Assembly: GCF_007922615.2 (NCBI RefSeq)
Contig: NZ_CP042301.2
Coordinates: 3,394,001-3,458,000, forward strand
From: Nitratireductor mangrovi
GTDB taxonomy: Bacteria > Pseudomonadota > Alphaproteobacteria > Rhizobiales > Rhizobiaceae
Length of the DNA stretch: 64,000 nt
Direction: 5' to 3'
Positions within the stretch are counted from its first letter, which is position 1. Every line of letters begins with the position of its first letter. A program made the translations under genes and the position numbers. The notes under the pieces were generated by a model. That model was given only the letters and a program-made list of their open reading frames with translations. It did no database searches and was not told the origin of the DNA. Below, in pieces: positions 1 through 64,000 of this stretch.

Positions 1-783
1 AAGGCGATCATGACCACCGACACCTACCCCAAATATGCCACCGCCACGGTGGCGATGGGTGATGGCGAAGTGACCATCAACGGCATTGCCAAGGGCGCCG
101 GCATGATCGCGCCGGACATGGCGACGATGCTCTCCTTCCTGGCAACCGACGCGCCGGTCGACGCGGCCGTGCTGCGCCAGTTGCTGTCGGCGGGCACGAA
201 GAAGACCTTCAACGCCATCACGGTGGACAGCGACACCTCGACCAGCGACACGCTGCTGATCTTTGCCACCGGCGCCGCCGAGAAGCGCGGCATTGCTCGC
301 ATCACCGAGGCCAGCGATCCCCGGCTGACGCCGTTCCGGCGCGCGCTCAACCGCGTTCTCAAGAACCTCGCGCTGCAGGTGGTGCGTGACGGCGAAGGCG
401 CGCGCAAGGAGGTCGAGATCACCGTCAGCGGCGCCAAGTCCGCCCGTTCGGCCAAGCGCATTGCCCTTTCGATCGCCAATTCGCCGCTGGTCAAGACCGC
501 GGTCGCCGGCGAGGACGCCAATTGGGGCCGTGTCGTCATGGCTGTGGGCAAGGCCGGCGAACCGGCCGACCGCGACCGGCTGGCGATCCATTTCGGCGAC
601 TTCCGCGTCGCGCATGAGGGCGAGCGCGACCCCGGCTATTCCGAGCAGGCGGTCTCGGCCTACATGAAGGGCGACAAAATCCGCATCGGTGTCGACCTCG
701 GCATCGGGCGCGGCCGGGCGACGGTTTGGACATGCGACCTCACCAAGGAATATGTTGCCATCAATGGCGACTATCGCAGTTGA
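1..783 (+). CDS. argJ: ArgJ, bifunctional glutamate N-acetyltransferase / ornithine acetyltransferase (3' part)
   Basis: This is the distal part of argJ, which transfers the acetyl group of N-acetylornithine to glutamate in the cyclic arginine pathway in the cytoplasm. The window opens inside the gene: in-frame codons K-A-I precede the first ATG at 10, so the true start lies upstream. The stretch [14 protein letters not shown], residues 28-41 counted from that ATG, contains the family autocleavage site, whose Thr becomes the N-terminal nucleophile of the beta chain. The complete beta chain is present and ends normally at a TGA. A GNAT gene and mutT follow closely on the same strand, an arrangement I associate with Mesorhizobium-like genomes. 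Family assignment is secure. Confidence 0.95.
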
Positions 784-801
784 GCGGGGCGGCTTTTGCG
801 G

Positions 802-1572
802 ATGAAGGCGGAAAGCGCTGCTGACCTAGCCAGGGTCAGGCGCCTGGAGGCGGCAGGCTTCCGGGCCTGGCCGGCGAGTTTCGTCGTCTATGACGGTACC
901 TGGCTGGTGCGGCTCACGGCCGGCCTGCCCGCCAAGCGGCTGAATTCCGTGAACCCGCTCGACCCCGGCGATGGCGACCGCCTCGTCGAGCGCATCGCCA
1001 AGGCGCGGCGGCGCTTCGAGGGTTATGGCCGCCCGCTGACCTTCCGCCTGACGCCGCTTGCCGGCCGCGACCTCGTGCATCACCTCGACAGGGAAGGCTG
1101 GCCGGCCTTTGGCGAGTCGGTGGTCATGCGCTGCCTGCTCGGCAATGACATGCTCGAAAATGCGATGGACCACATCCCGCTGAAGGATGTCGGCCGCTTC
1201 GTCGGTGCGGCGCTCACCGTGCACGCGCTCGATCCCGCCATGCGACCAGGACTGTCGGAAGTGATCGGCTCGATCGAACCGCAGGCCGGGCTGTTCGTGC
1301 TGGACAGCGAGGCGGTACCGGTCTCGACGGCGATCTGCGTGCATGACGGCGCGCTGGCCGGGCTTTTCGAGGTTGCCACCCGCGATGACGGCCGCGGCAA
1401 GGGGCATGGCCGGCAGATCGTGCTTTCGGCGCTGAAATGGGCGCGGCTGCGCGGCGCCGAAGAGGCCTGGCTGCAGGTCGAGGCCGACAACGTGCCGGCA
1501 CTGGCGCTCTACCGCTCGCTCGGCTTTGCCGAGGTCTACCGCTACCACTATCGCCGGCCGCCCGGCTCATGA
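802..1572 (+). CDS. GNAT family N-acetyltransferase
   Basis: This is a predicted cytoplasmic acetyl-CoA-dependent acyltransferase of about 256 residues. The C-terminal third carries the GNAT core: [11 protein letters not shown] is the acetyl-CoA pyrophosphate-binding motif A, followed by [21 protein letters not shown], typical of motif B. The N-terminal half is divergent and may be a degenerate second GNAT fold. I start at ATG 802; a TTG at 796 in the same frame is possible and neither has a strong ribosome site. It lies 18 bases after argJ, and its stop overlaps the mutT start (ATGA), so the three are probably co-transcribed. The substrate is unknown. Confidence 0.85.
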
Positions 1573-1988
1573 GCGCCGAGACGTCCCGCCTGCCGCTGGT
1601 GCTGGTCGCAGCCTGCGCCCTAGTCGACGCCGACGGGCGGGTGCTGATTGCCCAGCGTCCCGAGGGCAAGCAGATGGCCGGTCTGTGGGAGTTTCCGGGC
1701 GGCAAGGTCGAGCCCGGCGAGACGCCCGAGGCAACGATCATCCGCGAGCTTGCCGAGGAGCTCGGCGTGACAACCTGGGCCTCGTGCCTGGCGCCGCTGA
1801 CCTTCGCCAGCCATTCCTACGACGATTTCCACCTCTTCATGCCACTCTATGTCTGCCGCCGCTTCGACGGCACGGCACGCGGGCTGGAAGGCCAGGCCGT
1901 CAAATGGGTCCGCCCGCGCGCCCTGCGCGACTATCCAATGCCCGCGGCGGACGAACCCCTGATCCCCTTCCTTATCGATCTCCTCTAG
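1569..1988 (+). CDS. mutT: MutT-type Nudix hydrolase (8-oxo-dGTP diphosphatase)
   Basis: This 139-residue Nudix enzyme is predicted to hydrolyse oxidised nucleotides such as 8-oxo-dGTP to the monophosphate, cleaning the nucleotide pool. The Nudix box is complete around residues 38-60: a G before KVEPGE, then RELAEELGV, matching GX5EX7REUXEEXGU with the magnesium-binding glutamates present. The start ATG at 1569 overlaps the GNAT stop in an ATGA, implying translational coupling. The reading frame is open further upstream, but that part shadows the GNAT gene. Length and architecture are normal for bacterial MutT. The broader substrate range of the family means 8-oxo-dGTP is an assignment by homology. 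Confidence 0.9.
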
Positions 1989-2051
1989 CCACCGCGGACG
2001 GCCTTCGCAGCGTTAACAGATCGTTTATCCGGCCATGCGAATCTTAGGCAT

Positions 2052-2390
2052 ATGGCGGAAGGGAACGGCGGCATGCGGCCAGAGCGGGAATGGAACGGAT
2101 TCGGCGGCGGTCTGCCGTCCGCGGGCGACACCGGCATGGGCACGATCAAGCTGGCGCTGCTCTTCGGCTCGGCGGCGATCGCCGTCGGCCTGATCGTCGC
2201 GCCTTTTGCCGAAAGCCGGCTGCGCAGCGATGTCGGCATGGCCGCCGGGGCGTTCCGCGATCTCGACATGACCAGCACCGGCTCGGTGCGCTCGTCCGGC
2301 ACCTATACGGTGCGCAAGAGCGTACTGCAGCAATATCCGGGCGCTGTCTGCATCATCCGCGACGACGGCCGGCGGGTCGGCGATTGCTGA
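2052..2390 (+). CDS. Small single-pass membrane protein of unknown function
   Basis: This is a 112-residue protein I do not recognise. A glycine-rich N-terminus is followed by one clear hydrophobic helix (roughly residues 35-53, [19 protein letters not shown]), then a polar C-terminal region ending in RRVGDC, so the C-terminal part is probably periplasmic with a near-terminal cysteine. The start at 2052 has little ribosome-site support; an in-frame ATG at 2073 is preceded by GGAAGGG and may be the real one. It lies 110 bases before a Flp pilin gene on the same strand, so a role near the cell envelope or pilus is conceivable but unproven. Confidence 0.6.
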   Translation: MAEGNGGMRPEREWNGFGGGLPSAGDTGMGTIKLALLFGSAAIAVGLIVAPFAESRLRSDVGMAAGAFRDLDMTSTGSVRSSGTYTVRKSVLQQYPGAVCIIRDDGRRVGDC

Positions 2391-2499
2391 ACCTGTGTTG
2401 ATTGCGTCGACGAAACGAAACGCGCCGTTAACCGCTTTCCTTAAGCCTTTCTCACGGCTTTGCCCCTAGACTCCGGCCAAAGAGGAAGGCTGCCGGTCC

Positions 2500-2667
2500 A
2501 TGCTCACGCGCTTCTGGAACGATGAATCGGGCGCCACCGTCGTCGAATACGGTATCATCGTCGTGGCGCTGTCGCTGGTCATCGTCGCAGCCGTCGCCAC
2601 TGTGGCCGACAGCCTTCAGGCCCTCTTCGGCGACCCTGCCGGCAAGCTGCAGCAAACGCTCAACTAG
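2500..2667 (+). CDS. Flp family type IVb pilin
   Basis: This short gene encodes a 55-residue Flp-type (class IVb) prepilin. The N-terminus is short and positively charged, followed by DESGATVVEYG, the hallmark Flp processing region in which prepilin peptidase cuts near the glycine and the following Glu-Tyr pair is conserved. A single hydrophobic helix (IIVVALSLVIVAAVATVA) follows, then a short polar tail. Mature pilins of this family polymerise into Tad pili for surface attachment. No tad/cpa assembly genes are nearby, so assembly would depend on genes elsewhere. The start follows an AGAGGAAGG region by a few bases. Confidence 0.88.
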   Translation: MLTRFWNDESGATVVEYGIIVVALSLVIVAAVATVADSLQALFGDPAGKLQQTLN

Positions 2668-2890
2668 ACGCCTGCCCCGCCTTCCGGCGGCAGCCGTCCC
2701 AGCGCAAACTTGAAAATCCGTTTCTGTCGGCTCGCGCGACCATTGGAATCTCGCCTGCCTTGCGGTCTAATGCCCGCATGCGGGACCGGGTGACCGCGGA
2801 TTGCCGCGCCCGGCTGAGCGCCGATCTTCCAGGCAACGGGAACTCATGCGCCCGCAAGCCATTCTCCCGTAAGAGAAGCAGGAGGCTTCG

Positions 2891-5218
2891 ATGGGCTTTC
2901 GCCGCGACAACATCACCAAGCCGATCTACCGCTGGGCATCAAAGATCATGCCGCCGATCTCCGACACCGAGCGTGAGGCGATCGACGCCGGCACGGTCTG
3001 GTGGGATGGCGAGATTTTCGGCGGCAATCCGGACTGGGACAAGCTTCTGAAGATGCCGCCGGCGCGCCTGTCGCAAGAGGAACAGACCTTCATGGACGGC
3101 CCGGTGCGAGAGCTCTGCGCCATGGTCGACGACTGGCGCATCACCTGGCAGGACCGCGACCTGCCGCAAGAGGTCTGGGACTTCATGCGCGAGAAGAAAT
3201 TCTTCGGCATGATCATCCCCAAGGAGTACGGCGGCCTCGGCTTCTCCAACACGGCGCACTCGGAAGTGGTGCGCACCGTTTCCTCGGCGAGCGTCGTCGC
3301 CGGCGTCACCGTCATGGTGCCCAATTCGCTCGGCCCGGGTGAATTGCTGATGCATTTCGGCACCGACGAACAACGCAAATACTGGCTGCCAAGGCTCGCC
3401 GACGGACGCGAAATCCCCTGCTTCGGCCTGACCTCCGAGGATGCGGGTTCGGACGCCGCCGCCATGACCGACACCGGCGTCGTCGAGCATGGCGAATGGA
3501 ACGGCAAGAAGGTGCTCGGCCTCAGGCTGAACTTCCACAAGCGCTACATCACGCTGGGCCCGGTGGCGACCGTCATGGGGCTCGCCTTCAAGATGCTCGA
3601 TCCCGAGAACCATCTCGGCCGCGGCACCGAACTCGGCATTACCGTCGCGCTGCTGCCGACATCGACGCCCGGCGTCAGTCACGGCGAGCGCCACATCCCG
3701 CAATTCACCCATTTCCAGAACGGGCCGCTCTACGGCAAGGACGTTTTCGTGCCGCTGGACCACATCCTCGGCGGCGAGGACCAGATCGGTCAGGGCTGGA
3801 CCATGCTGATGACGGCGCTGGCCGCCGGGCGCTCGATCTCGCTGCCTTCGCAGTCGGCCGCCGCAGCGGCCATGGCCGCCCGCGCTACCGGCGCCTATGC
3901 CCGCGTCCGCGAACAGTTCGGCATTCCGATCGGCCTGTTCGAGGGCATCCAGAAACATCTCGCCGACCTGGCCGCCAACGCCTATCTGATCGACGCCGGC
4001 CGGCGGCTGACGATCGCCGCGCTGGACGAGGGCCACAAGCCGTCGGTCATCTCGGCGACGATGAAATACCACGCCACCGAACGCATGCGTAACTCCATCG
4101 AAAAGGCGATGGACATCCACGGCGGCAAGGCGATCATCGATGGGCCGCGCAACTATATGGGCGGCCAGTACCGCTCGGTGCCGATCGGCATCACTGTCGA
4201 GGGCGCCAACATCCTGACCCGCAACCTGATGATCTTCGGCCAGGGCGCGATCCGCTCGCATCCCTACATGCTGGAAGAATTGCTGGCGCTTTCCGACGCG
4301 GACAAGGAGAAGGGGCTCGACGCCTTCGACAAGGCGTTCTGGGGCCATGTCGGGCACGCCTTCGCCAATGCCGGCCGCGCCTTCCTGCGCGGCTGGACCG
4401 GCGGCTGGGTCGGGCCGGCGCCGGCCGATTGCGCCATGCCCGGCCACTGGCGCCAGCTGTCGCGCTTCTCGGCCGCCTTCGCGCTTCTCGCCGACCTTTC
4501 CCTGCTGACGCTCGGCGGCGCGCTGAAGCGCAAGGAGATGCTGTCGGCGCGGCTCGGCGACATCATGTCGGAGATTTACCTGCTCGGCGCAGTTCTGAAG
4601 CGCTTCGAGGCCGAGGGGCGCCAGAACGAGGACCGCCCGATCGTAGACTTCGTCATGCAGCAGGGAACGCAGCGCATCGGCATCGCCTTCCGCGGCGTGC
4701 TCGACAATCTGCCCGCCCGCTGGGCGGCGTGGCTGACGCGGCTGATCGCGTTCCCGTTCGGCGTGCCGGAAACGATGCCGTCGGACGAACTGGCGAGTGC
4801 TGTGGCGGCGAAGCTGCTGAAGAACACGCCGCAGCGCGACCGGCTTTCGCCGGACCTTTATCTCGGCGACGGCCATGCCGAGCATCCCTTCAAGGATCTG
4901 GAACTCGCCTTCCGGCTGGTGACCGAGGCCGAGCCGATATCGAAGAAGATGCGCGAGGCCGACATCGACGATGCGGACGAGGCAGTACGGCGCGGCGTGC
5001 TCACCGGCGCCGAACATGCGCGGCTGACCGAAGCGGCCGAGGCCGTGCGCAAGGTGGTGAAGGTCGACGCCTTCCCGATGAAGGAGGTTTCCCCGATCGC
5101 CGGCCAGCACGACAAGCCGAAGCCGCAGCGCCCGAAACGCGCCGCTTCGGGCCCGGCCAAGGCAAAACCGCGCCGCCGCACGACCCGCAAGACGACGACG
5201 CGCGAAGCGGCGGAGTAG
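2891..5218 (+). CDS. fadE: FadE-type acyl-CoA dehydrogenase
   Basis: This 775-residue flavoprotein is of the long FadE class, predicted to oxidise acyl-CoA to 2-enoyl-CoA, the first step of beta-oxidation. The N-terminal and middle acyl-CoA dehydrogenase domains are recognisable by PKEYGGLGFSN, CFGLTSEDAGSDAAAM and MDIHGGKAIIDGPRNY. The C-terminal third corresponds to the DUF1974 extension found in FadE. The last 40 residues are a Lys/Arg/Ala-rich low-complexity tail not expected in the E. coli protein. The start follows AGGAGG by five bases. It converges on a minus-strand beta-oxidation operon with only 12 bases between the stops. Confidence 0.9.
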   Translation: MGFRRDNITKPIYRWASKIMPPISDTEREAIDAGTVWWDGEIFGGNPDWDKLLKMPPARLSQEEQTFMDGPVRELCAMVDDWRITWQDRDLPQEVWDFMREKKFFGMIIPKEYGGLGFSNTAHSEVVRTVSSASVVAGVTVMVPNSLGPGELLMHFGTDEQRKYWLPRLADGREIPCFGLTSEDAGSDAAAMTDTGVVEHGEWNGKKVLGLRLNFHKRYITLGPVATVMGLAFKMLDPENHLGRGTELGITVALLPTSTPGVSHGERHIPQFTHFQNGPLYGKDVFVPLDHILGGEDQIGQGWTMLMTALAAGRSISLPSQSAAAAAMAARATGAYARVREQFGIPIGLFEGIQKHLADLAANAYLIDAGRRLTIAALDEGHKPSVISATMKYHATERMRNSIEKAMDIHGGKAIIDGPRNYMGGQYRSVPIGITVEGANILTRNLMIFGQGAIRSHPYMLEELLALSDADKEKGLDAFDKAFWGHVGHAFANAGRAFLRGWTGGWVGPAPADCAMPGHWRQLSRFSAAFALLADLSLLTLGGALKRKEMLSARLGDIMSEIYLLGAVLKRFEAEGRQNEDRPIVDFVMQQGTQRIGIAFRGVLDNLPARWAAWLTRLIAFPFGVPETMPSDELASAVAAKLLKNTPQRDRLSPDLYLGDGHAEHPFKDLELAFRLVTEAEPISKKMREADIDDADEAVRRGVLTGAEHARLTEAAEAVRKVVKVDAFPMKEVSPIAGQHDKPKPQRPKRAASGPAKAKPRRRTTRKTTTREAAE

Positions 5219-5230
5219 CAGGAGCGGCGA

Positions 5231-7093
5231 TCAGCCGGACTGGCGCAGCGCCCACAAGAGCAGGCGCGCATAGAGGCGCTCACTGAAATCGCCGGGCTCG
5301 TCGAGCGCCATGCGGGCCAGGAGCAGGCGTTCGTCCGCGTCGGGCGCCTTAGCACCGAGCGTTCCCGCAAACGCGGAGGCGAGCGACAGCTTCGACGCGC
5401 TGACACGCTTCAGCAGTTCCAGCGCCGGCAGCAGCGCCTTCTCCTCGTCGGTGAACACGCTGCCGAACGGGAAGGTCGCGCACCAGCCGGCTGCCTTGGC
5501 CTTTGCCAGCGCCTCCTTTACCCGCGCGGGCGTGTTGTCGCGTGCGGTGGCCGGCAGCACATAATCCTTCTCGATCTTGCCGGCCGACTTCGCCTGCTCC
5601 AGCAATTCACCCTGGAAGGCGGCGTCGGCGATGGCGAGCATGGTCACGACACAATCGCGATCGGATTTGCCGCGAAGATCGGCGACGCCGTATTCGGTCA
5701 CCACGATGTCGCGCAGATGGCGCGGAATGGTGTTGTGGCCGTAGGACCAGACCAGACGCGACTGGCGTTCGGCGCCTTTGGTGCGGGTCGCGTTGAGCGT
5801 GATCAGCGAGCGCGCATCCTCGAGCGCGAAGGCCTGGGCGACGAAGTTGTACTGGCCGCCGACGCCTGAAACGACGCGCCCGTCATCGAGCGCATCGGAA
5901 ACGACGGCGCCGAGCAGCGTCGCCATCATCGCATTGTTGACGAAGCGGGCATCCTTGCGGTCGGCGCGCTTCTGTTGCTCGTTGCCATAGAGGTCGTTGA
6001 CGAAGGAAATGGCGCGCATGGAAAACAGCGCACGGTCCTCGTCCGGCAGTTCCCGCAGGAACCGGTAGAATTCTTCGGAGCCGACGAAAAAGCCGGAATG
6101 CAGCAGCGCACCGTCCGCGGCCGGACGCTTCAGTATCCCTTCCCGGTAGAGGTCCATGAAACCGTCGACGAACATCTCGCTGGCCGCATAGAGCCCTGTC
6201 TCGAAAGGGCCGGTCTCGGCGCCGGCAAAGCCACCGCCGAGTGCCGCCAGCGTCTCGCGGTAGAGCGCCGGATCGCGATGCCGCAGCACCAGCCCGGCGG
6301 TGAGTGCGTCACCGAGCGAGCCGATGCCGATCTGCAGCGTGCCGCCGTCCTTGACCAGGCTTGCTGCGTGGAGGCCGACGGCGTGATCGGCATCGGAAAC
6401 CGGTTGCCTCGGCACGACGAACAGCCGGTCGTCGCGCGAAGGACCATCAAGCATGTGATCGAACGCCGTTGCCGGCAATTCGGCTTCGCCCGTCATGTAG
6501 GGCAGCTCGGAGCTGACCTCGCCGACGAGCAGGCAGCGCTCGCCGCGCGCTTTCAGCGCCGGCAGGATGTCGAGGGTGATGTCGGTGTTGCAGGACAGGC
6601 TGTAGCGCGCATCGGGCCCGGTGCCGCGCTGGGCCACCAGCTGGGCGATGAGGTTGATGCCGCGGTCAAGGATATAGCGCGCCGCGTGGGTGTAGTTGGC
6701 CGATACGTAACCGCGCTGAACCGCGTCGACACCGAGCCATTGCCCGGCGAGCAGGAAAAACTCGCTGACCCGGATGTTGGGCGGCAGTTCGCCTTCGCGA
6801 AGCGCCTCCGCATAGGCAAGGCCGGGATAATCGGGGAAGAGCCGTTCGGCGAGCGGTTCGACGAAGCGCCTTTCCATGTCGCTGGAGCCGCGCGGCTTCT
6901 CAAGCGTCAGCGCGGTAAAGATGGTGAGATCGATGCCCGGATCGGCGATCGCCCGCGCGAAGATCGCATTGGCGATCGAAACGGCCTTGCCGAGGCCGAG
7001 CGGCAGTGCCATGACGATGTGCCCGTCGAGGGCGTCGATGACGGCGTCGGCGACGCTTGCAGCGTCGGAATGCTCGACCGGCAGCCCGCTCAC
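5231..7093 (-). CDS. Acetyl-CoA hydrolase/transferase C-terminal domain protein
   Basis: This 620-residue protein of the acetyl-CoA hydrolase/CoA-transferase family is predicted to move or hydrolyse CoA on short acyl-CoA. Sequence such as IVMALPLGLGKAVSIANA near the N-terminus, LQIGIGSLGDALTAGL in the middle and VTEYGVADLRGKSDRD toward the C-terminus are family-like. It is longer than the usual 430-500 residues. The GTG start overlaps the stop of the upstream fadJ-like gene (GTGA), so it is translationally coupled as the third gene of the operon. It could act on 3-oxoacyl or acetyl-CoA produced by that operon; which one cannot be told. Confidence 0.8.
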   Translation of the reverse strand: MSGLPVEHSDAASVADAVIDALDGHIVMALPLGLGKAVSIANAIFARAIADPGIDLTIFTALTLEKPRGSSDMERRFVEPLAERLFPDYPGLAYAEALREGELPPNIRVSEFFLLAGQWLGVDAVQRGYVSANYTHAARYILDRGINLIAQLVAQRGTGPDARYSLSCNTDITLDILPALKARGERCLLVGEVSSELPYMTGEAELPATAFDHMLDGPSRDDRLFVVPRQPVSDADHAVGLHAASLVKDGGTLQIGIGSLGDALTAGLVLRHRDPALYRETLAALGGGFAGAETGPFETGLYAASEMFVDGFMDLYREGILKRPAADGALLHSGFFVGSEEFYRFLRELPDEDRALFSMRAISFVNDLYGNEQQKRADRKDARFVNNAMMATLLGAVVSDALDDGRVVSGVGGQYNFVAQAFALEDARSLITLNATRTKGAERQSRLVWSYGHNTIPRHLRDIVVTEYGVADLRGKSDRDCVVTMLAIADAAFQGELLEQAKSAGKIEKDYVLPATARDNTPARVKEALAKAKAAGWCATFPFGSVFTDEEKALLPALELLKRVSASKLSLASAFAGTLGAKAPDADERLLLARMALDEPGDFSERLYARLLLWALRQSG

Positions 7094-9186
7094 CCGGCCT
7101 CGCCGAGTTTGTCCCAGCCCTTGTCGGGCTTGAAGCGCGGTCCGTGTTCCTTTTCGAGTGCGGCGAGGCGGTCGACAACCTCCTTCTTGCCACGATCGTG
7201 CGCGTAGCGCAGCGGCCCGCCGCGGAAGGGCGCGAAGCCGGTCGCGAACACCACCGCACCGTCGAGCGTGTCGGCGTCGGCGACGATCTTTTCACGCAGG
7301 CAGCGCACGCAGGTGTTGAGCAGCGGCAGGATCAGGCGATCCGCCATGCCTTCCGCGGGCGACGGCGCCTCCTTCGCCTTCTTCGGTTCGCCGTCGCCGT
7401 CGTAATCGTAGAAGCCGCGGCCGGCCTTGCGGCCGGTCTCGCCCTTATCGACCTTTTCGACCAGCCATTGCGGAATGTCGGGCATGGGCTCGTCGAGCCG
7501 CTCGCCTAGCATGCGGGCGACCTCCAGGCAGATGTCGAGCCCGACCCGGTCGGCAAGCTCGATCGGCCCCATCGGCATGCCGAAATCCTCCGCCGCCTTG
7601 TCGACGGTCTCCTTGGCCACGCCCTCGTCGACCATCAGGAAGGCTTCCGCCAGATAAGGCGCCAGCACCCGGTTGACCAGGAAACCCGGCGCGCTGGCGA
7701 CCGGCGCGGGCAAACGGTCGATCGCGCCGCAAAAGGCGCGCGCCCTTGCAAGCGTTTCCTCGCCGGCCTTGTCGTGGGAGACGACCTCGACCAGTTCCAT
7801 GCGCGTCACCGGGTTGAAGAAATGCAACCCGACCAGACGGGTCGGGTCCTTGAGGCCGGCGCGCAGCGTCTCGAGCGGGATGCTGGAGGTGTTGGTGGCG
7901 AGGATGGCACCCGGCCGCATCTGCTTTTCGGCCGCAGCGAAGACCTTCTTCTTGACATCCTCCCGCTCCGCGACGGTCTCGATGACGAGATCGGCGGCCG
8001 CAACGCCGCTGCCGTCGAAATCGGGGATCAGCCGGTCGAAGGCGTCACGGCGATCCAGCGACGAATGAAGCTTCTTGTCGAAGAATTTGCCGGCGCGGCC
8101 GACCGCGCGGCCGATCGCCTGCGGGTCGAGGTCGGCGAGCGTCACTCTCAGCCCGCGCGAGGCGCACCATGCGGCGATGTCGCCGCCCATGGTGCCGGCG
8201 CCGATGACATGGACATGCGAGATACCGGCTTCGCCCTTGCCCAGCCCTTTGAGCTTCTCGCGCAGGAAGAACAGTCGGATCAGGTTCTGCGCCGTCGGGC
8301 CGGCGAGCAGCTCGGCGAAGGAGCGTATCTCCGCCTTCTGCATGGCCTCGGCGTCGTCGCCATGTTCCTCCCAGATGTCGATCAGCCGGAACGGGGCGGG
8401 ATAGTGCTCGGGCCGCGCCTTTTCCTCCGTCGCCGCGCGCATGCGTTTGGCGGCAAGCTGACGCGCCGGTCCGAGACCGAGCACGCTGGTCTTCCAGTTG
8501 CCGCGTTCGCGCTTGATCGAGCCGGCAACCGCCGCCCTGACCGCGTTTTCGACATGGCGTTCCTCGACGACCGCGTCGACAAGACCGAGCGAACGCGCCT
8601 TCTTGGTGTAGGCGGTCTTTCCGGTCAGCATCATCGTCATCGCCTCGACCGGGTCGATCTGCGCCGGCAGGCGGAACGTCCCGCCGAGGCCCGGATGCAG
8701 GCCGAGCATGACTTCGGGGAAGCCGAACGAAGCGCCATCGACCGCGATGCGGTAGCGGCAGGCAAGCGCCAGTTCCAGGCCGCCGCCGAGGCAGTGGCCG
8801 TGGATGACGGCGATGGCCGGCATGGGAAGCGCGGCAAGCCGGTCGACGATCCCGTGGGCGCGGGTCATTCGCTCCACGATCTCCGACGCGGCCGTCACGC
8901 CACGGAAATCGCGGATGTCGGCGCCGGCGATGAAGCCGCCGCGCTTGGCCGAGCGGATGACGACGCCCTTCGGTCCGGCCCGCTCGATCTCGCCGAGCAT
9001 CTCGGCCAGTTCGAGCATGACCTCTTCCGACAGCGTGTTGGCGCTTTCCAACGCACGGTCGAGGACAAGCCAGGCAACACCTTCGGCGTCGGTGGCAAGG
9101 CGCCAATGGGTAAGCCGCTTCCAGTCGGCCGCGCGCGGCCCGAGCGTCATCTCACGGTCGGCGAGCACGTTGCGCACGAAGCCCAT
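7090..9186 (-). CDS. fadJ: FadJ-type enoyl-CoA hydratase / 3-hydroxyacyl-CoA dehydrogenase
   Basis: This 698-residue bifunctional beta-oxidation protein has an N-terminal crotonase domain (about 20-250, with GGLELALACRYRIAV and the oxyanion-hole region AGADIRDF). A dehydrogenase domain begins near residue 340 with the NAD-binding motif VIGAGTMGGDIAAWCASRG, followed by LATNTSSIPLETL, LVGLHFFNPVTRMELVEVV and the C-terminal dimerisation repeats. The frame is open upstream to 9579, but that part shadows the thiolase gene; I start at ATG 9186, which overlaps the thiolase stop. It should form the trifunctional complex with the adjacent thiolase. Confidence 0.93.
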   Translation of the reverse strand: MGFVRNVLADREMTLGPRAADWKRLTHWRLATDAEGVAWLVLDRALESANTLSEEVMLELAEMLGEIERAGPKGVVIRSAKRGGFIAGADIRDFRGVTAASEIVERMTRAHGIVDRLAALPMPAIAVIHGHCLGGGLELALACRYRIAVDGASFGFPEVMLGLHPGLGGTFRLPAQIDPVEAMTMMLTGKTAYTKKARSLGLVDAVVEERHVENAVRAAVAGSIKRERGNWKTSVLGLGPARQLAAKRMRAATEEKARPEHYPAPFRLIDIWEEHGDDAEAMQKAEIRSFAELLAGPTAQNLIRLFFLREKLKGLGKGEAGISHVHVIGAGTMGGDIAAWCASRGLRVTLADLDPQAIGRAVGRAGKFFDKKLHSSLDRRDAFDRLIPDFDGSGVAAADLVIETVAEREDVKKKVFAAAEKQMRPGAILATNTSSIPLETLRAGLKDPTRLVGLHFFNPVTRMELVEVVSHDKAGEETLARARAFCGAIDRLPAPVASAPGFLVNRVLAPYLAEAFLMVDEGVAKETVDKAAEDFGMPMGPIELADRVGLDICLEVARMLGERLDEPMPDIPQWLVEKVDKGETGRKAGRGFYDYDGDGEPKKAKEAPSPAEGMADRLILPLLNTCVRCLREKIVADADTLDGAVVFATGFAPFRGGPLRYAHDRGKKEVVDRLAALEKEHGPRFKPDKGWDKLGEAG

Positions 9187-10574
9187 CAGACCATCTCCAT
9201 CAGCATGGCGCCGCCCTGCCCGCCGCCGATGCATTCGGTGGCCACGCCGCGCTTCAGCTTCAAGCGGCGCATGGCGTTGACGAGATGCAGCACGATGCGG
9301 TTGCCGCTGGTGCCGACCGGATGGCCGAGGCTGATCGCGCCGCCGTCGACATTGAGGCGTCCGCGGTCGATTGCCCCGAACGGCTTTTTCAGCCCCAGCA
9401 CCTCGCGGCAGTAGGTCTCGTCTTCCCAGGCCGCCAGGCAACCGAGCACCTGCGCGGCGAAAGCCTCGTTGAGTTCCCACAGATCGACGTCGGCAGCGCC
9501 GAGCCGGTTGCGCGAAAGCAGCGCGGTCGAGCACAGCGTCGGCCCCAGCCCCATGATGGAAGGATCGAGCGCCGACCACTCGCTGTCGACGATCTTGGCC
9601 ATCGGCTCGAGCTCGTGCTTTTCAACCGCGGCCTCCGAGGCCAGCACCACCCAGGACGCCCCGTCGGTGATCTGCGAGGAGTTGCCGGCCGTGACCTTGC
9701 CGTAGGGCTTCTCGAAGACCGGCTTCAGGCCGGCGAGCTTTTCCATCGACGTGTCCGGCCGGACCCCGTCATCGTGGTCGTAGACGGTGCCGTCTTGGTC
9801 GACCGCCGGGATCAACTCGCCGCTCAGAAAGCCTTCCTGCTGGGCCCGCGATAGCCGCCGGTGGCTTTCAAGCGCATAGGCATCCGCCGCCTCGCGGGAA
9901 ATGCCGAACAGGTGCCCGACCAGCTCTGCGGTCTGGCCCATGTTGAGGTCGGTGATCGGATCGGTGAGGCCGCGTTCCAGGCCGATGACCGGCTTGGCCA
10001 TCTCGGGCCGGAGACCGGTGAGCGCCGTGGTCTTGGCCCAGGCCGATTTCGCGGTGGCGAATTCGCCGAACCATTCCACTGCCTCCTGACGCAGGACCAG
10101 CGGCGCGTGCGAAAGCGCCTCGGCGCCGCCGGCCAGAACGAGATCGGCGTTGCCGTCCTCGATCATGCGGAAGGCGGTGTCGATCGACTGCATGCCGGAG
10201 CCGCAATTGATCTGCACGGTGAAGGCCACCATCGCATCGCCCATGCCGAGCCGCAGCGCCGCGACGCGGGCCGGGTTCATCTCGTCGGCGATGACGTTGA
10301 CGCAACCGATGATGACAAGATCGAAACTGTCGGGCGAAAAAGGCTGGCGCAGCAGAAGCGGACGCCCGCACTGCACTGCCAGATCGACCGGCGTGAACGG
10401 CCCCGGCTTGGCCCGGGCGCGCAGGAATGGCGTGCGCGCGCCGTCAACGAGATAAACGGCACGGCCAGCCCTGCTGCGCGTCGCCGATCTGGTCGAAGCC
10501 GCCGTCTGCGCCTGGCGGGGGTTTGTCCGGCGGCTGGCCGGGCTCTTCGGGTTTCCGGCGGGTTTTCTTGCCAA
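9186..10574 (-). CDS. Thiolase, acetyl-CoA C-acyltransferase (FadI-like)
   Basis: This thiolase of about 462 residues cleaves 3-oxoacyl-CoA with CoA, the last step of beta-oxidation. The acyl-enzyme cysteine lies in NCGSGMQS, the histidine in SLGHPVGTSGNR and the second catalytic cysteine in ECIGGGQGGAM. The open frame extends to 10661; I start at TTG 10574 because GGAGG stands four bases before it. About 40 Ser/Ala/Arg-rich residues precede the catalytic fold, an unstructured extension. It is the first gene of the coupled thiolase-fadJ-CoA hydrolase set. It could conceivably also serve 3-oxoadipyl-CoA from the ring-cleavage pathway next door, but its context and FadI-like sequence favour fatty acids. 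Confidence 0.88.
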   Translation of the reverse strand: MARKPAGNPKSPASRRTNPRQAQTAASTRSATRSRAGRAVYLVDGARTPFLRARAKPGPFTPVDLAVQCGRPLLLRQPFSPDSFDLVIIGCVNVIADEMNPARVAALRLGMGDAMVAFTVQINCGSGMQSIDTAFRMIEDGNADLVLAGGAEALSHAPLVLRQEAVEWFGEFATAKSAWAKTTALTGLRPEMAKPVIGLERGLTDPITDLNMGQTAELVGHLFGISREAADAYALESHRRLSRAQQEGFLSGELIPAVDQDGTVYDHDDGVRPDTSMEKLAGLKPVFEKPYGKVTAGNSSQITDGASWVVLASEAAVEKHELEPMAKIVDSEWSALDPSIMGLGPTLCSTALLSRNRLGAADVDLWELNEAFAAQVLGCLAAWEDETYCREVLGLKKPFGAIDRGRLNVDGGAISLGHPVGTSGNRIVLHLVNAMRRLKLKRGVATECIGGGQGGAMLMEMV

Positions 10575-10675
10575 GTTCCCTCCGTGTGGCCGTCGTTCTG
10601 CGCGCCGATCCTTCGGCGGCTGTGCAGGAACAACGTAGGACAGACGGAGGGGGTTCCGCAAATCGGCGAGCCCTA

Positions 10676-10697
10676 CCGACCTTTCCGCAGAGGTCGG
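10676..10697 (-). terminator. Possible terminator-like hairpin after the ten-gene catabolic operon
   Basis: CCGACCT and AGGTCGG form a seven-pair stem with an eight-base loop, 12 bases beyond the stop of the last gene of the minus-strand operon. There is no T-run after it on the minus strand, so it is at best a weak or Rho-assisted end. The rest of the 134-base gap must also hold the promoter of the thiolase operon. Confidence 0.3.
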
Positions 10698-10708
10698 GCT
10701 GGCGGCCT

Positions 10709-11596
10709 TTACCGCTTCTGTCGCGCGAGGACGAAATCGTGCTCGACCTGCCAGAACGGCGCCGTGAGTTGCAGCTCCTTTGCCGCCGCCGCATCGTCCA
10801 CCTTCCGGAATTCGGCGAGCAGGCTTTCCTTCACCCCGAACACCGCGTCGGAATTGATATAGGGATCGTCCGGGTCGAAGATGTGGGTGGTCAGCGTTTC
10901 GAACCCGTCGGCCTTGATGATGTAGTGCAGATGCGCCGGCCTGAAGGGGTGACGCCCGAGCGATCCGAGCAGCTTGCCAACCGGCCCGTCGTCGGGGATC
11001 GGGTAGAATTTCGGCTTTACGGCGCGAAACCAGTAGCGGCCGTCAGGGCCGGTCCTGAACACGCCGCGCAGATTGAAATCCGGCTGGATGCCCTTCTGCT
11101 GGACGTCGTAGAAACCCTCGTCATTGGCCTGCCAGACGTCGATGACGGCGCCGGCCAGTGGATTGCCCTCGGTGTCGAGGATGCGGCCCGACACCGCCAT
11201 GTCCTCGCCCTTGGCGTCGAGGCAGATGTTGGCGCCCATGGGCAGTTCGGGCGCATTGGCGACGTGGAACGGGCCGAGCACCGTCGATTCCGAAGCGCCG
11301 GACGGCTTGCGGTTGTTGATCGCGTCGACCAGCATCGAAACGCCGAGCACATCGGAGAGAAGGATGAATTCCTGGCGCCAGTCGTTGCACATGTGCCCGG
11401 TCCGGGTGAGGAACATGATCGCCTCGAACCATTCCTCCTGGGTCGGCTCTATCTCCTTGACGGCTTCGTGCAGCTTGCGGGTAATGACCTCCATGACGAC
11501 CTTCAGCCGTTCGTCTTTCGCCCCGACGTTGCGGCCCGTGACCACCTCGACGGAGTTCTCCTCCGTGAAGAAACCCTTCTCGTGCGCTGCGGTCAT
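10709..11596 (-). CDS. Intradiol ring-cleavage dioxygenase, hydroxyquinol 1,2-dioxygenase type (copy 1)
   Basis: This 295-residue Fe(III) intradiol dioxygenase is predicted to open hydroxyquinol (1,2,4-trihydroxybenzene) to maleylacetate, or possibly catechol to muconate. All four iron ligands can be placed by family alignment: Tyr in WQANDEGFY, Tyr in KFYPIPDDGP, and the two His of RPAHLHY. The Y-P-I-P-D-D-G-P and GRHPFRPAHLH forms are closer to hydroxyquinol than to catechol enzymes. The frame is open to 11764, but that part overlaps the hydroxylase gene; ATG 11596 gives the family-like N-terminus. It follows the hydroxylase by five bases and is the last gene of the operon. Confidence 0.88.
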   Translation of the reverse strand: MTAAHEKGFFTEENSVEVVTGRNVGAKDERLKVVMEVITRKLHEAVKEIEPTQEEWFEAIMFLTRTGHMCNDWRQEFILLSDVLGVSMLVDAINNRKPSGASESTVLGPFHVANAPELPMGANICLDAKGEDMAVSGRILDTEGNPLAGAVIDVWQANDEGFYDVQQKGIQPDFNLRGVFRTGPDGRYWFRAVKPKFYPIPDDGPVGKLLGSLGRHPFRPAHLHYIIKADGFETLTTHIFDPDDPYINSDAVFGVKESLLAEFRKVDDAAAAKELQLTAPFWQVEHDFVLARQKR

Positions 11597-11601
11597 GGCG
11601 T

Positions 11602-13356
11602 TCACCTGTCGAGGACGGTTTTGAGGACGCGGCGGAGCTCGGCGGCAGGATCTTCGGCAATCGTGTCGCGGCGCCAGGCGACGTGCTGGTCGGGCCGGGT
11701 CAGAATGACGCCCGAATCGCGCACTTCGCGGGCGCGCGCCCAGTCGCCGGTGAAATCGTGCCATTGCTGGCGTGGCCCGATCACATGCGCGGCGATCTCG
11801 ATACCGAACTCCTCGCCGACCTCGGCGGCGGCGTCGACCCAGCCCTGACCGCCGATGCCGGTCAGAACGGCGAAGCTTCCCTTGCCTGCCAGGTCGAGCG
11901 TGGAGACCTTCGATCCGTCATCGGCGAAAACCCAGGCATGCGGCAGCCTGGCGCCGGGAAAGGTCGTCGGCTGGTAGTGCAACTCCGGGTCCTTGTCGAA
12001 GGGCGGCTCGGACTGGCCGTCCATGAGCACCGCGTCGGACTTGTAGCGGTGGTTCATCTCGACGCCGTGTGCGTCGAACTCGTAGACCTTGGAGGCGATC
12101 GCCTTGCGCACCGCCTCGCGTTGTCTTTCGGCTTCCGGCGTGTCGTCGCAGCGGGCGTCCATGTTCTGCTGCATCTTGACCGGGTCGATCGATTCCAGCA
12201 GACCCAGGGCCTCGAAGATCGGGCCGAACTCCTCGATCGACTGGTTGGCGCGCGTCACGATCTGCTTGGCGACGGGCGCGCGCTCGTCCTGATAGCTGGC
12301 GAGCAGCTTCGGCCCCGCCTGCCCCTTGAGCACCATGGAAAGCTTCCAGGCGAGGTTGAAGCCGTCCTGGATCGAGGTGTTCGAGCCGAGCCCGTTGGAG
12401 GGCGGATGGCGGTGCGTGGCGTCGCCCATGCAGAAGACGCGGCCATTGGACATGGTGGTCGCGTACATGTTGTTGACGGTCCAGGTGGAGACCGATTGCA
12501 GGTCGATTTCCAGCTCGGGATCGCCGACGAGGTCGCGCGCGACCTTGGTGGCGAAGGCCTCGTCGACCTCGGGCTCCGGTTCGTTGATGTCGTAGCCCCA
12601 GACGATCAGCCACTCGTTCCAGGGCCGCACCATGCGCACCAGGCCCATGCCGATGCCGCCGACATTGGAGCCCGGCTGCAGCACCCAGTAGAGCACGGAA
12701 GGGCGGTGGGCGACATATTTCGACAGGTCGGCCTTGAACAGGATGTTCATCGAGCCGCCGACGCCCATCTTGCCTTCGAACTCGAGGCCCGCATGTTCGG
12801 CGACCCTGGAGTTGCCGCCGTCGGCGCCGACCAGATATTTCGAGCGGATGGTGATGTTCCTGCCGGTCAGCCGGTCGCGACAGGTCGTGGTGACGCCCTC
12901 GGCGTCCTGCTCGTGGGAGAGATACTCCGTCGACATGCGCGCCTGGGTGCCGCGCGAGCACGCCGTCTTGAAGAGCAGCGGCTCCATGAAGGTCTGCGGC
13001 AGATCGTTCATGAAGGACGGCGACGAAAGCTGGTGCTCGGCGCGGGAGAGCGGATGCTTGCCCCAGGTCTTCAGCCTGCCGATCTCCTCGCCGGCAAGCG
13101 ACGTGCAGAAGATGTTCTCGCCCATCAGATCCTGTTCGGTGGCAAAGAGGTAGGCCTCCTTCTCCACCTCCGTACCGAGGTCGCGCAGCACCTCCATCGT
13201 GCGCTGGTTGGTGATGTGCGCACGCGGCGTGTTGGCAAGCCAGCGGTAGCGGTTGATCACCATGTTCTCCACGCCATAGGTGGACAACAGCGCAGCAGTC
13301 GCCGAACCCGCGGGCCCGGTGCCGATGACGAGAACGTCGGTAGTGATGTCAGCCAT
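11602..13356 (-). CDS. FAD-dependent phenol/2,4-dichlorophenol hydroxylase-like monooxygenase
   Basis: This 584-residue class A flavoprotein hydroxylase of the PheA/TfdB group adds an ortho hydroxyl group to a phenolic ring using NAD(P)H and O2. The dinucleotide motif VIGTGPAGSATAALL (residues 10-24), the DG motif YLVGADGGNSRV and the GD motif GDATHRHPPSNGLGSN are intact, and a thioredoxin-like C-terminal domain is expected at this length. Placed directly before a hydroxyquinol-type dioxygenase, it probably turns a resorcinol- or hydroquinone-type ring into hydroxyquinol. It overlaps the end of the upstream permease gene by eight bases. The substrate is inferred from context only. Confidence 0.85.
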   Translation of the reverse strand: MADITTDVLVIGTGPAGSATAALLSTYGVENMVINRYRWLANTPRAHITNQRTMEVLRDLGTEVEKEAYLFATEQDLMGENIFCTSLAGEEIGRLKTWGKHPLSRAEHQLSSPSFMNDLPQTFMEPLLFKTACSRGTQARMSTEYLSHEQDAEGVTTTCRDRLTGRNITIRSKYLVGADGGNSRVAEHAGLEFEGKMGVGGSMNILFKADLSKYVAHRPSVLYWVLQPGSNVGGIGMGLVRMVRPWNEWLIVWGYDINEPEPEVDEAFATKVARDLVGDPELEIDLQSVSTWTVNNMYATTMSNGRVFCMGDATHRHPPSNGLGSNTSIQDGFNLAWKLSMVLKGQAGPKLLASYQDERAPVAKQIVTRANQSIEEFGPIFEALGLLESIDPVKMQQNMDARCDDTPEAERQREAVRKAIASKVYEFDAHGVEMNHRYKSDAVLMDGQSEPPFDKDPELHYQPTTFPGARLPHAWVFADDGSKVSTLDLAGKGSFAVLTGIGGQGWVDAAAEVGEEFGIEIAAHVIGPRQQWHDFTGDWARAREVRDSGVILTRPDQHVAWRRDTIAEDPAAELRRVLKTVLDR

Positions 13357-14443
13357 GCGGCTCTCCCCCTTGATGCGAACTTTCGGTGATGGCCGGGCCG
13401 CCGGTCAGGATGCGGCGAACCGGAAAGAACTGGATGCCGGTACGATCCGAGAACAGGCCCCAAAGGCCGCGCGGCGCGAACAGCATTACCAGGATGCCGA
13501 TCAGGCCAAGCACGAGCAGGTACCAGGAGCCGTAGTCGGCCAGCAGGTTCTGCAGAACAAAAAAGACAAGGACGCCGACGATCGGTCCCTCGATGGTGCC
13601 GATGCCGCCGATGACCACGATGAAGATGACATAGGCGGTCCAGTCGACCACCGAGAAGGCGGCGTCCGGCGAGATGCGGGCCGTCTGGACATAGATCAGC
13701 GCCCCGGCAAGGCCGGTGACGAAGGCGGAACCGACATAGATTACCCATCGCAGCCGCGCCCCGTCGACGCCGAGGGCGGCGGCTGCCTGGTGGTTGTCCC
13801 TCACCGCCGCGAGCCCTAGCCCCTGGCGGGTGCGCAGCAGCTTGTAGACGGCCCCGATGGTGAGCGCGGCAAGCAGCAGCGCGAGCCAGTAGGTCAGGAT
13901 GTCTGAAGCGTGCGAGGAGCGCACGCCGAACCATTCGGCGATCGCCTCAACCACCGCCATGTCGCGGGTGGCTCCGGAAGGAAGCGACGTTCCTGTGCCC
14001 CCGCCAAGCGCCTTCCATTGCGCGAGCAGGAGGCGGACCACCTCGGCGACGACCCAGGTGCCGATCGCGAAATAGGCGCCATGCAGGCGGAAGGCGAAGA
14101 ACCCGGTCGGGATGGAAAGCAGCGCCGCCGCGACACCGCCGGCGAGGATCGCGGTGACGGGATCGATCCCCCACAGGCTGACGCAGGCGAACATGGCATA
14201 GGCGCCAAAGCCGACAAAGGCCTGCTGCCCGACCGAGACGAGCCCGGCATAGCCGGCGAGCAGGTTCCAGCTCTGCGCCAGCACCAGCATGGTCAGGATG
14301 GAAAAGAGATCGCGCAGCATGCTGCGCCCGATGAAGAACGGCGCCAGCAGGCCGACAACGACCAACACCAGGGCAACGACGGCGAAGCCGGTCGACGCGC
14401 GGGTGCGTGTCTCGACCTTCCAGTTGCGAACGGTTGCGTCCAT
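13349..14443 (-). CDS. Branched-chain-type ABC transporter permease (LivM-like)
   Basis: This 364-residue inner-membrane permease of the LivM type has many hydrophobic helices and the family signature WNLLAGYAGLVSVGQQAFVGFGAY near residues 58-82. The EAA-like cytoplasmic loop GLAAVRDNHQAAAALGVD contacts the ATPases. It pairs with the LivH-like permease encoded just upstream, nine bases away. The system takes up an organic acid rather than necessarily an amino acid, since its genes are mixed with aromatic-ring enzymes in one operon. The last residues overlap the hydroxylase start by eight bases. Confidence 0.88.
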   Translation of the reverse strand: MDATVRNWKVETRTRASTGFAVVALVLVVVGLLAPFFIGRSMLRDLFSILTMLVLAQSWNLLAGYAGLVSVGQQAFVGFGAYAMFACVSLWGIDPVTAILAGGVAAALLSIPTGFFAFRLHGAYFAIGTWVVAEVVRLLLAQWKALGGGTGTSLPSGATRDMAVVEAIAEWFGVRSSHASDILTYWLALLLAALTIGAVYKLLRTRQGLGLAAVRDNHQAAAALGVDGARLRWVIYVGSAFVTGLAGALIYVQTARISPDAAFSVVDWTAYVIFIVVIGGIGTIEGPIVGVLVFFVLQNLLADYGSWYLLVLGLIGILVMLFAPRGLWGLFSDRTGIQFFPVRRILTGGPAITESSHQGGEPHG

Positions 14444-14452
14444 GGCGTGCTC

Positions 14453-15319
14453 CTAGTCGGCGGCGCGCGGGAAGAGGCCGCGCGGCCTGACGATGAGCAC
14501 GACCAGGAAGGCGACATGGCCCGCGAGGATCTGCCACTCCGGATTGACCGCGGCGCCGACCGTCTGGGCGACGCCGATGATGATGCCGCCGGCAAGCGTG
14601 CCCCACAGCGAGCCGAGGCCGCCGATGATGACCGCCTCGAAAGCGTAGATCAGCCGCGCAGGACCGATGGTCGGGTCGAAATTGGCGCGGGTGCCGAGAT
14701 AGAGCGCGGCAATGGTGACGACGACCATCGCGATACCGGTGGCGGTGGCGAAGACGCGCCGGGGCTCGACGCCCATGAGGCCGGCCGTCACCGGGTCGTC
14801 CGATGTCGCCCGGAACGCGCGCCCGAGGGCGGTGCCGTAGAAGACACGGTTGAGAATGACGATAACCGCGACCGCCGAGACGAAGGTGAGCAACGGCATC
14901 ACCCCAACACTGACCGCGCCAAGATCGAGCGATGCCGTTTCGAGCGCGCCGCCCGCCGGGATGCGGCGGCTGTCGGCGGAAAAGCCTTCCAGCAGGGCGT
15001 TCTGGATCACGATCGAAAGGCCGAACGTGACCAGCAGCGGCGGCAGGATGTCGTCGCCGAGCGTCCGGTTGAGAACGTGGTACTGGAGAAACCAGCCGAC
15101 CGCGAACATCAGCGGCGCCGCCACCAGCGCGGCGACGAAGGCATTGAGCCCGAGCGCTGTGACCAGGAGGAGGATCAGGAAGGCAGCCAGCACGATCAGG
15201 TCGCCATGGGCGAGATTGACCAGCCGCATGATGCCGAAGACGAGGCTGAGGCCGGCCGCAAACAGCGCGTAGAGCCCGCCCAGCAGGATGCCTTGCACGA
15301 TGGTGTCGAGCCAGTTCAT
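14453..15319 (-). CDS. Branched-chain-type ABC transporter permease (LivH-like)
   Basis: This 288-residue inner-membrane permease begins MNWLDTIVQGILLGGLYAL and contains GIMRLVNLAHGDLIVLAAF, the standard LivH signature. Near the C-terminus RLIYAFEAVIIGGLGSLWG is the conserved membrane-proximal stretch. The open frame runs upstream to 15691 as a shadow of the ATPase gene; ATG 15319 overlaps the ATPase stop in an ATGA and gives the family-like start. It should form the heterodimeric channel with the LivM-like protein. Confidence 0.88.
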   Translation of the reverse strand: MNWLDTIVQGILLGGLYALFAAGLSLVFGIMRLVNLAHGDLIVLAAFLILLLVTALGLNAFVAALVAAPLMFAVGWFLQYHVLNRTLGDDILPPLLVTFGLSIVIQNALLEGFSADSRRIPAGGALETASLDLGAVSVGVMPLLTFVSAVAVIVILNRVFYGTALGRAFRATSDDPVTAGLMGVEPRRVFATATGIAMVVVTIAALYLGTRANFDPTIGPARLIYAFEAVIIGGLGSLWGTLAGGIIIGVAQTVGAAVNPEWQILAGHVAFLVVLIVRPRGLFPRAAD

Positions 15320-16026
15320 GCCGCCACCCCGAAATAGGCGGCGTGGATGTCGTCGCGGGTCAGCGACGCCGGTGTGCCGGTCAGCGTCACCCGACCTTCC
15401 ATGAGGCAATAGACGCGGTCGGCGACCTTGAGCGCCTGACCGATATTCTGCTCCACGACGATCACGGATGCCCCGCTTGCCAGGATGCGCGGAAAGGCCG
15501 CGTAGATGTCGCGGATGACGACCGGAGCGAGGCCGAGGCTGATTTCGTCGCAAAGGAGCACGCGCGGATTGGACATCAGCGCGCGCCCGATCGCCACCAT
15601 CTGCTGCTGGCCGCCCGAGAGCGCGGTGCCCGGATTGTCGCGGCGTTCGCGCAGGACCGGAAACAGCTCGTAGATGGTTTCCAGCGACCATACGCCGTCG
15701 ACCGCGCGGCCGTGGCGGCCGATCAGAAGGTTCTCCTCGACCGACAGCGACGGAAACAGGCGGCGGCCCTCCGGCACCATCGCGATGCCGCGTGCCATGA
15801 CCTTCGGCGCCGAAAGTGCGCCGATCGGCTCACCATTAAAGACGATCTCGTCGGCGGCGTTGGCAAGCACGCCAGCGATCGAGCGCAGCAAGGTGGTCTT
15901 GCCGGCGCCATTTGCTCCTATGACGGCGACGGTCTCACCGGGCCCTAGTGCGATGTCGACGCCGAACAGGGCCTGGAAGTCGCCGTAGCGGGCCGAAAGG
16001 CGCCTCGTTTCCAGCAGCATGCTCAC
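15316..16026 (-). CDS. Branched-chain-type ABC transporter ATP-binding protein (LivF-like)
   Basis: This 236-residue ATPase powers the importer. It has Walker A GANGAGKTTL, the ABC signature LSGGQQQMVAIGRAL, Walker B VLLCDEISLGLAP and a switch histidine equivalent replaced in VVEQNIGQAL, as is usual for LivF (Q-N). The GTG start at 16026 overlaps the stop of the PhzS-like monooxygenase gene (GTGA); an ATG two codons downstream at 16020 is the alternative. Its partner LivG-like ATPase lies on the other side of the monooxygenase gene, an unusual split. Confidence 0.9.
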   Translation of the reverse strand: MSMLLETRRLSARYGDFQALFGVDIALGPGETVAVIGANGAGKTTLLRSIAGVLANAADEIVFNGEPIGALSAPKVMARGIAMVPEGRRLFPSLSVEENLLIGRHGRAVDGVWSLETIYELFPVLRERRDNPGTALSGGQQQMVAIGRALMSNPRVLLCDEISLGLAPVVIRDIYAAFPRILASGASVIVVEQNIGQALKVADRVYCLMEGRVTLTGTPASLTRDDIHAAYFGVAA

Positions 16027-17249
16027 TCGGCCCTCCGCGTAAAGCCCGCGACCTGGCGATAGCGGCTCGCCACCGCCTCGACTTCATGCGGGGCGATGAG
16101 ATCCTCGAGGGCGTCATCAGGACCGGTGAGGCGGGCGTCGGCGATGTCGAGAACCTGTTCCGGTCCGGCCTGGCGATTGGCAAGCACGACGCCGGACGTC
16201 CTGGGCAGCCGATCCGCCTCATAAGTCGCCAGCCCCTCATCGACCGACACCGCTTCGCCGAGATGGGCGGCCAGAGCGCCGGCATCGATGATCGCCTGGG
16301 AAGCACCATTCGCGCCGATCGGGTACATCGGATGGGCGGCGTCGCCGAGCAGCGTCGCCCGGCCCCGCCCCCAGTGCCCGAGCGGATCGCGATCGATCAT
16401 CGGATATTCGAGCACGGTCTCGGTCGAACTCATCAGTTCGACGATGTCGATATCGGGCATGCGGAATTCGCTGAACGCCGAGATGAAGTCCCGATCGCCG
16501 CGGTCCGCCCAGCCGGCCTCCGTCGCCGGCCTCGGCCGGTCGTGGCGCACCTCGGCGACCCAGTTGACGAGCGAGCGCCCGCGCCGGCGCGCTTTCTCCG
16601 AAATCGGGTAGCAGACGAACTTCACATCATGGTTGCCGGCGATGAACATGGTGCGGCCGTCGCCGAAGGGTTCGCGCTCGACGGCGCCGCGAAACATCAT
16701 CATTCCCTCGGCATGGGCCGGCCCTTCGTCGGGATGGAGGATGGAACGAACGCGCGAGTGAAACCCGTCCGCGCCGACCAGCAGGTCGCCGCCGACTTTG
16801 ATCGTTTCGCCCGACGGCGTACGGAAGCGGGCGGTCACCCCGCCGCAGGTCTGCTCGAAGGTCTCGAGCCGCATCCCCGTTTGCACCGCTTCTTCGCCGA
16901 GCCTTTCGCGGACCGCGTCGAGCAGGAGCATCTGGAGGTGGCCGCGATGGATCGAATATTGCGGGTGCTCGAAGCCGGCCTCGATGCCACGCGGATCCGA
17001 CGCGATCAGGTGGCCGTAGCGGGTCCGGTATTCGATGGCGCGGGTGCGAATCCCGCTGCGGTCGAGTGCATCGCCCAGGCCGAGCCCGTAGAGCACGCGC
17101 GCGCCATGCGGCAGAAGGTTGATACCGACACCGAGCGGCCGCAACGCGGCCACGGCCTCGAACACGGTCGCGCGAATTCCGTTCGCGTGAAGCGCCAATG
17201 CGGCAGCCAGACCGCCGATCCCGCCACCGATGACCAGCGCGTGTTTCAT
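16023..17249 (-). CDS. PhzS-like flavin-dependent monooxygenase
   Basis: This 408-residue class A flavoprotein monooxygenase resembles PhzS and salicylate-hydroxylase-type enzymes. Visible motifs are VIGGGIGGLAAALAL (residues 5-19), LGVGINLLPHGARVL, the DG motif LLVGADGFHSRVR and the GD motif LGDAAHPMYPIGANGASQ. Related enzymes hydroxylate aromatic acids, some with loss of the carboxyl group, so it may convert a hydroxybenzoate-type acid into a di- or trihydroxybenzene for the dioxygenases. It is coupled by four-base overlaps to the LivG-like gene before it and the LivF-like gene after it. The substrate is not identifiable. Confidence 0.85.
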   Translation of the reverse strand: MKHALVIGGGIGGLAAALALHANGIRATVFEAVAALRPLGVGINLLPHGARVLYGLGLGDALDRSGIRTRAIEYRTRYGHLIASDPRGIEAGFEHPQYSIHRGHLQMLLLDAVRERLGEEAVQTGMRLETFEQTCGGVTARFRTPSGETIKVGGDLLVGADGFHSRVRSILHPDEGPAHAEGMMMFRGAVEREPFGDGRTMFIAGNHDVKFVCYPISEKARRRGRSLVNWVAEVRHDRPRPATEAGWADRGDRDFISAFSEFRMPDIDIVELMSSTETVLEYPMIDRDPLGHWGRGRATLLGDAAHPMYPIGANGASQAIIDAGALAAHLGEAVSVDEGLATYEADRLPRTSGVVLANRQAGPEQVLDIADARLTGPDDALEDLIAPHEVEAVASRYRQVAGFTRRAE

Positions 17250-17968
17250 ACTTCGATGCCCAGATAGATCTCGCGGACCGCGCGCGACTCCATGATCTCC
17301 GCCGGATCGCCGATGCCGATCACCTTGCCGAAGTCGAGCACGAGGAGGCGGTCGACCACGGAGGTCAGCGCGTGGAGCACATGCTCGATCCAGACGATGG
17401 TGACGCCGCCGCCATGGACGCGCCGGATCGTCTCCACGAGCTGACCGCATTCGGCTTCCGTCAGCCCGCCGGCGATCTCGTCGAGCAGAAGCAGCGTCGG
17501 CTGCGTCGCCAGCGCGCGGGCCAGTTCCAGCCTTTTGCGTTCGAGCAGCGACAGACCGCCGGCAGGCACGTTGGCCCGCCGCACGAGACCGGTCTCGGCC
17601 AGGATATCCGCGCAGGCATCGGCGGCCTCGGCCTCGCTCGCCCCCGAACCGAACATCGCCGCGACGAGCAGGTTCTCGAACACCGTCAGCTTCTCGAAGG
17701 GCTGAGGGATCTGGAACGTACGGCCGATCCCCATCAGACAGCGCTGCATCGGGTGCGTCCGGGTGATGTCCCGGCCCGAAAAGGCGATGCGGCCGCCGTC
17801 GACGGCGACGTTGCCGGTGATCAGGTTGAACAGCGTCGACTTGCCGGCGCCGTTCGGGCCGATGATGCCCAGTGCCTGACCCGCCGGAACGTCGAACGAG
17901 ACGTCGTCGGCCACCCTGAGGGCGCCGAAGCTCTTGTTCACCTGTTCCAGCTTGAGAACCGATGTCAC
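17246..17968 (-). CDS. Branched-chain-type ABC transporter ATP-binding protein (LivG-like)
   Basis: This 240-residue ATPase has Walker A GPNGAGKSTLFNLI, the LivG-typical GIGRTFQIPQPFEKLTVFENLL, signature LSLLERKRLELARAL and Walker B LLLLDEIAGGLT followed by IVWIEHVLHAL. I start at GTG 17968, about ten bases after GAGGAG; the frame extends much further upstream only as a shadow. It is separated from the binding-protein gene by a hairpin and from its partner ATPase gene by a monooxygenase gene. Confidence 0.88.
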   Translation of the reverse strand: MTSVLKLEQVNKSFGALRVADDVSFDVPAGQALGIIGPNGAGKSTLFNLITGNVAVDGGRIAFSGRDITRTHPMQRCLMGIGRTFQIPQPFEKLTVFENLLVAAMFGSGASEAEAADACADILAETGLVRRANVPAGGLSLLERKRLELARALATQPTLLLLDEIAGGLTEAECGQLVETIRRVHGGGVTIVWIEHVLHALTSVVDRLLVLDFGKVIGIGDPAEIMESRAVREIYLGIEV

Positions 17969-17992
17969 GCGTATCCACTCCTCGATGAGGCA

Positions 17993-18016
17993 GGCGGACG
18001 GGAATCCCCGTCCGCC
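17993..18016 (-). promoter_or_regulatory. GC-rich hairpin between binding-protein gene and livG-like gene
   Basis: GGCGGACGGG and CCCGTCCGCC form a perfect ten-pair stem with a four-base loop, eight bases after the binding-protein stop. No T-run follows, so I read it as a 3'-end protector or partial attenuator that lets the binding protein be made in excess over the membrane components. Confidence 0.6.
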
Positions 18017-18024
18017 TTGCCGCT

Positions 18025-19305
18025 TCAGGCGATGGCTTCCATGGCGCCGCCGGTCGGAATGTTCGGCGCCGTCTTGTTGTCGGTGATGACGAGGTCGTAA
18101 CCTCCACCCTCCTTCAATCGCCATTGTCCGCCGACAAGCGGTGTCTTGGCGACGTTTTTCTGCGCGAAGGGCGGCAGGTTGGCGCCGTCCCAGGCAAGCG
18201 GCCCGACGATGGTGTCGAGCTTCGTCGCCGCGATCGCCTCGACGACGGCTGCCGAATCGGTCGGATCGGAGACCCGCTTCATGACGTCGGCGGCGACCTC
18301 GAACAGGGCGTGCACGAAGCCGATCGGCTGGGTCCACGGCCGTCCTGTCGCCTCCGTGAAGCCGGCGGCGAGATCGGCCGCGCTTGCGCCGGTCAGCGAC
18401 GACTTGAAGGGATGGCTCGGCGACCACCAGACCTCCGAGGAGAGGTTGTGGCCGGCGTCTCCCAGCGCTTCGACGGCCTGCGGGAAAAGGATCGCCTTGC
18501 CGATCGAGGCGACCTTCGGCGTGAAGCCCTGCTGCTTGGCCTGGTTCCAGAAGGTGGTGAAGTCCGGCGGGATCATCACCCCGGTGATCACCTCGCAGTT
18601 GGCCTGCTTGAAGGCGTTGATCTGGGCCGAAAAGTCGTCGGTCAGGTTCTGGTAGCGGCCGGGATCGGTCAGGGTGTAGCCCTGATCGGCGAGGACCGGC
18701 GGGAAGCCGACATTGGGATCGCCCCAGGCATTGCCGTCGCCATCATTGGGAAACAGCCCGCCGACCGACTTGTTGGTCTCGACCTGCGCCCACATGTTGG
18801 TGAAGACCGCGATCACGTCCTCCAGTCCCCAGAAGAAGTGGAAGGCGCTGTTGAAAGGCTGCCATGAGCCCGGATCGCCGGGATTGGCCTGCTGGCCGAT
18901 GAACCAGGGCTGCCACGGCGCCACGGTCGAGATGCAGGGGATCTCCTCCGCCTCGCAGGTGGTCGTCACCGGATTGGTGGTCTCCGGCGTCGAGGCGACA
19001 AGCATCAGGTTGATCTCGTCATCGACGATCAGTTCGCCGGCGACCTCCGCCGCGCGGTTGGGATTGGACTGGCTGTCCTTGACGATCACCTCGGCTTCGA
19101 GGCCGGCCGCGCTGGCCGCCGCCTTGAAACCTTCGATGATGAAATTGTCGGCCTCGGCGAAGGCGGCCAGCGGTCCCGTCTGCGGGCTGACATAGCCGAG
19201 GCGGACGGCCGACGCCTGCCCGATCGCCGGCATCGGCAGGCCGGCAAGGCCGGCCGCGGCGCCGCTTGCGGCGGCGGACTTCAAGAGTGTTCGTCTGCTG
19301 ATCAT
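18025..19305 (-). CDS. ABC transporter substrate-binding protein, LivK/amide-aromatic type
   Basis: This 426-residue periplasmic binding protein has an N-terminus MISRRTLLKSAAASGAAAG that is a Tat-like signal with the twin Arg pair and a hydrophobic core, ending near PAIGQA. The mature part begins VRLGYVSPQTGPLAAFAEA, the standard opening of type I periplasmic receptors of the branched-chain family. ATG 19305 has AGGGAGG upstream; the frame is open farther but only as a shadow of the reductase gene. As the first transporter gene of the operon it defines the substrate of the importer, probably an aromatic acid. Confidence 0.88.
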   Translation of the reverse strand: MISRRTLLKSAAASGAAAGLAGLPMPAIGQASAVRLGYVSPQTGPLAAFAEADNFIIEGFKAAASAAGLEAEVIVKDSQSNPNRAAEVAGELIVDDEINLMLVASTPETTNPVTTTCEAEEIPCISTVAPWQPWFIGQQANPGDPGSWQPFNSAFHFFWGLEDVIAVFTNMWAQVETNKSVGGLFPNDGDGNAWGDPNVGFPPVLADQGYTLTDPGRYQNLTDDFSAQINAFKQANCEVITGVMIPPDFTTFWNQAKQQGFTPKVASIGKAILFPQAVEALGDAGHNLSSEVWWSPSHPFKSSLTGASAADLAAGFTEATGRPWTQPIGFVHALFEVAADVMKRVSDPTDSAAVVEAIAATKLDTIVGPLAWDGANLPPFAQKNVAKTPLVGGQWRLKEGGGYDLVITDNKTAPNIPTGGAMEAIA

Positions 19306-19327
19306 TGTCGTTTCCTCCCTTTGTCGT

Positions 19328-20392
19328 TCAGTCTTGCGGACGGTCGCCGCGCCAGGCAGCGTGCAGCATCGCGCCGATCGCATCCCGTTCCACCGGGCGC
19401 GGGTTCCAGTAAGGGTTGGCGGTCGCGATCTCCGCGGCCCGATCGAGATCGGCAGCCGACAGCCCGAGTTCGCGCAACGAGGCCGGCGCGTCGACCATGC
19501 GGGCAAAGTCCCACAGGCCCACGCCTGCCGGCGCGCCGAAAATATCGGCGATCGGCGCGAGCAGGTCGGGCACAGCGCCGGCATTGTAGGCAATCGAATA
19601 AGGCAGCATGATCGCATGCGTTTCCGCGTGCGGCGTGTCGAAAGTGCCGCCGAGCGTGTGGCAGATCTTGTGATGAAGCGCCATTCCGACCGTTCCCAGC
19701 ACCGTGCCGCACAGCCAGGCGCCATAAAGCGCCGACGTGCGAGCCTCGGCATCGCTTGGGCTGCCGGTAATGACAGGAAGGGCCTGACGCATCGCGCGCA
19801 GGCCTTCGACCGCCATCAGGGTGGAGATCGGATTGCGGTCACGGGCGTAAAGCGCCTCGGCCGCGTGTGCCATGGCGTTGAGGCCGCTGGTGACACTCAT
19901 CGCCACCGGCAGGCCAAACGTCAGGTCGGGATCGTAGATGACGACTTCCGGCCGCACCCTCGGGTCGCGAAGCGTAGTCTTTGTTCCGCCTTCGGTCTGG
20001 CCGAGAATGTCGGTGACCTCCGAACCGGCATAGGTGGTCGGAATGACGATCTGCGGCAGGTCGGTACGCAGCGCGATGGCCTTGCCCAGCCCCGTGGTCG
20101 ATCCACCGCCCAGCGCGACGAGGCAGTCGGCGCCGCTTTCGCGAAGCCGGACGAGCGCCTGTTCCGTAACAGCAACCGGCGTGTGCATCGCCGCACCGGC
20201 GAAGACGCCCGCGCCGCGATCGCCCAGCGAGGCGGCCATGGCTTCGGCATCGGCCGCCTGCTGCGGCGTCGAAAGGACGAGCGCGCGGCGGCAGCCAATC
20301 CGTTCGATCCATTCGCCGACCGCGCGACTTGCTCCACGGCCGAAAACAACGGTCACGGGGTGGCCCACATAGGTGAAGTCGGGCAGCGTCAT
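19328..20392 (-). CDS. Maleylacetate reductase
   Basis: This 354-residue enzyme of the iron-alcohol-dehydrogenase superfamily matches maleylacetate reductase, which reduces maleylacetate to 3-oxoadipate with NAD(P)H. The nucleotide region reads CLVALGGGSTTGLGKAIAL, followed by IPTTYAGSEVTDILGQTEGG, characteristic of this enzyme. The histidine-rich active-site segment HHKICHTLGGTFDTPHAETHA is present. It is the enzyme directly after hydroxyquinol cleavage and fixes the pathway assignment of the operon. Its start overlaps the stop of the second dioxygenase gene (ATGA). Confidence 0.92.
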   Translation of the reverse strand: MTLPDFTYVGHPVTVVFGRGASRAVGEWIERIGCRRALVLSTPQQAADAEAMAASLGDRGAGVFAGAAMHTPVAVTEQALVRLRESGADCLVALGGGSTTGLGKAIALRTDLPQIVIPTTYAGSEVTDILGQTEGGTKTTLRDPRVRPEVVIYDPDLTFGLPVAMSVTSGLNAMAHAAEALYARDRNPISTLMAVEGLRAMRQALPVITGSPSDAEARTSALYGAWLCGTVLGTVGMALHHKICHTLGGTFDTPHAETHAIMLPYSIAYNAGAVPDLLAPIADIFGAPAGVGLWDFARMVDAPASLRELGLSAADLDRAAEIATANPYWNPRPVERDAIGAMLHAAWRGDRPQD

Positions 20393-21267
20393 GACGCGGC
20401 CCTCGCATTGCGGTCACGCGCCATGACGAGATCGAGTTCGAGCGTCCAGCGCAGCCCGTCATCGCCACTGGCGCAACCGAAACTGGCGACCAACTCCGGT
20501 TTGACGCAAAACGTCGCATCCTCGTTCAAGGCAGGATCGGCGCGGTCGAATATCTGCGTCGTGATCGTCTCGAACCCGCCGGCGCGGACCAGAAAATGCA
20601 GGTGAGCCGGCCGGCGAAGCGGATAGCCGATGCTGTCGAGCAGTTGCCCGGCGGGTCCATCGTCGGGCACCTTGTACCCCGCAGGCTTCACTGTCCGGTA
20701 GTAAAAGCGCCCGGCCGCGTCGGTGCGGAAGCTGCCGCGCAGATTGAATTCGGGCTGGAGATCGGGCTGCTGGTTTTCGTAAAGGCCCTGGCCGTTGGCC
20801 TGCCAGGTTTCGACGATGGCACCCGCGACCGGTTTGCCGTCGAGGTCGACCACCCGGCCGCTGACCTCGAGCGGCTCGCCGCGACCGTCAAGGCAGATGT
20901 CGGCGCCGAGCGGCAGCCGGGGAGCGTCGGCCCGATAGAACGGCCCACGCGGCGTGTTCGGTGTCGCGCCGCGCGGACGCTGCGAATTGATTTCCTCGAT
21001 CAGGGCGGTGATGCCGAGCAGGTCGGACAAAAGCACCCATTCCTGACGGCGTTCGTCACTCGCATGCCCGACCTCGGTCAGGAAGGTCACCGCATCGCGC
21101 CATTGCGCGGCCGTCGGGCGGACTTCGAGGATTACCTCATGCAGGTGTCGAACCACGCTCGCCAGCGCCTGTGGCAAGGCTCCGTCGCCCGCGCGCGAAA
21201 GCCGCCGCCCGACGATGTCGGACGCGTTGCGCGCATTCAGCGTTTGCGGGCTTCCGGACGCCGGCAT
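20389..21267 (-). CDS. Intradiol ring-cleavage dioxygenase, hydroxyquinol 1,2-dioxygenase type (copy 2)
   Basis: This 292-residue paralogue of the dioxygenase at the far end of the same operon has all four predicted iron ligands: Tyr in WQANGQGLY, Tyr in AGYKVPDDGP and two His in RPAHLHF. It differs in the substrate-facing stretch around the second Tyr (K-V-P in place of P-I-P) and lacks most of the C-terminal extension, hinting at a different ring substituent. I start at ATG 21267, after GGGGAG; a TTG at 21294 is the outer limit. It is the first gene of the ten-gene operon and diverges from the LysR gene 89 bases away. Confidence 0.88.
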   Translation of the reverse strand: MPASGSPQTLNARNASDIVGRRLSRAGDGALPQALASVVRHLHEVILEVRPTAAQWRDAVTFLTEVGHASDERRQEWVLLSDLLGITALIEEINSQRPRGATPNTPRGPFYRADAPRLPLGADICLDGRGEPLEVSGRVVDLDGKPVAGAIVETWQANGQGLYENQQPDLQPEFNLRGSFRTDAAGRFYYRTVKPAGYKVPDDGPAGQLLDSIGYPLRRPAHLHFLVRAGGFETITTQIFDRADPALNEDATFCVKPELVASFGCASGDDGLRWTLELDLVMARDRNARAAS

Positions 21268-21343
21268 GCCTCTCCCCGAGCTTGACCTCGACAAAGGCTA
21301 GCAGGCGCTTGACGCGCGGTTGATGATTTTCCGGCCAATTAAT

Positions 21344-21358
21344 ATAGCATATCGCTAT
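21344..21358. promoter_or_regulatory. LysR-type binding site (T-N11-A dyad) overlapping the lysR start
   Basis: ATAGC-ATATC-GCTAT is a 15-base dyad with the T-N11-A spacing of LysR-family sites. It overlaps the ATG at 21357 and lies in an AT-rich patch between the regulator and the divergent catabolic operon. Binding here would repress the regulator gene and could position the protein for activation of the operon. The assignment is by form only. Confidence 0.55.
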
Positions 21359-22307
21359 GAAGCTCGATGAAAGGCATCTGCTGCAGCTGGCCGCCGTGGT
21401 GCGGGCGGGCAGCGTGACCGAAGGGGCGGCGTCCATCGGCATGTCGCAGCCGGCAGTCTCACGCACACTCGCCATGCTCGAGAAGCGGCTCGGTGAACCT
21501 CTGTTCCTGAAGGGAAGGCGGCCGCTGCAGCCGACGCCGCTCGGGCGGGCGCTTGCCGAACATGGCCAGACGATGCTGCTGGCCTCCCGCAAGGCATCCG
21601 AAGTCGTCGACAGCTTCCGCTACGGGCGCACGGGCACGGTGCGCATCGGCGGCACGCCGTTCTTCATGGATGCGCTGATCTCCGGCATCATCGCCGAATT
21701 CCAGAACGCCTACCCGGACGTCCGCGTCGAGCAGAGCTACGGCTATCTGCCCGAACTGCAGGCCGGCATCCACGCCGACCGGCTCGACCTGGCCATCTGC
21801 CCGATGGCCATCCTCGACGAGGGTTCCGGGCTGGTGTTCACGGAAATTCTGCCCGGGCGCAACGTCGTCGCCTGCCGTTCGACACATCCGCTGCTCTTGC
21901 GGCGCAAGCTCAGCACGAGCGAGTTGCTCGACTTTCCCTGGATCGCGCCGCCTCCCGGCAGTCCGCTGCTGGCCGACCTGCACAGCCTGCTGCTGTCGCT
22001 CGGCGCCACCGAAATCAATGTGCGCTATTCCGGCGGATCGCTGACCAGCGCCATGATCTACCTGAAGGGAACCGACGCCCTCACCGTGCTGCCGCACGGT
22101 GTCGTCTTCGCCTTCCGAAAGGAGAACGCGATCACCGCCTTGCCCGTCAACGTGCCGCATCCGCAGCGGGCGCTGGGGCTTCTGAGGCTCGCCAATGCGC
22201 CCCGCGCGCCCGCGGTCGACGCCTTTGCCGGCCATGTCACCGAGGCGTTCAAGAGCCTGCGCCACCTCATCAAGCGGCACGAGGAAGCGGTGATCTGGGG
22301 CGCCTGA
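21357..22307 (+). CDS. LysR family transcriptional regulator of the aromatic operon
   Basis: This 316-residue LysR-type regulator has an N-terminal winged helix-turn-helix (residues 4-63, with GSVTEGAASIGMSQPAVSRTLAMLE) and a two-lobe effector domain after residue 90. It is transcribed away from the ten-gene hydroxyquinol operon and probably activates it in response to the aromatic acid or a pathway intermediate. ATG 21357 is the only start that keeps the helix-turn-helix complete, yet no purine-rich ribosome site precedes it, so a leaderless or very short leader is possible. A LysR-type dyad covers the start. Confidence 0.9.
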   Translation: MKLDERHLLQLAAVVRAGSVTEGAASIGMSQPAVSRTLAMLEKRLGEPLFLKGRRPLQPTPLGRALAEHGQTMLLASRKASEVVDSFRYGRTGTVRIGGTPFFMDALISGIIAEFQNAYPDVRVEQSYGYLPELQAGIHADRLDLAICPMAILDEGSGLVFTEILPGRNVVACRSTHPLLLRRKLSTSELLDFPWIAPPPGSPLLADLHSLLLSLGATEINVRYSGGSLTSAMIYLKGTDALTVLPHGVVFAFRKENAITALPVNVPHPQRALGLLRLANAPRAPAVDAFAGHVTEAFKSLRHLIKRHEEAVIWGA

Positions 22308-22704
22308 GGCCGGCGCCTCATCTCGCCCGCGGGCTCGTCGCGGGCCCCGCCGACGCCCGTTCGCAGACCGACGATGCGGCGACGCATTGCCCCTCTCCTG
22401 CTAACAAGTGTTTCGCTTTGACAGGCGATGACGCCCGATGTAGCGTAATCGGGCCGCGTGAGTAGAAGCGCACCAATCCTTGCCGCTCCTTGAGCGGGGG
22501 AGATAATTGCTCACTTGTTGGAACACCAACGGGTTGGGCTGCGCTCTCGAAACGGACTTCCCAATCCGCTGGATTTCAACCGGGGCTTTCGGCCCCCGGC
22601 GACCATGGCCCTAAGGGAATGTGCACGCACATCGTCCGGGCGATGGCTTCTTGTTGGCGCTTGTTCAACCGGTCGTCACCACGGCCGGGTGCTGGGAGGA
22701 GAAG
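22308..22704 (+). other. Non-coding interval before the NitT/TauT-type ABC operon
   Basis: The 397 bases carry no convincing gene. They begin with short dyads after the LysR stop (TGAGGC-CGGC-GCCTCA at 22305-22320), contain a strong promoter-like pair near 22420-22446, and leave a leader of about 250 bases before the binding-protein start at 22705. I see no recognisable riboswitch. Confidence 0.6.
22418..22446 (+). promoter_or_regulatory. Sigma-70-like promoter
   Basis: TTGACA (22418-22423), a 17-base spacer and TAGCGT (22441-22446) form a good housekeeping promoter facing the ABC operon at 22705. A perfect -35 at ideal spacing is uncommon by chance in this GC-rich sequence. The long leader after it could hold further control. 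Confidence 0.5.
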
Positions 22705-23718
22705 ATGCGCAAACTGACTCGAATTCTGACTGCAATCCTGTTCGTCGCCCTGGCGGGGCCCGTCGTTGCCCAGGAACTCACCAAGGTGCGGTTCATCCAT
22801 GAATGGCGTTTCGAAGGCCATGTGGCGCCGTTCCTCGTCGCCCTCGACAAGGGCTTCTATGAGGAAGAGGGGCTCGACGTCACCATCGACCCGGGCACCG
22901 GAAGCCTTGACGGCATCAACCGTATCGCCTCCGGCTCCTACGACATCGGCCAGATGGACCTCAATGCCCTGATCAAGTATCGCGACTCCGCCGATGCCGC
23001 CAAGATCAAGGCGGTGCTGGTCACCTACAACAAGCCGCCCTTCGCCGTGCTGACCCTGAAAAAGAACGGCATCGCCGCGCCCAAGGATCTCGAGGGCAAG
23101 ACGATCGGCGCGCCGGCGGCGGACGCGGCCTATTCGCACTGGCCGATCTTCGCCAAGATCAACGATGTCGACTCCTCGACCATCAACTTCGAGAATGTCG
23201 GCTTCCCGGTTCGTGAAACACTTCTCGTGCAAGGGCAGGTCGACGCTGTCACGGCCTTCATCAGCAATATCCTGGCGCTCAAGGCCATGGGCATCTCCGA
23301 CGACGAGGCGGTTGGCCTGATGATGGCGGACTACGGGGTCGATCTCTATGGCAGTGCGGTCATGGCGAGCCCGAAATTCCTCGAGGAGAACCCGGAGGCG
23401 GTGAAGGGCTTCGTTCGCGCCACCATTCGCGGTTTCCAGGAAGCCTACAGGGATCCCGAAGGCGCGATGGACAGCCTGATGAAGTTCAACCCGATCGCCA
23501 AGCGCGACATCGAGCTCGAACGGCTGCAGGTGGTCGCCTCGCAATGCTACTTCACCGACCATGTGAAGGAAAACGGCTTCGGCACGGTCGAGATGGAGCG
23601 CCTAGCAAGTTCCATCGACCAGCTCGCCACCACCTTCGACTTCACCAACAAGCCGGCGGCCGACGACGTCTACACCGACGCCTTCCTGCCGCCGCGTGAA
23701 GAGCGCATGCTCCCCTGA
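22705..23718 (+). CDS. ABC transporter substrate-binding protein, NMT1/SsuA-TauA type
   Basis: This 337-residue periplasmic binding protein has a signal peptide spanning about residues 1-24 (MRKLTRILTAILFVALAG, cut near VVA-QE). The mature protein has the NMT1/SsuA pattern: FLVALDKGFYEEEGLDVTI, then SYDIGQMDLNALI. Relatives bind sulfonates, nitrate, pyrimidine precursors or aromatic acids such as phthalate. Start ATG 22705 follows GGGAGGAG; the frame is open earlier but lacks a signal. Permease and ATPase genes follow, and the amidohydrolase/UbiD cluster beyond them suggests an aromatic acid as cargo. Confidence 0.88.
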   Translation: MRKLTRILTAILFVALAGPVVAQELTKVRFIHEWRFEGHVAPFLVALDKGFYEEEGLDVTIDPGTGSLDGINRIASGSYDIGQMDLNALIKYRDSADAAKIKAVLVTYNKPPFAVLTLKKNGIAAPKDLEGKTIGAPAADAAYSHWPIFAKINDVDSSTINFENVGFPVRETLLVQGQVDAVTAFISNILALKAMGISDDEAVGLMMADYGVDLYGSAVMASPKFLEENPEAVKGFVRATIRGFQEAYRDPEGAMDSLMKFNPIAKRDIELERLQVVASQCYFTDHVKENGFGTVEMERLASSIDQLATTFDFTNKPAADDVYTDAFLPPREERMLP

Positions 23719-23727
23719 CCTGAGCCG

Positions 23728-23752
23728 CCGGGAGCGGCAATGCCGCTCCCGG
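23728..23752 (+). promoter_or_regulatory. GC-rich hairpin between binding-protein and permease genes
   Basis: CCGGGAGCGG and CCGCTCCCGG form a perfect ten-pair stem with loop CAATG, ten bases after the binding-protein stop and without a T-run. An ATG at 23740 lies in the loop, which argues against using it as the permease start. It probably sets the ratio of binding protein to membrane parts. Confidence 0.6.
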
Positions 23753-23778
23753 TCCGTTCGCGCGAAAAGGTACCAACC

Positions 23779-24591
23779 ATGGCACAAATCGAAATGGCGC
23801 CGGCCGTTGACCGGAGATGGACCAACTGGGCATGGCATGCCGAAAACATCGCCTCGCCCGTACTTTTCACCGTCGGCCTGTTCCTGATCTGGGAAGTGGC
23901 GTGCCGGTTGTTCGACATTCCCGAGACGATCCTGCCGAAGGCATCCTCGACGCTCTACGCGCTGTGGGAATTCCGCGCGGTGATCCTCGACAACACCATC
24001 GTGACGCTGTGGACGACGCTGGTCGGCTTCGCGCTCGCCATCATCATCGGCCTGCTGCTCGGCGTTGCCGTCGGCTGGCACCGCGCGGTCTATTCCGCGG
24101 TCTATCCGGCGCTGATCGCGTTCAACTCGATACCCAAGGTCGCCGTCGTTCCGATCCTGATCCTGTGGTTCGGCCTGGGCACGGTTCCGGCGATCCTCAC
24201 CGCCTTCCTGATCTCGTTCTTCCCGATCGTGGTGAACGTGGCGACAGGACTGGCAACCGTCGAGCCGGAGCTGGAGGATGTGCTGCGCGCGCTCGGCGCC
24301 AAGAAGCTGGTCGTCATGACCAAGGTCGGTATCCCGCGCTCGCTGCCGCATTTCTTCGGCTCGCTCAAGGTCGCCATCACCCTTGCCTTCATCGGCGCGG
24401 TCGTCGCGGAGACGGCCGGTGCCAGCCGCGGGCTCGGAAAGCTGATGCTCGACGCGCAGGCCGCCTTCCAGGTGCCGATCGTGTTTGCCGCGCTGCTGGT
24501 GCTCTCGGTGCTCGGCATTCTGCTTTACGCGGTCACGGCGATGATCGAACAGCGGTTTACCGGCTGGGCGCACCGCTCGCAGAACCATTGA
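23779..24591 (+). CDS. ABC transporter permease, SsuC/TauC type
   Basis: This inner-membrane permease of about 270 residues has six or so hydrophobic segments and the family EAA loop around ALGAKKLVVMTKVGIPRSLPHFFGSL. The stretch FNSIPKVAVVPILILWFGLG is typical of the SsuC/TauC group. I start at ATG 23779 (AAAAGG nine bases before) because the alternative ATG at 23740 sits in the loop of a stable hairpin. It works with the adjacent ATPase as a dimeric channel. Confidence 0.88.
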   Translation: MAQIEMAPAVDRRWTNWAWHAENIASPVLFTVGLFLIWEVACRLFDIPETILPKASSTLYALWEFRAVILDNTIVTLWTTLVGFALAIIIGLLLGVAVGWHRAVYSAVYPALIAFNSIPKVAVVPILILWFGLGTVPAILTAFLISFFPIVVNVATGLATVEPELEDVLRALGAKKLVVMTKVGIPRSLPHFFGSLKVAITLAFIGAVVAETAGASRGLGKLMLDAQAAFQVPIVFAALLVLSVLGILLYAVTAMIEQRFTGWAHRSQNH

Positions 24592-24643
24592 CAAGCAATA
24601 TGCCGGCCGCCCGGCGCGGCTTATGGGATGATGGGAGACGGCA

Positions 24644-25564
24644 ATGACCGTTCTGTGGAATGAAGGCATGATCAGCGAATCCGACGGCAAGAAAGCCAAG
24701 CGGCCCGTCTCGCTCGACCGGTCGCAGATGGCGCCGGCCGAACAGTCGGCGGCAAGAAACTTCGTCGATATCTCCGACGTCACGCTTTCCTATGGCGGCG
24801 AGGGAGGAGGCGTGCTGGCCGTCGAGGATCTGACGATGTCGGTCCGCGAGGGCGAATTCGCCGCCGTGGTGGGACCTTCGGGCTGCGGCAAGTCGACCCT
24901 GATGAAACTCACCACCGGTCTCGTGGTGCCGCAGAAAGGCCGGATCACGGTCGACGGGAACCGGGTCAAGGGTCCGCTCGATATTGTCGGCATGGCCTTC
25001 CAGAACCCTTCGCTGCTTCCCTGGCGGCGCACCTTGCAGAACATCATGCTGCCGCTCGAGATCGTCTCGCCGCATGCCGAGAGGCTGAGGAAGAACAAGG
25101 CGGAATATGTCGCGCGCGCCGAGGCGATGCTCGAACTGGTCGGGCTTGGCGGCTTCGGCCCGCGATATCCATGGCAGCTTTCCGGCGGCATGCAGCAGCG
25201 CGCCAATCTGTGCCGTGCGCTGATCCACGAGCCGGGCCTCTTGATGCTCGACGAGCCCTTCGGCGCGCTTGACGCGTTCACGCGCGAGGAGCTGTGGGGC
25301 GTCATCCGCGACCTGCACCAGAAGAAGAAGTTCACCGTGGTGCTCGTTACCCACGATCTGCGCGAGGCTGTCTACCTGGCCGACCGCGTCTTCGTCATGA
25401 GCGCCCGGCCCGGCAAGGTCGTGCTGGAACGCAAGATCGACTTCGAACGTCCGCGCCCGATCGACCTGACCTACACGGGCGAGTTCAACGACGTCGTTCA
25501 CGAGTTGAGAGAGAAGATCGCCGAGGCGCGCGCCGACACGCCGCAGATCGGAACGAAAAGCTAG
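24644..25564 (+). CDS. ABC transporter ATP-binding protein, SsuB/TauB type
   Basis: This 306-residue ATPase has Walker A GPSGCGKSTLMKL, Q-loop FQNPSLLPWR, signature LSGGMQQRANLCRAL, Walker B LLMLDEPFGALD and the switch His in VLVTHDLREAV. An N-terminal extension of about 40 polar residues precedes the ABC fold; some of it may be untranslated if a later start is used. It completes the importer encoded from 22705. Confidence 0.9.
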   Translation: MTVLWNEGMISESDGKKAKRPVSLDRSQMAPAEQSAARNFVDISDVTLSYGGEGGGVLAVEDLTMSVREGEFAAVVGPSGCGKSTLMKLTTGLVVPQKGRITVDGNRVKGPLDIVGMAFQNPSLLPWRRTLQNIMLPLEIVSPHAERLRKNKAEYVARAEAMLELVGLGGFGPRYPWQLSGGMQQRANLCRALIHEPGLLMLDEPFGALDAFTREELWGVIRDLHQKKKFTVVLVTHDLREAVYLADRVFVMSARPGKVVLERKIDFERPRPIDLTYTGEFNDVVHELREKIAEARADTPQIGTKS

Positions 25565-25575
25565 GCGGACGGGGG

Positions 25576-25610
25576 GCAACGCTTCCGCGCATGGCGCGCG
25601 GAAGCGTTGC
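25576..25610 (+). terminator. Long perfect hairpin after the ABC operon
   Basis: GCAACGCTTCCGCGC and its exact complement make a 15-pair stem with a five-base loop, 12 bases after the ATPase stop. A T-run does not follow, so it may act as a transcript end-protector or a Rho-assisted end rather than a classic terminator. Confidence 0.5.
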
Positions 25611-25642
25611 AGACGGTGATGCACGCCGCGCAGCCCGGCGGG

Positions 25643-25663
25643 GCCTCCGGGGGAACCGGAGGC
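25643..25663 (+). repeat. Second GC-rich hairpin in the same interval
   Basis: GCCTCCGG and CCGGAGGC pair over eight bases with loop GGGAA. It stands 33 bases after the longer hairpin and about 20 bases before the AT-rich patch. Confidence 0.4.
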
Positions 25664-25730
25664 AACGTCCGCGATATGCCTGTTTGTCATTTAAATATTT
25701 GAAATCTTTCGATTTTTTCCGATTTTTTTC

Positions 25731-25759
25731 TTTCCAGGCCGCAAGTTTTGCGCTACACT
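25731..25759 (+). promoter_or_regulatory. Possible sigma-70-like promoter of the amidohydrolase/UbiD operon
   Basis: TTTCCA, a 17-base spacer and TACACT give four of six matches in each element. An AT-rich tract lies directly upstream, where an UP element would be. The predicted leader to the ATG at 25967 is about 200 bases. Confidence 0.35.
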
Positions 25760-25966
25760 CCCTTCCATTGTCAGTAGAAGCAGCAACCGTATTTCGGTCG
25801 CGTTCGGCGCGAAAAATCCGGTCGGGAATTGCTGGCATGCGATCACGCGATCTGCGCCCGACGGTAATATCTGACAGAGTCTTCGGCAGAGTTGTTGTCG
25901 GGCGTGGTGGTTTCGCCGCGCACGGTTTCCCGTGTTGGCGGAACATTGCCAATTTTGGAGACAACG

Positions 25967-26893
25967 ATGATTATCGACATTAGCTGCTACCCCACCAAGC
26001 TGGTCGACCTGGCATGGCGGCATGATGGCGATCCGTTCACCGGCGAGCGTCTTTTGAAGATGATGGACGGGCCGTTCTGGGTGAACGGCAAGCCGCGCCG
26101 CATCGACAAGGCCTTCATCCAGCCGCCGCAGGGCAACACCATCTACACGCATGGCCACGGCGACCTGGAAGGCAAGGAAGCCATCCGCGACTACATGGCC
26201 TACACCGTCGAACTGGTCCAGAAGTACCCCGACCGGTTCCTCGGCTGCTTCGTCTACAATCCCCGCTACGGCACCCAGAACGGCGCCGAGGAGATCGAGC
26301 ACCACGCCAAGGAATACGGCTTCAAGATGGTGCAGCTGCAGGCCAACATGCACGCCTACCGGCCGGACCGGGCGCTCGACTGGCTGCGGCCGGCCATGCG
26401 GAAATGCGCCGAGTTGGGCCTGCTGGTGAAGGTGCATACCGGCGACGGACCATACTCGATCCCCACCGAGTTCTATCCGATCATCCGCGAGTTTCCCGAG
26501 GTCAATTTCATCCTCGGCCACTTCGGCGTGCAGACAGGCGGTGTCTACTGCTTCGAGCCGTTCCAGATGGCACTCGACGCACCCAACGTCTACGCCGAGT
26601 CGGGCTGGTGCCTGCAGTCGCGCATCGTCGAGTTCGCCAAGGAACTGCCGAAGGAGAAGATCCTGTTCGGTACCGACACGCCGCCCAACGAGCCCGGCAT
26701 GTGGCTGCGCCTGCTCGAGGTTCTGTGCCACGAGCCGCCTCAGGGTCTGAACCTCGATGAGGACACGCTGGAAGACTATTTCGGCAACAATGTCGCGCGC
26801 ATGATCGGCCTCGATCCGACGCCGCCGCCGCGCACCGTCGAGGAAGCCAAGGCCCGCCTTACGGGCGACAGCCCCGCACTCGCAACGGCCTGA
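25967..26893 (+). CDS. Amidohydrolase-2 family protein lacking the HxH metal motif (copy 1)
   Basis: This 308-residue TIM-barrel protein of the amidohydrolase-2/ACMSD-like decarboxylase family is closely similar along its whole length to the next gene. The later metal-site residues are kept: His in KVHTGDG, His in LGHFG and Asp in GTDTPP. The N-terminal HxH is lost: residues 4-9 read DISCYP where the paralogue has DTHLHP, so His6 is Ser and His8 is Tyr. It may bind metal differently, act without it, or serve as a partner of the paralogue. ATG 25967 follows GGAG by six bases; the longer frame upstream has no support. Confidence 0.85.
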   Translation: MIIDISCYPTKLVDLAWRHDGDPFTGERLLKMMDGPFWVNGKPRRIDKAFIQPPQGNTIYTHGHGDLEGKEAIRDYMAYTVELVQKYPDRFLGCFVYNPRYGTQNGAEEIEHHAKEYGFKMVQLQANMHAYRPDRALDWLRPAMRKCAELGLLVKVHTGDGPYSIPTEFYPIIREFPEVNFILGHFGVQTGGVYCFEPFQMALDAPNVYAESGWCLQSRIVEFAKELPKEKILFGTDTPPNEPGMWLRLLEVLCHEPPQGLNLDEDTLEDYFGNNVARMIGLDPTPPPRTVEEAKARLTGDSPALATA

Positions 26894-26934
26894 GGCCGTC
26901 AGGCGATCTCTCTACCGAATTCCGGAGATCAACG

Positions 26935-27876
26935 ATGATTATCGACACCCACCTGCATCCGACCAACCTGGTCGACGAGGCCTGGCGGCACACCGGCACG
27001 CCGTTCACCGGCGAGCGCATGCTCAAGCTCATGGACGGCCCGTACTGGATCAACGGCAAGCCGCGCCGCATCGACATGGGCTTCATCCAGCCGCCGCCCG
27101 GCAACACCGGCTACCGCGACGGCAACCGCATGGGCCGCGAGGGCATTCGCGACTACATGGCCTACATCGCCGAGCTGTGCCAGAAATATCCGGACCGCTT
27201 CATCGGCAACTTCAACTACAACCCGCGCTGGGGTCCGGAAAACGGCGCCGCGGAGCTGGAATTCCACGTCAAGGAATACGGCTTCAAGATGCTGAAGCTG
27301 CATGCCAACATGCATGGCTACCGGCCCGACCGGGCCTTGGAGTGGCTGCGCCCGGCGATGAAGAAATGCGCCGAGCTCGGCGTGGTCGTGCTCATCCACA
27401 CCGGCGACGGGCCCTACACGATCCCGACCATGTTCTATCCGATCATCCGGGAGTTCCCGATGGTCAACTTCATCATCGGCCATTTCGGCATCCAGACCGG
27501 CGGCAACTATTCCTTCGAATCCTTCTGGATGGCGATGGACACGCCCAACGTCTATTGCGAGAGCGGCTGGTGCTTCCAGTCGCGCATCGTCGAGTTCGCC
27601 AAGGAACTGCCGAAGGACAAGATCGTCTTCGGCACCGACTCGCCGCCGAACGAGCCGGGCATGTGGCTGCGCGAACTCGAAGTCCTGTGCCACGAACCGC
27701 CACAGGGCCTCGGCCTGTCGGAAGACGACCTCGAAGGTTACCTCGGCAACAACATCGCCAAGCTGGTCGGCATCGACCCCACCCCTCCGCCTCGCACCAT
27801 GGATGAGGCGAAGGCCCGCCTGACGGACACCTATGCCGGTGTCAAGGGCGGCGCGGGCCAGGCTGTTCCCGCCTGA
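26935..27876 (+). CDS. Amidohydrolase-2 family metal-dependent hydrolase/decarboxylase (copy 2)
   Basis: This 313-residue member of the amidohydrolase-2 family includes aromatic-acid decarboxylases (gamma-resorcylate, 5-carboxyvanillate, ACMS) and ring-opening hydrolases among its relatives. The complete metal site is visible: HLH at residues 6-8, His in LIHTGDG, His in IGHFG and Asp in GTDSPP. It probably decarboxylates or hydrolyses an intermediate handled with the UbiD/UbiX pair that follows. Forty-one bases separate it from copy 1, with CCGGAG as ribosome site. The exact reaction cannot be assigned from sequence. Confidence 0.88.
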   Translation: MIIDTHLHPTNLVDEAWRHTGTPFTGERMLKLMDGPYWINGKPRRIDMGFIQPPPGNTGYRDGNRMGREGIRDYMAYIAELCQKYPDRFIGNFNYNPRWGPENGAAELEFHVKEYGFKMLKLHANMHGYRPDRALEWLRPAMKKCAELGVVVLIHTGDGPYTIPTMFYPIIREFPMVNFIIGHFGIQTGGNYSFESFWMAMDTPNVYCESGWCFQSRIVEFAKELPKDKIVFGTDSPPNEPGMWLRELEVLCHEPPQGLGLSEDDLEGYLGNNIAKLVGIDPTPPPRTMDEAKARLTDTYAGVKGGAGQAVPA

Positions 27877-27884
27877 TGCCCGAT

Positions 27885-27913
27885 GCGGCGGTCCGGCCTC
27901 GCCGGACCGCCGC
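27885..27913 (+). promoter_or_regulatory. Strong hairpin between amidohydrolase and ubiD-like genes
   Basis: GCGGCGGTCCGGC and GCCGGACCGCCGC pair over 13 bases with a three-base loop, nine bases after the amidohydrolase stop; a small CTCC-TTCG-GGAG hairpin follows at once. No T-run is present. It could attenuate or stabilise transcripts and separates the amidohydrolases from the decarboxylase pair. Confidence 0.55.
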
Positions 27914-27963
27914 TCTCCTTCGGGAGCGAAGAAACGCAAAACGAGAAGAACAACGAGACTGCC

Positions 27964-29343
27964 ATGGACAAGCGGGCCCCTCACGACAGCCAGGATGTGC
28001 GCCATTTCCTCGCGGCCTATGCGGCCGCCCATCCCGAGGACGTGCTGACCGTCGAGGAGCCGGTCTCCGACGACCAGGACGTGTCAGCGTTCATCTGGGC
28101 TCTGAAGGAACAGAACCGATCGCCGCTGCTGCATTTCCGCAAGGTCGGCGGCATCGGCGTCGAAGTCGTCTCCAACATCTTCGGGTCGCGCCAGCGCATC
28201 GCACGCATGTTCGGGGTCGAGGAAGGGCAGCTGCACGAGGCTTACCAGGCACGGTCCAGGGAGGAAGTGAAACCGGTCGAGCTACGCGACGGCCCGGTGA
28301 CCGAACTGGTCACCCAGGACGGCATCGACCTCTCGACCCTGCCGATGCTCAAGCATTTCGAGACCGACCGGACCAAATACATCACCAGCGGCGTCATCAT
28401 CGCCGAGCACCCCGAGACCGGCGGCGGCAATCTCAGCTACCACCGGGCAATGATTCATTCGAAGAACGAGCTCGCCACCAGCCTGCATTCGCGGGGGCAT
28501 CTGTGGCGGCTTCTGAACATGGCCAAGGAACGCGGCGAGCCGCTCAAGGTCGCCATGGTCATCGGCGCCCACCCGCTGTTCATGATCGCCGCCTCGGCAC
28601 GGCTGGCCTTTGGCGCCGACGAGCGCGACGTGGCCGGCGGTCTGCTCGGCGAACCGCTCAAGGTCGTGCGCACGCCGAAGCACGGCATCCGCGTGCCCGC
28701 CTTCGCCGAGATCGTGCTCGAGGGCGTGATCGATCCCGAGGCACATGTCGAGGAGGGGCCGTTTGGCGAGTTCACCGGCTATTCGTCCGACCGCTCGACC
28801 AACAATCTGTTCCGCGTCGAGACCGTCATGCGGCGCAGCGATGCCATGCTGGTCTCCGTCGCCGGCGGCAATTCCGCCGAGCATCTCAATCTAGGCCGCG
28901 TGCCGCGCGAGGCCGAGATGGTGGAAAAGCTCAAGCAGCGTTTCCCGAGCGTGACAGCGGTCCACTATCCGGCCTCGGGCACCCATTTCCACGCCTATGT
29001 GGCGCTCAACCAGATGCGGCCCGGCGAGGCGCGCCAGGTCATGCTCGGCCTGCTCGGCTGGGACGCCTATCTGAAGACCGTGATCGCGGTCGACGCCGAT
29101 GTCGATGTCACGCGCGATTCCGACGTCTTGTGGGCGCTGTCGACCCATTTCCAGCCGCACCGCGACGTCGTCATCATCGAGGGCCTGCCGGGCAACGCCC
29201 TCGATCCCTCGGCCTCGGGCATCGGCACCACGTCGCGCATGGGGCTCGACGCCACGCGCGGTCCCGATTTCCACGGTACGCTGGCCAAAATCAGCGACGA
29301 GGCCTTCGCGCGCGCCCGCGCCATCCTTGGCCGAGTGGGCTAA
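27964..29343 (+). CDS. UbiD family decarboxylase (prenyl-FMN dependent)
   Basis: This 459-residue UbiD-type enzyme would remove or add a carboxyl group on an aromatic or unsaturated acid with the prenylated flavin made by UbiX. Family landmarks are SYHRAMIHSKNELATSLHS, GAHPLFMIAASA, the active-site segment EEGPFGEFTGYSSDR with its glutamates, and SGIGTTSRMGLDATR near the C-terminus. I start at ATG 27964; the frame is open to 27883, but that region contains the hairpin. A ubiX-like gene follows 17 bases later, so the pair is self-sufficient. The probable substrate is a hydroxybenzoate-type acid. Confidence 0.92.
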   Translation: MDKRAPHDSQDVRHFLAAYAAAHPEDVLTVEEPVSDDQDVSAFIWALKEQNRSPLLHFRKVGGIGVEVVSNIFGSRQRIARMFGVEEGQLHEAYQARSREEVKPVELRDGPVTELVTQDGIDLSTLPMLKHFETDRTKYITSGVIIAEHPETGGGNLSYHRAMIHSKNELATSLHSRGHLWRLLNMAKERGEPLKVAMVIGAHPLFMIAASARLAFGADERDVAGGLLGEPLKVVRTPKHGIRVPAFAEIVLEGVIDPEAHVEEGPFGEFTGYSSDRSTNNLFRVETVMRRSDAMLVSVAGGNSAEHLNLGRVPREAEMVEKLKQRFPSVTAVHYPASGTHFHAYVALNQMRPGEARQVMLGLLGWDAYLKTVIAVDADVDVTRDSDVLWALSTHFQPHRDVVIIEGLPGNALDPSASGIGTTSRMGLDATRGPDFHGTLAKISDEAFARARAILGRVG

Positions 29344-29360
29344 TCGGACAGGAGGTGGCG

Positions 29361-29972
29361 ATGCGACCGCTCGATCAGCAGAGGAAGCGCCTGATCATCG
29401 GCATCAGCGGCGCTTCCGGCGCGATCTACGGGGTGCGCCTGCTCAAGATCCTGCGCGAACTCGACATCGAAACCCACCTCGTCGTCTCGCGCGCCGCGCA
29501 GATCACGCTCGCCATGGAAACCGACATGAAGATCGCCGACGTCGAGGCGCTGGCGACCGTCGTGCATTCCAACAAGGACATCGGCGCGGCCTGTTCGAGC
29601 GGCTCTTTCCGCACCCTCGGCATGATCGTTGCGCCCTGCTCGGTGAAGACCCTGTCGGAAATCGCTTCAGGCGTGACTTCGAGCCTGTTGTCGCGCGCCG
29701 CCGACGTGACGCTCAAGGAGCGCCGCCGCCTGGTCTTGATGCTGCGCGAGACGCCACTGCATCTCGGTCATATCCGCGCCATGGCGCAGGCAACGGAGGC
29801 CGGCGCCATCATCTGTCCGCCGGTGCCGGCCTTCTACGCCAGGCCGGAAACGCTCGAAGACATGGTCGACCACACGGTCGGCCGCGTGCTCGACCTGTTC
29901 GACATCGACGCCGGCCTGGTCAGGCGCTGGGGCGGGCTCAAGGGCGCCGCGAAGCAGGCCGCCGAGGGATAG
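29361..29972 (+). CDS. ubiX: UbiX family flavin prenyltransferase
   Basis: This 203-residue flavin prenyltransferase links dimethylallyl phosphate to FMN, producing the cofactor of UbiD-type decarboxylases. Motifs are IIGISGASGAIYGVRLL near the N-terminus, SSGSFRTLGMIVAPCS in the middle, and LKERRRLVLMLRETPLH with the usual catalytic Arg/Lys environment. It is preceded by GGAGGTGGCG directly before the ATG. It belongs to the catabolic UbiD of the same operon; whether it also serves ubiquinone synthesis is unknown. Confidence 0.92.
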   Translation: MRPLDQQRKRLIIGISGASGAIYGVRLLKILRELDIETHLVVSRAAQITLAMETDMKIADVEALATVVHSNKDIGAACSSGSFRTLGMIVAPCSVKTLSEIASGVTSSLLSRAADVTLKERRRLVLMLRETPLHLGHIRAMAQATEAGAIICPPVPAFYARPETLEDMVDHTVGRVLDLFDIDAGLVRRWGGLKGAAKQAAEG

Positions 29973-30012
29973 GCGCGAGCGCCGGCTTGAACTGACCTTC
30001 CGATCATTGCAG

Positions 30013-30039
30013 AAAAAAACGCCGGCCCGAAGGCCGGCG
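30013..30039 (-). terminator. Rho-independent terminator of the GntR-Mo hydroxylase-COG0523 operon
   Basis: On the minus strand CGCCGGCC, loop TTCG and GGCCGGCG form an eight-pair stem followed at once by seven T. It lies about 80 bases beyond the COG0523 stop and closes that operon; it also separates it from the UbiX gene, which ends just to the left. Confidence 0.85.
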
Positions 30040-30117
30040 AGGCGGGGTGCCTTGGGAGGATGGCGCCTGTCACTTCTTGATCGTGACCTTCGCCGAAACC
30101 AGGAGCACTTGCGCGGG

Positions 30118-31149
30118 TCAGCCGTGCGCGAGGCAGCCCTCGAGCATCGTCTCGATCGCCGCGCGATCGATGTTGCGGCCGATGAAGACCAGCTTCGAAT
30201 AGGGCCGGTCCTTGCCCCACGGATGGTCGGCACGGAAATCCATCAGCTTGTGCACGGCCTGCAGAACGAAGAAGCGGCTGTCGTCCTCGATCGCAAGGAT
30301 GCCCTTGGTGCGGAAGATGTCGTCGCCGTTCTTCGCCAGATAGTCGGCGAGCGTCGTCTCCAGCCTGGCACGGTCGAAGGGCCTCTCGAAGACGAAGGAT
30401 TCCGACGTCACCGTGGCATCATGGGAGTGGTGGTGATGATGGTGGTGGTGGTCGTGCTCGTCGAGATTCAGCAGCTTGGCGCGCTCCGCGACGTAGGAAG
30501 GCTGGAAGCCGCTGATGCCGAGGATGTTGGAGAGGTCGACCTTGCCGTAGCTCGACCGCAGGATATCGGCGGTCTCGTTGAGCTTGCGCAGATTGGTCTC
30601 CAGCACCGCCACATCGTCCTCACCGACGAGGTCGACCTTGTTGATGACGATACGGTCGGCGGCAACGATCTGGTCGACGGCCTGGTTGTCGCGACCGTCC
30701 AGCAGCGGGTCATCGACATGCTGGGCGATATGCTTGGCATCGACCATGGTGACGATCGCGTCGAGTTCGACCTTGCCGGCCACCTCGTTGTCGATGAAGA
30801 AGCTGGTCGCCACCGGCGTCGGGTCGGCAAGCCCGCTGGTCTCGACCAGGATGTGGTCGAACTTGTCCTTGCGCGCCAGAAGCTTCTGCAGCACTTCGAC
30901 GAGATCGTTGCGCACGTCGACGAAGCAGCAGATGCAGCCGTTCTGCATCTGGAAGATCTCCTCCTCCGAGGCGATCACCAGGTCGGAATCGACGTCGATC
31001 TCGCCGAACTCGTTCTCGATCACCGCGATGCGGTGACCGTGGCGCTCGGTCAGGATGTAGTTGAGCAGCGTCGTCTTGCCGGCGCCGAGGAAGCCGGTGA
31101 GGATGGTGACGGGCACCTTGCCGTCGCCGCTGGTCTGGATATCGGCCAT
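30118..31149 (-). CDS. COG0523 (CobW-like) GTP-dependent metallochaperone
   Basis: This 343-residue G3E GTPase has Walker [13 protein letters not shown] at residues 19-30, the metal-binding CxCC motif in NGCICC (Cys72, 74, 75), the guanine motif NKVD and a run of eight His flanked by acidic residues near 235. Proteins of this family hand zinc, cobalt or iron to target enzymes. It starts two bases after the molybdenum-hydroxylase large-subunit gene, so it is the last gene of that operon. The client may be the zinc/iron amidohydrolase of the divergent operon; this is inference. Alternatively it is a general zinc-stress gene. Confidence 0.92.
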
Positions 31150-31151
31150 GC

Positions 31152-33454
31152 TCAGGCCTCCTTCTTTTGCGCGCGCAGCGCGTCGAGGATGTTTTCTGGC
31201 GTGATCGGATAGTGGCGGAAGCGCACCCCGATCGCGTCGTGGATGGCGTTGGCGATCGCCGGCCCGATGGCGATGATCGGGTCTTCGCCGACACCCTTGG
31301 CGCCCCAGGGACCGCCCGGATCGGGCGCGGTCTCCAGGATGATGGTGCGGATCGGCGGCATGTCCATCGACAGCGGCATCTTGTAGTCGACGAAACTCGG
31401 ATTGAGCGATCGGCCGTTGGTGAGATCGATGACATAGTCCTCGCTCAGCGTGTGGCCGATGCCCTGCTGGATACCGCCCTCGATCTGGCCGGCGGCCGCC
31501 ACCGGGTGGATCACCTTGCCGATCTCGTGCACGGGGATCACCTGCAGGACCGCGACCTCGCCGGTCTCGGTATCGACCTCGACCTCGGTGAAATGCGCCC
31601 CGAAGGAATAGGACTTGGTCGGCGTATAGGTGCCGACGCCGACGAGCTGGATCGCCGGCATGCCGCGTTGCGGCGCGACCGCCTCCCTGAGCGACATCGA
31701 CCGGTTGGAGCCGTCAAGACGCAGGATGACGCCGTCGACGATGGTCAGCTCCTCGAGCGAGGAGTCGAGCATGGGCGCCGCATGCGCCAGGATCTGGCGC
31801 CGCACGTCGGCGGCCGCGAATTGCGCGGCGCGCCCGCCCATGTAGGTGGTGTGGCTGGCAAAGGCGCCGATGTCCCAGGGCACGACGTCGGTGTCGCCCT
31901 GCACTACCGAGATGTCCTCGAACGGCACGCCGAGTTCCTCGGCAACGATCTGCGACAGCGCGGTGTGGGCTCCGGTGCCGAGGCCAGCGGTGCCGGTCAG
32001 CAGCGTGACGGTGCCGTCCTCGTTCATCTTCACGATGGCGTTGCCCTGCTCCTTGATGCCGGGGTAGGCGCTGGAGCCGTGCATCTCGCAGCCGATGCCC
32101 CAGCCGCGGCGCTTGACGCCATTGCCCTTGGGGGCCTTCCGAACCGCGGCCCAGTCGCTCTCCTCCATGCCGCGGCGGATGCAGTCCTCGAGCCCGTGGC
32201 CGACGATCGGGTGACCCGACGGGGCGATGTCGCCTTCGCGGACGGCATTCTTCAGCTTGAACTCGGCCGGGTCGAAACCCAGCCGTTCGGCCGCCTCGTC
32301 GACCTGCAGATCGATGGCGAAATAGGTCTGCACCACGCCGTAGCCGCGGAAGGCGCCGGCGATCGGCGTGTTGGTGTAGATGCAGCGACCTTCGAGATGC
32401 ACGTTCTCGCAGCGGTAGAGCGACGTCATCGCCGCGGTGCCGACATTGGTCACGCCCGGTCCGTGGGAGCCATAGGCACCGGAATTGAAGACGATGCGCG
32501 CCTGCCGCGCGGTGATGCGCCCGTCCTTGGTGAAGCCCTGCTTGAGCCAGATCTTGCCGGGATGACGCGAGCGGCCGCCGAGGAAGGTTTCCTTGCGCGT
32601 GAACTCCATGCGCACCGGCCGCGCCGTTTCCCTCGCCAGCAGGGCCGACAGGAACTCGTGCTGGAACAGGTCCTGCTTGGCGCCGAAACCGCCGCCCATA
32701 TGGTCGACGATGACGCGCACCTTGTTGAGCGGCACGCCGAGCACCTCGGCGAGCGCGCCGCGGACCATGAAGGCGGTCTGGGTCGAGCTCCAGATGGTGA
32801 GCTTGCCGTTGCCGTCCCACTGGGTGACGCAGACATTCGGCTCCATGTAGGCCGGTGTCGGCCGGCCGAGCTCGTATTCGCCCTCGAGCACCAGGTCGGC
32901 CTCGGCGAAGCCCTTCTCGACGTCGCCGCGCTCGACCACGACAGGGGCGAGCACGTTGTTCTTTTCCAGGCCGTTGTCGTGGATTGCCGGCGCATCCGGC
33001 TTCAGCGCATCCTCGACGGTGAAGACGGCCGGCAGCGGCTCATATTCGATCTCGATCAGGCCGAGCGCCTCCTCGGCGATCTCCTCGCTGATGGCGGCGA
33101 CAGCGGCAACGCCCTCGCCCCAGTAGCGGACCCGGTCGTCGAGAATGTACTGGTCCTTGGTCACCGAGGCCGAGCGCGGGTGCGGCGAACCGTAATGCAG
33201 CACGCGCGGCACGTTCTCATGCGTGAGCACCGCCTTGACGCCCTTCAGCGCCAGCGCCTTCGAGGTGTCGATCGACTTGATGCGGGCATGGGCGATATCG
33301 CTGCGCTTGATCTTGCCGTGCAGCATGCCGGGCAGGATGATGTCGCCGGCATAAAGCGCGGTCCCGGTCACCTTCTCCAGTGTATCGGAGCGCTTGACGC
33401 TCTTGCCGACGACCGAGAAGGACTGCTTCGCGGCGGCGGGGTGGTCGTGGATGG

Positions 33455-33458
<4 letters not shown>
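31152..33458 (-). CDS. Molybdenum hydroxylase large (molybdopterin) subunit, xanthine-dehydrogenase family
   Basis: This 768-residue catalytic subunit hydroxylates an N-heterocycle or aldehyde carbon with water. Cofactor-contacting stretches are [43 protein letters not shown] and, at the C-terminus, [12 protein letters not shown] with the general-base Glu. The ATG at 33458 overlaps the small-subunit stop (ATGA); the longer open frame is a shadow. With separate FAD and 2Fe-2S genes it has the three-subunit layout seen in CO dehydrogenase, nicotinate and caffeine dehydrogenases. No XdhC-type cofactor chaperone gene is present in the operon. Context with a deaminase-like amidohydrolase and a nucleoside importer favours a purine/pyrimidine-like substrate. 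Confidence 0.9.
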
Positions 33459-33936
<478 letters not shown>

Positions 33937-33940
<4 letters not shown>

Positions 33941-34800
33941 TGAATGCCTCCCATGGCCTGGCCGATGGCGCGGCGCGTCAACACGCCGACCATCTCGCGG
34001 CGGTAGTCGGCGCTGGCGCGCACATTGCTGATCGGGGTGGATTCGGCCATCGCCGCGTCGGCGATCGCCGCGATGGCGGACAGGTCGAGGGCGCGGCCGC
34101 GCGACAGCGCCTCGGCGTTGCGGGCGCGGATCGGCGTCGGCGCCACCGCGCCGAGCGCGATGCGGATTTCGCGGCAGGTATCGCCGTCGCTATCGAGGCT
34201 GACGGCGACGCCGACGGTGGCGAGCTCCATCGCCTTGCGGCGGCCGTGCTTGATGTAGGCACGGCCGCTCGCCGGCTGCGGCGGCGGTACCGAAATACCG
34301 GTGACGATATCGCCGGGCGCAAGCACGGTACGGCCCGGCCCGGTGAAGAACTCCTCGATCGCGATCGTGCGCTCACCGGTGCGGTTGTAGACCTCGAGCG
34401 ACGCGCCGTCGGCGACCAGCGGCGGGATGGTGTCGGCCGAAGGTGAGGCGCGGCAGACATTGCCGACCACCGTCGCCCGGTTGCGCACCTGGATCGAGCC
34501 GAGCAGGCTGACGGCGGTGCGCAGGTTCGGGTAATGCTCGATCACCGGCGCCCAGGTCTCGATCTGGCGCGCCGTCACAAGGGCGCCGAAGCGGAGCCCC
34601 TCGCTCGCGTCGAAGCTCAGATCGCCCAGCCCCGGCAGCTTCTTGATGTCGACCACGTGAAGCGGCTTGCGCAGCTCTTCCTTGATCTCGACCAGAAGAT
34701 CGGTTCCGCCAGCGATGATGCTGGCTTGCGTGCCGAGTTCGGCCAGGAGCGCCGAAGCCTCGTCGAGACTTTGCGGCTGGTGATATTCGAAGCGTTTCAT
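33937..34800 (-). CDS. Molybdenum hydroxylase FAD-binding (medium) subunit
   Basis: This 287-residue FAD subunit has the first FAD loop in ASIIAGGTDLLVEIK (near residue 32) and the second in RNRATVVGNVCRASPSAD (near 107), both standard for the medium subunit, followed by the CO-dehydrogenase flavoprotein C-terminal domain. It hands electrons to NAD+ or a quinone carrier. It is the first structural gene of the operon, 51 bases after the GntR gene. Confidence 0.93.
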
Positions 34801-34851
34801 AGCGTTTCTTCCCGTGGTTCGGTCTTTTTGGTTCTCGGGAGGTCCGGCGGC

Positions 34852-35613
34852 TCAGGGCTGCCGGGCTGGCCCGTTGGCATTGTCGGTTTCGTTTCCATCG
34901 GTCGCGGCCTGCAGCGCCGCTTCGCGGTCCGTTCCCAGTTCGCGCTCGAGTTCGCGCAGGTGTTCGCTGTTGAGCCTCGCCGCCTCGCCGCCGTCGCCTC
35001 GCGCCAGTGCCCCAGCGATCTCGCGATGCGCCTGGTTGCCGCAAAAACGCGGCTTGCGGCTTTCGCGCGTCCAGGAAAGCAACGGCTGCCGGTTGATCAG
35101 GTCGCGGACGATGCCGGTCAGGACGTCGTTGCCGGCCAGTTCGCAGATCAGCAGATGGAAGCGCCGCGAAAGATGCCGCGCTTCCTCCATGTGGCCGGCT
35201 TCATAGGCGGCATGTTCCTGTTCGACGAAATCGAACAGGCGCGCGCGGTCGGCTGCATTCATCTTGGCGGCGAGAATCCGGATCACCGATTCCTCGATGA
35301 CGATGCGCGCCTCGAAGATATGGCGCGCTTCCTCCGGCGAACACATCGCGATCGTTGCGCCGCGGTTGGGGCTGAGTTCGACGAGACCGGCATGGGCAAG
35401 CGTCAGAAGGCCGTTGCGGATCGCCGAGCGGCTGGCGCCGGCATATTGCGCCAGCTCGCGCTCGATGAGGCGCGTGCCCGGGGCGATCCTGTGTCCGAGG
35501 ATGGCCTCAACCACCGCGCTGACGACGCGTTCCTCGGCTTCCGGGCCGCTCATTGCGGCGCCGGGGACAGCCGGCGGCCGGCTGCCGTTGACGCGGAATG
35601 GGGACTCGCTCAT
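34852..35613 (-). CDS. GntR family regulator (FCD type)
   Basis: This 253-residue regulator has an N-terminal winged helix-turn-helix (about residues 25-95, including LAQYAGASRSAIRNGLLTLA) and a C-terminal FCD ligand domain whose metal/ligand histidines sit in helices such as RRFHLLI and CGNQAHREIAGAL. It is transcribed as the first gene of the molybdenum-hydroxylase operon and diverges from the amidohydrolase/importer operon. Two matching palindromes lie just upstream of its own start, fitting autorepression and control of both arms, relieved by a pathway metabolite. Confidence 0.9.
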   Translation of the reverse strand: MSESPFRVNGSRPPAVPGAAMSGPEAEERVVSAVVEAILGHRIAPGTRLIERELAQYAGASRSAIRNGLLTLAHAGLVELSPNRGATIAMCSPEEARHIFEARIVIEESVIRILAAKMNAADRARLFDFVEQEHAAYEAGHMEEARHLSRRFHLLICELAGNDVLTGIVRDLINRQPLLSWTRESRKPRFCGNQAHREIAGALARGDGGEAARLNSEHLRELERELGTDREAALQAATDGNETDNANGPARQP

Positions 35614-35627
35614 GGTGCCTCCCGATG

Positions 35628-35641
35628 GATTGTCGACAATC
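35628..35641. promoter_or_regulatory. GntR-type operator 1
   Basis: GATTGTCGACAATC is a perfect 14-base palindrome with the GT...AC core of GntR-family sites, 15 bases upstream of the GntR start codon. A repressor bound here would block the left operon. Confidence 0.65.
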
Positions 35642-35655
35642 TATTCTATCAGTAC

Positions 35656-35671
35656 TGATTGTCAACAATCA
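35656..35671. promoter_or_regulatory. GntR-type operator 2
   Basis: TGATTGT-CA-ACAATCA repeats the arms of operator 1 with a different two-base centre. The centres are 29 bases apart, close to three helical turns, so two dimers could bind the same face of the DNA. Confidence 0.65.
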
Positions 35672-35681
35672 GGTTTTTCTT

Positions 35682-35768
35682 GTACAAATTGCGAGCGATA
35701 TCAATTGGTTAATCATATCAATCGCTGGTGCGGACAAATAAAATGGCACCGCTCAGAGGTACAAATTG
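35682..35768. repeat. Ten-base direct repeat in the divergent control region
   Basis: GTACAAATTG occurs at 35682-35691 and again at 35759-35768. The first copy begins 11 bases after operator 2. It may be a second regulator site, for example for the LysR protein encoded after the importer. Confidence 0.35.
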
Positions 35769-35987
35769 TATAAATTGAAAAATGGGATACGAACGCCATA
35801 AAGATGCTTTCTTCATGACTTTCATTGCTAGGAGATCGGCCCTGAAGTCGCCCCGATCAGCATCCGGATCGCCGATTTTTCGGCCATCCATGAGAAGATC
35901 GAAATAATTTATCTGGATAATGAAATTGCCTAATCAATTGGCCGGTTGCTAGCGTTTCGGCGTTGGAATTCCCCACGGGAGTACTCG

Positions 35988-37289
35988 ATGCTGGCAAACG
36001 GGACCGTCCCGCGCCCTCGTCAAGGCAAACCATACGTTCTCACAGGCGGCCTGGCCCTGTTGCCGGACGGTAGGGAGCGTCGTGCCGACATCATCGTCGG
36101 CGTCGACGGGCGCATCGCACAGGTCGGCGGCGCCGCCAACACAGGCGGCGATCTCGACCGCATCGACATCTCCGGACGGCTGGTCACCCCCGGCCTTGTC
36201 GACATGCACCAGCATCTCGACAAGACCGGCGTGTTGCGCTTCACGCCCAACCCGTCCGGCACCCTGCAGGGCGCGCGTGAAGCCTTCGCCAGATACGCCC
36301 GCACCGCCGGGCCTGAAGACATCCTGCGCCGTGCGGCGCGCACCATGGCGCGCTGCCTGTCGCGCGGCACCACCGCGATCCGCAGCCACATCAATGTCGA
36401 CAAGGATGCCGGCTTCAACGGCATCGAGTCGCTGGCACAGTTGCGTTCCGAGTGGACCGACCGGCTGACGCTGCAGCTTGTCGCCTTCATGACCCCGCAT
36501 CCGGGTCAGGACCTCGACTGGCTGATGCAAAATATCGACCGCGCGGTGCAAAAGGCCGACGCGGTCGGCGGCACGCCGGCAGTCAGCGAAGACCCGTTCC
36601 GCTACATGGACATCCTGTTCGGCGCCGCCGAAAAGCACGGCAAGCCGGTCGATCTGCATCTCGATGAGCATCTCGACACGCGGCGGCCGCTGTTCGACGC
36701 CGTTTTCGACCGGGTGCGCAAGTTCAACATGCAGGGCCGCACCGTGCTCAGCCACGCCTCGGTGCTGAGCGCCCTGCCGCGCGATGCCTATGAGCGTATC
36801 CGCGACCAGATTCTCGAGCTCGACATCGGGGTGGTCACCCTGCCGGCGGCCAATCTCTACCTGCAGGGCCGTGACGCCGACACGCTGCCGCCGCGCGGCC
36901 TGACGCGCGTTGCCGACCTTGTGCGCTCCGGCGTGCCGATCGCGACCGCCTCCGACAACATCCAGGACCCGTTCGTGCCGACCGGCTCCGGCGACATGCT
37001 CGAGATCGGACGCTGGACGCTGCTTGCCGGGCATCTGAAGGGCGACGAACTGAAGGCCGTCCACACGATGATGACCACGATCCCGGCGCGCCTGATGGGG
37101 CTCGGGGGCGGCTACGGGCTGCGCGAAGGCGCGCGCGCCGATTTCCTCGTCACCGACTGTCCGGACGTCGACACGCTGGTTGCCGGCGGGGCCGACGCGA
37201 TGACCGTCTTCGCCGGCGGCCGGCCGGTTTTCGAGACATCCGCCATGGCGGCCGCGAAGGAGGCGCGCCGGCACAAGGCGGAGTGCTGA
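35988..37289 (+). CDS. Cytosine-deaminase-like amidohydrolase
   Basis: This 433-residue metal-dependent hydrolase of the CodA/AtzC branch has HQH of MHQHLDK at residues 74-76, His in HLDEHLD, His in LSHASVLS and the Asp of TASDNIQDPFVPTGSGDM, all matching cytosine deaminase and isopropylammelide hydrolase patterns. It is predicted to remove an amine from a pyrimidine-, purine- or triazine-like ring. ATG 35988 follows GGGAG by six bases. As first gene of the importer operon and divergent from a ring hydroxylase, it belongs to one catabolic route for an N-heterocycle. Confidence 0.85.
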   Translation: MLANGTVPRPRQGKPYVLTGGLALLPDGRERRADIIVGVDGRIAQVGGAANTGGDLDRIDISGRLVTPGLVDMHQHLDKTGVLRFTPNPSGTLQGAREAFARYARTAGPEDILRRAARTMARCLSRGTTAIRSHINVDKDAGFNGIESLAQLRSEWTDRLTLQLVAFMTPHPGQDLDWLMQNIDRAVQKADAVGGTPAVSEDPFRYMDILFGAAEKHGKPVDLHLDEHLDTRRPLFDAVFDRVRKFNMQGRTVLSHASVLSALPRDAYERIRDQILELDIGVVTLPAANLYLQGRDADTLPPRGLTRVADLVRSGVPIATASDNIQDPFVPTGSGDMLEIGRWTLLAGHLKGDELKAVHTMMTTIPARLMGLGGGYGLREGARADFLVTDCPDVDTLVAGGADAMTVFAGGRPVFETSAMAAAKEARRHKAEC

Positions 37290-37309
37290 GCGGCGGCAGA
37301 TACCGCCGC
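37290..37309 (+). repeat. Hairpin between amidohydrolase and BMP genes
   Basis: GCGGCGG and CCGCCGC pair over seven bases around a six-base loop immediately after the amidohydrolase stop. It may limit read-through or protect the upstream transcript. Confidence 0.4.
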
Positions 37310-37342
37310 AACGTTGATGAAAGAACCGCTGGGAGGAGCATC

Positions 37343-38326
37343 ATGACGATCACCAGAAGAGCATATCTCGCCGGGCTCGCGGCCGTGGCCGCAGGAACCC
37401 TTGCGTTTACCACACCGGCCTTCGCCGACACCTTCAAGATGGGCCTGCTTGTGCCCGGCAGCGTCTCCGAAGAGGGCTGGAACCGCATCGGCTACAACGC
37501 GCTCAAGGGCGTGGAAAAGGAGCTCGGCGCGCAGGTCTCCTACGTCGAGCTGCAGCAGAACCCGGCCTCGTTCGAAAAGGCCTTCCGCGACTATGCCAGC
37601 CAGGGCTTCAACGTGATCCTCGGCCACGGCTTCGAATTCCAGGACGCCGCGCTCGACGTTGCGGCCGACTATCCCGATACCGTGTTCCTGATCTCGTCGA
37701 GCTACATCCACGAGGGCAATGTGATCGGCCTCAACACCGATACCAGCCAGCCCTTCTACCTGATGGGTTATGTCGCCGCGCGCATGGGCAAGAAGGCCGG
37801 GCTCGTCGGCGGCATGGAAATCCCGCCGATCCAGCAGGCCTTCGAAGGCTTCAAGAACGGCGCCCGCAGCGTCGATCCCGACTTCCCGATCAGCGAGGCC
37901 TATATCGGCAACTTCACCGACACCACCGCGGCCAAGGAAGCGAGCCTCAGCATGATCTCGCAAGGCGCCGACTTCCTGGTGCCCAACGCCTCGGGTGCCA
38001 CGGTCGGCGGCTATCAGGCGATCGCCGAATCCGGCGGTGACGTGAAGACCTTCAGCATCTTCTCGGACTTCACCGAGGTTGCCCCGAACAACATCCTCGG
38101 CCTCTATGTCGCCGACTACGCCCAGGGCGTGGTCCGTGTCGTGAAGTCGATCCAGGACGGCGAGGTGCCGAGCTGGAACATCGAGTTCGGCCTCAAGGAC
38201 GCGGACGTCATCAAGTTCTCCTTCCGCGACGACGTCGAAAACGGCGTGCCTGCCGACATCCGCGAGGAGGTCGAGGACGTGAAGGCGAAGATCGCCGCAG
38301 GCGAGATCAAGACCCGCAACCGCTAG
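37343..38326 (+). CDS. BMP family ABC substrate-binding protein (nucleoside type)
   Basis: This 327-residue periplasmic protein of the basic-membrane-protein/PnrA family typically binds purine nucleosides or related bases. The N-terminus MTITRRAYLAGLAAVAAG is a signal with a twin Arg pair and hydrophobic core, cut near AFA-DTF. The mature start FKMGLLVPGSVSEEGWNRIGYNAL is the family hallmark. ATG 37343 follows GGGAGGAG; earlier in-frame codons lack signal features. Two permeases and a double ATPase follow. Confidence 0.9.
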   Translation: MTITRRAYLAGLAAVAAGTLAFTTPAFADTFKMGLLVPGSVSEEGWNRIGYNALKGVEKELGAQVSYVELQQNPASFEKAFRDYASQGFNVILGHGFEFQDAALDVAADYPDTVFLISSSYIHEGNVIGLNTDTSQPFYLMGYVAARMGKKAGLVGGMEIPPIQQAFEGFKNGARSVDPDFPISEAYIGNFTDTTAAKEASLSMISQGADFLVPNASGATVGGYQAIAESGGDVKTFSIFSDFTEVAPNNILGLYVADYAQGVVRVVKSIQDGEVPSWNIEFGLKDADVIKFSFRDDVENGVPADIREEVEDVKAKIAAGEIKTRNR

Positions 38327-38343
38327 GGGTCGAAAGAGCGGCG

Positions 38344-38369
38344 GGGAGGCTGACGCAGGGCGGCCTCCC
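38344..38369 (+). promoter_or_regulatory. Hairpin between BMP and first permease gene
   Basis: GGGAGGC and GCCTCCC pair with a 12-base loop, extended by three more pairs if one G is bulged. It lies 17 bases after the binding-protein stop, as in the other two importers of the window. Confidence 0.5.
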
Positions 38370-38398
38370 GCCCATCCCTGCCCTGCCACTGAAAATCA

Positions 38399-39496
38399 AT
38401 GGCCAATATCGAAAACGAGCGGCCCCGCGCCGCGGATACCGATTTCCTCGCCACGATGACACGTTTCCTGATCCGCACCGCGCAGGCGATCGCCATGCCA
38501 GCAGCTGCCGTGCTGGTGGCACTCGCCAGCGGCGCAGTGCTTCTGGCGCTCAGCGGCTTCAACGGCTGGGACGTTTTCGACGTCATGCTGGTCGGCGTCT
38601 TCAGCGACACGCGCTCGGTCGCCGAGATCCTGCTCAAGGCGATCCCGCTGATCCTGATCGGGGTCGGCCTGTGCGTGGCCTTCCGCTGCTCGATCTGGAA
38701 CATCGGCGCCGAGGGCCAGCTCTATGCCGGTGCCGTCGCCGCTACGGTCGTCGGGGTCAGCTTCGAGGGGCTGACGCCATGGCTCTACGTTCCTCTGGTG
38801 ATGATCGCCGGCGCGCTCGCCGGTGCGGCCTGGGCCGGCATTGCCGGGCTGCTGAAGGTCTATTTCCGGGCGAGCGAGATCGTCACCACGATCATGCTCA
38901 ACTATATCGCGCTGATTTCGACCAGCTATCTGGTCACCGGGCCGCTCAAGGACGCAGCGGCCGCCTATCCGCAGTCCGCACGCCTTTTCAAGGAAGCGTG
39001 GATGCCGCGTATCCTGCCGCCAACGCGGCTCCATATCGGCATCCTCGTCGCCATCGCGCTAGCGATTGCCTTCTATGTCTTCCTGTTCCGCAGCAGCGCC
39101 GGCTTTGCGGTGCGCGTCGTCGGCACCAACCAGCATGCCGCGCGTTACGCGGGCATGAATGTCGGGCGCAATGTCCTTCTCGCGATCTGCATCAGCGGCG
39201 CCATGGCCGGCCTTGCCGGCGCTTTCGAGGTCGCGGGCGTCACTCACCGGCTCTATCAGAACATCTCGCCGGGTTACGGCTTCGAGGGCATCGCGGTCGC
39301 GCTTCTGGCCAACAACAACCCGTTCGGGGCGATCTTTTCCGGCATCCTTTTTGCGGTGCTGCGCTCCGGCTCCGAGCTCATGCAGATCACGGCGCAGGTG
39401 CCGCAGGTTCTGGTCTCGGTGATCCAGGGAATGGTGATCCTGTCGGTGGTCGCCTTCGGCGTCTACCGGTTCCGCTCGGCCATCCATCCGAAATAG
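38399..39496 (+). CDS. Nucleoside-type ABC transporter permease 1
   Basis: This 365-residue polytopic membrane protein of the BPD_transp_2 type pairs with BMP binding proteins. It has about ten hydrophobic helices; the conserved part FRCSIWNIGAEGQLYAGA and the later MNVGRNVLLAICISGAMAGL are diagnostic. It forms the channel with the second permease, whose gene starts seven bases later. Confidence 0.9.
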   Translation: MANIENERPRAADTDFLATMTRFLIRTAQAIAMPAAAVLVALASGAVLLALSGFNGWDVFDVMLVGVFSDTRSVAEILLKAIPLILIGVGLCVAFRCSIWNIGAEGQLYAGAVAATVVGVSFEGLTPWLYVPLVMIAGALAGAAWAGIAGLLKVYFRASEIVTTIMLNYIALISTSYLVTGPLKDAAAAYPQSARLFKEAWMPRILPPTRLHIGILVAIALAIAFYVFLFRSSAGFAVRVVGTNQHAARYAGMNVGRNVLLAICISGAMAGLAGAFEVAGVTHRLYQNISPGYGFEGIAVALLANNNPFGAIFSGILFAVLRSGSELMQITAQVPQVLVSVIQGMVILSVVAFGVYRFRSAIHPK

Positions 39497-39503
39497 GTGC
39501 AAG

Positions 39504-40436
39504 ATGGAAGACGTCGCGACACTCGGCTTTATCGCCACCACCATCGGCGCCACCTGGCGGCTGGCGACCCCGCTCATCTTCGCCTCCATCGGCGAAGTGT
39601 TTTCCGAACGCGCCGGCGTGCTCAATATCGGGCTCGAAGGCGTGATGCTGATGGGCGCCTTCGTCGGCTTCGCCGCTGTCTTCGCCACCGGCAGCCTGCC
39701 GCTCGGCCTTCTGTCGGCCGTGCTCGGCGGCATGGCCGTCGGGCTGGTCTTCGCCTTCTTCACCATCACCGTCAAGGCCGACCAGATCGTCGTCGGCGCG
39801 GCGATCAACCTGCTCGGCATGGGGCTCACAGCCTTCCTGTTCCGCACCTATTATGTCGGCACCGGCAGGGGCGTCGAGATCGCGCAGCCGCTCGACCTTC
39901 CGGGGCTGAGTGACCTGCCTTTCCTGGGCGAGGCGCTGTTCCGCCAGAACGCGATCGTCTACAGCACGCTGCTGGTCGTTCTCGTCGCCGTGTTCGTGCT
40001 CTACAAGACCTCCTTCGGGCTCACCCTGCGCGCCGTTGGCGAGCATCCCAAGGCGGTCGACGTGGTCGGCCGCAGCGTTGCTGCCTACCGCTACGGCGCG
40101 GTGCTGATCGGCACCGGGCTTGCCGGCCTCGGCGGCGGTTTCCTGACCCTCGGCCACTCCAACCAGTTCGTCGAGGGCATCACCTCCGGCCGCGGCTTCA
40201 TCGCACTCGCCGTCGTGGTGTTCGCGCGCTGGTCGCCGATCGGCGCCTTCCTCGTGTCGCTGCTGTTCGGGCTCTTCTACGCCTTGCAGCTTCAACTCCA
40301 GGCGCAGCCGGCGCTCGCCATCCCCTACCAGGCGCTGCAGGCCCTGCCCTACGTCATGACCATCGTGGCGCTGGTGATGGTGCGCAACAAGGGCGACACG
40401 CCGAAGACCCTCGGCGTCCCCTACAACAAGGCCTGA
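39504..40436 (+). CDS. Nucleoside-type ABC transporter permease 2
   Basis: This 310-residue membrane protein of the same family has the shorter partner type. FSERAGVLNIGLEGVMLMGAF near residue 33 and LRAVGEHPKAVDVVGRSV in the middle are typical. About eight to nine helices are expected. The ATPase gene starts ten bases after its stop. Confidence 0.9.
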   Translation: MEDVATLGFIATTIGATWRLATPLIFASIGEVFSERAGVLNIGLEGVMLMGAFVGFAAVFATGSLPLGLLSAVLGGMAVGLVFAFFTITVKADQIVVGAAINLLGMGLTAFLFRTYYVGTGRGVEIAQPLDLPGLSDLPFLGEALFRQNAIVYSTLLVVLVAVFVLYKTSFGLTLRAVGEHPKAVDVVGRSVAAYRYGAVLIGTGLAGLGGGFLTLGHSNQFVEGITSGRGFIALAVVVFARWSPIGAFLVSLLFGLFYALQLQLQAQPALAIPYQALQALPYVMTIVALVMVRNKGDTPKTLGVPYNKA

Positions 40437-40446
40437 GGACGGGACG

Positions 40447-41988
40447 ATGACCGACAAGCCCTTCCTGCGCATGGAAAACATCCACAAGCGCTTCGGCGAC
40501 CTCGTCGCCAGCGGCGGCGTTACTCTCGAGGTCGAGAAGAACGAGATCCACACGCTGCTCGGCGAGAACGGTGCCGGCAAGAGCGTGCTGATGAACATCC
40601 TGTGCGGCGTGCTGGCGCCGAACGAGGGCCAGATCGTCTACAAGGGCGAGCCGCTGCGCCTCGGTTCGCCGCGCGAGGCGATCCGCCACGGCATCGGCAT
40701 GGTGCATCAGCATTTCATGCTCGTGCCCAACCTGACCGTGGCGGAAAACTACGTGCTGGGCCAGGGCACCCCGACGCGGGTCATCAACGACAGGGAGGAG
40801 GTGCACCGGCGCATCCGCGCGTTGAGCGACCGCTACGGCCTCGATGTCAGGCCGGACGCGCTGATCCAGGACCTTTCGGTCGGCGAACAGCAGCGCGTCG
40901 AGATCCTCAAGGTGCTGTTCCACGGCATCGACCTTCTCATCCTCGACGAGCCGACCGCGGTGCTGACGCCGCAGGAGACCGACCGGCTGCTGCTTTTGCT
41001 GCGCGAACTGGTCGCGGACGGCAAGACCGTCATCTTCATCTCGCACAAGCTCGACGAGGTGATGCGGGTCAGCGATCGCATCAGCGTCATGCGCGACGCC
41101 AGGATCGTGTTCACCACCGCGGCGTCGGAGACCAATCCGCGCGAACTGGCGCGCATGATGGTCGGCCGTGACGTTCTGATGGAGCTGCCGCGCGCAGCGG
41201 TCGAGCCCGGCCGCGTCGTGCTGTCGGTCGACAAGCTTTCCTGCGACAGCGAGATCGGCCTGCCGGCGGTGCGCGGCGTCTCGTTCGAGGTCAGAGAGAA
41301 GGAGATCGTCGGGATCGCCGGCGTTTCCGGCAACGGCCAGTCGGAGCTGGCACTGGCGCTTACCGGCCTGCTGCCGGTCAAGGGCGGCTCGGTGCGGCTC
41401 GATGGCGAGGAGATCACGGGTCTGCCCCCAAGCGAGGTCAACCGCCGCCCGATCGCCCACATTCCCGAGGACCGGCACAAGATGGGCATCGTTCTGCCGC
41501 TGCCGCTGACGGAGAACGTATTGCTTCAGCGCTACGACCGGGCGCCATTCTCCTCGCGCGGCCTGCTCGACTTCGGGGCGATCACCGACCATACGCGCGA
41601 CCTGATCCGCCGCTTCCGGGTCAAGACCTCCAGTGAGAACGAACGCATCCAGAACCTTTCCGGCGGCAACCAGCAGAAGCTTGTCGTCGCGCGCGAACTC
41701 GCACGCGATCCCGACTTCCTGCTCATCAACCAGTTGACCCGCGGCATCGACATCGGCGCCATGGAAATGGTCATGCAGGAGGTGCTGCGCCAGCGCGAGG
41801 CCGGCCGCGCCATCCTTCTGATCTCGACCGAGCTCGAAGAGCTTTTCGCGATCTGCGACCGCATCCTCGTCATGTATCACGGCGAACTCGTCGGCGAACT
41901 GCCGCCCGACCGGTCGCGGCTGGAGGAGATGGGGCTGCTGATGGCCGGTCATGTCGGCGAGGCCGCTGCGCGCGCTGTCGCGCATTGA
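40447..41988 (+). CDS. Nucleoside/sugar-type ABC transporter ATP-binding protein with two ATPase domains
   Basis: This 513-residue fused double ATPase has in its first half Walker A GENGAGKSVLMNIL, signature LSVGEQQRVEILKVL and Walker B LLILDEPTAVLTPQE. Its second half has a degenerate Walker A GVSGNGQSELAL and a normal signature LSGGNQQKLVVARELA, while the Walker B area reads LINQLTRGIDIG without the D-E pair, as is common in this class. It energises the two adjacent permeases and ends the operon before the LysR gene. Confidence 0.9.
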   Translation: MTDKPFLRMENIHKRFGDLVASGGVTLEVEKNEIHTLLGENGAGKSVLMNILCGVLAPNEGQIVYKGEPLRLGSPREAIRHGIGMVHQHFMLVPNLTVAENYVLGQGTPTRVINDREEVHRRIRALSDRYGLDVRPDALIQDLSVGEQQRVEILKVLFHGIDLLILDEPTAVLTPQETDRLLLLLRELVADGKTVIFISHKLDEVMRVSDRISVMRDARIVFTTAASETNPRELARMMVGRDVLMELPRAAVEPGRVVLSVDKLSCDSEIGLPAVRGVSFEVREKEIVGIAGVSGNGQSELALALTGLLPVKGGSVRLDGEEITGLPPSEVNRRPIAHIPEDRHKMGIVLPLPLTENVLLQRYDRAPFSSRGLLDFGAITDHTRDLIRRFRVKTSSENERIQNLSGGNQQKLVVARELARDPDFLLINQLTRGIDIGAMEMVMQEVLRQREAGRAILLISTELEELFAICDRILVMYHGELVGELPPDRSRLEEMGLLMAGHVGEAAARAVAH

Positions 41989-42122
41989 TGGCGCGCGATA
42001 TTTTCATGCCGTACTGAAAACAATTTCGCCTTTTCTTGCGGATTGAAAAACAATCGCTGACGGCTCAATCTCTACTTGGCGGACCCTCGCGGACTGCCAG
42101 TGGAGAGGAGCAGACCGGCGGC

Positions 42123-43016
42123 TTGAACATCACGCTTCGACAGATACAGGCCTTTGTCGCCGTCGCCGAACTCGGCCGCTTCCACCTTGCCGCCGGCAAG
42201 CTCAGCCTTACGCAGTCGGCGGTCAGCATTCTGGTCAAGGAACTCGAGAACGAACTCAGGCAGCGTTTGTTCGATCGCCACACGCGCATGGTCAGCCTGA
42301 CCGGGGCCGGCCGCGAGTTCCTGCCCCAGGCACGCAAGGTGCTCGAAGATCTGGAGATCGCCGTCGACAGCGTCCACGAACTCGCTTCGCTCAAGCGCGG
42401 CCGCGTGCTGATTGCCTCGGCCATTGTTCTGGCCGCGACCTTCCTGCCACCCGTGATCGCCCGTTTCCGTGAACGTTATCCCGACATCAGCGTCCAGGTA
42501 CGCGACATGCCTGAAGAAGAGATCAGGGCGGCTCTGAAGCAGAACCAGGTCGATCTCGCCATCGGCACGGTGGCCGACGAGGACCTTGAGATCGTCTCGA
42601 CCCGCGTGATGAGCGACCGGTTGGTGCTGGTGTGCCGCTCCGATCACCGGCTGGCGGCTCGGCAAAAGGTACGCTGGGCCGACCTTGCCGGCGAAAACCT
42701 GATCGCGCTCGCCAAGGAGAACCCGCTGCGCGACCTCGTCGACCGCGCGCTCCTGCAAGCGGTGCCGGAGCTGCGCCCCGCCTACGAGGTCCGCTTTTCG
42801 ACCACGGCGATCTCGATGATCGCGGCCGGGCTCGGCGTTTCGGTGCTGCCGGAGAATGCGCGCCTGCTCGCGCCCATGGTCGACGTCAAGGTGATGGAAC
42901 TCGTGGAGCCTGCGATTGCCCGCGAAGTGTCGGTGCTCCAGCACCGCCAGCGGGCCCTTTCCCCGGTCGCGCAGAAGATGAAGGAATATCTCATCAGCGC
43001 CCAGCGGGGACGATGA
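42123..43016 (+). CDS. LysR family transcriptional regulator
   Basis: This LysR-type regulator of about 297 residues has the helix-turn-helix near its N-terminus (LGRFHLAAGKLSLTQSAVSILVKELE) and an effector-binding domain later (GRVLIASAIVLAATFLPPVI begins it). It follows the importer operon on the same strand and probably controls it or the divergent hydroxylase set. The start is uncertain: I use TTG 42123, which leaves a normal LysR N-terminus; the frame is open to a TTG at 42036. Confidence 0.85.
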   Translation: MNITLRQIQAFVAVAELGRFHLAAGKLSLTQSAVSILVKELENELRQRLFDRHTRMVSLTGAGREFLPQARKVLEDLEIAVDSVHELASLKRGRVLIASAIVLAATFLPPVIARFRERYPDISVQVRDMPEEEIRAALKQNQVDLAIGTVADEDLEIVSTRVMSDRLVLVCRSDHRLAARQKVRWADLAGENLIALAKENPLRDLVDRALLQAVPELRPAYEVRFSTTAISMIAAGLGVSVLPENARLLAPMVDVKVMELVEPAIAREVSVLQHRQRALSPVAQKMKEYLISAQRGR

Positions 43017-43606
43017 GGAGCCACTAAATCGATCGCCTGCCAACCATGACCTTGCAGACCTCAAGCTGCAGACTTCAAGGAAGAACGCGTTGGTTGGCGC
43101 TTCTGGCTTGCCAAGCCCGAAACCACCTTGCGCGTTCGCTCTGCTTGAAGCTCGCCTTGTCCATGGGAATGAAGACCAGCTCGTGTTCACGTCGCGGCGG
43201 GGAACACCTTACAGCGACATGATCCTGGCCAAGTTGCTGAGAGATGCGCGGCCACCCGGCGATACGCCGGACAGGACCGCGACCGCGCATGGGTTCGCTC
43301 GGCCTTTCGGGGCTGGGCGTCCGAGAACGGCTACTCCCGCGATCTTGCCGAGCGCGCCCTTGCCCACACGATAAGGAACGCGACGTAAGCGGCCTACCAT
43401 CGAATGGTCTTCCCGAGGCCAGTGGTGTTGGAGGTTTCGGAAAGCACCTCTGCCGCCTGTAGCCCTACGGCCGCATTTCGAGGCGAGGAAAGGCCGCGGC
43501 AGGGCCTATTGCGACCTGCATACGCTGCAGCACGCCAGTTTGATTTCCGTCAAGGCATCCTGGCGCTGATGGTGCTTGGTTTCCAGATCGATGAAGGGAA
43601 GGAGTC
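43017..43606. other. Decayed interval at the island boundary
   Basis: These 590 bases contain the remains of a tyrosine recombinase (43090-43415) and otherwise no intact gene. Short open frames in all directions are not supported by any family likeness. No tRNA or clear attachment repeat was seen. Confidence 0.6.
43090..43415 (+). pseudogene. Remnant of a phage-type tyrosine recombinase (integrase), C-terminal part
   Basis: Translation in one frame gives LVFTSRRGTPYSDMILAKLL followed by TAHGF, the usual approach to the second catalytic Arg. The expected continuation RSAFRGWASENGYSRD and LAERALAHTIRNAT appears in a different frame from 43290, so a frameshift separates H-G-F from R-S. A TAA at 43386-43388 stands where a Glu codon is expected, and AAYHR, containing the likely catalytic Tyr, follows. 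The N-terminal half is missing. This is a dead integrase and suggests that a mobile element once entered here. Confidence 0.75.
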
Positions 43607-44395
43607 ATGGGCAAGGTGCAGGACGGATCGGGCGGGCGTAGCGTTCAACCTTCCATTCGTCGAATCGAAATCGACGATCTGCGCGCGTGCCTGGTCGCCG
43701 GCGCATGGGATTTCGCACAGGCCCCGGTGATCGGCCTTGCGATTGGTGGCGTCTTCTCGTTGATCGGCATCGCCATCACTCTCGCCCTTGCGGTCTGGGG
43801 GGTGCCGTGGCTCATTTATCCTTTCGCCATCGGTTTCCCACTCATAGGCCCCTTCGCCGCGGTCGGGCTCTACGAGGTCAGTCGCAGGCTGGAGGCTGGA
43901 CGGGAAGTCACCTGGAGCACCGTGTTTGCCGTGATATGGGCACAGCGACGGCGCGAAGTGTCATGGATGGCGTTTGTCATGCTTTTCGTGTTCTGGATGT
44001 GGATGTACCAGGTGCGCCTTCTGGTAGCGCTCATCCTCGGTCGCATGTCCTTTGCGACGCTGGAGCGGTTCGCGGACCTCGTCCTGACCACCTCGCAGGG
44101 CTGGCTTTTCCTTGCGGTGGGTCACGTGGTAGGGGCGTTCCTGTCGCTCTTCCTGTTTTCCATTACGGTCATTGCGATACCGTTGCTGCTCGACCGCGAT
44201 GTCGACTTCATCACGGCCATGATCACGAGTGTCCGCACGGTGCTGGCCAGTCCAGTCGTGATGGTAGCGTGGGGCGTTTTCGTCACGCTTGCTGTCGTGG
44301 TGGCCTGTTTGCCGCTTTTTGTCGGTCTCATGGTGGTTTTGCCGGTGTTGGGGCACGCGACCTGGCACCTCTATCGCCGCGCCATCTCTTATTAG
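43607..44395 (+). CDS. DUF2189 domain membrane protein
   Basis: This 262-residue integral membrane protein of the DUF2189 family has about six hydrophobic segments, the first from residue 40. The repeated use of DFAQAPVIGLAIGGVFSLIG and FPLIGPFAAVGLYEVSRRLE is typical. Function is unknown; in alphaproteobacteria such genes often sit near oxygen-limitation or cytochrome oxidase genes, and here it stands just before fixL. The start has GAAGGGAAGGAG upstream. Confidence 0.82.
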   Translation: MGKVQDGSGGRSVQPSIRRIEIDDLRACLVAGAWDFAQAPVIGLAIGGVFSLIGIAITLALAVWGVPWLIYPFAIGFPLIGPFAAVGLYEVSRRLEAGREVTWSTVFAVIWAQRRREVSWMAFVMLFVFWMWMYQVRLLVALILGRMSFATLERFADLVLTTSQGWLFLAVGHVVGAFLSLFLFSITVIAIPLLLDRDVDFITAMITSVRTVLASPVVMVAWGVFVTLAVVVACLPLFVGLMVVLPVLGHATWHLYRRAISY

Positions 44396-44535
44396 GCAGA
44401 AGGCAGTTCAGTCGCCGTCGCGCTGTCGCCGGGTCTTCCCGCGAGAGAGTAAATCGCCAACGTTGTCATGGTGATGGACATCTTGTACGAGAGCCTCAAC
44501 GGCACTTCAGTTTTTGCGCCTGACGGGACCGAGGT

Positions 44536-46020
44536 TTGCGCACGTTTCAGGGCCGGGGAACCGGACGCGAATTCTACGGCTATGTGGCGGCTCTCGGGGG
44601 GCCGCTGCTGATTCTCGCGACCCTTGGCGTGATCGGCGAACCGTTGCGCGGTGATTGGCTACTGCCGCTGTTGTTGCCGCTTGCCCTGCTCGCCGGTGCA
44701 TTGGGCGGCTGGATTGCCGGAACGGCTGCAATAACGCTCAGCGCGGCAGCCTTGATGGCGGCAGCAAGCTTTTGGCCTCTTGTCGGACCGGATCCCGTGG
44801 CCGCGGTTCTGTCGATCGCGGTCGGCGCGGCCCTTGTGGGTGCCGGCGCGGCATACCGGCGGGCACGCGGCGCCGCGGCTGCAGCGGTGCAGCGGCTGAG
44901 TGCGCGCGAAGCGCACTTGCATTCCATCCTCGACACGGTCCCAGACGCTACGGTCGTCATCGACGAGACCGGGAAGATGATCTCGTTCAATCGCGCCGCG
45001 GTGCGCCAGTTCGGCTATTCGGAACAGGAAGCCGTCGGGAAGAACGTCCGCATATTGATGCCGGAACCCTACCGTGGCCAGCATGACGGCTATATCGGCC
45101 GCTATCTGAGCACCGGCGAGCGCCGGATCATCGGCATCGATCGCGTGGTCGTGGGGCGGCGCAAGGATGGCTCGACCTTTCCGATGAAGCTGGCGGTCGG
45201 TGAGATGCAAAGTGGCGGCCAACGGTTCTTTACCGGTTTCATCCGCGATCTGACCGAGCGCGCCGAATCGGAAGCCAGGCTGGAGGAGATCCAAGGCGAG
45301 CTTGCGCGGCTTGCGCGCCTCAACGAGCTCGGCGAGATGGCTTCGACCCTGGCCCACGAACTCAACCAGCCGCTGTCGGCGATCGCCAACTACGTCCAGG
45401 GCTGCAATCGGCTCCTGAAGAACATGGACGATCCGGTCGCCGAACGCATGCGCGACGCGCTCGAGGAGACGGCGAGCCAGTCCCTGCGCGCCGGACAGAT
45501 CATTCGGCATCTGCGCGAGTTCGTGACCCGCGGCGAAACCGAGAAACAGCCTGAGGACATCCGCAAGCTGGTGGAGGAGGCTGGCGCCCTGGCGCTGGTC
45601 GGCTCGCGAGAACTCGGCGTGCGTACCCTGTTCGACTTCCAAGACGGACCGGTGTCCGTCATGATCGATCGCGTGCAGATCCAGCAAGTGCTCATCAACC
45701 TGATACGCAACGCCCTCGAAGCGATGAAGGACAGCGAGCGGCGCGAACTTTCGGTACATGTGGGCGCCAGCGCAGGTGGCGGCATTCTGGTCGAGATTGC
45801 CGATACCGGAGGCGGCGTGTCCGACGAAGTCGTCGATCAGCTCTTCAAGCCGTTTACCACCAGCAAACCGGGCGGAATGGGCATTGGACTTTCGATTTCG
45901 AAGCGCATAGTCGAGGCGCACGGAGGCGAGCTGACCATGCGGCCTAACGAGCGGGGCGGGGCTACGTTCAGCTTTACCTTGCCGGCAATCGAGGATCAGG
46001 ACGCTCCGGATGAGCAGTGA
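44536..46020 (+). CDS. fixL: FixL, oxygen-sensing histidine kinase with haem PAS domain
   Basis: This 494-residue sensor kinase has an N-terminal membrane region (about residues 14-105, four hydrophobic segments), a PAS domain (about 125-245) and a kinase core. The PAS segment [20 protein letters not shown] carries the presumed haem-ligating His183 and, shortly after, Arg203 in IDR, both as in rhizobial FixL. The phosphorylated His274 lies in [10 protein letters not shown], with ATP-binding motifs [16 protein letters not shown] and [12 protein letters not shown] 44536 is the only start before the membrane part, as an in-frame TGA lies at 44521. It overlaps fixJ by 11 bases. Confidence 0.93.
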
Positions 46021-46630
46021 CGTCATCATTCACATCGTCGATGATGAGGAGCCCGTCAGGAAGTCGCTAGCCTTCCTGTTGTCGGTCTCGGGTCATGCGG
46101 CGCGCGCCCATGAATCGGCCACGGCCTTTCTGTCGATAGCCAGGGAACTGCGGAACGCTTGCCTGATCACGGATCTCAGGATGCCGGACATGAGCGGCGT
46201 CGACCTGCTTCGCCGGCTGCGTGACGACGGGGCGATGTTGCCGACCATCGTCATTACCGGCCACGGCGATGTTCCGATGGCTGTCGAAGCGATGAAGGCC
46301 GGCGCACTCGACTTCATCGAAAAGCCGTTCGCCGACGAGGTGCTTCTGGAGGCGGTGGATCGCGCCGTCGCCGAGCTTGTTCAGCGACCGAGGGCCGAGG
46401 ACGATGAGGCCGTACGCAGCCGGCTGGCCGATCTGACCGATCGCGAACGACAGGTCATGCGCGCCGTGGTCGCCGGTCTGCCGAACAAGACGATCGCCTA
46501 CGACCTCGACATCAGTCCGCGCACGGTCGAGGTTCACCGCGCCAATGTCATGGCCAAAATGCAGGCCAAGAACCTGCCCGAACTGGTGCGCATGGTCCTT
46601 GGCGCGGGCGCAGAGCCGACCTCGGATTGA
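46010..46630 (+). CDS. fixJ: FixJ, response regulator
   Basis: This 206-residue two-domain response regulator has a receiver domain with acidic pocket DDEE at residues 11-14, phospho-acceptor Asp55 in [10 protein letters not shown], the Thr/Lys switch ITGHG and EKPF, and a LuxR-type DNA-binding domain from about 140 ([15 protein letters not shown] and [16 protein letters not shown]). FixL phosphorylates it at low oxygen and it then activates fixK; a matching site lies upstream of fixK here. Confidence 0.95.
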
Positions 46631-46714
46631 TCCAGCGCAAAGCCAATTGCCCTGTCGGTAGCCATTCTCGCCGCTCACGTGGCTTACGCCAGCGTGCCAG
46701 GGAGTCGAACGGCC

Positions 46715-47053
46715 TTGCCGCAAAAGGCGCGAATCATCATCGTCTGTCCGGAGCCGGCCGTGCAGACGTCGTTGTGCTTCATGCTCGAAGCCGAAGGGCA
46801 TACCGTGCGCGTCGTCGATGCGTTGAGGGATGCCGCCGAACTTACAGACTATGACTGCGTGATCGTTGATCACAAACTGATCGGCAAGTCGCCGCTGCGG
46901 TTAGGTGAACTGGCAGCGCTGGCGCGGCCGGTGGTGCTTCTGGTCGACCAGAGGAAGGACTTTTCGATCCCGGAGGTAATCCGATTCGTCGAGAAGCCGC
47001 TTCTCGGACGTTCGGTCATCGAAGCCGTAGGCAGCGCCCTTGCGCGGCGCTGA
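46715..47053 (+). CDS. Receiver-like single-domain protein between fixJ and fixK
   Basis: This small protein of about 112 residues has the fold pattern of a response-regulator receiver: IIIVCPEPAVQTSLCFMLEAEG, then DYDCVIVDHKL with a possible phospho-acceptor Asp52, and FVEKPL with the conserved Lys. The acidic pair that normally binds magnesium is replaced by C-P-E-P, so phosphorylation may be weak or absent. TTG 46715 follows GGGAG by ten bases; a GTG at 46679 is the alternative. Its location between fixJ and fixK suggests modulation of FixL/FixJ signalling, in the way FixT-type antikinases work, but no homology to FixT is claimed. Confidence 0.65.
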   Translation: MPQKARIIIVCPEPAVQTSLCFMLEAEGHTVRVVDALRDAAELTDYDCVIVDHKLIGKSPLRLGELAALARPVVLLVDQRKDFSIPEVIRFVEKPLLGRSVIEAVGSALARR

Positions 47054-47066
47054 GCGGTCGCCCGGC

Positions 47067-47083
47067 GTACGTAGTTTCCCCTA
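47067..47083 (+). promoter_or_regulatory. FixJ-type binding site upstream of fixK
   Basis: GTACGTAGTTTCCCCTA matches the GTAMGTAG form I recall for FixJ sites and the TTTCCC extension seen at rhizobial fixK promoters. It lies about 75 bases before the fixK start, directly in the fixJ-fixK interval. Confidence 0.65.
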
Positions 47084-47156
47084 GGGACATAACCGAATTT
47101 CGACCGATTCCGCTTTACGGCATTGATTGCTCCGACAGCCAGTTTGGAGACCAGCC

Positions 47157-47807
47157 ATGACTGCCCCAGCCTCCCGCCCTCAAAGCATCCACCTGCGCGG
47201 CCACAACGGTGCCCAGGGTCCGGCTGCCCTTGCCGCCGCGCAGCCGCACCAGGTGCAGTTCTACTCAGCCAATGCAGAGATCTACGGACAGGGCGAAAAG
47301 GCCCGTGCACTTTACCAGGTCGAGTTCGGTGCAGTGCGTGTCTACCGCCTCATGGCCGACGGTCGCCGACAGATCAGTGCTTTCCACGTCGCCGGCGAGG
47401 TGTTCGGTTTCGAGTCCGATGGCCATCACCACTTCTTCGCCGAAGCGATATGCGGCTCGGCCGTCCGTATCTACACGCTGCCGGTCGGTGCCGACGTTTC
47501 GCGCGAGATCCTGCCGCTCGCGCTTGCGGCGTTGGTCCGCGCCCAGGAGCACCTCATGGTGGTCGGTCGCCAGCATGCATGCGAACGCGTCGCCGCTTTC
47601 CTGCTCGACATGATGGATCGCCAGGGCGAGTTGCCAAGCATTGAACTGGCGATGTCGCGTGCTGACATTGGCGACTATCTCGGCCTTACGATCGAGACCG
47701 TGTCACGGGTCTTCTCGAAGTTTCGGGCCAAGGGCTACATCCGCCTCAGCGGTTCTCGAAGCGTCGACATCCTGAAGCCAGAGGCGCTGTTGGATATGTG
47801 TGTCTGA
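47157..47807 (+). CDS. fixK: FixK, CRP/FNR-type activator without iron-sulfur cysteines
   Basis: This 216-residue activator of the FixK class has a cyclic-nucleotide-like sensor fold (about 40-130), a dimer helix and a DNA-recognition helix in ADIGDYLGLTIETVSRVFSKF, whose E..SR residues read TTGAY half-sites. The N-terminus lacks the Cys cluster of FNR, so it does not sense oxygen directly and depends on FixLJ for expression. ATG 47157 has GGAG seven bases upstream. TTGAC-N4-ATCAA boxes elsewhere in this island are its probable targets. Confidence 0.9.
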   Translation: MTAPASRPQSIHLRGHNGAQGPAALAAAQPHQVQFYSANAEIYGQGEKARALYQVEFGAVRVYRLMADGRRQISAFHVAGEVFGFESDGHHHFFAEAICGSAVRIYTLPVGADVSREILPLALAALVRAQEHLMVVGRQHACERVAAFLLDMMDRQGELPSIELAMSRADIGDYLGLTIETVSRVFSKFRAKGYIRLSGSRSVDILKPEALLDMCV

Positions 47808-47842
47808 TCCAGCGCGAGATACGTCTCCTATCCTCGCGAATT

Positions 47843-47872
47843 GCCGGCGAATTTCGATTCGCCGGCTTTTTT
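47843..47872 (+). terminator. Rho-independent terminator of fixK
   Basis: GCCGGCGAA and TTCGCCGGC form a nine-pair stem with a six-base loop, followed by six T. It lies 36 bases after the fixK stop and just before the end of convergent hemN. Confidence 0.9.
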
Positions 47873-47885
47873 GTCTGTCGACCGC

Positions 47886-49226
47886 CTACACGGCGACGGA
47901 ATGGCGAGCCTCGCCGCGCGACAGGTAAGGATCGAATTTCGACGCCGCGATCCTGGCAAGCGGCCGCGAGTCGGCACGGATCGAAAACAGGTCGCCGACC
48001 TGCTCGAGCAGGTCGGGTTCGGTTCCGGCGACCCCGCGCGCTTCCTCGACGATACGATGGCCCACGTCGCCGAAGAGCCGCACCGCCTCGCGACCAGAGA
48101 AGGAAAAGTCGCACATCAGGCGCTCGATCACCCAGGCCCGTGCCCTGTCTTCGTTCGAGAGCACGAATCCGCGCGACACCGGCAGTGTACCCCCGGCCAC
48201 CAACCGCTGATATTCGCCCATGGCCGGTGTGTTTTGCGCATAGCCCTGGCGGTAGCGGCTGATCGAGGAAGGACCGAAGCCGATCAGCGTTTCGCAGTTG
48301 TCGTCGGTGTATCCCTGGAAGTTGCGTCTGAGGCGCCCGGTCGTCGCCGCCTTGGCGAGGCTGTCGTCAGGTCGAGCGAAGTGGTCGAGCCCGATTGGGG
48401 TGTAACCAGCTTCGAGGATGAGTTCGGCAGCACGGCGCGATTGCGCGATCCTTTGCTCCGTGTCCGGCAGCCAGGCTTCCTTGATCATCGTCTGGTGCTT
48501 CTTGAACCAGGGCACGTGCGCATAGCCGAAAAGCGCGATCCGGTCGGGTGCCAGTGTCAGGACCTGCGCGACGGTTGCCGCGATGCCCGCGACGGTCTGA
48601 TGCGGCAGGCCGTAGACGAGGTCCAGGTTCACCGACCCGACGCCGCGCCGCCGCAACCCTTTGATCACCGTGCTGGTCGTCTCAAAACTCTGCTCCCGGT
48701 TGATCGCCCTCTGAACCCTGGGATCGAAGTCCTGGATGCCGAGGCTCGCCCGCGTCATGCGGATCGCGGCAAGGGCGTCCAGCGTTTCTTCGCTTATGTC
48801 GTTCGGGTCGATCTCGACGCTGATCTCGGCATCGTCGGCGAAGGCGAAGGTGTCGCGCAGCAGACGTGAAAGCTGCGTCAGGTCGGCAGGCTTCAGCATC
48901 GTCGGCGAGCCGCCACCGAAATGGAGTGCACGAACCACAACACCGGCGGGCACGTGGCTGCCGGCAAGGCGAATCTCGTCGAACAACACGTCGAGATATT
49001 CGGTGACCGGTTCGTAGCGGAGTGTGTGCTTGGTATGGCATGCGCAGAACCAGCACAGGCGGTCGCAGAACGGGATGTGGACATAAAGCGACATCGCTTC
49101 GCCAGCCGGTATCGTCTGCATCCACGTGCGTACCTGCCGGCCGCGGACACCGGCATGAAAGTGCGGCGCGGTAGGGTAGCTTGTATAGCGTGGCGCCGTT
49201 TCACCGGCGCGACGTGAATCAGTCAT
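47886..49226 (-). CDS. hemN: HemN, oxygen-independent coproporphyrinogen III oxidase
   Basis: This 446-residue radical-SAM enzyme decarboxylates coproporphyrinogen III to protoporphyrinogen IX without oxygen, supplying haem for the cbb3 oxidase. The cluster motif is CDRLCWFC with Cys54, 58 and 61, preceded by SLYVHIPF; GGGSPTML and SLGIQDFDP are further SAM-binding stretches. I start at ATG 49226; the frame reaches 49298 only by crossing the FNR/FixK box. It diverges from the FNR-type regulator gene and shares that box. Confidence 0.93.
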   Translation of the reverse strand: MTDSRRAGETAPRYTSYPTAPHFHAGVRGRQVRTWMQTIPAGEAMSLYVHIPFCDRLCWFCACHTKHTLRYEPVTEYLDVLFDEIRLAGSHVPAGVVVRALHFGGGSPTMLKPADLTQLSRLLRDTFAFADDAEISVEIDPNDISEETLDALAAIRMTRASLGIQDFDPRVQRAINREQSFETTSTVIKGLRRRGVGSVNLDLVYGLPHQTVAGIAATVAQVLTLAPDRIALFGYAHVPWFKKHQTMIKEAWLPDTEQRIAQSRRAAELILEAGYTPIGLDHFARPDDSLAKAATTGRLRRNFQGYTDDNCETLIGFGPSSISRYRQGYAQNTPAMGEYQRLVAGGTLPVSRGFVLSNEDRARAWVIERLMCDFSFSGREAVRLFGDVGHRIVEEARGVAGTEPDLLEQVGDLFSIRADSRPLARIAASKFDPYLSRGEARHSVAV

Positions 49227-49284
49227 TTCGGGCGACTCTCCTGCGCAAACCGGAGTGTCATCTCGAAATCTGTCGCCTTTCGCT

Positions 49285-49298
49285 TTGACCCCGATCAA
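49285..49298. promoter_or_regulatory. FNR/FixK box between hemN and fnrN
   Basis: TTGAC-CCCG-ATCAA is a consensus FNR/FixK site. It lies 59 bases before the hemN start and about 80 before the favoured fnrN start, so one site can control both directions, including self-control of fnrN. Confidence 0.85.
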
Positions 49299-49377
49299 TC
49301 GCGCCTTTGCAAGACAAACTGACGCAGCGCTGGTCAGGCGCTATGATGCTATCGGCGTTTCAGACTGGTGGCTGCAT

Positions 49378-50100
49378 TTGCGCAAAGACGTACATACCGA
49401 CGGAACCCCGGCGCTCTGCGCCTCCTGCGAGGCGCGCCACCGCGGCGTCTGCGGTGCACTGGACTCCGCACAGCTCGTCGCACTCTCGAAGGTTTCCCGC
49501 AAGCACAAGGCGGATAGCGGAGCGGAATTGATCGGCGATAGTGAGCCGGTCGAAACCTATTCCAATGTGCTGTCAGGCGTCGTGAAGCTTTCCAAGATGC
49601 TTTCGGACGGCCGCCAGCAGATCGTCGGGCTGCAGTTCGCGCCCGATTTTCTCGGACGGCCGTTCCGTCCCGAAAGTGCCATCAGTGCCGAGGCAGCGAC
49701 CGACGTGACGCTGTGCACGTTTCCCAAGGCCGCGGTTGAGCGCATGATGCGGGAATCGCCCGGTCTCGAGCGCCGGCTTCTAGAGCAGACGCTGAAGGAA
49801 CTGGACGAGGCCCGCGACTGGATGGTTACGCTCGGCCGCAAGACGGCAGCAGAAAAAGTAGCGAGCCTCCTGCTGCTGATCGCCCGCAACATTGATCCGA
49901 CCTTGGCCTCGCAAACCGGATCGGTCACCTTCGACTTGCCGCTCACCCGGTCCGACATCGCCGACTTTCTTGGCCTGACGATCGAAACCGTGAGCCGCCA
50001 GTTGACGAAGCTGCGCACCGAAGGCGTCATCAGCATCGAGAACAACAGACGTGTAATCGTCAACGATCAGCGGCGGCTGGAGACGCGCTGCGGCAACTGA
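49378..50100 (+). CDS. fnrN: FNR-type oxygen-sensing regulator (FnrN/FnrL)
   Basis: This CRP/FNR activator of about 240 residues has an N-terminal [4Fe-4S] ligand set: Cys14, Cys17 and Cys25 in CASCEARHRGVC and Cys112 in TLCTFPK. The recognition helix is in SDIADFLGLTIETVSRQLTKL. I favour TTG 49378, which gives a normal FnrN length and leaves the FNR box upstream of the gene; the outer GTG at 49255 would place that box inside the coding region. With FixK it forms a second, directly oxygen-sensing input to the same boxes. Confidence 0.85.
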   Translation: MRKDVHTDGTPALCASCEARHRGVCGALDSAQLVALSKVSRKHKADSGAELIGDSEPVETYSNVLSGVVKLSKMLSDGRQQIVGLQFAPDFLGRPFRPESAISAEAATDVTLCTFPKAAVERMMRESPGLERRLLEQTLKELDEARDWMVTLGRKTAAEKVASLLLLIARNIDPTLASQTGSVTFDLPLTRSDIADFLGLTIETVSRQLTKLRTEGVISIENNRRVIVNDQRRLETRCGN

Positions 50101-50118
50101 GCCAGACTTGTGCTCGGC

Positions 50119-50637
50119 TCATCCGTGCCAGGCTTCGATACGCGGCAAGAGGTGCTCGCTTTCGAAAGCCATGTGGCGGCGCATCGTCTCGAACAGTCCG
50201 CGCAGCATGAACCCGGTGGCCTCGGCATTCCTGATGTGGTCACCGTGTCCGATCGCCATCAGGACTTCAGTCACCTCATCGGCGAAGCATTGATCTTCGA
50301 CATGCTCAGCGCGCAGACGCCGCAGCGTTTGTGAGTCGCGCTCTTCGCCAGACGCCACGACATAGGCAGGAAAAACCTTCATTTCCTCGCAGACATGAAT
50401 GTCGCGCAACGCCGGCGCCAACACGTTGGCAAGTCGCAGACACCGCATCCTGTCGACTCCATCGGGCAGCGCATCCGCGATCTGTTCGAGTGCCGAGCAA
50501 AGGTCGCGTTTCACCTCATGGGCCCGACGCAGCAGATCGCCCGGCGACGCGCTTGGATCCTGAACGAAACGGATCTTTGCCTCGACTAAGCCGTCAGTCC
50601 GCTGCGCCCTTCGAGCCTGTTTGATCCTGGTCGCCAA
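50119..50637 (-). CDS. Hemerythrin-like domain protein
   Basis: This four-helix protein of about 172 residues has a hemerythrin-like His/Glu arrangement: His in [32 protein letters not shown] and [17 protein letters not shown]. Such proteins bind a di-iron centre and sense or carry O2, or respond to NO. I start at TTG 50637, seven bases after GGGGAG. Its promoter region adjoins the FixK box shared with ccoN. A role in NO or oxygen response fits the island but is inferred. Confidence 0.7.
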
Positions 50638-50695
50638 GCGACTGCTCCCCAGCGTTGTCTTGTACGAAGACTGGCGGTGGGCGGCACGACCGACC

Positions 50696-50709
50696 TTGAC
50701 ACAGATCAA
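50696..50709. promoter_or_regulatory. FNR/FixK box upstream of ccoNOQP
   Basis: TTGAC-ACAG-ATCAA is a consensus site 90 bases before the ccoN start and 58 bases before the divergent hemerythrin-like gene. It is the probable activating site for the oxidase operon. Confidence 0.88.
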
Positions 50710-50799
50710 GGCGAGCGACCGGCGAAGCGTGGTCAGAGACGTTGCGGATCACCGGAAGCGCGGCGATCCGACCGCACGAGACATTTTCGAGGGTACGCG

Positions 50800-52416
50800 A
50801 TGAGACATGGCACCGCGATCGCGGGGATCGGCTTGATGACCTTCCTGGCGCTGGTCGGCGCGGCGTTTGCGCGCGACGCGCAGTTCGGCGCTCATATGTG
50901 GGTTCTTTTCTTCGTCATGCTGGCTTCCGGCATCGTGCTGATGCGCAAAACCAGCTTCGCGCCGGCCAGACCGGTCGACCCCTCAGCCTATATGGACGGC
51001 CCGGTCCAATACGGGGCGATCGCAACGCTCGTTTGGGGAATCGTCGGCTTCCTGGTGGGCGTCGTGGCTGCGCTTCAACTTGCCTTCCCCGACCTCAATA
51101 TCGAGCCGTGGTTCAACTTCGGCCGCGTGCGGCCGCTGCATACCTCCGCGGTGATCTTCGCCTTCGGCGGCAATGCGCTGATCGCGACGTCGTTCTACGT
51201 CGTGCAGCGGACCTCGCGTGCGCGCCTCTTCGGCGGCGACCTGGCGTGGTTCGTGTTCTGGGGCTACCAGCTCTTCATCGTCATGGCGGCCACCGGCTAT
51301 CTGCTCGGCATCACCCAAAGCCGCGAATACGCCGAACCGGAGTGGTACGTCGATCTGTGGCTGACGCTGGTCTGGGTCGCTTATCTCGTCGTGTTCCTCG
51401 GTACCATCCTGAAGCGCAAGGAACCACACATCTACGTCGCCAACTGGTTCTACCTCTCCTTCATCGTGACCATCGCGATGCTGCATGTGGTGAACAATCT
51501 GGCGATCCCGGTGTCGTTGCTTGGCTCCAAGAGTTACTCGGCCTTCGCCGGGGTGCAGGACGCGCTGACGCAGTGGTGGTACGGCCACAACGCCGTCGGC
51601 TTCTTCCTGACCGCGGGTTTCCTGGGCATGATGTACTACTTCGTGCCCAAGCAGGTGAACCGCCCGGTCTATTCCTACCGGCTGTCGATCATCCATTTCT
51701 GGGCGCTGATCTTCCTCTATATCTGGGCCGGCCCGCATCACCTTCATTACACGGCTCTGCCCGACTGGGCGCAGACGCTCGGCATGGTGTTCTCGGTGAT
51801 GCTGTGGATGCCGTCCTGGGGCGGCATGATCAACGGCCTGATGACGCTCTCGGGGGCGTGGGACAAGCTCAGGACCGACCCGATAGTCCGCATGATGGTG
51901 ATGGCCATCGCCTTCTACGGCATGTCGACCTTCGAAGGGCCGATGATGTCCATCAAGGCGGTCAACTCGCTGAGCCACTACACGGACTGGACGATCGGTC
52001 ATGTCCATTCGGGTGCGCTCGGCTGGGTCGGCATGATTTCGTTCGGCGCGGTCTACTACATGGTGCCCAAGCTTTGGAACCGCGAACGGCTCTACTCGCT
52101 GCGGCTGGTTACCTGGCACTTCTGGCTCGCCACCCTCGGCATCGTTGTCTACGCGGCGGTGATGTGGGTGTCGGGCATCCAGCAGGGCCTGATGTGGCGC
52201 GAATACGACGAGCAGGGTTTCCTGGTCTACTCCTTCGCGGAATCGGTGGCGGCCATGTTCCCCTACTACGTGCTGCGCGCGCTTGGCGGCGTTCTCTATC
52301 TGGCCGGAGCGCTTGTCATGGCGTGGAACATCGTCATGACCATCCTTGGCCACGAGCGGCAGGAAGAACCCATCGGCGGCGCCGTTCCCGCGCCTTCCCT
52401 TCAGCCCGCCCAGTAA
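50800..52416 (+). CDS. ccoN: CcoN, cbb3-type cytochrome oxidase subunit I
   Basis: This 538-residue catalytic subunit of the high-affinity cbb3 oxidase reduces O2 to water and pumps protons in the inner membrane. About 12 to 14 hydrophobic helices carry the haem and CuB ligands: His in [38 protein letters not shown] and the haem pair His in [14 protein letters not shown] 50800 has GAGGG six bases upstream; an earlier start would run across the FixK box region. It heads ccoNOQP. Confidence 0.95.
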
Positions 52417-52428
52417 GGAGCCGTTTCC

Positions 52429-53160
52429 ATGGCCTTGATGGACAAGCACGCAATCCTGGAGAAGAACGCGACGCTTCTGCTCGCGGGTTCCTTCCTGGTG
52501 GTCACCGTCGGCGGCATCGTCGAAATCGCGCCGCTCTTCTACCTCGAGAACACGATCGAGAAGGTGGAAGGCATGCGTCCTTATTCGCCGCTCGAACTCG
52601 CCGGCCGCAACATCTACATCCGCGAGGGCTGCTATGTCTGCCACTCGCAGATGATCCGGCCCTTCCGCGACGAGGTCGAACGCTACGGGCATTACAGCCT
52701 CGCCGCCGAGTCGATGTACGACCATCCGTTCCAGTGGGGTTCGAAGCGGACGGGACCGGACCTTGCCCGCGTTGGTGACCGCTATTCCGACGAATGGCAT
52801 GTCCAGCACTTGATCGAGCCACGCTCGGTGGTGCCGGAATCGATCATGCCCAGCTACGCCTTCCTGAAGGACACGCCGCTGGCGGTCGACGATATCGCCT
52901 ATCACCTCCGGGCCAATCGCGCCGTCGGCGTACCCTACACCGACGAAATGATGGCCGAAGCAGCGGCGGACCTCGTCGCCCAGGCCGATCCCAACGCCGA
53001 CACGTCTGGCGTCGAGGCCCGCTATCCGAAGGCCAAGCTGGGAGACTTCGACGGCGACCCGGCGGCGCTGACCGAGATGGACGCACTCGTCGCCTATCTG
53101 CAGATGCTCGGCACCCTGGTGGATTTTTCCACCTATGACGAAGCCGCCGGCTACCGCTGA
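52429..53160 (+). CDS. ccoO: CcoO, cbb3 oxidase mono-haem cytochrome c subunit
   Basis: This 243-residue membrane-anchored cytochrome has an N-terminal helix (about residues 15-38) and a periplasmic domain with one c-type haem site CYVCH at residues 68-72. The Met ligand of the haem is likely in the region MPSYAFL. It accepts electrons from CcoP and passes them to CcoN. A short spacer with AAGGAG follows ccoN. Confidence 0.95.
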
Positions 53161-53170
53161 GGAGAGCGCA

Positions 53171-53320
53171 ATGGACTACGACACGATGCGCGAGTTCGCC
53201 GACAGCTGGGCGCTGCTCGCCATGGCCGTCTTCTTCGTCGGCGTCATCGTCTTCGCCTTCCGCCCCGGCAGCCGCCAGGCCGCCGACCGCGCCGCGCAGA
53301 TCCCCCTCAAGGACGACTGA
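53171..53320 (+). CDS. ccoQ: CcoQ, small cbb3 oxidase assembly subunit
   Basis: This 49-residue protein has one membrane helix (about 14-32, LLAMAVFFVGVIVFAF) and a basic tail. CcoQ stabilises the cbb3 complex. ATG 53171 has GGAGAG six bases before it; the frame extends earlier but overlaps ccoO. Confidence 0.9.
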   Translation: MDYDTMREFADSWALLAMAVFFVGVIVFAFRPGSRQAADRAAQIPLKDD

Positions 53321-53322
53321 TC

Positions 53323-54186
53323 ATGAGCGAACAGCAGCATATCGACGAGGCGACCGGCGTCGCGACCACCGGTCACGAGTGGGATGGCATTCGCGAGCTC
53401 AACAATCCCTTGCCGCGATGGTGGGTGTGGACCTTCTATGCCACCATCGCGTGGTCGCTCGCCTACATGATCGCCTATCCGGCCTGGCCGCTGATCTCGA
53501 CGGCAACCGAAGGCTTGCTCGGCTATTCGAGCCGGAAGGAGGTCCGGCAGGAGCTGCAGGCGGCGGAAGCCGCCAAAGGCGAGTATGTAAGCGCGATAGC
53601 GGAAACGGATGTCGCGGCGGTGCTTGCCAACGACCAACTGCGCCAGTTCGCAGCGGCTGCTGGCGCGGCCGCCTTCAAGGTCAATTGCGTCCAGTGCCAC
53701 GGTTCCGGTGCGCAAGGGTCCCCCGGCTATCCGAACCTCAACGACGATGAGTGGCTGTGGGGTGGCGCGATCGAAGATATCCAGACGACGATCGCGCACG
53801 GCATCCGCTTTGCCGGCGACGACGAGACGCGGCTGTCGGAGATGCCCGCCTTCGATTTCCTCGAGCCGACGCAGATCAAGGATGTGGCGAACTACGTCGT
53901 GTCTCTCGCCGGAGGGACGGCGGACGCGGCTTCGGTGGAGGCCGGCGCCACGGTCTTCGCCGACAATTGCGCCGCATGTCACGGTGACCGCGGCAAAGGC
54001 ATGACCGAACTCGGCGCACCCGACCTGACCGATGCGATCTGGCTCTACGGCGATAGCGCCGCTGATATCGCCGCTCAGGTCCGCCGCCCGCAGAACGGCG
54101 TCATGCCGGCCTGGGGCGAAAGGCTGGGCCCGGTCACGGTGAAGGAATTGGCGGTCTACGTGCATTCGCTTGGCGGTGGCGAGTAG
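53323..54186 (+). CDS. ccoP: CcoP, cbb3 oxidase di-haem cytochrome c subunit
   Basis: This 287-residue subunit has two N-terminal membrane segments (about 32-62) and a periplasmic part with two haem c sites, CVQCH at residues 122-126 and CAACH at 216-220. It receives electrons from soluble or membrane cytochromes. The gene starts two bases after ccoQ and is followed by a strong terminator. Confidence 0.95.
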   Translation: MSEQQHIDEATGVATTGHEWDGIRELNNPLPRWWVWTFYATIAWSLAYMIAYPAWPLISTATEGLLGYSSRKEVRQELQAAEAAKGEYVSAIAETDVAAVLANDQLRQFAAAAGAAAFKVNCVQCHGSGAQGSPGYPNLNDDEWLWGGAIEDIQTTIAHGIRFAGDDETRLSEMPAFDFLEPTQIKDVANYVVSLAGGTADAASVEAGATVFADNCAACHGDRGKGMTELGAPDLTDAIWLYGDSAADIAAQVRRPQNGVMPAWGERLGPVTVKELAVYVHSLGGGE

Positions 54187-54234
54187 GGATTGGCGGGAAC
54201 CTCCCTGTTTGCCCTGGGCCCGTCCAGGCGAAGG

Positions 54235-54262
54235 GGGCCCGGCTTCGTGCCGGGCCCTTTTT
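54235..54262 (+). terminator. Rho-independent terminator of ccoNOQP
   Basis: GGGCCCGGC, loop TTCGT and GCCGGGCCC form a nine-pair stem followed by five T, 49 bases after the ccoP stop. It separates ccoNOQP from ccoGHIS, which has its own box. Confidence 0.92.
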
Positions 54263-54281
54263 CTGTCGGCATCCGCCGCCC

Positions 54282-54295
54282 TTGACCTGCATCAA
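54282..54295 (+). promoter_or_regulatory. FNR/FixK box upstream of ccoGHIS
   Basis: TTGAC-CTGC-ATCAA is a consensus site between the ccoNOQP terminator and ccoG, 107 bases before the ccoG start. It gives the assembly operon the same oxygen control as the structural operon. Confidence 0.88.
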
Positions 54296-54402
54296 GGTTT
54301 CGACGCGCCGCATAGGGCATGCGTCATGCTGCGGTCCGCGTCACAGTCGCGCTCCCGCCTTGCGAGGCGCGGTCCCCTGAAGCGTCCGCCCGGAGACGAG
54401 AC

Positions 54403-55965
54403 ATGCTGAACACCTCCGAAGTCGAGCGACTGGATGCCGAGGCCGTCAATTCGGCCAAGGTCCGGCAACCGCTCTACGCGCCGCGCAAGAAGATCTTTCC
54501 CAAGCGCGCCTCGGGCACCTTCCGTCGCTTCAAGTGGCTGGTGATGCTGGTCACACTCGGTATCTACTACCTCACACCTTGGCTGCGCTGGGACCGCGGG
54601 CCGCATGCGCCGGACCAGGCCGTCCTCGTCGACCTCGCCAACCGGCGCTTCTATTTCTTCTTCATCGAGATCTGGCCGCAGGAGTTCTTCTTTGTCGCCG
54701 GCCTCCTCGTGATGGCCGGCATTGGTCTGTTTCTCATCACCTCGACCGTCGGTCGCGCATGGTGCGGCTACGCATGCCCGCAGACGGTCTGGGTCGACCT
54801 CTTCCTTGTGGTCGAGCGCTGGGCCGAGGGTGAACGCAATGCCCGCATCAAGCTCGACAAATCCCCTTGGACCTTGAATAAGGTCACCAGGCGCACCGCC
54901 AAGCACGTGATATGGCTCCTTATCGCGGTTCTGACTGGCGGCGCCTGGATTTTCTATTTTGCGGACGCGCCGACCCTGCTGGTCGATGTCGTCACCGGAC
55001 GTGCCGCGCCGGTCGCCTACATCACCGTCGCGGTGCTGACGGCGACGACCTATGTCTTCGGTGGCCTGATGCGCGAGCAGGTCTGCACATATATGTGCCC
55101 CTGGCCGCGCATCCAGGCCGCGATGCTCGACGAGAATTCGCTCACCGTCACCTACAACGACTGGCGCGGCGAGCCGCGTTCGCGCCATGCCAAGAAGGCC
55201 GCTGCCGCTGGCGAGGTAGTCGGCGACTGCGTCGACTGCAACGCCTGCGTGGCCGTCTGCCCGATGGGCATCGACATCCGCGACGGCCAGCAGCTCGAGT
55301 GCATCACCTGCGCGCTATGCATCGATGCCTGCGACTCGGTGATGGACAAGATCGGCAAGGAACGGGGCCTGATCTCCTATGCGACGCTGAGCGACTACAA
55401 CGCCAATATGAGCATCGCGACAGCAGGTGGCACCTCGGCGCTCGACCCGCGGCGTGTGCGCGATGAGGAAGGCGGCAGGCTTGTCGACGGACTTGCCCAT
55501 TTCCATCCTGCGAAGATCTTCCGCGCACGCACCTTCATCTATTTCGGTGCCTGGGCGCTAGCCGGCCTGATCATGCTCTACGCACTACTCAGCCGGGACC
55601 GGCTCGAGGTCAACGTGCTGCATGACCGCAACCCGCAATTCGTGACGCTGTCGGACGGTTCGATCCGCAACGGCTTTACCGTCAAGCTCTTGAACATGAT
55701 CCCCGAGCCGCGCGTGATCTTCCTGTCACTCGAGGGCCTGCCCGGTGGCCTGATGTCGGCCAACGGGATCGACCAGCCCGAAGGCCGTTCGCTGGCGGTG
55801 CCCGTCGAACCCGACCGGCTACGTACGCTCAAGGTCTTCGTGCGCCAGCCCGCTGCGCATGTCGAAGGCACCGCTCAGTCCTTCCGCTTCGTGGTCGAGG
55901 ACAAGGCGAGCTTCGAGACCGACACCTATGTCGCCACCTTCAACGCGCCGGAGGCTTCGCAATGA
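54403..55965 (+). CDS. ccoG: CcoG (FixG/RdxA), membrane iron-sulfur protein for cbb3 assembly
   Basis: This 520-residue membrane protein has several helices and polyferredoxin clusters: CGYACPQTVW, CTYMCPW, then CVDCNACVAVCPMG and CITCALCIDAC. CcoG reduces copper(II) during CuB delivery to the oxidase. ATG 54403 is chosen because the earlier part of the frame lies in the promoter region and lacks family likeness. The C-terminal periplasmic Ig-like domain is present. Confidence 0.92.
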   Translation: MLNTSEVERLDAEAVNSAKVRQPLYAPRKKIFPKRASGTFRRFKWLVMLVTLGIYYLTPWLRWDRGPHAPDQAVLVDLANRRFYFFFIEIWPQEFFFVAGLLVMAGIGLFLITSTVGRAWCGYACPQTVWVDLFLVVERWAEGERNARIKLDKSPWTLNKVTRRTAKHVIWLLIAVLTGGAWIFYFADAPTLLVDVVTGRAAPVAYITVAVLTATTYVFGGLMREQVCTYMCPWPRIQAAMLDENSLTVTYNDWRGEPRSRHAKKAAAAGEVVGDCVDCNACVAVCPMGIDIRDGQQLECITCALCIDACDSVMDKIGKERGLISYATLSDYNANMSIATAGGTSALDPRRVRDEEGGRLVDGLAHFHPAKIFRARTFIYFGAWALAGLIMLYALLSRDRLEVNVLHDRNPQFVTLSDGSIRNGFTVKLLNMIPEPRVIFLSLEGLPGGLMSANGIDQPEGRSLAVPVEPDRLRTLKVFVRQPAAHVEGTAQSFRFVVEDKASFETDTYVATFNAPEASQ

Positions 55966-56441
55966 ACAAGGAATTCACCGGGCGCCACATGCTGTTCATC
56001 ATGCTGGCCTTCTTCGGCATCATCATCGCCGTGAACATGACCATGGCGACTTTCGCCGCCGGCAGCTGGAGTGGGTTCGTCGTGAGGAATTCCTACATCG
56101 CCAGCCAAGAGTTCAATGAGAAGGCGCAGGCGGCCCGACGCCAGGCAGCACTGGGCTGGCGGCCCCAACTCACGCTCGGCGAGGGGCGGCTGACTTTCTC
56201 GCTCGCCGGCGCCGAGGGGGAGGCGATCACGCTTCACGGCGCGAAGGCTTCGCTCTATCGCCCGGTTTCAGCGGCCGATGACATCACGCTCGAACTGGCG
56301 CCGGCGGGCGCCGGCAGCACCGAAGCTACCGTCGACCTGGAGGACGGGGTTTGGATCGTCGAGGTCAGCGCCATTACGCAAGCGGGGCAAACCTTTCGTC
56401 ACACCAGCCGGATTTTCGTCCGCAGCGGGGCACTGAGATGA
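55962..56441 (+). CDS. ccoH: CcoH (FixH), cbb3 assembly membrane protein
   Basis: This 159-residue protein has one N-terminal membrane helix (about 9-32) and a periplasmic domain of the FixH family. It associates with the cbb3 complex during assembly. It overlaps ccoG and ccoI by four bases each (ATGA), so the operon is translationally coupled. NSYIASQEFNEKAQAAR is a typical FixH stretch. Confidence 0.9.
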   Translation: MNKEFTGRHMLFIMLAFFGIIIAVNMTMATFAAGSWSGFVVRNSYIASQEFNEKAQAARRQAALGWRPQLTLGEGRLTFSLAGAEGEAITLHGAKASLYRPVSAADDITLELAPAGAGSTEATVDLEDGVWIVEVSAITQAGQTFRHTSRIFVRSGALR

Positions 56442-58708
56442 GCTGCTGCGCGCCCGGCACCGAGGCAAGTCTTGACGAGGTCGAGCGGGCAGGCCCGTCG
56501 CCCGAGGAACTGCGCCTTGCCAGCCGGCCGGTCGGCGAGGGCATTCGCCAATCGGATCTTTCGGTGCCGGGGGTTCATTGCGGCGCCTGCATCCATGCGA
56601 TCGAGACCGAACTCGGGCGTTTGCGCGGCGTTGAGGCGGCGCGCGTCAACCTTTCCACCAAGCGTGTGTCGGTGCGCTGGCGCGAAAATGCCGAGCCGCC
56701 GATCGTCGCCGCATTGAACCGGCTCGGCTACGCCGCCCACCTCTTCGACACCGGTGAGGCCGCGCGCGATGAAACGCTGCGCGAAATGATCCGCGCGGTC
56801 GGCGTTGCCGGATTTGCCGCCGGCAACATCATGCTCCTGTCGGTCTCGGTGTGGTCTGGAGCGCAAGAGGCGACGCGCGACCTTTTCCACTGGCTTTCGG
56901 CACTGATCGCCATTCCCGCGCTCGCCTATGCTGGGCGCATCTTCTATCGGTCCGCCTGGAACGCCCTGTCGCACGGGCGCATGAACATGGATGTGCCGAT
57001 CGCGCTCGGCGTGTCGCTCGCCTACGGCATGAGCCTCTATGAGACGATCAATCACGGCCAGCACGCCTATTTCGATGCCTCGGTATCGTTGCTCTTCTTC
57101 CTCCTCATCGGTCGCACGCTCGACCACGTGATGCGCGAACGCACCCGCGCTACGGTCGCGGGGCTGGCGAAGCTCGCCCCGCGCGGCGCCAGGGTCGAGC
57201 GCCACGATGGTGCGCGCGACTATCTGCCCCTTGAGGAAATCGAGCCCGGCATGCGGCTGATGATCGCCGCAGGCGAGCGCATTCCGGTCGATGGCTTCGT
57301 CTTCCGTGGCCAGTCCGATCTCGACTGCTCGCTCATCACCGGGGAGAGCACTCCGTCGCCTGCTTTCCACGGAACCGTCGTACGCGCCGGCACGCTAAAC
57401 CTGGCGCGGCCGCTCACCATCGAGGCGACTGCTGCGGCACGTGACTCCTTCCTTGCCGAAATGGTGGACATGATGGAGGCCGCCGAGGGCGGGCGCGCCC
57501 GTTACCGGCGGATCGCCGATCGCGCCTCCGCGCTCTATTCGCCGGTCGTCCACCTGACCGCTCTGGTCACTTTCCTGGGCTGGCTGGCGGCAACCGGCGA
57601 CTGGCACCGTGCGATCACCATCGCCATAGCGGTCCTGATCATCACCTGTCCTTGCGCCCTCGGACTCGCCGTTCCGATCGTGCAGGTTGTCGCTGCCCGC
57701 CGGCTTTTCGAGAACGGCATGATGGTCAAGGATGGCTCGGCGATGGAGCGATTGGCCGAAGTCGATACGGTCGTCTTCGACAAGACCGGCACGCTGACGA
57801 CCGGCGTTCCGCGGTTGGCCGACACAGCCGACATCGACGCCGCGGACCTCGCGATCGCTGCGACAATGGCCGGGCATTCGCGGCATCCTTATTCGAAGGC
57901 CATCGTTGCGGCCGGTTCCAACGGTGCGGCGATTGCGTTCGACAGCGTTGACGAGGTGGCGGGCCGGGGGATCGAGGCAGCGTGCCGGGGGGATATCTGG
58001 CGGCTCGGCCGCGCCGATTGGGCGGTTGCCGGACCGGCTGACAAAGCCGCCGGCCACGAGGGCACGGTTCTGTCGCACAACGGTATCGCGAGAGTCGTCT
58101 TCCGCTTCGAAGAGCGGCTGCGGCCAGGCGCGGAAGACGCTGTCGATGATCTCCGGTCGCGCGGGCTTGATGTCGGCCTGATTTCCGGTGATCGACCCGC
58201 GGCCGTGGCGGCGGTTGCCGATCGGCTCGCCATCTCCAGTTTCGATGCAGGGGTGCTGCCCGGGGACAAGGCCGCCAGGCTCGCCGCACTTGCCGCGGAA
58301 GGCCGAAAGACGCTGATGGTTGGTGACGGGCTTAACGACGCGCCAGCGCTTGCCGCCGCCCATGTCTCGATGGCGCCGGCGACGGCCGCCGACATCGGCC
58401 GCAACGCGGCGGATTTCGTGTTCCTGCGTGAAAGCCTTGCGGCCGTGCCGCTGGCGATCGACATTTCGCGCAAGGCGGGCCGGCTGATCCGCCAGAACTT
58501 TGCGCTGGCGATCGTCTACAACCTGCTGGCCGTTCCTGTTGCCATTGCCGGCCTTGTCACGCCGCTGATCGCGGCTGTCGCCATGTCGGTCTCCTCGCTG
58601 CTGGTGATCGGCAACGCCATGCGGCTTGCGGCTCCGCGCGATAGGATTCAGCTCCACAGCGAGGCTTTGCCCCACGTGCCTGCGACTTCAGGTGGGTCAG
58701 CGTCATGA
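56438..58708 (+). CDS. ccoI: CcoI (FixI), copper-exporting P1B-type ATPase for cbb3
   Basis: This 756-residue membrane ATPase delivers copper to the periplasm for cbb3 maturation. The N-terminal HMA domain has the metal pair in GVHCGACIHAIE; the membrane copper motif is TCPCALG, the phosphorylated Asp is in DKTGTLT and the hinge in GDGLNDAPAL. An extra Cys pair at the very N-terminus (MSCCAPG) is common in FixI-type pumps. ATG 56438 overlaps the ccoH stop. Confidence 0.93.
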   Translation: MSCCAPGTEASLDEVERAGPSPEELRLASRPVGEGIRQSDLSVPGVHCGACIHAIETELGRLRGVEAARVNLSTKRVSVRWRENAEPPIVAALNRLGYAAHLFDTGEAARDETLREMIRAVGVAGFAAGNIMLLSVSVWSGAQEATRDLFHWLSALIAIPALAYAGRIFYRSAWNALSHGRMNMDVPIALGVSLAYGMSLYETINHGQHAYFDASVSLLFFLLIGRTLDHVMRERTRATVAGLAKLAPRGARVERHDGARDYLPLEEIEPGMRLMIAAGERIPVDGFVFRGQSDLDCSLITGESTPSPAFHGTVVRAGTLNLARPLTIEATAAARDSFLAEMVDMMEAAEGGRARYRRIADRASALYSPVVHLTALVTFLGWLAATGDWHRAITIAIAVLIITCPCALGLAVPIVQVVAARRLFENGMMVKDGSAMERLAEVDTVVFDKTGTLTTGVPRLADTADIDAADLAIAATMAGHSRHPYSKAIVAAGSNGAAIAFDSVDEVAGRGIEAACRGDIWRLGRADWAVAGPADKAAGHEGTVLSHNGIARVVFRFEERLRPGAEDAVDDLRSRGLDVGLISGDRPAAVAAVADRLAISSFDAGVLPGDKAARLAALAAEGRKTLMVGDGLNDAPALAAAHVSMAPATAADIGRNAADFVFLRESLAAVPLAIDISRKAGRLIRQNFALAIVYNLLAVPVAIAGLVTPLIAAVAMSVSSLLVIGNAMRLAAPRDRIQLHSEALPHVPATSGGSAS

Positions 58709-58854
58709 CCAATCTCGTCATCCTCATCCCGATCGCGCTCTTTCTCGGGGCGATCGGCCTGGTCGCCTTCCTTTGGTCTCTCAACAGCGGCCAGTACGAC
58801 GATCTCGATGGCGCGGCGGAGCGGATATTGCTCGACGGCGACGAGCCTGACTGA
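58705..58854 (+). CDS. ccoS: CcoS (FixS), cbb3 oxidase maturation protein
   Basis: This 49-residue protein has one membrane helix (MTNLVILIPIALFLGAIGL) and the characteristic FLWSLNSGQYDDLDGAAERI after it. CcoS is needed to insert haem and copper into CcoN. Its ATG overlaps the ccoI stop, completing ccoGHIS. Confidence 0.92.
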   Translation: MTNLVILIPIALFLGAIGLVAFLWSLNSGQYDDLDGAAERILLDGDEPD

Positions 58855-59148
58855 CATTTGACTGGCTGACGGGGTGGGTCCAGGGGCCCTGGCCGTCACT
58901 CCATTGTCTTGCCGGGAGTCCCGCCGAGGGGGCAAGAGGCCATCATGGCTTCCATTGGGGGGGGTGGTGGGACGCCCTCCCAACGCCGTCCCTCCATCTG
59001 CCCGCGTTGCTTTGCATGAACTCCCCTTTGATCGCGAGACGGGCTTCCACCTGAATCCGCTCGTTGTTTGTTCTGTAGCAAAGAGCCCTCGGCCTTCAGG
59101 TCGTAGGTTCAGTTCATCAACAATGACGGATCGAGAAGGAGAACCGAG
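58855..59148 (+). other. nirK upstream region
   Basis: The 294 bases hold no gene. They contain a G-rich stretch near 58957-58971 and a single ATCAA half-site at 59116-59120, but no full TTGAY-N4-RTCAA box, so nirK may depend on an NnrR-type or other regulator with a looser site. A good ribosome site (AGGAG) precedes nirK. Confidence 0.55.
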
Positions 59149-60252
59149 ATGTTCACGCGACGCCAGGCACTGATGGGGGCGGCGGCGGCCGCGATGCTGG
59201 CCGCGATGCCGACATTGGCTTCTGCCGCCGGCGAAACCGAGATCGCGGCGCTACCGCGCGAGAAGGTGACGCTGGTCGCGCCGCCTTTCGTCCATGCGCA
59301 TGACCAGGTCGCCAAGGGCGGTCCCAAGGTCGTCGAGTTTGTGTTGCCGATCGAGGAAAAGGCCGTCGTCATCGACGACGAGGGCACGACGCTGCAGGGC
59401 ATGACCTTCAACGGTTCGATCCCCGGGCCGATGATGGTCGTCCACGAGGGCGACTATGTCGAATTGACGCTCGTCAACCCCGAGACGAACTCCATGCCGC
59501 ACAACATCGATTTCCACGCGGCAACCGGCGCGCTCGGTGGTGGAGCCCTGACGCTGATCATGCCTGGCGAGCAGGTGAAGCTGCGCTTCAAGGCAACCCG
59601 CACCGGCACGTTCGTCTATCACTGTGCGCCGGAGGGAGCGATGATCCCGTGGCACGTCGTGTCCGGCATGAGCGGCACCATCATGGTCCTGCCGCGGGAA
59701 GGCTTGAAGAACGACAGGGGCGAGCCGGTCAGCTACGACAAGGTGTTCTACATCGGCGAAAACGACTTCTACGTTCCCAAGGACGAGAACGGCAGCTTCA
59801 AGTCCTATGAATCGGCGGGCGACTCCTACGCCGATACGGTTGAGGTCATGCGCGGCCTGATCCCGAGCCATGTCGTCTTCAACGGCGCCAAGGGAGCCCT
59901 GACCGGCGACAACGCGATGAAGGCGAAGGTCGGCGACACCGTGTTGATCGTTCATTCGCAGGCCAATCGTGATACCCGGCCTCATCTGATCGGAGGCCAT
60001 GGCGACTATGTCTGGGAAGAAGGCAAGTTCGCCAATCCGCCAGCCAAGGATCTTGAAACATGGTTCATCCGCGGCGGATCGGCCGGCGCGGCGCTGTACA
60101 CCTTCCTGCAGCCCGGCATCTACGCCTATGTGAACCACAATCTCATAGAGGCGGTGGAACTCGGCGCGACGGCCCACTTCGTGGTCGAGGGCGAATGGAG
60201 CGACGACCTGATGAAACAGGTCGAGGCGCCCGGTCCCATCCCCACCAACTGA
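59149..60252 (+). CDS. nirK: NirK, copper-containing nitrite reductase
   Basis: This 367-residue periplasmic enzyme reduces nitrite to nitric oxide. The N-terminus [17 protein letters not shown] is a Tat signal. Type 1 copper ligands are His118, Cys159, His169 and Met174; type 2 ligands are His123, His158 and His329; catalytic Asp121 and His278 are present. The class I layout fits denitrifying rhizobia. A perfect hairpin follows, then nirV. Confidence 0.96.
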
Positions 60253-60271
60253 GGGGACCTCGCCTCGCCAT

Positions 60272-60297
60272 GATGGCCCGGCAACTGCCGGGCCATC
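60272..60297 (+). promoter_or_regulatory. Hairpin between nirK and nirV
   Basis: GATGGCCCGGC and GCCGGGCCATC form a perfect 11-pair stem with a four-base loop. Without a T-run it probably protects nirK mRNA or partly attenuates, so that NirK is made in excess of NirV. Confidence 0.55.
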
Positions 60298-60315
60298 GTC
60301 TCCGGAGGACACGCC

Positions 60316-61209
60316 ATGCCGTCCCATCTCCTCGAGGTAATCTGCGGTGCAATCGCGGTGGCCGCGCCTGTCGCGTTTGGGCTTGCCGACTGGTCTGCGT
60401 CCCAAGGTGGACCGGCGATCACGGCCGCCGAGACGGTGATGATCGCGCCGGGAGCCATCGACTACCAATTGCCTGGCGAGTTCCTGGTTGGCGGCAGGCC
60501 GGTTTCGGCCACCGTCGAAACGGCGACCTTCCCCGATGGCCTGAGGGTCATGCGTCACCAGGTCAGCCTCACGGACTACCAGCGCTGCGTCGATGCCGGT
60601 GCCTGCAAGCCGGCGGACGCACGACCTGCCGGGAACGCAGACTCGGTCCCGGTGACCGGTGTGAATTTCCTCGACGCCATTGCCTATGCCGACTGGTATG
60701 CGGCCACGACCGGCCAGCGCTGGCGGCTGCCGACCGCCGCCGAATGGGCCTTCGCCGCCGGCGAGCGGTTCGTCGGCGAGGAGTTTTCGGAGGCCGACGA
60801 TCCCGACAATCCCGCGATCGCCTGGATCCGGCGTTATCGCGAGGAGGCTGCCTATCGTCGCCAGCCGGACCCCCGCCCAAAGCCGCGCGGTCATTTCGGG
60901 CCGAACACCAATGGCGTCGAGGACCTTTCGGGCAATGTCTGGGAGTGGACTTCGACCTGCTACGTTCGTGTGACGCTCGCCGATGATCGGAAGAGCGTTC
61001 TGCATCGGACCGAAAACTGCGGCGTGCATGTCGCCGAGGGCAGCCACCGCGCCTTCATGTCCGACTTCATCCGCGACGGCAAGAGCGGCGGTTGTGCGGT
61101 CGGAACGCCGCCCGACAATCTCGGAATCCGGCTGGTTCTCGACGATCCGGAAACGCTGCCGGCGCGTCTTGTCCGTATCGTCCGGGCGCTGAGCGCCCAA
61201 CGCATCTGA
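60316..61209 (+). CDS. nirV: NirV, formylglycine-generating-enzyme-like protein
   Basis: This 297-residue protein of the SUMF1/FGE-sulfatase fold is regularly found next to nirK. An N-terminal hydrophobic segment (about 5-25) may export or anchor it. YADWYAATTGQRWRLPTAAEW and NGVEDLSGNVWEWTSTCY are family hallmarks. Its job is unknown and it is not strictly needed for nitrite reduction in studied relatives. The ATG has GGAGG seven bases upstream. Confidence 0.9.
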   Translation: MPSHLLEVICGAIAVAAPVAFGLADWSASQGGPAITAAETVMIAPGAIDYQLPGEFLVGGRPVSATVETATFPDGLRVMRHQVSLTDYQRCVDAGACKPADARPAGNADSVPVTGVNFLDAIAYADWYAATTGQRWRLPTAAEWAFAAGERFVGEEFSEADDPDNPAIAWIRRYREEAAYRRQPDPRPKPRGHFGPNTNGVEDLSGNVWEWTSTCYVRVTLADDRKSVLHRTENCGVHVAEGSHRAFMSDFIRDGKSGGCAVGTPPDNLGIRLVLDDPETLPARLVRIVRALSAQRI

Positions 61210-61234
61210 CGCCACTTCAATCAGGAGACGGAAC

Positions 61235-61630
61235 ATGCCGGTAAGGAGGCAGGACTGGTCGCCTCGCAGCAGAAACGCCAGCGCGTCGCTGCAAGGCGAA
61301 GCATCGGTCGTCGAGCGACTGCGGCGCGAACTCAGCGAAGCCGGCCTCGACTGCCTTTGCCGTGACAGGGCCGATGCGCTGCTTGCCCGCGCGGGTGCCG
61401 ACGAGACGCGCCGGATGCGAGCGACCGGTCTCGACGATGCGCGCAAGATGCGCGACGCGATCGTCATCGTCACGGCCCTGTTGGGCGAACTCGACGAGGT
61501 CTCGGCCGACGAGCCGGACACGAGTGTCTTTGCCGAGATCGCCGGGCTGTTCGACGATCTGGAGGGTTTTGCTGCGCACGGCGCCGCCGCGGCGCGGCTG
61601 GCGGCCCGCGCGGCCGGGCCGCATCGGTAG
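61235..61630 (+). CDS. Hypothetical protein between nirV and nnrS
   Basis: This 131-residue soluble, helix-rich protein is one I do not recognise. It has no signal peptide and no metal motif beyond a single CLC pair (ELSEAGLDCLCRDRADALLA). The middle is rich in Ala, Glu and Asp and looks like two to three amphipathic helices. AGGAG precedes the ATG. It lies 25 bases after nirV and 16 before nnrS, so it is very likely part of the denitrification operon. Confidence 0.7.
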   Translation: MPVRRQDWSPRSRNASASLQGEASVVERLRRELSEAGLDCLCRDRADALLARAGADETRRMRATGLDDARKMRDAIVIVTALLGELDEVSADEPDTSVFAEIAGLFDDLEGFAAHGAAAARLAARAAGPHR

Positions 61631-61646
61631 GGTAGGCAGGTGGGCA

Positions 61647-62888
61647 ATGACCGGTTCCCGCATCATGACCGACCGTTCCGTCCCGCGGCGTGCCCGCGCG
61701 GCAGGCGACGCGAGTCGCGACGGCCGCGGGCGCGTCCTTTCGGTTCCACCGATCCTGCAATACGGCTTTCGCCCGTTCTTTTTCCTGGCCTCGCTCCACG
61801 CCGGGCTCGCGATCCCGGCCTGGCTTTGGCTGTTCTATTCCGGAACTGAACCGTACGGGCCGTTCGCTGGCCTTGAATGGCATGTGCACGAGATGCTGTT
61901 CGGCTATCTGGCCGCGGTGATCGCGGGCTTCATCCTCACCGCCGTGCCCAACTGGACGGGGCGCCTGCCGTTGAGCGGCGGTCGGCTCGCAGTGCTTGCC
62001 GGGCTGTGGCTCGCGGGGCGGCTTGCCTGCTTGCTCCAGCCTGATCCGGTCATGGCGATGGTGATCGACCTGATGTTCCCGGTGGCGCTCGCTGCCGCGA
62101 TCTGGCGCGAGGTGCTTGCCGGCAGGAACTGGCGCAATGCGCCGGTCGCGGTGATGCTCACCCTGTTCGCTATCGCCAACGCGCTCCACCATGGGGAAAA
62201 CCTGGCGATCGCGCCCGACGATCTCGGCATCCGCTTGGCGCTTGGCGCGGTTGCGATGCTGATCGCCCTGATCGGCGGCAGGATCGTACCGAGCTTCACC
62301 CGAAACTGGCTTGCCCGGAACGGGCAAACGCGCCTTCCCGCTAGTCTCGGTGGTCTGGACAAGCTGGCGCTGATTGTGACCGGAACCGCGCTCGTGTTCT
62401 GGATCGCCCGGCCGCATGCGGCGGCCACCGGAATCGTGCTGGTGTCATCGGGAGGCTTGCTCATGCTGCGTCTTGCCCGCTGGCGCGGCCTTGCCGCGAT
62501 CGCCAGCCCGATTGTTTTCGTTCTGCATGCCGGCTATGGCTGGCTTGCCGCGTCGATGCTGCTGCTGGGCGCGGCGATCTTGTGGGACGGCATTCCGCAA
62601 AGTGCGGCGGTTCATGCGCTGACGGCGGGCGCGATCGGCATCATGACGCTGGCGGTCATGACACGTGCAAGCCTCGGCCACACCGGCAGGGTGATCCGCT
62701 CCGACGGCTGGACCGTCGCGATCTACGTTCTGGTGACACTCGGCGCGCTTGCCCGCGTCGCCGCACCATTGGCCGGTACGCATTACTTGCCAACGCTGGC
62801 GATCGGCGGCGCGCTGTGGAGCCTCGCCTTCCTCACCTTCGCAGCCACCTACGGCCCGATGCTGTGGCGGCCGCGACTGGTTGGCTGA
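61647..62888 (+). CDS. nnrS: NnrS family haem/copper membrane protein
   Basis: This 413-residue polytopic membrane protein with about 12 hydrophobic helices belongs to the NnrS family, linked to nitric-oxide stress in denitrifiers. Diagnostic parts are YGFRPFFFLASLHAGL, EWHVHEMLFGYLAAVIAGF with conserved His, and GGRIVPSFTRNWL. I start at ATG 61647; the frame is open far upstream as a shadow of the preceding gene, and an in-frame ATG at 61665 is another possibility. Confidence 0.9.
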   Translation: MTGSRIMTDRSVPRRARAAGDASRDGRGRVLSVPPILQYGFRPFFFLASLHAGLAIPAWLWLFYSGTEPYGPFAGLEWHVHEMLFGYLAAVIAGFILTAVPNWTGRLPLSGGRLAVLAGLWLAGRLACLLQPDPVMAMVIDLMFPVALAAAIWREVLAGRNWRNAPVAVMLTLFAIANALHHGENLAIAPDDLGIRLALGAVAMLIALIGGRIVPSFTRNWLARNGQTRLPASLGGLDKLALIVTGTALVFWIARPHAAATGIVLVSSGGLLMLRLARWRGLAAIASPIVFVLHAGYGWLAASMLLLGAAILWDGIPQSAAVHALTAGAIGIMTLAVMTRASLGHTGRVIRSDGWTVAIYVLVTLGALARVAAPLAGTHYLPTLAIGGALWSLAFLTFAATYGPMLWRPRLVG

Positions 62889-62998
62889 AAATGCGCCGGT
62901 TAGTCCGTATTGGCTGTTGAAATTTAGCGTTCGCCAATGCACCATGGTCGCATTGGTGGAATTCCCGCTTCCATCTGTCCAAGGCCCATGAGGAGGAC

Positions 62999-63187
62999 AT
63001 GACCCAGGACAGTGGCAACGCGGCGCGGGAGCCGCACTCTCCGTCACGTCGGAAAGAATTGCTTGCCTTCCTGATCCTTGCGTTCGGGATCTGGCCGATC
63101 GTCGCCGTCGGCGTGGTCGGTGGCTACGGCTTTCTGGTCTGGATGTGGCAGATCGTCTTCGGTCCGCCGGGACCTCCTGGAGGTTGA
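62999..63187 (+). CDS. napE: NapE, small membrane component of periplasmic nitrate reductase
   Basis: This 62-residue protein has one membrane helix (about 23-48, FLILAFGIWPIVAVGVVGGYGF) and the RRKELLAFLILAF entry typical of NapE. It heads the nap operon and has AGGAGGAC directly upstream. Function is not settled; it is common in alphaproteobacterial nap operons. Confidence 0.88.
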   Translation: MTQDSGNAAREPHSPSRRKELLAFLILAFGIWPIVAVGVVGGYGFLVWMWQIVFGPPGPPGG

Positions 63188-63191
63188 AGCG

Positions 63192-63506
63192 TTGGCCGCT
63201 GCTGCCTCCATGACGCGCAGAGCGTTCCTGACTGGCGGAACATTGCCGGACCCGCGCTCATCGTCGCCGACCGCAGCCCGACTGCCAGCCGTCTCCGCCG
63301 ACTGCCTGGCCCTGCAGGGCGTAACCTGCATGGTATGCCGCGACGCCTGCCCTGAGGATGCGATCCGGTTCCGCCCGCGCCTGGGCGGCCTCTTCGTGCC
63401 TGAAATCGATGCCGTCGCCTGCACCCGCTGCGGTGACTGCTTGAGCGCCTGCCCGGCAGAAGCCCTGGTGCCGGGCGAGACCTCGCGAGAGGATGTCGAT
63501 GCCTGA
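63192..63506 (+). CDS. napF: NapF, short form with two iron-sulfur motifs
   Basis: This ferredoxin-like protein of about 104 residues belongs to the NapF family, which helps mature NapA in the cytoplasm. It opens with TRRAFLTGG, as in NapF, then goes directly to CMVCRDACPEDAIRF and CTRCGDCLSACPAEAL, two cluster motifs. The usual protein is near 160 residues with four motifs, so the first two are missing. I use TTG 63192, eight bases after GGAGG; ATG 63210 is the alternative. No upstream sequence can supply the missing part. Confidence 0.82.
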   Translation: MAAAASMTRRAFLTGGTLPDPRSSSPTAARLPAVSADCLALQGVTCMVCRDACPEDAIRFRPRLGGLFVPEIDAVACTRCGDCLSACPAEALVPGETSREDVDA

Positions 63507-63765
63507 GAAGACCGGCCGCTACCATGTCTCCAGCGCGGTTGTTTCAGCGCGGCAGGAGGTCGTCGCTGAGGTCATGACGGCGATCGCCGCGCTGCCGAAC
63601 ACCGAGATCGCAGCGCATGAAGCCGGTCGGATCGTCGTGGTCATGGAGGGCCGGAGCACGGGAGAACTCGGCGACCGCCTGACTGCGATCGCGCTCCTTG
63701 ACGGCGTCATCGCCGCGAACATGGTTTTCGAGCATGCGGAGGAAGTGGAGGCCGCTATCCCATGA
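63499..63765 (+). CDS. napD: NapD, NapA signal-peptide chaperone
   Basis: This small protein of about 88 residues binds the Tat signal of NapA and holds export until the cofactor is inserted. [21 protein letters not shown] and [12 protein letters not shown] follow the ferredoxin-like NapD fold. I start at ATG 63499, where GAGAGG stands six bases upstream, rather than ATG 63493, which leaves no spacing. It overlaps both napF and napA. Confidence 0.9.
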
Positions 63766-64000
63766 CCAACCTCAATCGCCGTGAACTTCTGAAGGCCCAC
63801 GCCGCCGCGGTGGCAGCGGCGAGCGCAGGCATCACGCTTCCGGCTGCGGCCCAGCCGGTGCCCGGCGGCGTCGAAGCGCTTGCGATCAAATGGTCCAAGG
63901 CACCTTGCCGCTTCTGCGGCACTGGCTGCGGCGTCATGGTCGGGGTGAAGGACGGCAAGGTCGTCGCTACCCATGGCGACATGCAGCATGAAGTCAATCG
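63762..64000 (+). CDS. napA: NapA, periplasmic nitrate reductase catalytic subunit (5' part)
   Basis: Only the first 79 codons are inside the window. The N-terminus [20 protein letters not shown] is a Tat signal recognised by NapD; the mature protein starts after [18 protein letters not shown] with Cys49, 52 and 56 begins the [4Fe-4S] site of the molybdopterin enzyme, and a fourth Cys would lie beyond the edge. It reduces nitrate to nitrite in the periplasm, supplying NirK. ATG 63762 overlaps the napD stop. Confidence 0.95.

What the first reader, a model, noticed from the sequence alone, without database searches (positions are those of the whole stretch)
25967..27876. Amidohydrolase paralogue that lost its HxH metal motif, beside an intact copy
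The two neighbouring genes encode proteins similar along their whole length. Copy 2 has the full metal set (HLH at 6-8, HTGDG, GHFG, GTDSPP). Copy 1 keeps the last three but reads DISCYP in place of DTHLHP, so both first histidines are gone while the fold is otherwise well conserved. That selective loss, with no other decay, suggests a changed role: a structural or regulatory partner of copy 2, or a new chemistry. Placed next to UbiD/UbiX and an NMT1-type importer, this may be an undescribed aromatic-acid decarboxylation module.
Basis: partly seen in the sequence, partly recalled or inferred. Interest (0 to 1): 0.72.

Follow-up and report, generated by a model that had tools for sequence, protein, structure and literature searches.

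The report
Paired amidohydrolases under xanthine-type riboswitch
Two neighbouring sister enzymes, one of which swapped its metal-binding site for a different but equally guarded pocket, sit in a gene module that some bacteria appear to use to turn pterin-like (vitamin-derived) rings into xanthine, which may identify missing genes of a little-known breakdown pathway.

Summary
Copy 1 (AH1, 25967-26893) reads DISCYP where copy 2 (AH2, 26935-27876) reads DTHLHP. In 81 of 81 loci, window included, AH1 has D-x-S-C-Y-P-T and the adjacent AH2 DTHLHPT. The copies come from one old duplication, and both are under purifying selection. AH1's pocket was re-tooled: fixed changes on barrel strands 1, 3, 4 and 5 include a new Lys, and its pocket is as invariant as AH2's. 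Around the pair lie UbiD, UbiX, CobW, a molybdenum hydroxylase and nucleobase-type importers. One of two deaminase families tracks the pair closely in each of two bacterial families. A covarying RNA of the xanthine (NMT1) riboswitch type precedes AH1 in 32 of 81 loci. It passed Rfam's cut-off in three Sinorhizobium/Ensifer loci but not in the window. I conclude that this is a module making xanthine from a pteridine-like compound. AH1/AH2 most likely do a ring-opening/contraction step, probably as a heteromer, and UbiD decarboxylates the product. Substrate and assembly are inferred; nothing was assayed.

The parts
22455..22517 (+). Xanthine (NMT1) riboswitch-like element ahead of the importer operon
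   Evidence: RF03054 20.5 bits, below the gathering score of 36; R2 model 24.9 bits, E 3.7e-4; elements at the same place in L004, L005 and L006
22705..23718 (+). NMT1/THI5-type ABC substrate-binding protein
   Evidence: PF09084, 7.2e-40
23740..24591 (+). ABC permease of the NMT1-type importer
   Evidence: PF00528
24644..25564 (+). ABC ATPase of the NMT1-type importer
   Evidence: PF00005
25767..25839 (+). Xanthine (NMT1) riboswitch-like element, 127 nt ahead of AH1
   Evidence: RF03054 20.7 bits, below cut-off 36; same-place homologues in L007-L009 score 41.4-43.4, above cut-off; covariation
25967..26893 (+). AH1: Amidohydro_2 paralogue without HxH (DISCYP)
26935..27876 (+). AH2: Amidohydro_2 protein with the full metal set (DTHLHP, HTGDG, GHFG, GTDSPP)
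27964..29343 (+). UbiD-family prFMN decarboxylase (an earlier start at 27883 is possible)
   Evidence: PF01977/PF20696/PF20695; TIGR00148 over cut-off; Arg of HSRG and both Glu of EGPFGE in 77 of 77 homologues
29361..29972 (+). UbiX flavin prenyltransferase
   Evidence: PF02441; TIGR00421 and NF004685 over cut-off
30118..31149 (-). CobW-family GTPase (putative metallochaperone)
   Evidence: PF02492/PF07683; below the NCBIfam cut-offs of named CobW-type equivalogs
31152..33458 (-). Molybdenum hydroxylase large subunit (xanthine dehydrogenase family, below the XdhA cut-offs)
33455..33922 (-). 2Fe-2S subunit of the Mo hydroxylase
   Evidence: gene family 4; the homologue is annotated (2Fe-2S)-binding protein
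33937..34800 (-). FAD subunit of the Mo hydroxylase
   Evidence: PF00941/PF03450
34852..35613 (-). GntR/FCD regulator
35988..37289 (+). Cytosine-deaminase-like amidohydrolase (c13), co-occurring with AH1/AH2 in the window's family
37346..38326 (+). BMP-type ABC substrate-binding protein
   Evidence: PF02608
38399..41988 (+). Two permeases and the ATPase of the BMP-type importer
   Evidence: PF02653 twice, PF00005

Best explanation
AH1 and AH2 are the two halves of one catabolic activity, in a module that imports a pteridine- or purine-like ring and turns it into xanthine. Shown: one duplication, strict adjacency in the loci examined, opposite motifs fixed in all of them, an equally invariant pocket in both copies, a nearly constant core (UbiD, UbiX, CobW) with exchangeable deaminase, Mo hydroxylase and importer, and a xanthine-riboswitch-type RNA ahead of AH1 in a large minority of loci. 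Inferred: the deaminase and Mo hydroxylase produce 2,4,6,7-tetrahydroxypteridine; AH2, a metal enzyme, hydrolyses an amide of its diketo-pyrazine ring; AH1, whose pocket lost the HxH ligands and gained a conserved Lys (Arg in one subclade), binds the same kind of molecule and either completes the ring contraction to xanthine-8-carboxylate or finishes AH2's active site in a heteromer; UbiD with UbiX-made cofactor decarboxylates xanthine-8-carboxylate to xanthine; xanthine dehydrogenase and the urate pathway, encoded elsewhere in the genome, take over; xanthine shuts the operon off through the riboswitch. Rough odds: catabolism leading to xanthine 0.8; pteridine substrate 0.6; AH1-AH2 heteromer 0.6; this exact ring-contraction step 0.35.
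Against: No substrate, product or complex was measured. After the uncharacterised 3CJP, AH1's closest folds are mostly non-oxidative decarboxylases, so AH2 could be a decarboxylase instead. The window's two RNA elements score below Rfam's cut-off; so do nine other loci scanned with Rfam in which my own model R2 finds an element (L031, L064, L078; L011, L030, L065 in 114; L004, L006, L010 in 116). 49 of 81 loci had no element found. The wider element set comes from models built here, so inclusion is partly iterative; in the larger set the number of doubly changed pairs is no higher than in shuffles (196 of 500), although the number of doubly changed cells is. c9 is absent from the window's genome at E<=1e-60; c13, used there, is only cytosine-deaminase-like. 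Eight AH-negative genomes hold 49-54% identical c9 homologues. Co-occurrence was not corrected for relatedness. XDH and urate genes were not compared with AH-negative genomes. The tetrahydroxypteridine to xanthine-8-carboxylate reaction and its EC number are recalled, not looked up.
Confidence: 0.42

Rival explanations
1. AH2 is a non-oxidative decarboxylase of a pteridine or pyrimidine carboxylate, like isoorotate decarboxylase or ACMSD, and AH1 is its non-catalytic or trans-completing subunit; UbiD removes a second carboxylate.
Confidence: 0.25
2. AH1 is an independent enzyme with its own metal-free or differently metalated chemistry on an adjacent intermediate, not a subunit of AH2.
For: Its pocket is as invariant as AH2's, with a new Lys and Gln pair and retained His, His, Asp. 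A subclade (9 of 9 sequences) has diverged further, with Ala, His, Arg and Ser/Thr at key sites.
Against: Strict adjacency, overlap in 23 of 80 loci, similar length and parallel divergence (distance correlation 0.90 over 77 loci, against 0.81 and 0.75 with UbiD) fit a complex at least as well.
Confidence: 0.22
3. The module degrades an oxidised or unusual purine (8-oxoguanine-like) rather than a pteridine; the deaminases act on purines, and UbiD handles a purine carboxylate from an unknown source.
For: c9 is also related to 8-oxoguanine deaminases (3HPA, 296 bits; 7WW2, 288 bits). The riboswitch class is tied to purine oxidation, and the PRK12393 family to which c9 belongs is named among its associated genes.
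Against: c9 is clearly nearer to 2PAJ (449 bits against 296 and 288). Ordinary purines need neither UbiD nor an amidohydrolase pair to reach xanthine (general knowledge).
Confidence: 0.2
4. AH1 is a decaying or strain-specific copy with no role.
For: None found.
Against: 81 of 81 loci keep the motif; dN/dS 0.013-0.146 in 12 pairs; pocket invariance.
Confidence: 0.01

Closest known systems
ACMSD-type Amidohydro_2 enzymes (PF04909: ACMSD, 2,6-dihydroxybenzoate, isoorotate and 5-carboxyvanillate decarboxylases, LigJ)
   Same: Pfam family and (beta/alpha)8 fold; AH2 keeps the five expected side chains; AH1 keeps the His of strands 5 and 6 and the Asp of strand 8
   Different: 10-21% identity to the structures listed; AH1 has Ser-x-Tyr for His-x-His, Gln for Lys and for His on strand 4, and Lys for Leu on strand 5; constant adjacent pair
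Xanthine (NMT1) riboswitch, RF03054
   Same: Same conserved core and helices ahead of AH1; above cut-off in L007, L008 and L009
   Different: Window copies are 20.7 and 20.5 bits against a cut-off of 36. UbiD is not mentioned in PMC7373994 (0 occurrences); its three amidohydrolase mentions, seen in passages, name HutI- and PRK12393-type enzymes, not an Amidohydro_2 pair
Isoxanthopterin / pterin-6-carboxylate deaminase (2PAJ by recall; Hall 2010, cited in PMC5270733)
   Same: c9, near the pair in 33 of 81 loci, is closest to 2PAJ among solved structures
   Different: c9 was not found in the window's genome; no activity was tested
Tetrahydroxypteridine cycloisomerase, EC 5.5.1.3 (recalled: Alcaligenes work of the 1960s, no gene assigned as far as I recall)
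   Same: The predicted reaction would link the deaminase and Mo hydroxylase to a UbiD decarboxylation giving xanthine
   Different: No activity evidence here; link by inference only
Lumichrome catabolic cluster of Nocardioides simplex (PMC12746152, passages read)
   Same: Hydrolases, a xanthine-oxidase-like hydroxylase and a heterocycle decarboxylase act on a fused N-heterocycle
   Different: Its decarboxylase is thiamin-dependent, and UbiD has 0 occurrences in the text

Membership tests
Amidohydro_2 (PF04909), for AH2 | Pfam match over gathering score | tested here: met
   170.7 bits, cut-off 26.4
Amidohydro_2 (PF04909), for AH2 | HxH on strand 1, His on strands 5 and 6, Asp on strand 8 | tested here: met
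   H6 H8 H155 H183 D235 in 79 of 79 full-length AH2; strands read from the AH1 model, AH2 was not modelled
Amidohydro_2 (PF04909), for AH1 | Pfam match over gathering score | tested here: met
   133 bits over residues 74-282; the first 73 residues lie outside the best match
Amidohydro_2 (PF04909), for AH1 | HxH on strand 1 | tested here: not met
   S-C-Y in 81 of 81
Amidohydro_2 (PF04909), for AH1 | Metal bound in the active site | not testable with these tools
   His, His and Asp remain; needs metal analysis
Xanthine riboswitch RF03054, window elements | Score over the curated gathering score of 36 | tested here: not met
   20.7 and 20.5 bits
Xanthine riboswitch RF03054, L007/L008/L009 elements | Score over the curated gathering score of 36 | tested here: met
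   43.4, 41.4, 41.5 bits
Xanthine riboswitch RF03054, set ahead of AH1 | Helices kept by compensatory changes | tested here: met
   17 rows: 97.9% of cells paired, 22 double-change cells, each 0 of 500 shuffles as high; pair-type count 193 of 500. 37 distinct rows: 94.7%, 51 cells, each 0 of 500; doubly changed pairs 196 of 500. Both alignments were fitted to the model
Xanthine riboswitch RF03054 | Ligand binding and OFF control | not testable with these tools
   needs in-line probing or a reporter
UbiD decarboxylase | UbiD domains and conserved Arg/Glu/Glu | tested here: met
   Three Pfam domains; Arg of HSRG and both Glu of EGPFGE in 77 of 77; that these are the catalytic residues is recalled
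Isoxanthopterin deaminase, for c9 | Closest to 2PAJ with the Thr pair | tested here: met
   449 against 296 and 288 bits; APTT in 31 of 33, two rows not matched by the search expression; the meaning of the Thr pair is recalled
Isoxanthopterin deaminase, for c9 | Deamination of isoxanthopterin or pterin-6-carboxylate | not testable with these tools
   needs assay
Tetrahydroxypteridine cycloisomerase | Conversion to xanthine-8-carboxylate | not testable with these tools
   needs assay

The most novel reading that the evidence does not exclude
AH1:AH2 is a two-site heteromeric tetrahydroxypteridine cycloisomerase: AH2's metal site hydrolyses the pyrazine-ring amide, and AH1's metal-less, Lys-bearing site closes the imidazole ring with loss of water. 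It would be the first gene-assigned enzyme of its kind (as far as I recall) and a case in which a duplicated amidohydrolase split hydration and dehydration between an ordinary and a re-tooled barrel. UbiD then acts as xanthine-8-carboxylate decarboxylase, and xanthine feeds back through the riboswitch.
Probability: 0.22. Interest if true: 0.9.

Novelty: new variant of a known kind. Interest (0 to 1): 0.76.

Why it matters
If right, it supplies genes for the missing middle of bacterial pterin (folate breakdown) catabolism, gives a likely home to an enzyme reaction described long ago without a gene (recalled), adds a UbiD substrate class, and shows a pseudoenzyme-like paralogue whose altered pocket is as constrained as the parent's. 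AH1 and a second copy are found on pSymB of the laboratory strain Sinorhizobium meliloti 1021 (two places in that record), and the whole cluster is annotated on a plasmid of S. meliloti RCAM1115, so the steps can be tested with ordinary gene deletions and purified proteins. It also extends the xanthine riboswitch to a gene set that I did not find named in the paper that defined the class (passages).

Tried and rejected
Resorcylate/hydroxyquinol reading: the intradiol dioxygenase and Fe-ADH genes on the other strand (19328-21294) suggested an aromatic-acid route. They are not among the gene families widely shared by the 81 loci, so this was set aside. Picolinate/quinolinate-type routes were considered from memory and dropped, because the shared importers and deaminases are of nucleobase type.

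Strain-specific change or assembly error: rejected. AH2 outside Proteobacteria: HxH homologues named Nocardia, Streptomyces, Humibacter and Caldilineales appear (120 of 294 listed), but I could not read their neighbourhoods. A try through L020 (record named Enemella) returned places with the same coordinates as the Pseudomonadota genomes, so it says nothing about Actinomycetes and suggests that the L020 record is misnamed.

Rfam at gathering score: no match in the 64 kb window or in 7 loci; of 7 further loci only L007 matched, and of 7 more only L008 and L009; the other 59 of 80 loci were not scanned with Rfam. Among 11 AH-positive genomes RF03054 passed in 1, which by coordinates is L007's genome. 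Wider finds rest on models R1 and R2 built here.

Tree: quick method; 24 of 69 inner branches open; three rows (L039_AH1, P0109, P0111) carried no motif label because of an untrimmed start or an odd motif, and were not counted in the groups.

Papers: ten searches. No held paper has UbiD with pterin and amidohydrolase; of the three papers found, tetrahydroxypteridine and xanthine-8-carboxylate occur in one, a urine metabolomics table; six guessed S. meliloti locus tags gave none; two searches gave nothing usable for metal-free or inactive amidohydrolase partners. The library lacks most subscription journals. The two key deaminase papers are not held, so their content is recalled or taken from PMC5270733 (passages) and PMC9513972 (parts 1-2 of 5 read).

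Last protein search (c13, 120 of 1169 listed): names shown were cytosine deaminase, deaminase or amidohydrolase family protein; no pterin deaminase label among those listed.
Full report
1. The observation. Their proteins are 74% identical over 299 residues. AH1 reads MIIDISCYPT, AH2 MIIDTHLHPT; the three later motifs are kept in both. Both match PF04909, but AH1's best match starts only at residue 74. The one-contig 4.86 Mb genome holds no other close copy.

2. Conservation. Of the 120 homologues of AH1 listed out of 333, 98 have S-x-[YF] (94 S-C-Y), 9 A-C-H, 2 A-C-Y, 10 HxH and 1 is cut short. A genome-contig scan gave 297 relatives, of which the best 80 loci were kept. All 80 hold AH1 and AH2 side by side. 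With the window this makes 81; AH1 has D-x-SCYPT in 81 of 81 and AH2 DTHLHPT in 81 of 81; in L061 and L073 the AH2 gene runs off the contig. The gap between the genes is -4 to 60 nt, and they overlap in 23 of 80 loci. dN/dS in 12 pairs was 0.013-0.146 for AH1 and 0.005-0.101 for AH2. Whole-genome searches gave the pair in 11 of 297 genomes of the window's family, 4 of 398 of the phylum and 52 of 249 of family f66, each with both copies (the own genome is counted in the first two); in G881 the second copy is split between two contigs.

3. One duplication. A quick tree of 72 sequences with the motif columns removed puts AH1 (S-x-Y and SACH forms) in one clade (SH-aLRT 100) and proteobacterial AH2 in another (99), with HxH homologues outside both; the AH1 stem is longer, 0.38 against 0.19. 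The root is set on an assumed outgroup.

5. Neighbourhood. Genes called by my own codon-usage script in 81 loci were clustered. Counts: UbiD 77, CobW 73, UbiX 69, some Mo hydroxylase subunit 73 (two large-subunit types, 43 and 30 loci, never both), NCS2 xanthine-type permease 60, BMP importer 17, NMT1 importer 8, any importer 74. Two deaminase types never share a locus: c9 in 33, c13 in 18. Some loci are cut by contig ends, so absences are upper bounds. Genome-wide, c9 at E<=1e-200 is in 49 of 52 AH-positive and 0 of 197 AH-negative genomes of f66; the three exceptions are G809, G901 and G905. In the window's family c13 at 68% identity or more is in 11 of 11 AH-positive and 0 of 286 AH-negative genomes; at 1e-80, 11 of 11 and 2 of 286, the two being 45-46% identical. 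The stricter limits were chosen after seeing the gap in scores, and the Fisher p-values ignore relatedness. c9 is missing from those 11 genomes at E<=1e-60, apart from 34% matches in two.

6. What the deaminases say. c9's best solved relative by sequence and by fold is 2PAJ, titled an amidohydrolase from a Sargasso Sea sample. PMC5270733 (passages read) says that Sargasso Sea amidohydrolases deaminate isoxanthopterin and pterin-6-carboxylate. That 2PAJ is that protein is my recollection; 3HPA is also from the Sargasso Sea. c9 has APTT as 2PAJ does, where 3HPA and 7WW2 have APCS. PMC9513972 (parts 1-2 of 5 read) describes pterin deaminases of the Arad3529 type; whether c13 belongs to that family was not tested.

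7. The RNA. Rfam finds a xanthine (NMT1) riboswitch 127-140 nt ahead of AH1 in L007, L008 and L009, above the curated score. The same element lies at the same place in the window and in L004, L005, L006 and L010, though the window's scores only 20.7 bits. A model from these 8 searched over 82 sources (1.68 Mb) gave 18 matches with E<=0.07, all ahead of AH1. A second model gave 40 matches at E<=1 over 81 sources: 32 lie 93-307 nt ahead of AH1 in 32 different loci, 4 ahead of the NMT1 importer (window 22456-22517, L004, L005, L006), 1 between UbiX and CobW of L039, and 3 weak ones (E 0.07-0.7) elsewhere. Nine of these loci had been scanned with Rfam and had not passed its cut-off. Helix 1 swaps C-G for G-C, and helix 3 swaps C-G for U-A; 0 of 500 shuffles reach the number of doubly changed cells, but the count of doubly changed pairs is reached by 6 of 500 in the smaller set and 196 of 500 in the larger. 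The alignments were fitted to the model, so pairing percentages lean towards it; sliding the partners destroys the signal. The class binds xanthine and urate, turns genes off, and is said to control steps earlier than xanthine (PMC7373994, abstract and passages). The ligand's C8 is the only solvent-accessible position (PMC8266621, passages), so xanthine-8-carboxylate might bind too, which is untested.

8. Synthesis. A module probably switched off by xanthine, importing nucleobase-like rings, with a pterin-type deaminase, a Mo hydroxylase, an amidohydrolase pair and a UbiD decarboxylase, matches the old Alcaligenes route as I recall it: isoxanthopterin to violapterin to tetrahydroxypteridine to xanthine-8-carboxylate to xanthine. 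The amidohydrolase pair would be the ring contraction (an amide hydrolysis followed by a dehydrating closure) and UbiD the last decarboxylation. All 11 AH-positive genomes tested also carry xanthine dehydrogenase and hydroxyisourate hydrolase genes, which is consistent but was not compared with AH-negative genomes. Each chemical step is inference.

9. Novelty. I found no held paper joining these genes, but the library is partial. The fold, UbiD and riboswitch are known kinds; the fixed pair with a re-tooled partner, and its place in such a pathway, appear new. Hence new variant of a known kind, interest 0.76.

Noticed in passing
window 22455-22517: A second xanthine-riboswitch-like element stands ahead of the NMT1 importer genes; same place in L004, L005 and L006.
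   Followed up: partly
P0056, P0057, P0058, P0060, P0063, P0065-P0068: A metagenomic AH1 subclade reads DSACHPT and has Ser/Thr in place of the last metal Asp and Arg in place of the new Lys: a second round of re-tooling.
   Followed up: partly
window 16023-21294: Minus-strand run with a FAD-monooxygenase-like gene, ABC genes, an Fe-type alcohol dehydrogenase and an intradiol dioxygenase; looks like a separate hydroxyquinol-type route (only the last two were checked by Pfam).
   Followed up: no
L020: Record named Enemella evansiae carries a proteobacterial version of the cluster, and its phylum search returned places known from Pseudomonadota genomes: probably misnamed or contaminated.
   Followed up: partly
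G000:C1:2750175-2751380: The window's genome has a second, 59% identical homologue of the c13 deaminase with one stop inside the matched stretch.
   Followed up: no
L039 1750-1823: An extra riboswitch-like match between UbiX and CobW in Herminiimonas, where the cluster is split into two blocks.
   Followed up: no
loci: Two Mo-hydroxylase large-subunit types (43 and 30 of 81 loci, never both) and three importer types replace one another around the AH1-AH2-UbiD-UbiX-CobW core.
   Followed up: partly
P0148: A metagenomic protein with an HxH start and an AH1-like second half; could be a gene-conversion product or an assembly chimera.
   Followed up: no
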